DNA of 22,491 nt, from IMG/VR virus record IMGVR_UViG_3300032047_000149, positions 1 to 22,491 of that record; one strand, given 5' to 3'. Below, one piece after another: positions 1-22,491 of the stretch. The notes beneath the pieces were generated by a model. That model was not told the DNA's origin. It saw only the letters and a list, made by a program, of their open reading frames with translations, and did no database searches. Origin of the DNA: a virus. The position numbers and the translations under genes are program-made. Positions within the stretch are counted from its first letter, which is position 1, and the number at the start of each line of letters is the position of its first letter.

Positions 1-690
1 ATGGAACCATCGTCGGGTGAGGGTGAACCAAGTAAAGCTGATATACAAGATGAACAAATGAAAGTTAATCAGATGGTTTGTCGAGCGGCGGAGGCAGCTA
101 GTAAAGGACAAGGTAATATGCCTGCCTACGCTGAAGAACTACTAAAGAAAATGAGGAGGCCTAAAAAGAACTGGAAGGATACTATCTTCACTATGGTATC
201 TACCAGGGGCTATACTGATTTTACTATGGCTAGACCTAACCGTCGCATGTTAGCTAACTTTGACTTGTATTTACCTAGTATGTTTACTCAACGGGTAGGT
301 AAAATAGCCTTTGTGTTTGATACCTCAGGCAGCATGAGTAGTAAAGAACTAGAGTTATCTCTAGGTCTGCTACACGCTATACAGGAAGACTATAATCCTG
401 AGTGTATTATAGCGATAGACGCTGATGCTGAAGTAGCTGATGTTAAAATATTTGAGGAAGGAGACGACATAAGAGAATATAAAATAAGCGGTAGGGGAGG
501 CACTGATGTAGAGCCTGCCTTTGAGTATGTAAATAAACATCATCCAGACGTACAGCTATTGTTGTACGCTACGGACCTATGCGTCGGAAGCTTCCCAGCG
601 CCCCCGACCTATCCCGTAGTATGGATGTGCACTACAGAAGATGGAACCGCCCCTTGGGGTACAGTAGTTAGATTAGGAGAAGCAGCATGA
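1..690 (+). CDS. VWA-like domain protein (DUF2201 type), 5' end probably outside the window
   Basis: The 229 visible residues form a von Willebrand factor A-like domain. A MIDAS-type motif DTSGS lies at residues 107-111, the downstream GRGGTD is at 164-169 and a further acidic position, D192, lies in a hydrophobic strand. The pattern of a helical, charged stretch with 'KKNW' (about 55-58) before the VWA fold fits the C-terminal part of DUF2201-type proteins. Those usually carry an N-terminal metallopeptidase-like domain, absent here. The frame is open from base 1, so the ATG at base 1 may be an internal Met and the gene probably starts upstream. Such proteins normally pair with a MoxR-type AAA+ ATPase, and N4-like phages carry such a pair as I recall. 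No ATPase is visible here, but it could lie just upstream. The stop overlaps the next start as ATGA. The family call is firm; the role (chaperone-like remodelling of an unknown target) is not established. Confidence 0.8.
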   Translation: MEPSSGEGEPSKADIQDEQMKVNQMVCRAAEAASKGQGNMPAYAEELLKKMRRPKKNWKDTIFTMVSTRGYTDFTMARPNRRMLANFDLYLPSMFTQRVGKIAFVFDTSGSMSSKELELSLGLLHAIQEDYNPECIIAIDADAEVADVKIFEEGDDIREYKISGRGGTDVEPAFEYVNKHHPDVQLLLYATDLCVGSFPAPPTYPVVWMCTTEDGTAPWGTVVRLGEAA

Positions 691-1682
691 TGGAACTACA
701 AAGAAAACAATTCTTAAAACTAGACTCGGAAGTTATAGACAAAGAATTATCTGAATTAAATACTTTCTTATATACTGTCACTGACAGTTTTAATGTTAGC
801 AAAGTAAATATAACTCTAAAGAGAATGATGAATAATTTCACAGACTCTTACATGGCCAACCGTATGCGTGACATAGCGGATAAGGAAAGATTCATCTCGA
901 GTAATAAAGAAAGGGAAAGTAACAGCACTAACGCGGAGAATCTGGGTAAAGAGTTTCTTGAACATATTATCTCTAAAAGAAAAGGTAACAAAGGTTTAAG
1001 CGAAGTGTATGATACCTTTAAGGCCAATCACAAGATATTTAATTCTAATTCTTGCAGAAGAACTGTAGCTACTACTATCTATACTATAGCTGCAAGAGAA
1101 GCTATGCTTAATTGGTACAAAGAGAATCTTATATCTTCCCCAGAAACTACGTTCTTAACAGCTCAAACGGAGTCCAGGGGAAGTGGTAGTTGTTCTAGCT
1201 TAGATCATTATCACTGGAAAGTAAAGGTAATAAACAAAGGTACACCCAGAGTAGAGCTAGGTAGAGATGGTTCTCAATATAACGGTGCCTATGTAGCTTA
1301 TCTTAAACCGGATTGGTGTGTTAAGGTACATGAACAGGGTTTAGCTCAAACGGACATAGCTGGCAAAACAGTTCTAGTACTGGATGCGGAACCTGTAACA
1401 CCTAAACGTGTTGATCTTGAGGGAGTTAATCTATTTAAGATTAAAGTAGGTTATAGTTTAGTGCCCATAGGGTCTAATGCTTGGGTCTGGGGAGGCGGGA
1501 GCTCCGCTACTCAACAACAAGAAAGAGAAGCTACAGTAAATAATAAAGATCTTTACTTAGCTTATGTAACAGATACTGATGGGCAAAAGATTTTGGCCAC
1601 AGGTAAAGACGAAGAGTGGGCGCAACGAACGCTTAAAATGCGCCTTAAAAGAACTATGTTAAAAACAATGGGAGTACTATAA
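687..1682 (+). CDS. Hypothetical phage protein, 331 aa
   Basis: I do not recognise this protein. The first ~150 residues look helical and charged. They include a well-packed amphipathic stretch around 124-146 (RRTVATTIYTIAAREAMLNW). From about 165 the protein becomes rich in Gly, Val, Tyr and Trp, suggesting a beta-rich C-terminal domain (about 170-300) with WVWGGGSS at 266-273. A basic helix ends it (312-328). No catalytic motif stands out. AGGAGA at 675-680 lies 6 bases before the ATG at 687; a second ATG at 690 is an equally possible start. It overlaps the VWA gene by 4 bases and the next gene by 1, so it is translationally coupled to both. Its position behind a VWA gene suggests it could be a partner or substrate of that system, which is inference only. 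Confidence 0.75.
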   Translation: MMELQRKQFLKLDSEVIDKELSELNTFLYTVTDSFNVSKVNITLKRMMNNFTDSYMANRMRDIADKERFISSNKERESNSTNAENLGKEFLEHIISKRKGNKGLSEVYDTFKANHKIFNSNSCRRTVATTIYTIAAREAMLNWYKENLISSPETTFLTAQTESRGSGSCSSLDHYHWKVKVINKGTPRVELGRDGSQYNGAYVAYLKPDWCVKVHEQGLAQTDIAGKTVLVLDAEPVTPKRVDLEGVNLFKIKVGYSLVPIGSNAWVWGGGSSATQQQEREATVNNKDLYLAYVTDTDGQKILATGKDEEWAQRTLKMRLKRTMLKTMGVL

Positions 1683-1885
1683 TGGAACTTAAAGACATAC
1701 TATTAAGCCATATGCACGATACGGTAACAGAAGGTACCTTGAACACTAAACATATAAACTTTTTTATTGATTGTTTTCAAGTAGCTTGCTCCAAGTATGG
1801 TTTAGCACTGGAAGAGGACCCCAGGTGGCCTGAGATAAACGACTTAGCCCGCTCAGTGGTCCCTAATTATAAGGAAATAATATAG
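1682..1885 (+). CDS. Small hypothetical protein, 67 aa
   Basis: This short acidic, probably helical protein has no recognised domain. It contains a hydrophobic patch HINFFIDCFQVA at residues 24-35 and a PRWPEI turn near 47-52. It starts in the TAATG overlap with the previous stop, with GGGAG 8 bases upstream. That coupling, plus the coding-like composition, supports a real gene. Nothing further about its function can be read from the sequence. Confidence 0.6.
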   Translation: MELKDILLSHMHDTVTEGTLNTKHINFFIDCFQVACSKYGLALEEDPRWPEINDLARSVVPNYKEII

Positions 1886-1901
1886 ATCCCTTATAGGGAG
1901 A
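1878..1901 (+). promoter_or_regulatory. Candidate phage promoter or hairpin in a 26-base gap
   Basis: The gap before the DUF3310 gene contains TATAGGGAGA at 1892-1901. This is identical to positions -4 to +6 of the consensus T7 class III promoter, and TAATA at 1878-1882 resembles the T7 upstream element but sits one base too far away. The same bases form TCCCT-TAT-AGGGA (1887-1899), a 5-bp stem with a 3-base purine-centred loop, the geometry known for N4 virion RNA polymerase promoters. Both readings are inference. The GGGAGAGGAG stretch also simply serves as the Shine-Dalgarno region for the ATG at 1912. No second copy was noticed in the window. Confidence 0.3.
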
Positions 1902-1911
1902 GGAGAATTTC

Positions 1912-2205
1912 ATGACAGAATTTCACGGAAACTTTGAGGCTATGACAGACGAGGAGAGAGACCTTATTGTTAACCCCAAACATTACGAAATAATACCGCC
2001 AGGGGATTACCCCTTCGGTCTAGAATACATGGATATCTGCCAATTCGCTTTGAGTCACTTAACAGGTGTACAAGCTCATCTCGTAGGACAGATACTCAAG
2101 TATAGCTTGCGCATAGGTAAAAAAGATTCTACCTTACAAGACGCAAGTAAGATACAATGGTATGCTAATTACCTTGTAAGTACCCTTAAAACAGTAAACA
2201 AATAA
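1912..2205 (+). CDS. DUF3310 protein (T7 gp1.7 C-terminal-like)
   Basis: The 97-residue protein matches the DUF3310 pattern: VNPKHY at 20-25, a central QILKYSLRIGKKD at 60-72 and an ending of the type 'DASKIQWYANYL' at 77-88. Many phages carry this domain. In T7 it forms the C-terminal part of gp1.7, described as a nucleotide kinase. Here it stands alone without a separate N-terminal domain, so kinase activity cannot be assumed. AGGAG at 1901-1905 precedes the ATG by 6 bases. It sits just before SSB, consistent with a role in nucleotide supply or replication. Confidence 0.8.
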   Translation: MTEFHGNFEAMTDEERDLIVNPKHYEIIPPGDYPFGLEYMDICQFALSHLTGVQAHLVGQILKYSLRIGKKDSTLQDASKIQWYANYLVSTLKTVNK

Positions 2206-2217
2206 AGGAGAATGACT

Positions 2218-2646
2218 ATGTCAAATACTGTTATAATAAGAGACCTTGAATTTAATTACCCAGCTTTAGCTGTACCGAAGAGTCCTTTCGGAACAGAACA
2301 GTGGGAGGTTCAAGTAGCAACTACTGATCCTGACAAGAAGAAAGAACTTGAAGCAGTAGGTTGTAAAGTAAGAGAGAAGGATGGTAAGTACGTTACTAAC
2401 ATTAAACGTAAGACTGTCTCTCAGAAGGGCGATGCTATGGATCCACCTAAAGTAGTAGATGGAGATAAAAATCCCTTAAGTAAAGCTGAGATAGCTAAGA
2501 TCGGGAACGGTTCCCGAGGGGCTGTTAAAGTTTTCTCTTACGATTGGAAAGCCGGTGGGCGTGAAGGTATATCCTGCATGTTAACCGACGTTCAAATCAC
2601 CGATATGGAAGTGTATGAAGCTGAGTCTACTGAAGCGGAGTTCTAA
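2218..2646 (+). CDS. Single-stranded DNA-binding protein, T7 gp2.5-like
   Basis: This is a 142-residue predicted OB-fold protein. It begins with an 'IIRDLEFNYPAL' strand and has the IGNGSRGAVKVFSYDW segment at 95-110, typical of phage SSBs. It ends in an acidic tail with a terminal aromatic (EAESTEAEF). In T7 gp2.5 the acidic C-terminus ending in Phe contacts the DNA polymerase and competes with the helicase tail. I place the start at the second ATG (2218), because GGAG at 2207-2210 is 7 bases from it but only 1 base from the ATG at 2212. The gene coats single-stranded DNA during replication and lies upstream of the replication genes, as in T7. The TAATG overlap couples it to the next gene. 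Confidence 0.8.
   Translation: MSNTVIIRDLEFNYPALAVPKSPFGTEQWEVQVATTDPDKKKELEAVGCKVREKDGKYVTNIKRKTVSQKGDAMDPPKVVDGDKNPLSKAEIAKIGNGSRGAVKVFSYDWKAGGREGISCMLTDVQITDMEVYEAESTEAEF
2502..2516. repeat. Near-perfect palindrome inside the SSB gene
   Basis: CGGGAAC-G-GTTCCCG is a perfect 7-bp inverted repeat around a single base, extending to 8 bp with T2501 and A2517. It lies in the codons for the conserved IGNGSRG motif, so protein constraint alone could produce it. A dyad-binding regulator site is possible but unsupported. Confidence 0.5.
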
Positions 2647-2945
2647 TGGGAGATGTTATAGACATCCAAACAAGAATTCCAAGAGTAAACGAAGAGAAGG
2701 GTGTAGATTTAGCCCTTCTCTCTGTCTTTTATTTCACTGACGAGTTCAGTGCTATTGCCGTAGAGTTAGAAGAAGAGGTAAGATATGCCTTAGTTATAAT
2801 GGTGTATCGTTATCTTAAAGACGCTCAAGAGCACGGTGATTTAGAATTAAATGACAGGGGTTTCACTTTAGCCACTGATGCAGCTGAAAGACTAAAGGCT
2901 TTAGTAGAAGAAGCTATTAAGAAGGAAGAAATAGTGTTCAATTAA
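2646..2945 (+). CDS. Small hypothetical protein, 99 aa
   Basis: No family is recognised. The protein is acidic and probably mostly helical. It has a hydrophobic core (VDLALLSVFYF at about 20-30, VRYALVIMVYRYL at about 45-57) followed by a charged C-terminal helix. It begins in a TAATG overlap with SSB, with GGAG a short distance upstream, so it is translationally coupled to SSB. This placement suggests a replication-linked accessory role, which is inference. Confidence 0.65.
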   Translation: MGDVIDIQTRIPRVNEEKGVDLALLSVFYFTDEFSAIAVELEEEVRYALVIMVYRYLKDAQEHGDLELNDRGFTLATDAAERLKALVEEAIKKEEIVFN

Positions 2946-2955
2946 GCGAGGCAAT

Positions 2956-3027
2956 ATGTCTGGTGGTACTAAAGACGAAGAGAAAAAGGATCCTCCCCCA
3001 ATACCGTGGGAGGATCCATCTGTTTAA
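2956..3027 (+). CDS. Possible 23-residue micro-ORF
   Basis: An ATG at 2956 with GAGG 4 bases upstream (2948-2951) opens a 23-codon frame ending TAA at 3025-3027. The peptide is hydrophilic at first (SGGTKDEEKKD) and then Pro/Trp-rich (PPPIPWEDPSV). It fills an otherwise empty 100-base gap between two genes. Its second half is encoded by the arms of a strong hairpin, so the reading frame and the RNA structure are superimposed. It may be real or a by-product of the structure; conservation would decide. Confidence 0.4.
   Translation: MSGGTKDEEKKDPPPIPWEDPSV
2988..3017 (+). other. Strong 10-bp stem-loop
   Basis: GGATCCTCCC (2988-2997) pairs perfectly with GGGAGGATCC (3008-3017) across a 10-base loop. 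No U-run follows, so it is not a classic intrinsic terminator. In T7-like phages comparable hairpins act as RNase III processing sites or mRNA-stability ends, and phage RNA polymerases may pause at them. The next gene, the deoxyribosyltransferase-like one, starts 29 bases downstream with its own AAGGAG. Confidence 0.6.
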
Positions 3028-3045
3028 CTAGAGAAGGAGACCGCT

Positions 3046-3510
3046 ATGAAGAGTGGAGTATATCTAGCAGGAAAAATGGAGCAAGCTTCTGTAGATGAGA
3101 TGAAAGTCTGGAGAACAAAAGCTACCGAAGATCTAAACGCGAATAATATAACCGTGTATGATCCAACAAGAAGAATACCTCTGCACACCCAGATACTAGG
3201 GCACTTAGAAGATGAAAGAAAGACCCTGGATGTGTGCAGGCGTATATTTAAATTAGACTTACAAGATATAGCTAATAGTACCGTTGTATTAGCTGATGTA
3301 AGACGCAATAACGTAGGGGCTATAGGTACAGGTACAGCTATGGAGTTAATGTTCGCTCATACTAAGAATAAGATTATTATACTATGGGCTAATTCTCATG
3401 AACCTATACATCCTTTTTTAGAATCAATAGCTACAGAAAAGACTTATAGTCTTGAAGATGCTTTAACCTCGGTAAAGGAGTATTTTGATGTTCACAGTGG
3501 AGAAGGATGA
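3046..3510 (+). CDS. Nucleoside 2-deoxyribosyltransferase-like protein
   Basis: This 154-residue protein shows the small Rossmann-like pattern of the nucleoside 2-deoxyribosyltransferase superfamily. The opening strand is VYLAG (5-9). A DP pair after the second strand (39-40) is followed by a helix ending in a 'TVVLADV' strand (79-85). Then comes GTGTAMELMFAH (95-105), where Glu100 aligns with the catalytic nucleophile of the family. The family cleaves or exchanges the N-glycosidic bond of deoxynucleosides or deoxynucleotides, serving salvage or the supply of altered nucleotides. Substrate cannot be read from sequence. An AAGGAG sits 7-8 bases upstream of the ATG. The next gene overlaps its 3' end by 23 bases. 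Confidence 0.7.
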   Translation: MKSGVYLAGKMEQASVDEMKVWRTKATEDLNANNITVYDPTRRIPLHTQILGHLEDERKTLDVCRRIFKLDLQDIANSTVVLADVRRNNVGAIGTGTAMELMFAHTKNKIIILWANSHEPIHPFLESIATEKTYSLEDALTSVKEYFDVHSGEG

Positions 3511-3739
3511 TAAAACTATTGGTGTCACTATTGTATGTGATGAAGCTACGTATGATGATGTAGAAATTATTATTGGTGGCGCCGAAGTTTTTATAAGGCA
3601 GTACGACGAGAGCAAAGAAGAGTACGATCTAATTAGATTTAGTCCTCGTATGTTCGGAGAGATGCTCGTGTCAATGGATAAGGATGAAGGAACTTATCAA
3701 GGAAAGGATCTGTTAAATGACCTTGCTAAAGATAAATAA
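3488..3739 (+). CDS. Small hypothetical protein, 83 aa
   Basis: An acidic protein with alternating hydrophobic stretches (IGVTIVCDEA, VEIIIGGAEVFI) suggests a small beta-rich fold. No family is recognised. I choose ATG at 3488 over the in-frame TTG at 3485, since AAAGGAG at 3474-3480 is 7 bases away. It overlaps the upstream gene by 23 bases and the downstream nuclease gene by 23 bases, in different frames, so it is tightly coupled to both. Confidence 0.65.
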   Translation: MFTVEKDDKTIGVTIVCDEATYDDVEIIIGGAEVFIRQYDESKEEYDLIRFSPRMFGEMLVSMDKDEGTYQGKDLLNDLAKDK

Positions 3740-4211
3740 TTTAATCCTATCCGGTCTTATCTTTAACGACCAAGGTCACTGGAAGTCCCAGAAACCCATG
3801 GACCCCGAAAAGAACTTTGGTTTTCTTTACTGTGTGTATAATAAAAGTGCTAACAAGTACTATATAGGTATGAAACAATACAAACGAGGCGGTAAGAAAA
3901 CGAGAGCACGTAAAATAAGAGGAAAAACTGTTAGGAAAGCAAATGAAAAGTATGGGACACCATCTAACTGGAAGGAGTATACTACATCTTCAGAGGAACT
4001 TAAAAAAGATTTCTCAAAAGATAAAAAAGTATTTGCATTTCTCTGCATAAAAGAGTATAAAACGAAAGGAGGGTTAGTCTATGCCGAAGCTAATCTGCAG
4101 CATAAGCTTGATGTTATGATTAGTGTAGACAAGAAAACGGGAGAAAAGCTCTATTACAATAAGGCAGTAGCGGCAATTAGATTTGTCCCGAAGGAGTATT
4201 ACAACTTATAA
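3717..4211 (+). CDS. GIY-YIG family endonuclease (SegE-like)
   Basis: This 164-residue protein has the GIY-YIG hallmarks in order. GFLY is at 35-38, YYIG at 48-51, and a basic linker rich in Arg/Lys follows. SNWKEYTTSS at 83-92 matches the 'W..Y..SS' segment of phage SegE-like members. E124 in VYAEANLQ is the expected metal-binding Glu, and a late Asn lies at 148. The family cuts DNA using one metal ion; phage members are homing enzymes or act in recombination. It occupies the place where T7 keeps endonuclease I between SSB and the polymerase, so a resolvase-like duty is possible (inference). The start is ATG 3717 with AAAGGA 8 bases upstream; an ATG at 3798 (MDPEKNFGFLY) is the alternative. 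Confidence 0.7.
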   Translation: MTLLKINNLILSGLIFNDQGHWKSQKPMDPEKNFGFLYCVYNKSANKYYIGMKQYKRGGKKTRARKIRGKTVRKANEKYGTPSNWKEYTTSSEELKKDFSKDKKVFAFLCIKEYKTKGGLVYAEANLQHKLDVMISVDKKTGEKLYYNKAVAAIRFVPKEYYNL

Positions 4212-4226
4212 AGGAGGCGTTCGAGA

Positions 4227-6056
4227 ATGAAATTAGTCATTGACATCGAAGCTAACGGACTATACAACGAAGCAGAAACTATATACTTAATCTCTACTCT
4301 TGATATCGAGACAGGTAAGATAGTTTCTTTCAGCGATCATGACGATCAATTAAAAAGTTTAACAGAAGCAAAAGATTATCTAGACTCTTCTGATCAGCTA
4401 ATAGGTCACAACCTACTAAGATATGATTTGCCTGTTATAAAGAAAATACTGGGATGGGTATTTCCTGTAGAAAAGATATACGATACTCTTATTATGAGTA
4501 GACTTAATTGGTTCTCAAGAAAGACTACTTACGGGAGGCATTCCCTTAAAGCTTGGGGTACCTTCCTAGGCGATAGTAAAGGCGACTTCAAAGACTTTTC
4601 TTTTTATAGTAAAGACATGTTGGAGTACTGTGAACAGGATGTTAAAGTTAACCTTAAAATCTATGAAGCACTTGAGAAAGAACGTAGAAGAATAGAAGAA
4701 CAGAGTAAAGGAAAATACCCTGGTGCTATAACCTTAGAGCATAAACTATCTTACTGGTCTTCTTTGCAAGTAGAAAATGGTTGGATGATAAATGAAAAAG
4801 AATTAGACAACCTCATAAATAAAATAAGCTTAGAAATCAAAGCAATAGAAGAACACGTTGAACCTCAGCTAGGTACTATGGAAATCTTAATCGACAGAGA
4901 ACCTAAGAGCCCCCGTTATACTAAGAACGGACATTACACTGTAGCGACAGCAAGGATGTTAAGCGAAGCTACCGGGGAGTACGTAGACACTTCAGATGCT
5001 TTAAGAGATGAGCCGCCAATAAAGCCAGGAGAAACTTTTCAACGTAAGCAGATAGTAAAGGCAAGACTAGGTAATCAAGACCACTTGAAAGAGTTTATAA
5101 CAAAAATAGGTTGGGAACCTGATGAGTGGAACTGGAAGAAAGTTGACGGGAACTTTATTAAAGTATCTGCTAAACTAACTACTAAGTCCTTAGAAAAGTT
5201 AGGCCTAATCGGCACTAATATAGACTCTTACTTTACTCTAAGAGCACGTAAGTCTATACTTGAGGGTTGGAAAGAACATATTATAGCGGATAGGCTATAC
5301 GGTGACGTTATAGACCTTGGAGCTGCAAGCGGCAGACAGACTCACAAGATAGTAGCTAATATACCTAGCCCTAACGCTAAATACGGTGCAGAGTTTCGTT
5401 CGTTATTAACGTGCCCAACAAATAAAACCTTAATATCGGCTGATGGGGCGTCTTATCAGGCTAGAATTATGGCTCACTTTGTTAATGACCCTGAGTTTAC
5501 AGAAGAAATACTTGCGGGAGATATACACCAGAAAAATGCTGACGCAATAGGCTGTGAAAGAAAGCTAGCTAAACCTTTCTTCTTTGCCTGGGCCTTTGGA
5601 GCAGGAGGGGCAAAGCTAGGGAGAATACTAGGTGTTAGCAGTAAACAGGGCGCTGAAGGTAAAGAAAGATTCTTAAAACGATGGCCGCAGTTAGCTAACT
5701 TAACAGAGAAAGTACAATCAGCTGCTGAAAGAGGCTACTTAAAAGGTGTAGACGGAAGGAGAATATACACCCCCGAAGCTTATAAAGCTTTTAACTATTT
5801 AATTCAAGGTACTGAGGCTATCTTGATGAAGGCTACTATAGTAGATATAAACGAGAAGTTTTATACGGCTAAGATAGACGCCAAACAACTATTGTTCTAT
5901 CACGATGAGTGCACCTGGGAAATTCTTCCTGAGGATGCAACAAAAGCTCACGAGATAATTAAAGAGTGCTTCGCTAACTCTCCTAAAAAGTATGGGGTAA
6001 CCATCATGGAAGCTGGTGATATTAAAACAGGAAAGAATTATATGGAGGTACACTGA
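4227..6056 (+). CDS. Family A DNA polymerase with 3'-5' exonuclease (T7 gp5-like)
   Basis: The 609-residue replicative polymerase starts with a proofreading domain: DIEANG at 6-11 (D6, E8), GHNLLRYD at 60-67 (D67) and YCEQD at 134-138 (D138). The polymerase domain has SGRQTH at 368-373, motif A at 406-413 (D406), motif B from R445 to G458 (K449), and motif C YHDE at 558-561 (D560). It is shorter than T7 gp5 (704). I cannot identify a clear thioredoxin-binding loop; residues 215-300 occupy that region. Three normally conserved substrate-pocket positions differ: Gln411 replaces the Glu steric gate, Phe453 stands where T7 has Tyr526, and Phe457 where T7 has Tyr530. All three codons were checked in the DNA. 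AAGGAGG lies upstream of the start. The stop overlaps the following gene as TGATG. Confidence 0.95.
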   Translation: MKLVIDIEANGLYNEAETIYLISTLDIETGKIVSFSDHDDQLKSLTEAKDYLDSSDQLIGHNLLRYDLPVIKKILGWVFPVEKIYDTLIMSRLNWFSRKTTYGRHSLKAWGTFLGDSKGDFKDFSFYSKDMLEYCEQDVKVNLKIYEALEKERRRIEEQSKGKYPGAITLEHKLSYWSSLQVENGWMINEKELDNLINKISLEIKAIEEHVEPQLGTMEILIDREPKSPRYTKNGHYTVATARMLSEATGEYVDTSDALRDEPPIKPGETFQRKQIVKARLGNQDHLKEFITKIGWEPDEWNWKKVDGNFIKVSAKLTTKSLEKLGLIGTNIDSYFTLRARKSILEGWKEHIIADRLYGDVIDLGAASGRQTHKIVANIPSPNAKYGAEFRSLLTCPTNKTLISADGASYQARIMAHFVNDPEFTEEILAGDIHQKNADAIGCERKLAKPFFFAWAFGAGGAKLGRILGVSSKQGAEGKERFLKRWPQLANLTEKVQSAAERGYLKGVDGRRIYTPEAYKAFNYLIQGTEAILMKATIVDINEKFYTAKIDAKQLLFYHDECTWEILPEDATKAHEIIKECFANSPKKYGVTIMEAGDIKTGKNYMEVH

Positions 6057-6475
6057 TGTTTGTAGCAGAAGAAGTACAAGAGTTCATTAAAGATCGAGCA
6101 ACAAGAGACACTTATTTTAAAACTAAATTTTATCCTAAGTATAGAACAGAAGGATACCAAGTATACTGGATCAACACTGTAAGGCATGAAGGATTAAACG
6201 AAGGTTATGTAGGTATAGCCCCTTTATGTAGTTACTCTATAAGAAAAAGATATGAAGTGGAAGTCTGGTATTATAATACTTATGGGGATCAAGATATAGG
6301 TAGAAAATATTTGTTAGATAATATGATAGCTAATTACCCTGACTTGCAGTTTAATATACTGTACTCTAATTTATCTAGGGATCAGGCTAACGCTCATGAA
6401 AGGTTTTTAAGACCTAGTAATAACTACGCTGAGAACCGTAACCCAGGTAACTGGAATACAAAGAAAGGAGGTTAA
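6056..6475 (+). CDS. Putative GIY-YIG-like nuclease
   Basis: The 139-residue protein carries a weaker but complete set of GIY-YIG landmarks: VYWI at 36-39, YVGIA at 51-55, Arg63 or Arg65 a short way downstream, and HERFLRP at 114-120 with E115 as the candidate catalytic Glu. It ends with an Asn/Gly-rich tail (NYAENRNPGNWNTKKGG). The 'E..LRP..N...KGG' ending resembles short phage GIY-YIG proteins. It starts inside the stop of the DNA polymerase gene and ends 1 base before the exonuclease start. Its position is therefore between two core replication genes, suggesting either an inserted homing-type nuclease or a domesticated repair/recombination enzyme. Confidence is moderate because motif spacing is unusual, with a 12-residue insert between GIY and YIG. 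Confidence 0.55.
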   Translation: MFVAEEVQEFIKDRATRDTYFKTKFYPKYRTEGYQVYWINTVRHEGLNEGYVGIAPLCSYSIRKRYEVEVWYYNTYGDQDIGRKYLLDNMIANYPDLQFNILYSNLSRDQANAHERFLRPSNNYAENRNPGNWNTKKGG

Positions 6476-6476
6476 C

Positions 6477-7145
6477 ATGAATGTTTATATTGATGGAGAC
6501 CTGATGATACACCGTTGTGTATGGAATAACGATATACAAGGTATGAAAGATAAAGCAATAGATCTTCTTGAAGATATAATGCATGAGACTCAAGCTGAAA
6601 ACGGTAAGATAGCTGTGGGAGGCGCTAACAACTTTAGAAAAGCTATTTACCCTGAGTATAAAGCTAACAGAAAGAAAGATGAGGACCCTGAAAGAAAAGA
6701 AATGTTTTCAGCAGCCTATAAATTCTTTGCTGAAGAGTTAGGCTCAGTAGCCGCTGTAGGGCAAGAAGCAGATGACTTACTGGCTATATGGCATACTGAA
6801 GAGCCTGGAATTATTGTGTCTATAGATAAAGACATGCTTCAAGTCCCAGGTATGCACTTCAACAATGCTAGATGGGAGTACACTAAAATGGAAGAGGCAG
6901 AGTCTAATTATCTTCTTCATAAACAAATACTTATGGGAGATAGCTCTGATAATATTAAAGGCCTTCCAGGGATAGGCCCTAAGAAAGCAGAAGCTATGCT
7001 TGAAGGTAGAGGAAAAGATTTAAGAAAGGCTGTATGTAAAGCTTACAAAGAATTAATAGGGAAAGGATGGGAAGAAGAATTACAACTAAATACTGACTTA
7101 ATTTACCTAAGGAGAAAGTTTGACGATAGGTATTTAATAGTATAA
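6477..7145 (+). CDS. 5'-3' exonuclease (T7 gp6 / FEN-like)
   Basis: This 222-residue protein is a member of the Pol I 5'-nuclease/flap endonuclease family. It has YIDGD at 4-8 and a helical-arch type motif 'FRKAIYPEYKANR' at 53-65. The acidic clusters are EADD (97-100) and DKD (117-119), with GDSSDN at 154-159 followed by the helix-three-turn-helix DNA-binding motif GLPGIGPKKAEAML (162-175). It would remove RNA primers and flaps and resect ends during replication and recombination. A near-perfect Shine-Dalgarno AAAGGAGGT (6464-6472) ends 4 bases before the ATG, suggesting strong translation. It lies between the second GIY-YIG-like gene and primase-helicase. Confidence 0.9.
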   Translation: MNVYIDGDLMIHRCVWNNDIQGMKDKAIDLLEDIMHETQAENGKIAVGGANNFRKAIYPEYKANRKKDEDPERKEMFSAAYKFFAEELGSVAAVGQEADDLLAIWHTEEPGIIVSIDKDMLQVPGMHFNNARWEYTKMEEAESNYLLHKQILMGDSSDNIKGLPGIGPKKAEAMLEGRGKDLRKAVCKAYKELIGKGWEEELQLNTDLIYLRRKFDDRYLIV

Positions 7146-7168
7146 CTGGCGATGAAAGGAGAGAGGAC

Positions 7169-8764
7169 ATGGCTAGATTTTTAAGACATGAACCATGTGA
7201 TAAGTGTGGTTCAAGCGATGCAGTAGCTGTCTATGACGATGATGTACCAAACAAGTGTATGTCATGTGGGCACCTACATAGAGTAAACGAAGACTTTGAA
7301 AGAGAGGAAAGAGAGATGAATACCCAATTTAATATAGTCGATTTACCTTACGGTACAATCGAAGACAGAAAAATATCTAAGGATGTTTGCAAGGCTTTTA
7401 ATGTGGTTAAGAGTGTAGATACTCATGGGGTAACTGATAAGATATATTATTCTTATTATAAAGATAAGACCCTATCAGGCTACAAGGTAAGGGCTATGCC
7501 TAAAGCTTTTACCATAGCCGGTAATCTCGGCGATGAGTTGTTCGGTCAACATGCCTTTACCCCAGGAGGCAAAAGGTTAGTCATCACCGAAGGCGAAGAA
7601 GACGCTTTAGCTGTAGCTGAGTGCTCTAAACAACAGTATAATCTTATTTACCCTGTTGTGTCTATTGCCAGTGCTAATAACTTACGCGCTGTAGTAGAGC
7701 AACGTGAATGGATAAGATCATTCGAGGAAGTAGTGTTGTTTGTTGATCGGGACGATGCTGGCAAAGCAGCCATAGATAAACTGGCTTCTATTATTGGCTA
7801 TGATAAAGTTAAAGTAGCTACCCCTAACAACAAAGATGCTAGTGAAGAGTACACTCTGTTAGGTAAGAAACATGTGATGGAAGCTATATGGAACGCTCAA
7901 GTCTATAATCCTCAGTTTATACTCACCAGTAATGATCTATGGAAATCACTTGAGGACTATAATAATATTAAATCTAATCCTTATCCTGATTGTTTCCCGG
8001 AGCTAAACGATAAACTTAAAGGTATGAGGTTCGGTGAGATAACTCTATGGACCTCAGGTACTGGAGCAGGTAAATCTACTTTACTAAGAGAAATAATGCT
8101 AGATATAATAACTAAAACCGAGGATAAAATAGGTATTATATCTCTTGAAGAATCCCCAGCTGAAACAGCGAGGAAGCTGGCGGGTATGGCTTTGAATAGA
8201 AATCCCTCTAAAGAAGAGATACCTATGAAGGAACTTAAGGAAGGATTCGATAAAGTATTTAAAGGAGATAGAGTGTTAGTGTTAGACCATGCCGGTAGTA
8301 TGAACGAAGGTATAGTTAACCAACTAGAGTATATGGCCTTACGAGGCTGTAAGTATTTATTCATAGATCATATTACTATACTTGTATCTGAGGGTGCGGA
8401 AGGGCTAACAGGTAATGAAGCTATAGATAAGATTATGAATGACTTACTAAGAATATCTAAACAACATAATGTGTGGATAGGCTTAGTATCACACCTAAGG
8501 AAAATGCAACAAACAGGTAAGTCTTTTGAGGAAGGACATATGCCTACAGTGGACGACATAAGAGGTTCTGGTTCTATAAAGCAAATCTCACACGATATAA
8601 TTGCTTTTGCAAGAGATATATCTAATGATAATGAAGATGCTAGGAACACGATATCTCTTAAAGTACTTAAGTCTAGGTTTACAGGAGATACAGGCCCTGC
8701 TGGACAAGTTAAGTATAATTCAGACACGGGCAGGTTAAGCCCAACAAGTGAAGTAACATTCTAA
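7169..8764 (+). CDS. Bifunctional DNA primase-helicase (T7 gp4-like)
   Basis: The 531-residue protein has a full T7 gp4-like layout. The zinc-binding domain is C10-X2-C13...C30-X2-C33. The TOPRIM primase has TEGEED (140-145) and FVDRDDAG (191-198). The helicase core has Walker A SGTGAGKST (296-304), ISLEES (324-329), a Walker B strand ending in D400, the DNA-binding loop GSGSIKQ (466-472) and a likely arginine finger R482. It synthesises primers and unwinds DNA ahead of the fork. The C-terminus ends in Phe (SEVTF). In T7 a terminal Phe of gp4 contacts the polymerase, although the strongly acidic tail of gp4 is reduced here. GGAGAGAGG lies just before the start. Confidence 0.95.
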   Translation: MARFLRHEPCDKCGSSDAVAVYDDDVPNKCMSCGHLHRVNEDFEREEREMNTQFNIVDLPYGTIEDRKISKDVCKAFNVVKSVDTHGVTDKIYYSYYKDKTLSGYKVRAMPKAFTIAGNLGDELFGQHAFTPGGKRLVITEGEEDALAVAECSKQQYNLIYPVVSIASANNLRAVVEQREWIRSFEEVVLFVDRDDAGKAAIDKLASIIGYDKVKVATPNNKDASEEYTLLGKKHVMEAIWNAQVYNPQFILTSNDLWKSLEDYNNIKSNPYPDCFPELNDKLKGMRFGEITLWTSGTGAGKSTLLREIMLDIITKTEDKIGIISLEESPAETARKLAGMALNRNPSKEEIPMKELKEGFDKVFKGDRVLVLDHAGSMNEGIVNQLEYMALRGCKYLFIDHITILVSEGAEGLTGNEAIDKIMNDLLRISKQHNVWIGLVSHLRKMQQTGKSFEEGHMPTVDDIRGSGSIKQISHDIIAFARDISNDNEDARNTISLKVLKSRFTGDTGPAGQVKYNSDTGRLSPTSEVTF

Positions 8765-8776
8765 GGAGAGAAAAAT

Positions 8777-11197
8777 ATGAGTGGTATAGAAGAAGTAGCA
8801 AACTACCTCCGAGAGAGGGTAGAGAAAGTAAATCCTAATAATCCCAAGGCTAACTCAGGTGCTGTGCTTCTTAAGTTTTATTCTAAGTTTAACGAAGAGG
8901 CAGAGAAAGTAGTTGTTATGGCAACTGACATAATACAAGCTTTCTTTTCCAGAGACACCCGTGCTGTGCCAGCAGGTAAAGCTAAACTTACAGCTTTATC
9001 TACTAGAATAGGGTCAACAATAACTAAGTATATAACAAAAGAAAATTTATCTTGGCGTAATGAAATATGTTTAGGAGATTTAATGTTAGAAGCCTTCCTG
9101 CAGCGGGGCTATATAAAGATTTATAGGGACCCGGGTTTCTCTGAGCTAGATAAAGACGCACCTTTCATGGTCGAACCTACAAGCTATTGGGCTGAGATAA
9201 ATGTAATACCTGTGGCAGAAGACAAGGACGTTCTTATCGCGACAGAACACAACCAACCAAAGGAACTAAACAACCTATTCAGGGGCGGGAGGCCTATAAT
9301 TAAAGGTTGGGATGATGAACACGCTAAAGAGTTTAACCGACTATTGGATAAACCCTTTGTTAACGCAGCCAATAAGCTCGAACAACAAAAGTGGAAGATA
9401 AATAAAAAGATCTATGATGTAATTCAAACTAAATTGTTAGATATACTACCACATATACCTGATATGCCCGAAGAGGGTTCCAAGTTAGACCTTAAGAATG
9501 CTTACCGGGCAATGAAGAAAAGAGATACTAAGAAAACTAGAGATCGTTATAACAAGACCGCTGAACTCTGGAATAAAAAGCTTAATGTGCTCAGGTCCAT
9601 GTCTAAAACAAACGAGATAAGAATAACTTTACGTAAAGCAGAGGCTATGCTTAACTTAGAGGAATTCTACCAGACTATAGAGTTTGATTATCGAGGTCGT
9701 ATATATTATAGAGAACCTTTCTTAAACTACCAGGGTTCCGATATGGCAAGAGGTCTTATGATGTTTGCTGAGGGGGACCAACTTAACGAAGATGGTTTAG
9801 ACGCCCTTAAAATACATACTGCTAATTCATATAATCAGACTTACGATATTAACAGTATACCTAAGTGGGTAGAATGGAATTATAAGGAGCACTTAGAAAA
9901 AGAAGGATTAGACAATATATCGGTAGATAAAATGTCTCTTAACGATAGAATAATGTGGTGTGAAGAGAACGCTGATATGATTCTTATGACTGCCACCGAC
10001 GGTACTATACATGATTGTGAAAAGCCTTTCGTATTCTTAGCCTGTTGCTTTGAGTGGCAAGCTATTGAAGAAGATATTAATCATAAGGTGTGTATACCCT
10101 GCCCCATAGACGGTACGTGTAATGGTTACCAACACTCAGCTGCTATAGCTAAAGATGGTGATACGGGTCTGTACGTAGGCCTGGAGGATACAAGCATCCC
10201 CGTTGATCTTTATATACAAGTATCTAAATCATTATTAGACTCTGAGAAAAAGTTCTTTGAAGATAAAGGAATGAACTTATCTCAGATAAGGAAAGGAATA
10301 GCTAAGCGAGCCACTATGACGAGAGCTTACTCAGCTGGAGAAGAAACAATAGCAGACAGTATGTTCAGTGACCTATATCAATTTGGTTATGATACTAAGT
10401 TTAATATTTCTATGTTAGACTGCGAGTATCTAGCTAAGAAAATAGTAGAAGCTATTGGTAAGGTCTGCCCGGGAGGACAGAAAACAATGAAGTACTTACA
10501 GAACCTAGCAGCTTATGAGTTAGGTATCTTTACAGTATACGATAAAGATGGGAATGTAATTTCCCTTAACCAACGTAGAAAGGACTATGAGAAGGCGAAG
10601 AAGATGAGAGCACAGCTCAGAGAAGACCCCAACAATAAAGAGTTACTTCAAGAACTCAACCAGCTTTCTAATGATATGACTCAACGTACTAGCGTACTTG
10701 AACGAGGCAATGGTAGTAATCATATCACTTGGTCAGCCCCCTCAGGATTCCCAATAAGATATGAATCCTTTTTAACTAGAGCAGAAAAGTGTTTGTCTAC
10801 ACTCCGTGGAGTACAAGGTGGTCAGAAAGGCCAGCCAGGTAGAATCAGACACGTAGCGCAGGTATCCACTGAGCACGCAGATAAACGAGCGTTCGCAGCG
10901 GGTATATCACCTAACTACATTCATTCACAGGATGCTGCTCACATGGCTATAGTAATTAGTAGATGGAATAAAGCTTTCGGTGCAGTACACGACTCATTCT
11001 CTACTCACCCTAATAATATTAAAGAGCTCTCACAGTTAACACGAGACGTGTTTAGAGAGATGTACGAAAAAGATAATGTGTTTGAAGGTATAAAAACAAA
11101 TATACTATCTGATTCTAGTAAGTGTGATGTAGAAGTACCTGAAAATGGTGACTTAGAGATCGAGTTAGTCTCTGATTCTACTTACTTTTTTGCATGA
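8777..11197 (+). CDS. Single-subunit DNA-directed RNA polymerase (T7 gp1-like)
   Basis: The 806-residue enzyme carries DYRGR (304-308), motif A DGTCNGYQH (445-453), motif B K510 to Y518 with T7-like spacing of 8, NYIHSQDAAHM (713-723) and motif C HDSFSTHP (738-745). The C-terminus ends FFA, resembling the T7 'foot' FAFA. The Gly after the motif B Tyr in T7 (Tyr639-Gly640) is Ser519. Motifs A and B are about 30 residues closer than in T7. Motifs B and C are about 48 residues further apart because of a charged helical insertion at about 588-645, near where T7 keeps its specificity loop. Unlike T7, where it is gene 1, the gene is last of the replication genes. AGGAG lies 8 bases upstream. It probably transcribes middle or late genes from its own promoters. 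Confidence 0.95.
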   Translation: MSGIEEVANYLRERVEKVNPNNPKANSGAVLLKFYSKFNEEAEKVVVMATDIIQAFFSRDTRAVPAGKAKLTALSTRIGSTITKYITKENLSWRNEICLGDLMLEAFLQRGYIKIYRDPGFSELDKDAPFMVEPTSYWAEINVIPVAEDKDVLIATEHNQPKELNNLFRGGRPIIKGWDDEHAKEFNRLLDKPFVNAANKLEQQKWKINKKIYDVIQTKLLDILPHIPDMPEEGSKLDLKNAYRAMKKRDTKKTRDRYNKTAELWNKKLNVLRSMSKTNEIRITLRKAEAMLNLEEFYQTIEFDYRGRIYYREPFLNYQGSDMARGLMMFAEGDQLNEDGLDALKIHTANSYNQTYDINSIPKWVEWNYKEHLEKEGLDNISVDKMSLNDRIMWCEENADMILMTATDGTIHDCEKPFVFLACCFEWQAIEEDINHKVCIPCPIDGTCNGYQHSAAIAKDGDTGLYVGLEDTSIPVDLYIQVSKSLLDSEKKFFEDKGMNLSQIRKGIAKRATMTRAYSAGEETIADSMFSDLYQFGYDTKFNISMLDCEYLAKKIVEAIGKVCPGGQKTMKYLQNLAAYELGIFTVYDKDGNVISLNQRRKDYEKAKKMRAQLREDPNNKELLQELNQLSNDMTQRTSVLERGNGSNHITWSAPSGFPIRYESFLTRAEKCLSTLRGVQGGQKGQPGRIRHVAQVSTEHADKRAFAAGISPNYIHSQDAAHMAIVISRWNKAFGAVHDSFSTHPNNIKELSQLTRDVFREMYEKDNVFEGIKTNILSDSSKCDVEVPENGDLEIELVSDSTYFFA

Positions 11198-11205
11198 GGT
11201 GTAAC

Positions 11206-11418
11206 ATGGGAAATAAAAATTATAACTGGAGGTATCTCCAGGGTATGAAGACAGTAACAGACGAGATATACTGTGAGACCCTAGACCTACCTATAGATCT
11301 GGCCTACACACCAGAAATCAATGAGTGCTTTATAGCAGAACAGCAAGACCCAGAGAAAGCCCGACAGGAAATAAGAATCCTTATGGCTAACCGAGGGATA
11401 TTACCAGAAGGATATTAA
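11206..11418 (+). CDS. Small hypothetical protein, 70 aa, paralogue of its neighbour
   Basis: No known family. I choose ATG 11206 because GAGG at 11196-11199 lies 6 bases upstream; an upstream in-frame ATG at 11194, overlapping the RNA polymerase stop, is the alternative. The central segment TVTDEIYCETLDLPIDLAYT aligns with a segment of the next gene, sharing the pattern T-D-E-x-x-C-E-x-x-x-L-P-I-x-L-A-x-x-P-x-x-N. The pair is probably a tandem duplication. Its location right after RNA polymerase and before the terminator makes it the penultimate gene of the rightward operon. Confidence 0.65.
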   Translation: MGNKNYNWRYLQGMKTVTDEIYCETLDLPIDLAYTPEINECFIAEQQDPEKARQEIRILMANRGILPEGY

Positions 11419-11420
11419 TC

Positions 11421-11681
11421 ATGGCAGAAAAACCAAACGTGAATATGATGTATAAACTAGGGGATACTTCTACAACTGATGAAGAGATATGTGAGATGTA
11501 TTCTTTACCTATTACTTTAGCTAGAAACCCTAAGTTAAATTACGCTGTGGTAGATGCAGTGTACAAAGACAATATAGCCGACTTAATTAGAGGAGGTTAC
11601 ACTAGGAAAACTGCTACGGAAATAGCGGATAGAAACAGAGTAGCAGCTTTAAAACAAGTAAAGCAAGTAGAGAAAATGTAA
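11421..11681 (+). CDS. Small hypothetical protein, 86 aa, last gene of the rightward operon
   Basis: This paralogue of the preceding gene shares TTDEEICEMYSLPITLARNP (residues 18-37). It is longer at the C-terminus, with a helical basic tail (RKTATEIADRNRVAALKQVKQVEKM). GAAGG lies in the end of the upstream gene, two codons before its stop. The gene ends 3 bases before the terminator hairpin begins. Function is unknown. A small C-terminal basic helix could bind nucleic acid or another protein, but that is a guess. Confidence 0.65.
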   Translation: MAEKPNVNMMYKLGDTSTTDEEICEMYSLPITLARNPKLNYAVVDAVYKDNIADLIRGGYTRKTATEIADRNRVAALKQVKQVEKM

Positions 11682-11684
11682 TAA

Positions 11685-11722
11685 AAAATCCCCAAGATTC
11701 TTAATTGAACCTTGGGGATTTT
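11685..11722. terminator. Bidirectional intrinsic terminator between convergent operons
   Basis: AAAATCCCCAAG (11685-11696) pairs perfectly over 12 bp with CTTGGGGATTTT (11711-11722) across a 14-base loop. The arms end in A-runs on one side and T-runs on the other, so the hairpin has a U-tract in both directions. It fills the 45-base gap between the rightward replication operon and the leftward virion operon. Confidence 0.9.
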
Positions 11723-11726
11723 AATT

Positions 11727-14700
11727 TTAATTACTCATATTATTACTAGGGCCTTTTTTATTATTAAACTCATCGTATAGAATTTCAGCGAGGCCTCTAA
11801 CTTTTCTTCCGTCATTAGCTATAGTTCCTCTAGCTATTCTTTCTAAATTTACTATATGTTTGTTAGGTTTATCGTTTTTAGCATAATCTCTATTATAACC
11901 ATATTTTATTAAGAACTTATACTCTTTGAAGTCACTTATACCTAAGTGTTCTCTTAGTATTTGTATTAAGTTTACAAACTGTTCTTTACTAACATATACA
12001 TTGCTTCTGTAAAAAGGATTATCGTTGACCCTAACGTCATCTAACCCTATATAACCGTTAGCTTTAGCTGCCGCAACAGTAGCTATATTTTTATCTAAAG
12101 CACTTAAATGAGTTTTTCTAATTGCACTCCTCTCTTTTTCAGTTTCAGAGAAGAAAGGGTCTAATTCTAAAGTTCTTCTGTATAACTCATCAAAAGTTTC
12201 TGTTAATGCATTATAAGAACTAAAAGTTTTACCGTCTGCTAAAAGAACATTTTGAGTTCCTATATTTACTTCATCCGTTCCACTAGTAGCTTTGCTTAAT
12301 GCTACATCAAACTTACCTAACATCTCTTCGAAGTAAGCATTGCCACCACTGTTAGGTACTTTACCCATCATTCTTTCCATAACAGCTTTAGGTGCTATAT
12401 TATTATAAGCGTTAGTCATAAATAAAACTGAATCAGCGCTCATTATAGAAGCGTCGTGTATGTTTATAATGTTTAGGATAGAATCAGGGTCTCCCGATTG
12501 AGCAAATAAAGTAGCTAAATTTATCATAGCACTATCGGAGTTTTGAATAGGTAAAACAGGTAAACCATTTTTAAGTTGGGTACCGCCCACACCTAAAGCT
12601 AAAGGCTCGTCTCTGTCTTTACCTGAATCGATAAAACGCTGTAGCTGAGCTAGTCTTGCTCTGTTGGTAGAAGAATCAGAAGCAGCTGCAGGGTCTTTCA
12701 TTAGTTTTAAATTAGGTACAGAGATATCTCCTACTTTTGTTGTCTCTATCCCCGCTAATTGATTAACTAGCTTTTGTCGTTTCCTTATAGGTAACCAAGT
12801 ATCAGCCCCTATATTAAAAGTAGTTCCTTCTAGTATGCCATTGTATTCTGTGTCAGCACGGAGAATAGCCATTACAGGAGCTAGAGCTCTCATGGCACTT
12901 TGATACCCACTTAACTCTGCAAGATGATTTTGTGCACCCATAGCGAATACATTAGACATGTCTTCGAATAATCTTTTCTTGGCAGCCGCTTGTCCTTTAG
13001 GTGTTCTAGGAAATTTACTTTCATAAAAGTCAGTTAATTTATTTGAGATATGTTCAGGGACAGTATTTAAAATTTCAGTAACTTCTGAGTACATCTTTAA
13101 AAAAGTTTTACCGTAGAGCCCTGCAACTAATGGTCTTCTAAATACAACCTTAGAAGCATTGAATCCATGATTGTTTTTTCCAAATAAAGATAAATCAATA
13201 AAGAATTGACCTACCGCGCCTTGAAAGCCTTCATTAATATCGTCTTGTGAATCTAAAGCTGCTAAAACATCTTTACCTACCTTATATTCTATTGACTTTG
13301 TTTCTGGTATTATAGAAGCTTCTACTACTCCAGAGTATAACTTCTCTCTTAAGTCTTTATAAGGAGGAACTGTAGTCTCTGGTAGCATACCTAGTATTTT
13401 AGCATTATCTATGCCTCCGAAAAACATACTAATGTTTGTAGCGTTAGATTGTTTACCGTCTTCTTCATACACAAAACTAAAACGATGAGGTAAACGATTT
13501 TTATCTGCTTCTGAGAACAAATGTGTATCCTCTAGTATACTGTAAGGATATTGCCACTCACCAGGGTTGTCTGTTAACATCTCTAGTATCTGAGGATCCA
13601 TATCTAATGTACCATCTGCTAACCTAGGAAAAGTAACAGTAGGCGTCCCATCAGTCTTTGATTGAGCTCTAAGTTTTAATTGTGAGTTTAATTCATCAAT
13701 TTTTTTACCTAACTCTAGGGCTTGACTCATCCTATCTATAGAATGTTCTATTGCTAGTCTAGGAAATCTATTAATATCGTACCTTCTTTGAGGTTCCATC
13801 CCGTCTACCGGAAATTCTTTTAACATAGTTTGACCTAAAGAATAATGATACCCAAGTATTAATCTATCTTGTTTAGAGAGAGACGCTATTTTTCTATGAA
13901 CATGTTCTCCAACTTTCCCCCCAGGCATAGTCTCTGCTGCTAAAAAAACTTGGTTAGCTAGCCTCTTAACTCTATTGTTATAAGCTGTACTATTAAATTT
14001 TTCATTTGAATCTAACACGATAGGGTCATTTACAAAAGCCATTACTGGCCTAGACATCTTTTTATCTAATTGAATATTACCTTCGTTTACTATAAACCAT
14101 CTGCCAGTAGCATCAGAAGCTTTAACACTGTAGAACCTTCTTTGCCCATCGGCGACTTTTTCTTTTGCTAATTCTAAATTTCTTCTTATATTATTTACTT
14201 TGTCTTCAATTATCCTATTAGCAAGCTGATCTTCTCTATCTTGTGAGGCTTCTTCCCATGTTGCCCCTTCAGGTACCTCTTCTGGGCTAACTAAAGGTGG
14301 TTTTTGATTACCAGCACTATCTGTTGTAGCATTACTTTTAAACCTATCAAAATCTCTTTTAGTTAATTCTCCTAGCGTACTAGCGAAAGGACTATCATAA
14401 TAAGATCCGGTAACTATTTTTTGTCCAGTAGATTTTTTAATATAAAAACTATTTTTTTGGTTAGCTAAAACGTCGTTAAACATAGCCTCTGCTACTAAAA
14501 CTCTATTTAAGTCTACTAAGTTAGGAACTTGACCTTGATGCTTGTAATAATTTTCTTGCACTTTAGCCATACGTTTACTTTGGTCTAATTTTCCCTGCTG
14601 TTTTAAAGCTCTTATGTAGGGTAAAGTATCCATAGCTATTTTATCTACTATAGGAGTAAAAGACATAGGGATATTAGTGTCAGCTCTACTGCTAGATAGA

Positions 14701-16151
14701 TAAGTTGACACTAAATTTTCGACTGGTACTCCCATGAAAATATTATTAGGCCCTTCAATAGGTATTGTTACACCGTTTTTATTTACACCTAGGTCTATAA
14801 CGCCCTGCTCAATTAAAAAATTAGCTATACCGGCCCCTACTATTCTAGAGTTAGCCTTTCCTGTATTGAAAAACTTCTCGTTGCCAGTTAACTCTTTAAG
14901 GTTACGGGTTATATCATCTATTAGAGCCCTAATAGAATTTTCAGATTTAAGATCAGCTAAAATAGTATTATACTTACTTTTATTTTCAGTAGTAGCTTGG
15001 ATAATGCCCTTTTCTCTTCTTTTTTTAATGGCGTCTTGAACGGCAAAGTCGTGGGATGCTTTAGCTAGAGAGTAAGTTTCTTCCTCTTCCCTATACTTTG
15101 GGCTATTTATATTTTGCTCTGTGTACTTAAAAGTTTTTATATTGTTTAAAGTCGCAGCAGCCGCTAACACCATAGACGAAGCAGCTTGTTGTAAGGCTGG
15201 AGTGTTTATCTCACCAGTTTCTGTTTTTATTGGTATACCTATGTTCGTTCGTAGCGCTTTTATAAATTCATTGTTACCTAAAGCAACACTAGGCACAGTA
15301 ACTTCCTCTCCGTTTTGAACAGTAGCTTCACCTACCATAGCCTTCATAAACCAGTCTGCTAAATTTTTAAAGTCTTTATAACGTGATCTCTCAAAGGCTA
15401 CTTGTTCTCTGAGCTGTCTAGTTGGCACATAACTTCCAGTGTTACTGTCGTAGTATAGTTCTCTTTTAGTATAGTATTTAGAAACAAAAGGACTCAACTC
15501 ATCGACAGCTATTTCTAAGTCTGCAGCTACATTTTCCTCTGTTTGCCCTTCGGCTGGGTACAGATTAAAAAGATTTGGGGGTATTATATCTCGCCCTTTT
15601 AACATTAGCTCTTGTTTTTGTTCAGGGGTTAAGCTCTGAAGTACACTAATATTAAAATTTTGCCTTTGAGTTTCGCTTAAAGCTTCGTACTCTCCTTTAG
15701 GTAATTGTGATTTAGCAAAGTCTTGGAAGTTTTGTACTATCCTAGTGTTATCTATACTATCAGTTTGAAAATCAAGAACACCCTTTTCGATATCTGCTTT
15801 TTCTTCTTTCTCTGCGATTAAATTTTGAGCCTGATTTAAAATTCTTTCTTTTTCTTCTCTTTCTTCTGTAGGTAACTCTGAAAGATCTTCTCCCGCTTTT
15901 TGTTGTGTTATTTCTACGAGTTCTTGAAAGTCGTAATCTTCAAGGGCCTCTTCAGCTGAAACAATAGGCATTACGGGGGCAAAGTCGTCTTCTATCTCGG
16001 TTACAGGCATCTTCATAGTTTCCACAATATTTTGTGTAGACCTAGTAGGCCCTTGAGTCTCTGCCGTTTTATCTTCTCTACCTAATGCTTTTCTTAATTG
16101 TGCTATTAAATCATTTTGTGAAGCTGGGTTCTGTATATTAGGTAGTACCAT
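11727..16151 (-). CDS. Predicted virion RNA polymerase, N4 vRNAP-like, divergent single-subunit RNAP
   Basis: This 1474-residue protein carries, in order, the motifs of the T7/N4 RNA polymerase superfamily. A DATGR element is at 680-684 (R684). Motif A EEDGKQSN is at 896-903 (D898). Motif B has K1001 and Y1013 followed by Gly, with VAGLYGK at 1009-1015. Motif C NIHDAS is at 1230-1235 (D1233), preceded by LPIQNSDSAM at 1200-1209. The Lys-to-Tyr distance is 12, as in N4 vRNAP (K666, Y678), not 8 as in T7. The motif A-to-Lys distance (103) is also close to N4 (107). About 680 N-terminal residues precede the core, including an acidic helical start (50-125). It is the last gene of the leftward virion operon, matching the N4 layout as I recall. 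An AAGGA precedes its ATG. I infer it is packaged and transcribes early genes after ejection. Confidence 0.75.
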   Translation of the reverse strand: MVLPNIQNPASQNDLIAQLRKALGREDKTAETQGPTRSTQNIVETMKMPVTEIEDDFAPVMPIVSAEEALEDYDFQELVEITQQKAGEDLSELPTEEREEKERILNQAQNLIAEKEEKADIEKGVLDFQTDSIDNTRIVQNFQDFAKSQLPKGEYEALSETQRQNFNISVLQSLTPEQKQELMLKGRDIIPPNLFNLYPAEGQTEENVAADLEIAVDELSPFVSKYYTKRELYYDSNTGSYVPTRQLREQVAFERSRYKDFKNLADWFMKAMVGEATVQNGEEVTVPSVALGNNEFIKALRTNIGIPIKTETGEINTPALQQAASSMVLAAAATLNNIKTFKYTEQNINSPKYREEEETYSLAKASHDFAVQDAIKKRREKGIIQATTENKSKYNTILADLKSENSIRALIDDITRNLKELTGNEKFFNTGKANSRIVGAGIANFLIEQGVIDLGVNKNGVTIPIEGPNNIFMGVPVENLVSTYLSSSRADTNIPMSFTPIVDKIAMDTLPYIRALKQQGKLDQSKRMAKVQENYYKHQGQVPNLVDLNRVLVAEAMFNDVLANQKNSFYIKKSTGQKIVTGSYYDSPFASTLGELTKRDFDRFKSNATTDSAGNQKPPLVSPEEVPEGATWEEASQDREDQLANRIIEDKVNNIRRNLELAKEKVADGQRRFYSVKASDATGRWFIVNEGNIQLDKKMSRPVMAFVNDPIVLDSNEKFNSTAYNNRVKRLANQVFLAAETMPGGKVGEHVHRKIASLSKQDRLILGYHYSLGQTMLKEFPVDGMEPQRRYDINRFPRLAIEHSIDRMSQALELGKKIDELNSQLKLRAQSKTDGTPTVTFPRLADGTLDMDPQILEMLTDNPGEWQYPYSILEDTHLFSEADKNRLPHRFSFVYEEDGKQSNATNISMFFGGIDNAKILGMLPETTVPPYKDLREKLYSGVVEASIIPETKSIEYKVGKDVLAALDSQDDINEGFQGAVGQFFIDLSLFGKNNHGFNASKVVFRRPLVAGLYGKTFLKMYSEVTEILNTVPEHISNKLTDFYESKFPRTPKGQAAAKKRLFEDMSNVFAMGAQNHLAELSGYQSAMRALAPVMAILRADTEYNGILEGTTFNIGADTWLPIRKRQKLVNQLAGIETTKVGDISVPNLKLMKDPAAASDSSTNRARLAQLQRFIDSGKDRDEPLALGVGGTQLKNGLPVLPIQNSDSAMINLATLFAQSGDPDSILNIINIHDASIMSADSVLFMTNAYNNIAPKAVMERMMGKVPNSGGNAYFEEMLGKFDVALSKATSGTDEVNIGTQNVLLADGKTFSSYNALTETFDELYRRTLELDPFFSETEKERSAIRKTHLSALDKNIATVAAAKANGYIGLDDVRVNDNPFYRSNVYVSKEQFVNLIQILREHLGISDFKEYKFLIKYGYNRDYAKNDKPNKHIVNLERIARGTIANDGRKVRGLAEILYDEFNNKKGPSNNMSN

Positions 16152-16154
16152 AAT

Positions 16155-19100
16155 TTATTCCTTATAAAAATTAATTAAGTCGGCATTAGCAAGAGCTTCC
16201 CGTGCTGGTTTAATTGAACCAATAAAAGGAGTATACTTAGCAACTCTTTCTTGTAAGTTCTCATCGCCTTTTTTAACGTTAGTATAAATAGCATTTAAAG
16301 AGGGAGATTGATTTACGATAGCCTCCCCTAAATTAGTAAGTATAGGTGTGTACATAGACTTTTCATTAAACCTATCTATAGCTTCTATCGCCATTCCCGG
16401 AGTACCTAACCAACCTGTATAAGAAGCAGCTCTAAACTCTTCAGTATCAATCCAATCAGGGTCTTCTCCTTCATCTAACCAAGGTGATTTTTCGCCGTAT
16501 ACCATTAAGTCTTTTAATAATTGAGACACCATAGCTAACCAGTAGGTACCCATTATCACGGAGAAGGTAGCGAATGTCATCCCTGGAGGCCCTCTTCTAA
16601 TATAATTTTGCCACACAGTAGGCATTATATTTGCTGTAAAAGTAGCCGCAAATCTTTTATATTGAGTAAACAAATAGAACCTAGGGTCTTCTATTAGCTT
16701 AGGGGCATCACCTTTCTTGGGTCTAACAGATAGCTCATCTGTAAAATTAGTTACACCTATTCTATACTGTTGTAGTAGCTTAACTTCTGCTGCATCCGAC
16801 TCTTCGTTCTTAGCCATAGTTTCAAATTGAGAGAGAGGAGTAGTTCTATATCTTTGTAAGATCTCTTTTTCTTTACCGTATAATCTTCTGACTCTATCTT
16901 CAACACTTCTTAGGCTTTGTTCAGACTTATTATCTAATTTATTGAAATAATCTACCAGAAAATCTACATCTAAACCATAACTGTTTAACATATCCCTGGA
17001 GTATCTACCCTGTTGAGTAACATTGCCTAAGATAAAATCATTATTCACATGCAGTATATGGTCTATTATTTTATCCCAAGCGAGAGCTCCTCTTCCTCCT
17101 CTGAAGGAAGCAGTTTGTTTTTCAACTTGATTTACAATATATAAAAGTTTAGTAGCTTTCTTGTAGGCTCCCGTTGAAGTGTTAGTGCTCTCTAAGGTAG
17201 CAGCGTCCGATCCAGTTACAACACCAGTCATAGCAACTCTGGTAAAGTCGTCATCACTTTTAACTAAATCTATTCTACTTTTAGGGGTAATTTTAGTGCC
17301 AGGAATTTTAGAGCCTATACTTTTCATCTCAGCAAGAGTAGCTCTACTGAACATACGAGCAGAAGTACTAACGGACCTCCACATTTGTCTAGGGGATAAA
17401 CCTATTAATCCAGTGCCAATTTCTGCCATATTAGCCCAGAAGTTAGTGTCCATGAAAGTAGCAGCGGAAAAGAATAACAGATTATCTTGTATGTACCGTG
17501 CTCTATTATCCTCTATTCTTTTATAATTACCTTGGTTCATATCGAGGTAATTGTTAACTACAAAAGCAATCCTACCTTTATCTTCCGCAGTAATTTCTCC
17601 AGCCTCATAAGCTTTCTCGATCATTTCAGCTGCGATATTACCTCTAGTTCCAAAGCGTTGAGCTGTAGAAATTCGTTTAGCGAAAGTGTTTAAGCTTTCT
17701 GCTACATTCTCGGCAGGTTTATTAGAAAGATATTTTTTAAATCCAGAGTTATTCTCAAACACACCTGCCTCTTCTAAACGAAGCCTATCTAAAGGAGAAA
17801 GAGTAGCATTTTTAATATCAGATACTATCTGTTGAGCTTTTTCTTCTGTAAATTTTACACGACCTTTAGCCCCAGGAGGAGGGTTGTATCCTCTAGTCTT
17901 TAAAAGTTTATCTATAAATTTTCTATCTTTAAATATATCTTGTTTAAAGTGTCTTGGCTTTAAAAAATAATCTTCTGTGATAGCGTCAGAAGATATACCT
18001 ATTCTTATACCCTTATCTTCCAAAGCTTTAACCTTCGCAGCCACTGTTAGCGCTAGTATCTTTAAATCTTGAACTACTTTTTCTAAAGGAGAGCCTGCCT
18101 CTATAGGTCTATTCACTTGTTCGTAGAATTCCCCTTTGTTTAACCCTACATTTTGATCGTAATCTCTAGGGCCAGGAGCATATAAGTGTAAATCGTTGTG
18201 TAACTGCTGGCTTAAAGAAGGCATAGATACACCTGAGTAAAGCCTTAAAGCGTCTAAAGAAGCTGCAAGGTTTTGCATGTGTATATTTATTTCGCCTTTA
18301 GCATTAACATAATAAGGTTTTAAAACTTTTTTAAAGGCTTCTACTGATCTCTTAGCTTGATCTAGCCCTGTGAACAAATTAAAAAACTCTCTGACATAAC
18401 CAGGGTTTTTAAATTTTCCTGCCATCTCTTGTAAAGACATAGGCTGCTTTTCTTTTCTTAGAGGAGTTACTTTCCCATCTACCTCTTTAAATTCTTTAGC
18501 AGCTCTAACTTTGTGATATTCATCAGCTACTTCTTCTAAAGTAAACTTTTTCCCTGCATTAGCCGGGTCTACTGTAATAGCCTTGTTAGGTCTATTCCTG
18601 GCATTCTCTTCCCACAGGGAAACTTCTGTTCTATCACTATCTGACTCAGGAGTAAACTCATACAATGCTCTATTAAAATCGTTTAGTTGTGAGAGAGTCT
18701 TAGGCAGAGTTATTCCGCCGCCCACACTAGCACCAATAGCAAAAGACTCTATCATCTTCAAAGCAGTATCTTCATAACTAAACTCTTGAGTAGGAGACCA
18801 AGCAGTAACCCCTATATCCTGAGTAAGCTCTTGTAGCGCTTCTGTACCGCCTTCCCATCCACCTCTTTTACCTATCTCTATCGCTAGATCCCTTATTGTT
18901 TTCTTCGCTACTAATTTTGCAGTAGCTTGGGCACCTAGTTCTGCACCTGTTTCTATTAAAATTTGCCGTATACTGTCATTAACTAAATTATTAGCATCAA
19001 TTATTATCTCTGCAGTTTGTTCAGTTAATTGTTCTGAAGTAAGATTAGGGTCTAAATCTTTAATTTTCTTTTGAACCATGAACTCTATTATTTCTTCTTT

Positions 19101-20393
19101 ACCTGCTTTAGTAAGTATATTAGCTGACCCAACAGAAGTCAATCCTTTTAAACCTAGCGCCTCAAAAGCAGCAATAGGTACCGCAATCCCAGCAGCAACT
19201 AAAGGGTCTCTTTCTTCTGGGGAAAAAGCCTGATAAACTTGAGATACTGCCATAATAAAAGAAGAACCCAAGGCCCCAGCTACCATTCCCGGAGGCCCTA
19301 GAATAAGTCCACCTCCAGCACTTGAGGCAGCTACTACGCCTAATTGAGGTGCATACTGTACTATACTATTGGAAATGAATCTCATTGCATCTAAAGGGTT
19401 TCTAACAGACCAAAAATCTGTGGTATAACCTGCATCTCGTATTCTTTCTGCATTATCTAAAGCCCAGTCATAACCCCAGGTATCTGCTTCTCCAGGGACG
19501 GCAAGGTCTCTAGCCCACTGAGAAAACCCTACAGCAGTATTTTCTAACATCCATAAACTTTTTTCTGCTGAGTTCCAAGTCTCTCCCCAATAACCTGGCT
19601 TGTCTTCTTTAGCATACCAGTCCCTAGCTTTGTTAGCTGTTACATAGTCTTCATTTAAGTTAGCAGAGTATTGAAGTACATCTCTATTTGCTTTTATTTC
19701 TTCTTCTAGTTCTTTTATTTTTTCTGGGTCTGTTTCTTTTATTAACTGAGCGTTTAACTTATTTATTTCCGATTGAAAAAAATTGTGTCTCTTATTTGGC
19801 TCAGGTTTGAGAGCATCCTCAAGCGATTCTCTTAAAAAGTCAGGCCTCATATTAGGCTTCTCGGTAAAAGTACCTCTAGATATTTGGTCTAATATTGCCC
19901 TTGCTTTATCTCCCGAAGACAACTCACTAGAAACAGACTTAAGGATATCTTCTTGTTCGCCTAATAGTCTCATAGTAAGTTGATCTTTAGACATCCATTT
20001 GTTAGCGCCTATAACTCTTTCTTGATGAAGATAATCGCTTAATAATTCCCCTTCTGGATTTTGCAAGTCCATAAGGCTTCTATCGTACTTATCTTTTTCT
20101 CTTGCTTTATTTATTAAAGTATCTCTACTAGCAGGAACTAAAGTATTAAAATTTTTTTCTCTAATAATATCGTTAATTAATTTTTTATGGTAAGGGCCCA
20201 TGTGACTTCCAGCATGGAAGGTTCCAAACTCATCTATCCTACTCATCTCCCCCGCGTCGAAGTAAGGAAGCCTAAAACTTTCTCCGTCAGGCCCTATAAT
20301 AGTATCACCATCGTACATATACATACTGCCTCTATCAGTTTCTACTGGCGCAGGGCTGTACAAGTCATTTAATTGATTTAAAAAGGTGCTCAT
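16155..20393 (-). CDS. Giant internal virion (ejection) protein with N-terminal SNase-like nuclease domain
   Basis: The first ~128 of 1412 residues match the staphylococcal nuclease fold: YDGDTI at 27-32 (D30), RLPYFDAGE at 41-49 (R41, D46, E49) and DKYDRSL at 101-107 (R105). These correspond to D21, R35, D40, E43 and R87 of the classical enzyme, with identical R-D-E spacing (5 and 3). An EGELLSDYLHQERV ending follows. Residues 345-415 are Gly/Ala-rich and hydrophobic (LGVVAASSAGGGLILG), as are 550-563 and 1272-1292, suggesting membrane-inserting segments. Charged helical stretches (200-240, 640-900) and a long helical C-terminus fill the rest. Size, order and membrane-like segments fit a DNA-ejection protein. 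No lytic transglycosylase motif was recognised. An AAGGAATAATT leader precedes the ATG, and the gene ends 3 bases from the next start. Confidence 0.7.
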   Translation of the reverse strand: MSTFLNQLNDLYSPAPVETDRGSMYMYDGDTIIGPDGESFRLPYFDAGEMSRIDEFGTFHAGSHMGPYHKKLINDIIREKNFNTLVPASRDTLINKAREKDKYDRSLMDLQNPEGELLSDYLHQERVIGANKWMSKDQLTMRLLGEQEDILKSVSSELSSGDKARAILDQISRGTFTEKPNMRPDFLRESLEDALKPEPNKRHNFFQSEINKLNAQLIKETDPEKIKELEEEIKANRDVLQYSANLNEDYVTANKARDWYAKEDKPGYWGETWNSAEKSLWMLENTAVGFSQWARDLAVPGEADTWGYDWALDNAERIRDAGYTTDFWSVRNPLDAMRFISNSIVQYAPQLGVVAASSAGGGLILGPPGMVAGALGSSFIMAVSQVYQAFSPEERDPLVAAGIAVPIAAFEALGLKGLTSVGSANILTKAGKEEIIEFMVQKKIKDLDPNLTSEQLTEQTAEIIIDANNLVNDSIRQILIETGAELGAQATAKLVAKKTIRDLAIEIGKRGGWEGGTEALQELTQDIGVTAWSPTQEFSYEDTALKMIESFAIGASVGGGITLPKTLSQLNDFNRALYEFTPESDSDRTEVSLWEENARNRPNKAITVDPANAGKKFTLEEVADEYHKVRAAKEFKEVDGKVTPLRKEKQPMSLQEMAGKFKNPGYVREFFNLFTGLDQAKRSVEAFKKVLKPYYVNAKGEINIHMQNLAASLDALRLYSGVSMPSLSQQLHNDLHLYAPGPRDYDQNVGLNKGEFYEQVNRPIEAGSPLEKVVQDLKILALTVAAKVKALEDKGIRIGISSDAITEDYFLKPRHFKQDIFKDRKFIDKLLKTRGYNPPPGAKGRVKFTEEKAQQIVSDIKNATLSPLDRLRLEEAGVFENNSGFKKYLSNKPAENVAESLNTFAKRISTAQRFGTRGNIAAEMIEKAYEAGEITAEDKGRIAFVVNNYLDMNQGNYKRIEDNRARYIQDNLLFFSAATFMDTNFWANMAEIGTGLIGLSPRQMWRSVSTSARMFSRATLAEMKSIGSKIPGTKITPKSRIDLVKSDDDFTRVAMTGVVTGSDAATLESTNTSTGAYKKATKLLYIVNQVEKQTASFRGGRGALAWDKIIDHILHVNNDFILGNVTQQGRYSRDMLNSYGLDVDFLVDYFNKLDNKSEQSLRSVEDRVRRLYGKEKEILQRYRTTPLSQFETMAKNEESDAAEVKLLQQYRIGVTNFTDELSVRPKKGDAPKLIEDPRFYLFTQYKRFAATFTANIMPTVWQNYIRRGPPGMTFATFSVIMGTYWLAMVSQLLKDLMVYGEKSPWLDEGEDPDWIDTEEFRAASYTGWLGTPGMAIEAIDRFNEKSMYTPILTNLGEAIVNQSPSLNAIYTNVKKGDENLQERVAKYTPFIGSIKPAREALANADLINFYKE

Positions 20394-20395
20394 AA

Positions 20396-22491
20396 TTATT
20401 CCTTTTCGAGGGCTATTTCTCCGTATCTAATAGCATAAAGTAAAGCAAAGAAAGGGTTAATTTTTTCAGAAGCTAATTCGACTGCGGATTTATTAACGCC
20501 TATAACTTCCCCTATAGTAGGCACAACAGTGTTAGGTGCTTTTTCTTTTTCTTCGTCTGTTAAACCTCTGCTAGGTAAACTAAAAATTCTTTCATTAGTT
20601 AAGTCATTAACAGAGAGACCTAACTTACCCATTATATTCTCTGCTGCTACGACTGTTTGTTGTGCCTCAACCATTTTATCTCTAGTATCTTTGCCTGGAT
20701 ATAATTTAAAGAAACTAGACATAGTTTGTTCATCTACTTTGGCAGATTTAAGTGGGTCTTTTATCATATCATCATCTAGTAGAGACATCTTAAGTCCTAT
20801 TTCTAAAGGAACACCTTCAGGTAAAGCATCTGACTCTATTAATCTGAAAGCTTTAGTTATAATATCCTCATTATTCTGAGGGTGAATTTTTTGATACTCT
20901 TTTAAAGCAGACACTAAATCATTAGGTGATTTAACCATATACTTCTCTAATCGTTTTACGTTATCTGCTTTTATTTGTTGAAGTGCGGTTAAACTGCCTG
21001 ACGTTGGGAAATCAAAAAGACTAGAGGCATATTTAGACATAGCAGCAGCATCATTAGTTAAGATATCTGTATTCATTTCCATGTATCTTTTCCCAACTCG
21101 GAATTGCCCAGTCTTATTACCAACAGCATCAACACCGTAGTAAACTCCAGGTTGTCCTTTTGCAGGAAATGCAACAAACAAAGCACCTGAACCTTTTTCT
21201 TTATCGTAAAAAGTTTTACCTTGCCCTTTGTTAAAATTGTAATCTATGTAATCGGCATCTGGTAACCTATTATTTGTATCAGCAATAGCGTTTTGAAGCG
21301 AACCTAATGTGTTCAAACCTGGAGCAGTAAGAGCCATTTTTAATATAGCACTAATTTTTTTCCTACCTTCTGTAGTGTAAGAAAATTTTGTATCATTGAA
21401 GTGTTGCTCTAAATCGTTTATACTTCTAGCTGCATTACTAGCGATAGAACCTTTAGCTGTAATTTGAGCTTTTTCTCTGGTTCTTACATCGTTTAATACT
21501 TGAGCGCCAGCCCAACGTAAAGAACCTGCATGAGAACCATCTGTTAATCTTCCTCCAGCATAATATAACAAGAATCTATAGGCATCCTTTTTATTAAAGC
21601 CTAAATTTTCTTCTATCCACTTCATAATGTTATTGCTAGATTTTTTACCATCTTTATCTTTACCGAGTTGCCCGCTTCTTTCTGAAACGTTTTTCATAAA
21701 GTCTTCGGCTATATTTTTCCCTGTGCCATTACTTAAAATTGCACCTGTTTTAGAAGATTCATCTAAAGCGAGTTGCATACCAGTAACAACGTCATAACCT
21801 CCTTGTTCATTTATTAACAGTTCATGTTTAAGGGTACCTTCTTTTGCGGGTTCATTTACCTTTTCTTGAATATAATTTTCAATGTCTCCTTCGGAGCGAA
21901 GCTGTATGGTATCATTTAATTTACCTGTTTTTGTTTCATTTCTTGGAGTAAGCATACGTTCTACAGCATCTAGTTGTACACCCCCCATAGCACCAGGTCG
22001 CCCATCAATGTTTTTAAAGGGAGAAGGAACATTGCCTAATCTAAGTTGTTCTTCTGTAGGCGAAGCTAAAACATCTTTAGAAAAAGTTTTACCCTGTTGT
22101 TCTTGAGCGTCTATTAACTGTGCTATATTAACAGGACTCATATCAGGATAATTTCTCCTTAAGTTTTCTATTTTTTGATTAAGAGGCATTTCTCTAAGCT
22201 CTTTAAAGTATTTTTTATCTCTTTGTTTAAGCTCGTTTAATGCATCTTTTCTTTTCATGTTTTCAGTTATGTTCGGAAAGGGTATTTCACTTGCAATAGC
22301 TTTATTCTTTTGATATTCAGAATCACCTGATAAAAGTTTTTCTACTTCCCTAGTTACGTAAGCATCATCTTCAGGGCCATAACCTCCCATAAGAGCCGGT
22401 ATAACGTAAGCATCATCTTTAGGGTTATAACCTCCCATAAGAGCCGGTATATTTATTAAATTATTATTTCCTAAGGCATAATTGCCAAGTA
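20396..22491 (-). CDS. Large virion-associated protein, N-terminus outside the window
   Basis: At least 697 residues are open on the minus strand to the window edge. An internal Met at 22438 gives 680 residues, but it has no Shine-Dalgarno and 17 in-frame codons without a stop precede it, so the real start is probably upstream. The visible N-terminus contains two copies of a 16-residue repeat (IPALMGGY.P.DDAYV). The rest is charged and mainly helical, with Gly-rich parts such as GGRLTDGSHAGSLRWAGAQ and GGYDVVTGMQLALDES. No known enzyme motif is identified. It lies first of the three visible genes of the leftward operon, directly before the 1412-residue protein, so an internal or tail-linked virion role is likely by position only. 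Confidence 0.6.
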   Translation of the reverse strand, partial: LGNYALGNNNLINIPALMGGYNPKDDAYVIPALMGGYGPEDDAYVTREVEKLLSGDSEYQKNKAIASEIPFPNITENMKRKDALNELKQRDKKYFKELREMPLNQKIENLRRNYPDMSPVNIAQLIDAQEQQGKTFSKDVLASPTEEQLRLGNVPSPFKNIDGRPGAMGGVQLDAVERMLTPRNETKTGKLNDTIQLRSEGDIENYIQEKVNEPAKEGTLKHELLINEQGGYDVVTGMQLALDESSKTGAILSNGTGKNIAEDFMKNVSERSGQLGKDKDGKKSSNNIMKWIEENLGFNKKDAYRFLLYYAGGRLTDGSHAGSLRWAGAQVLNDVRTREKAQITAKGSIASNAARSINDLEQHFNDTKFSYTTEGRKKISAILKMALTAPGLNTLGSLQNAIADTNNRLPDADYIDYNFNKGQGKTFYDKEKGSGALFVAFPAKGQPGVYYGVDAVGNKTGQFRVGKRYMEMNTDILTNDAAAMSKYASSLFDFPTSGSLTALQQIKADNVKRLEKYMVKSPNDLVSALKEYQKIHPQNNEDIITKAFRLIESDALPEGVPLEIGLKMSLLDDDMIKDPLKSAKVDEQTMSSFFKLYPGKDTRDKMVEAQQTVVAAENIMGKLGLSVNDLTNERIFSLPSRGLTDEEKEKAPNTVVPTIGEVIGVNKSAVELASEKINPFFALLYAIRYGEIALEKE
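22355..22450 (-). repeat. Two tandem 48-bp coding repeats
   Basis: Repeat one (22450-22403) and repeat two (22402-22355) encode IPALMGGYNPKDDAYV and IPALMGGYGPEDDAYV. They are nearly identical at DNA level, differing at only a few positions. More copies may lie upstream of the window edge. The unit is short, Gly/Tyr-containing and acidic, reminiscent of a flexible or binding segment, with no assigned function. Confidence 0.85.

Follow-up and report, generated by a model that had tools for sequence, protein, structure and literature searches.

A compact relative of the N4 virion RNA polymerase paired with a T7-like RNA polymerase in an almost uncultured phage group

Introduction

According to PMC7650795, a large packaged RNA polymerase made of a single subunit is a hallmark of N4-like phages and found only in them. 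These virion RNA polymerases (vRNAPs) measure 2,842-3,820 amino acids (aa) in the Schitoviridae and carry an ExDGxxxG motif, and a large HMM-based survey of IMG/VR that targeted N4 vRNAPs excluded sequences shorter than 2,500 aa (PMC10654107). A putative vRNAP has also been proposed for podophage StenR_269, together with large ORFs of Zobellviridae, on the grounds of size, helical content and absence of cysteine, with low-confidence models (PMC10747016). Here we describe a compact N4-type homologue encoded beside a complete T7-like RNA polymerase (RNAP).

The locus and its relatives

The window, meaning the whole stretch of viral DNA analyzed (22,491 nucleotides), contains the following features.

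8777..11197, plus strand: full T7-like single-subunit RNAP, the second polymerase, 806 aa, in the replication operon (PF00940, E 4.5e-56)
11685..11722, no strand: hairpin flanked by A/T runs, situated where the two operons converge, likely a bidirectional terminator (-20.5 / -24.9 kcal/mol, z -6.2 / -7.4)
11727..16151, minus strand: homologue of single-subunit RNA polymerases, compact and virion-type, 1474 aa without cysteines
16155..20393, minus strand: giant cysteine-poor protein, a conserved neighbor and probable ejection protein, 1412 aa
20396..22489, minus strand: third giant protein, its N-terminus lying beyond the contig

The 1474-aa ORF, for which a sequence-only reading had given exactly these coordinates, is the last gene of a late operon of giant, nearly cysteine-free proteins. 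By itself, the protein has no direct match in Pfam, PHROG or PDB sequences; a direct scan of viral contigs queried with it found nothing, and a scan of bacterial and archaeal genomes found no relative. In GenBank it has a single relative, gp33 of Roseobacter phage CRP-7, which is unannotated. Searches by way of gp33, and then of the T7-like RNAP, recovered 90 non-redundant relatives (<75% identity) of approximately 1116-1498 aa; the PHROG RNAP and virion-RNAP models match relatives directly (1.4e-6 and 1.9e-8). The N-terminal 440 residues of the window protein are poorly conserved and lack a confident model. CRP-7 has an equivalent hairpin at its operon junction (17814-17858), and its gp35, the counterpart of the third giant protein, bears an N-terminal pesticin/lysozyme-like domain.

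Catalytic motifs

The conserved region of the 1474-aa protein comprises these elements.

11862..14594, minus strand: thumb/palm/fingers region, residues 520-1430 (model mean pLDDT 86.9, pTM 0.89)
14100..14114, minus strand: DxxGR-type element DATGR (SDATGR) with R684, invariant in the family (90/90), N4-type vRNAPs (15/15) and T7-like RNAPs (14/14)
13443..13466, minus strand: motif A, EEDGKQSN (EEDGKQSNA), with invariant D898; E896 aligns with N4 E557, whose role is described in PMC4496689
13107..13151, minus strand: motif B / O helix, K1001...R1005...Y1013 G1014 K1015 (KVVFRRPLVAGLYGK), R1005 at the catalytic Lys position
12522..12560, minus strand: conserved element preceding motif C, PVLPIQNSDSAMI, its D1206 column holding Asp in 80 and Glu in 10 of 90 relatives
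12450..12461, minus strand: motif C, IHDA (NIHDAS), with invariant D1233 at the turn of a predicted beta hairpin

The motifs run from DATGR through A and B to C. R684, D898, Y1013 and D1233, which correspond to catalytic positions in T7 and N4 polymerases, are each kept in 90/90 relatives and are the sole invariant columns of the 911-position alignment. G1014 is kept in 85 of the 90, and within DxxGR the Arg alone is invariant. In an unguided joint alignment the catalytic columns of the family, N4 and T7 sets all coincide, the Arg and both Asp residues of the family falling in the same columns as those of all 15 N4-type and all 14 T7-like enzymes. A chance origin of the five residues singled out in the sequence-only reading was rejected after the invariant-column result.

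That reading had assigned the motif B Lys to K1001, 12 residues before the Tyr, and this part failed: position 1001 is variable among the relatives (K31 R26 S12 A8 D8). The catalytic position lies eight residues before the Tyr, at R1005 (motif B forms helix 480-493 in the AlphaFold2 model described below), and is Lys in 15/15 N4-type vRNAPs and 14/14 T7-like RNAPs; in the family it is K79 R10 G1. The residue in the window is thus basic, but strict Lys is not met in its clade, and since Arg stands at the catalytic Lys position, the catalytic activity, which is inferred throughout, is less certain there. The 10 members of 90 with Arg could be read as degenerate, inactive polymerase relics. We regard this as very improbable, because the Arg is itself kept within the clade at 26-30% overall identity and the other catalytic residues are intact, a pattern unlike decay.

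Profile, tree and fold evidence

Profile-profile comparison (hhalign) of the family with 15 N4-type vRNAPs gave E 1.2e-16 with the motifs in register, against a weaker E of 9.8e-7 with T7-like RNAPs. The controls were clean: the family of giant neighbors from the same operon reached only E 0.3-0.4, and shuffled decoys scored at most 22.7 versus 107.7 for the real comparison. An earlier comparison using 7 sequences was merely suggestive (P 0.0015, probability 17%, decoys up to 33.6 versus 41.8). In the joint tree, N4-type enzymes and the window family are each monophyletic, with support of 0.93 and 0.99, respectively.

The AlphaFold2 model of residues 520-1430 is confident (pLDDT 86.9, pTM 0.89); one built with 11 sequences only reached pLDDT 36 and was discarded. 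Its top PDB matches in Foldseek are T7 RNAP, mitochondrial RNAP and the N4 structures 2po4, 3c3l and 9pnq (probability 1.00), although TM-scores over the whole chain are modest (~0.4). A right-hand palm/fingers/thumb fold is thus predicted; with no residue distances, a single shared active site is not established.

The decoy-controlled profile comparison, the joint alignment and tree, and the confident fold establish that the protein is homologous to the catalytic domain of N4 vRNAP. By homology, fold and residue conservation, the 1474-aa protein is a genuine homologue of single-subunit RNA polymerases. Against this, one could argue that the motifs match by chance and the giant ejection protein is unrelated, considering that the window protein alone finds no direct match in the databases. 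This explanation is refuted by the profile, alignment and fold evidence taken together and is all but excluded. The earlier identification of N4-type vRNAP motifs, in order, in a giant virion-operon protein therefore held.

Pairing with a T7-like polymerase

The T7-like RNAP, also recognized in the sequence-only reading, scores 191 bits against a curated PF00940 cut-off of 22. It is encoded alongside the vRNAP-like gene in 50/50 long records, 40 of which were reached by queries with the vRNAP-like protein, and the two genes face each other in 216/216 loci. The association with a complete T7-like RNAP is therefore real and conserved, bearing out the claim that the arrangement differs from N4 with its two-subunit partner. 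The phage almost certainly carries two different one-piece RNA polymerases: an ordinary T7-like enzyme made in the cell, and an N4-like one whose features suggest packing into the virus particle and injection. This pairing is found again throughout a large phage group with hardly any cultured members, where the second enzyme had previously escaped notice.

Packaging and the proposed transcription programme

Cysteine content separates the two polymerases. There are 0.1 Cys per 1000 aa in the family, 0.0 in N4 cores and 0.03 in the giant neighbors, compared with 15.1 in T7-like RNAPs. Together with the late-operon position, this depletion supports packaging of the vRNAP-like protein, but only indirectly; packaging and ejection are inferred, without virion proteomics. 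A rival view is that the protein is an unpackaged RNA polymerase acting late in the same infection, with early transcription left to the T7-like enzyme or host RNAP. The lack of direct packaging evidence and the presence of promoter-like elements on both strands of CRP-7 would suit this view. However, the cysteine depletion is common to N4 vRNAP and the giant neighbors and not to T7-like RNAPs of the same genomes, and the gene sits at the end of a virion operon, as does N4 gp50. An unpackaged late enzyme is hence very unlikely.

We propose that a compact single-subunit DNA-dependent RNA polymerase would be a late product of the last gene in the virion operon. It would be carried in the capsid along with two further giant ejection proteins and be threaded with the DNA into the next host cell. 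There it would transcribe the early/replication operon, including the T7-like RNAP gene. The T7-like enzyme would then amplify its own operon and transcribe the oppositely oriented late operon, which includes the packaged-enzyme gene, closing the cycle. We consider this programme as a whole likely. Homology, fold, catalytic-residue conservation, conserved pairing with convergent layout, cysteine depletion and a promoter-like element shared within CRP-7 are shown; activity, packaging, ejection and promoter assignment are inferred. The sequence-only reading had likewise proposed that a packaged enzyme starts transcription and the T7-like one takes over; gene position and cysteine depletion support the packaging, but both packaging and the order of the two enzymes are inferred. 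Overall, its observation is confirmed and its interpretation supported. No virion proteomics or transcription data are available, and the window is a 22.5-kb fragment.

The CRP-7 element, TAGTCCNNTATTAAAAGG, resembles T7/T3 promoters and occurs in five exact copies co-oriented with transcription, both ahead of the T7-like RNAP gene and within the late operon. No convincing copy was found in the window. Likewise, no N4-type hairpin promoter was identified there in passing, the left genome end lying outside the window; an Rfam search of the window returned nothing, and a repeat search mostly chance-level families.

Alternatively, a virion or ejection protein might keep the polymerase fold for another use, such as transcription-coupled DNA entry or priming of replication from the incoming genome. 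The late operon and ejection-type composition suit any injected protein, and no hairpin promoter was found. Yet the nucleotidyl-transfer residues are fully kept (90/90), which favors template-directed RNA synthesis, and the nearest relatives are RNA polymerases. We find this alternative unlikely and prefer the packaged early polymerase.

A bolder reading extends the packaged-polymerase programme to a large lineage of short-tailed phages, with almost no cultured members, that would transcribe wholly by two single-subunit enzymes, the compact packaged one serving entry and early genes and the T7-like one everything after. No host RNA polymerase would be needed from injection to lysis, and the packaged-enzyme operon would be exchangeable while the T7-like one stays, as the window and locus L032 suggest. 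Taken jointly, these propositions could as easily prove wrong as right.

Comparison with known systems

The family represents a second deep lineage of the N4-type enzyme, less than half its size, and all the long records that were checked also encode a T7-like polymerase. It is easily missed because databases return no direct match for it and because the IMG/VR survey dropped everything below its length threshold. For biochemical work the family provides a vRNAP that is small by nature, and it also allows the transcription programmes of N4 and T7 to be compared. A cultured pair already exists in CRP-7 on RCA Roseobacter strains FZCC0042 and FZCC0040.

N4 gp50 and other Schitoviridae vRNAPs (mini-vRNAP domain, PDB 2po4, 3c3l, 9pnq) have the catalytic motifs and their order in common with the window family, as well as the Glu two residues before the motif A Asp. 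The gp50 gene also closes the late operon, next to genes for other ejection proteins, and the N4 core likewise has no cysteines. In contrast, family members (~1,100-1,500 aa) fall short of the Schitoviridae length range, with its NTD, RNAP and CTD, and lack the large N4-like C-terminal domain. The strict ExDGxxxG is unmet in the window, where EEDGKQSN ends in N, while some distant members fit it (e.g. EVDGITNG in L105). The motif B Lys is Arg in the window's clade, and the partner is a one-chain T7-like RNAP rather than the gp15/gp16 heterodimer of N4. The family falls outside the Schitoviridae vRNAP clade, in its own clade (support 0.99), and is a separate, compact sister of those enzymes.

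T7-like (PF00940, Autographiviridae) and mitochondrial RNAPs, the top Foldseek matches, have the superfamily fold and catalytic residues in common with the window protein, which differs in size, layout, late virion-type gene position and absence of cysteines. CRP-7 gp33 (MK613349, QBQ72826.1) is a direct homologue, 26% identical over 960 residues, with the same neighbors and a convergent T7-like RNAP (gp30). It is 1235 aa long, reads PATLR with the G of DxxGR replaced, and is annotated as a hypothetical protein, never as a polymerase. The StenR_269 and Zobellviridae proposal relies on the same size and no-cysteine argument, without kinship being claimed here. In phiKZ-like jumbo phages a packaged enzyme is likewise followed by a second phage RNAP, but these are of an unrelated, multi-subunit type.

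Genomic context

The 1474-aa protein is encoded by the last gene of a minus-strand operon in an IMG/VR virus contig of 22,491 bases. This operon converges on a plus-strand operon that includes a T7-like RNA polymerase (RNAP):

Plus-strand operon: VWA-like protein, SSB-like protein, GIY-YIG nuclease, DNA polymerase A, exonuclease, primase/helicase, 806-aa T7-like RNAP (8777-11197)
11685-11722, both strands: strong hairpin between the convergent operons (-20.5 kcal/mol for one strand, -24.9 for the other)
Minus-strand operon: three giant proteins of 1474 (11727-16151), 1412 (16155-20393) and at least 697 aa (20396-22489)

The nuclease is a SegE-type GIY-YIG endonuclease (3717-4211) immediately ahead of the DNA polymerase gene. 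A 48-base repeat present twice (22356-22451, 94%) encodes a 16-aa repeat near the truncated N-terminal end of the third giant protein. The VWA-like protein (1-690) is of the DUF2201 type; together with a MoxR-family ATPase in the early region of Roseobacter phage CRP-7 (locus L001, 2379-3404), it may represent a MoxR/VWA pair in a phage early operon.

The 1474-aa protein alone has no match in Pfam, PHROGs or PDB sequences. Its sole match among 50,697 GenBank phage records is CRP-7 gp33 (26% over residues 446-1405), which is labelled 'hypothetical protein'. CRP-7 has the same layout: the T7-like RNAP gp30 is followed on the opposite strand by the giants gp33-gp35, which close the operon carrying the capsid, portal and terminase genes. 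The CRP-7 paper reported the T7-like RNAP, with no second polymerase in the sections bearing on it (PMC6918029). CRP-7 also has an apparently unannotated group I intron (RF00028, 79 bits; L001 36986-37196, minus strand) inside its split ribonucleotide reductase gene (gp46/gp44). ATAAAACCTTG-like units are repeated within an early intergenic gap (L001 1436-1626), conceivably an origin or early control region.

Homology to N4 virion RNA polymerase

Relatives were collected from IMG/VR, seeded with CRP-7 gp33 and then with the T7-like RNAP, giving a family alignment of 90 non-redundant members (<75% identity). Family profiles were compared by hhalign with 15 aligned Schitoviridae-type virion RNAP (vRNAP) cores. 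With seven family sequences the result merely hinted at homology (score 41.8, P 0.0015; top block-shuffle decoy 33.6). A 37-member profile, from which the members looking most N4-like were left out, reached E 2.2e-10 (score 107.7; highest of 41 decoys 22.7). All 90 members gave 1.2e-16 against N4 vRNAPs and 9.8e-7 against T7-like RNAPs; as a yardstick, the latter two sets match each other at 3.7e-7. The family of the 1412-aa neighbor from the same operon, used as a control, gave 0.3-0.4. These profile comparisons support the homology to N4 vRNAP proposed in a sequence-only reading. PHROG profiles match relatives directly: the RNA polymerase profile finds 6/9 members, at best with 1.4e-6, and the virion RNA polymerase profile gives 1.9e-8. 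In an unguided joint alignment the catalytic columns of the family, N4 and T7-like sets coincide, and in the resulting tree the family (0.99) and the N4 set (0.93) are each monophyletic. The protein is therefore a sister of the Schitoviridae vRNAPs, outside their clade.

AlphaFold2 gave no usable model with 11 sequences; with the 90-sequence alignment, residues 520-1430 were modeled at pLDDT 86.9 and pTM 0.89. In fold, the model comes closest among PDB entries to T7 RNAP, mitochondrial RNAPs and N4 mini-vRNAP (E-values as low as 4e-9, probability 1.00), though TM is only ~0.4 across the whole chain; a viral structure library was concordant. These matches support the anticipated polymerase fold. 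In the model, D1233 lies at a beta-hairpin turn, R1005 within a helix ending just ahead of Y1013, and D898 at a strand end. These predicted placements, which rest on local secondary structure and not on residue distances, fit motifs C, B and A, respectively.

R684, D898, Y1013 and D1233 are each present in 90/90 members; in the tool's own 90-sequence alignment, which covers 911 positions of the protein, no other column is invariant. The four residues correspond to catalytic positions of T7-class polymerases. K1001, initially taken as the motif-B lysine, is not conserved in the family, and that assignment failed. The basic residue of the O helix is R1005; it precedes Y1013 by eight positions and occupies the site of a Lys in T7 and N4 (column K79/R10/G1, n = 90). 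Classic N4 motifs, among them EVDGITNG and LKYPLMTLPYG, appear in distant family members.

Pairing with a T7-like RNAP

The sequence-only claim that a giant polymerase coexists with a full T7-type RNAP held, and the pairing recurs across relatives. At all 216 loci showing both genes, some of them on the same contig, the 3' ends converge with a median gap of 684 bases. A PF00940 RNAP occurs in 50/50 long records checked (29-64 kb), 40 of which were reached via queries with the giant protein. Conversely, searches with the T7-like RNAP retrieved 42 loci that extend 4 kb or more past it, and 40 of these contain a family member; of the remaining two, one holds a divergent member (E 3.7e-30; locus L039, below).

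The two modules differ in their similarity between relatives. Positions 2408-11438 share ~80% DNA identity with a relative's locus, L032 (11752-20810), over the 9-kb early/replication module. The T7-like RNAPs are 90% identical, the giant late genes just 29-35%, and similarity breaks at the convergent junction. This break suggests that the late module, including the vRNAP, may have been exchanged or may evolve at a very different rate. Another relative's locus, L039, has a very divergent family member (5540-9271, minus strand; E 3.7e-30) adjoining a T7-like RNAP 45% identical to that of the contig, a further hint of faster divergence in the late than in the early module.

Promoter-like element and inferred packaging

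CRP-7 contains five exact copies of TAGTCCNNTATTAAAAGG, a putative T7/T3-like promoter element that resembles the T3 promoter, each lying between genes and in the same orientation as the genes:

2027, 7148 and 14765, plus strand: exact matches
38262 and 57212 (the latter also given as 7713 of record L284), minus strand: exact matches, late operon

The copy at 14765 ends 10 bases upstream of the T7-like RNAP gene. Two relatives (loci L062 and L013) have TAGTCCNNTATTAAAAGG, or a copy with one mismatch, ahead of their RNAP genes. In the simplest reading, inferred without transcription data, the T7-like enzyme would use TAGTCCNNTATTAAAAGG for its own gene and the late genes. No N4-type hairpin promoters were identified.

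Packaging in the virion is likewise inferred, from operon position and cysteine depletion, without virion data. The gene closes the virion operon, the position of N4 gp50. Cysteines per 1000 residues number 0.1 in the family, 0.0 in N4 cores, 0.03 in the 1412-aa neighbors and 15.1 in T7-like RNAPs; the contig protein, like 80/90 family members, has none. Absence of cysteine has previously served as a vRNAP hint (PMC10747016). The N-terminal domain of CRP-7 gp35 is lysozyme-like, which suits an ejection protein.

Comparison with known systems

The large N4 vRNAP has been termed unique to N4-like phages (PMC7650795), and in N4 it is followed by the heterodimeric RNAPII (PMC4496689). An extensive HMM-based survey of IMG/VR set aside vRNAP homologs below 2,500 aa (PMC10654107), a cut-off that would drop the present family. 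Searches of the open-access literature returned no description of a vRNAP paired with a T7-like second enzyme.
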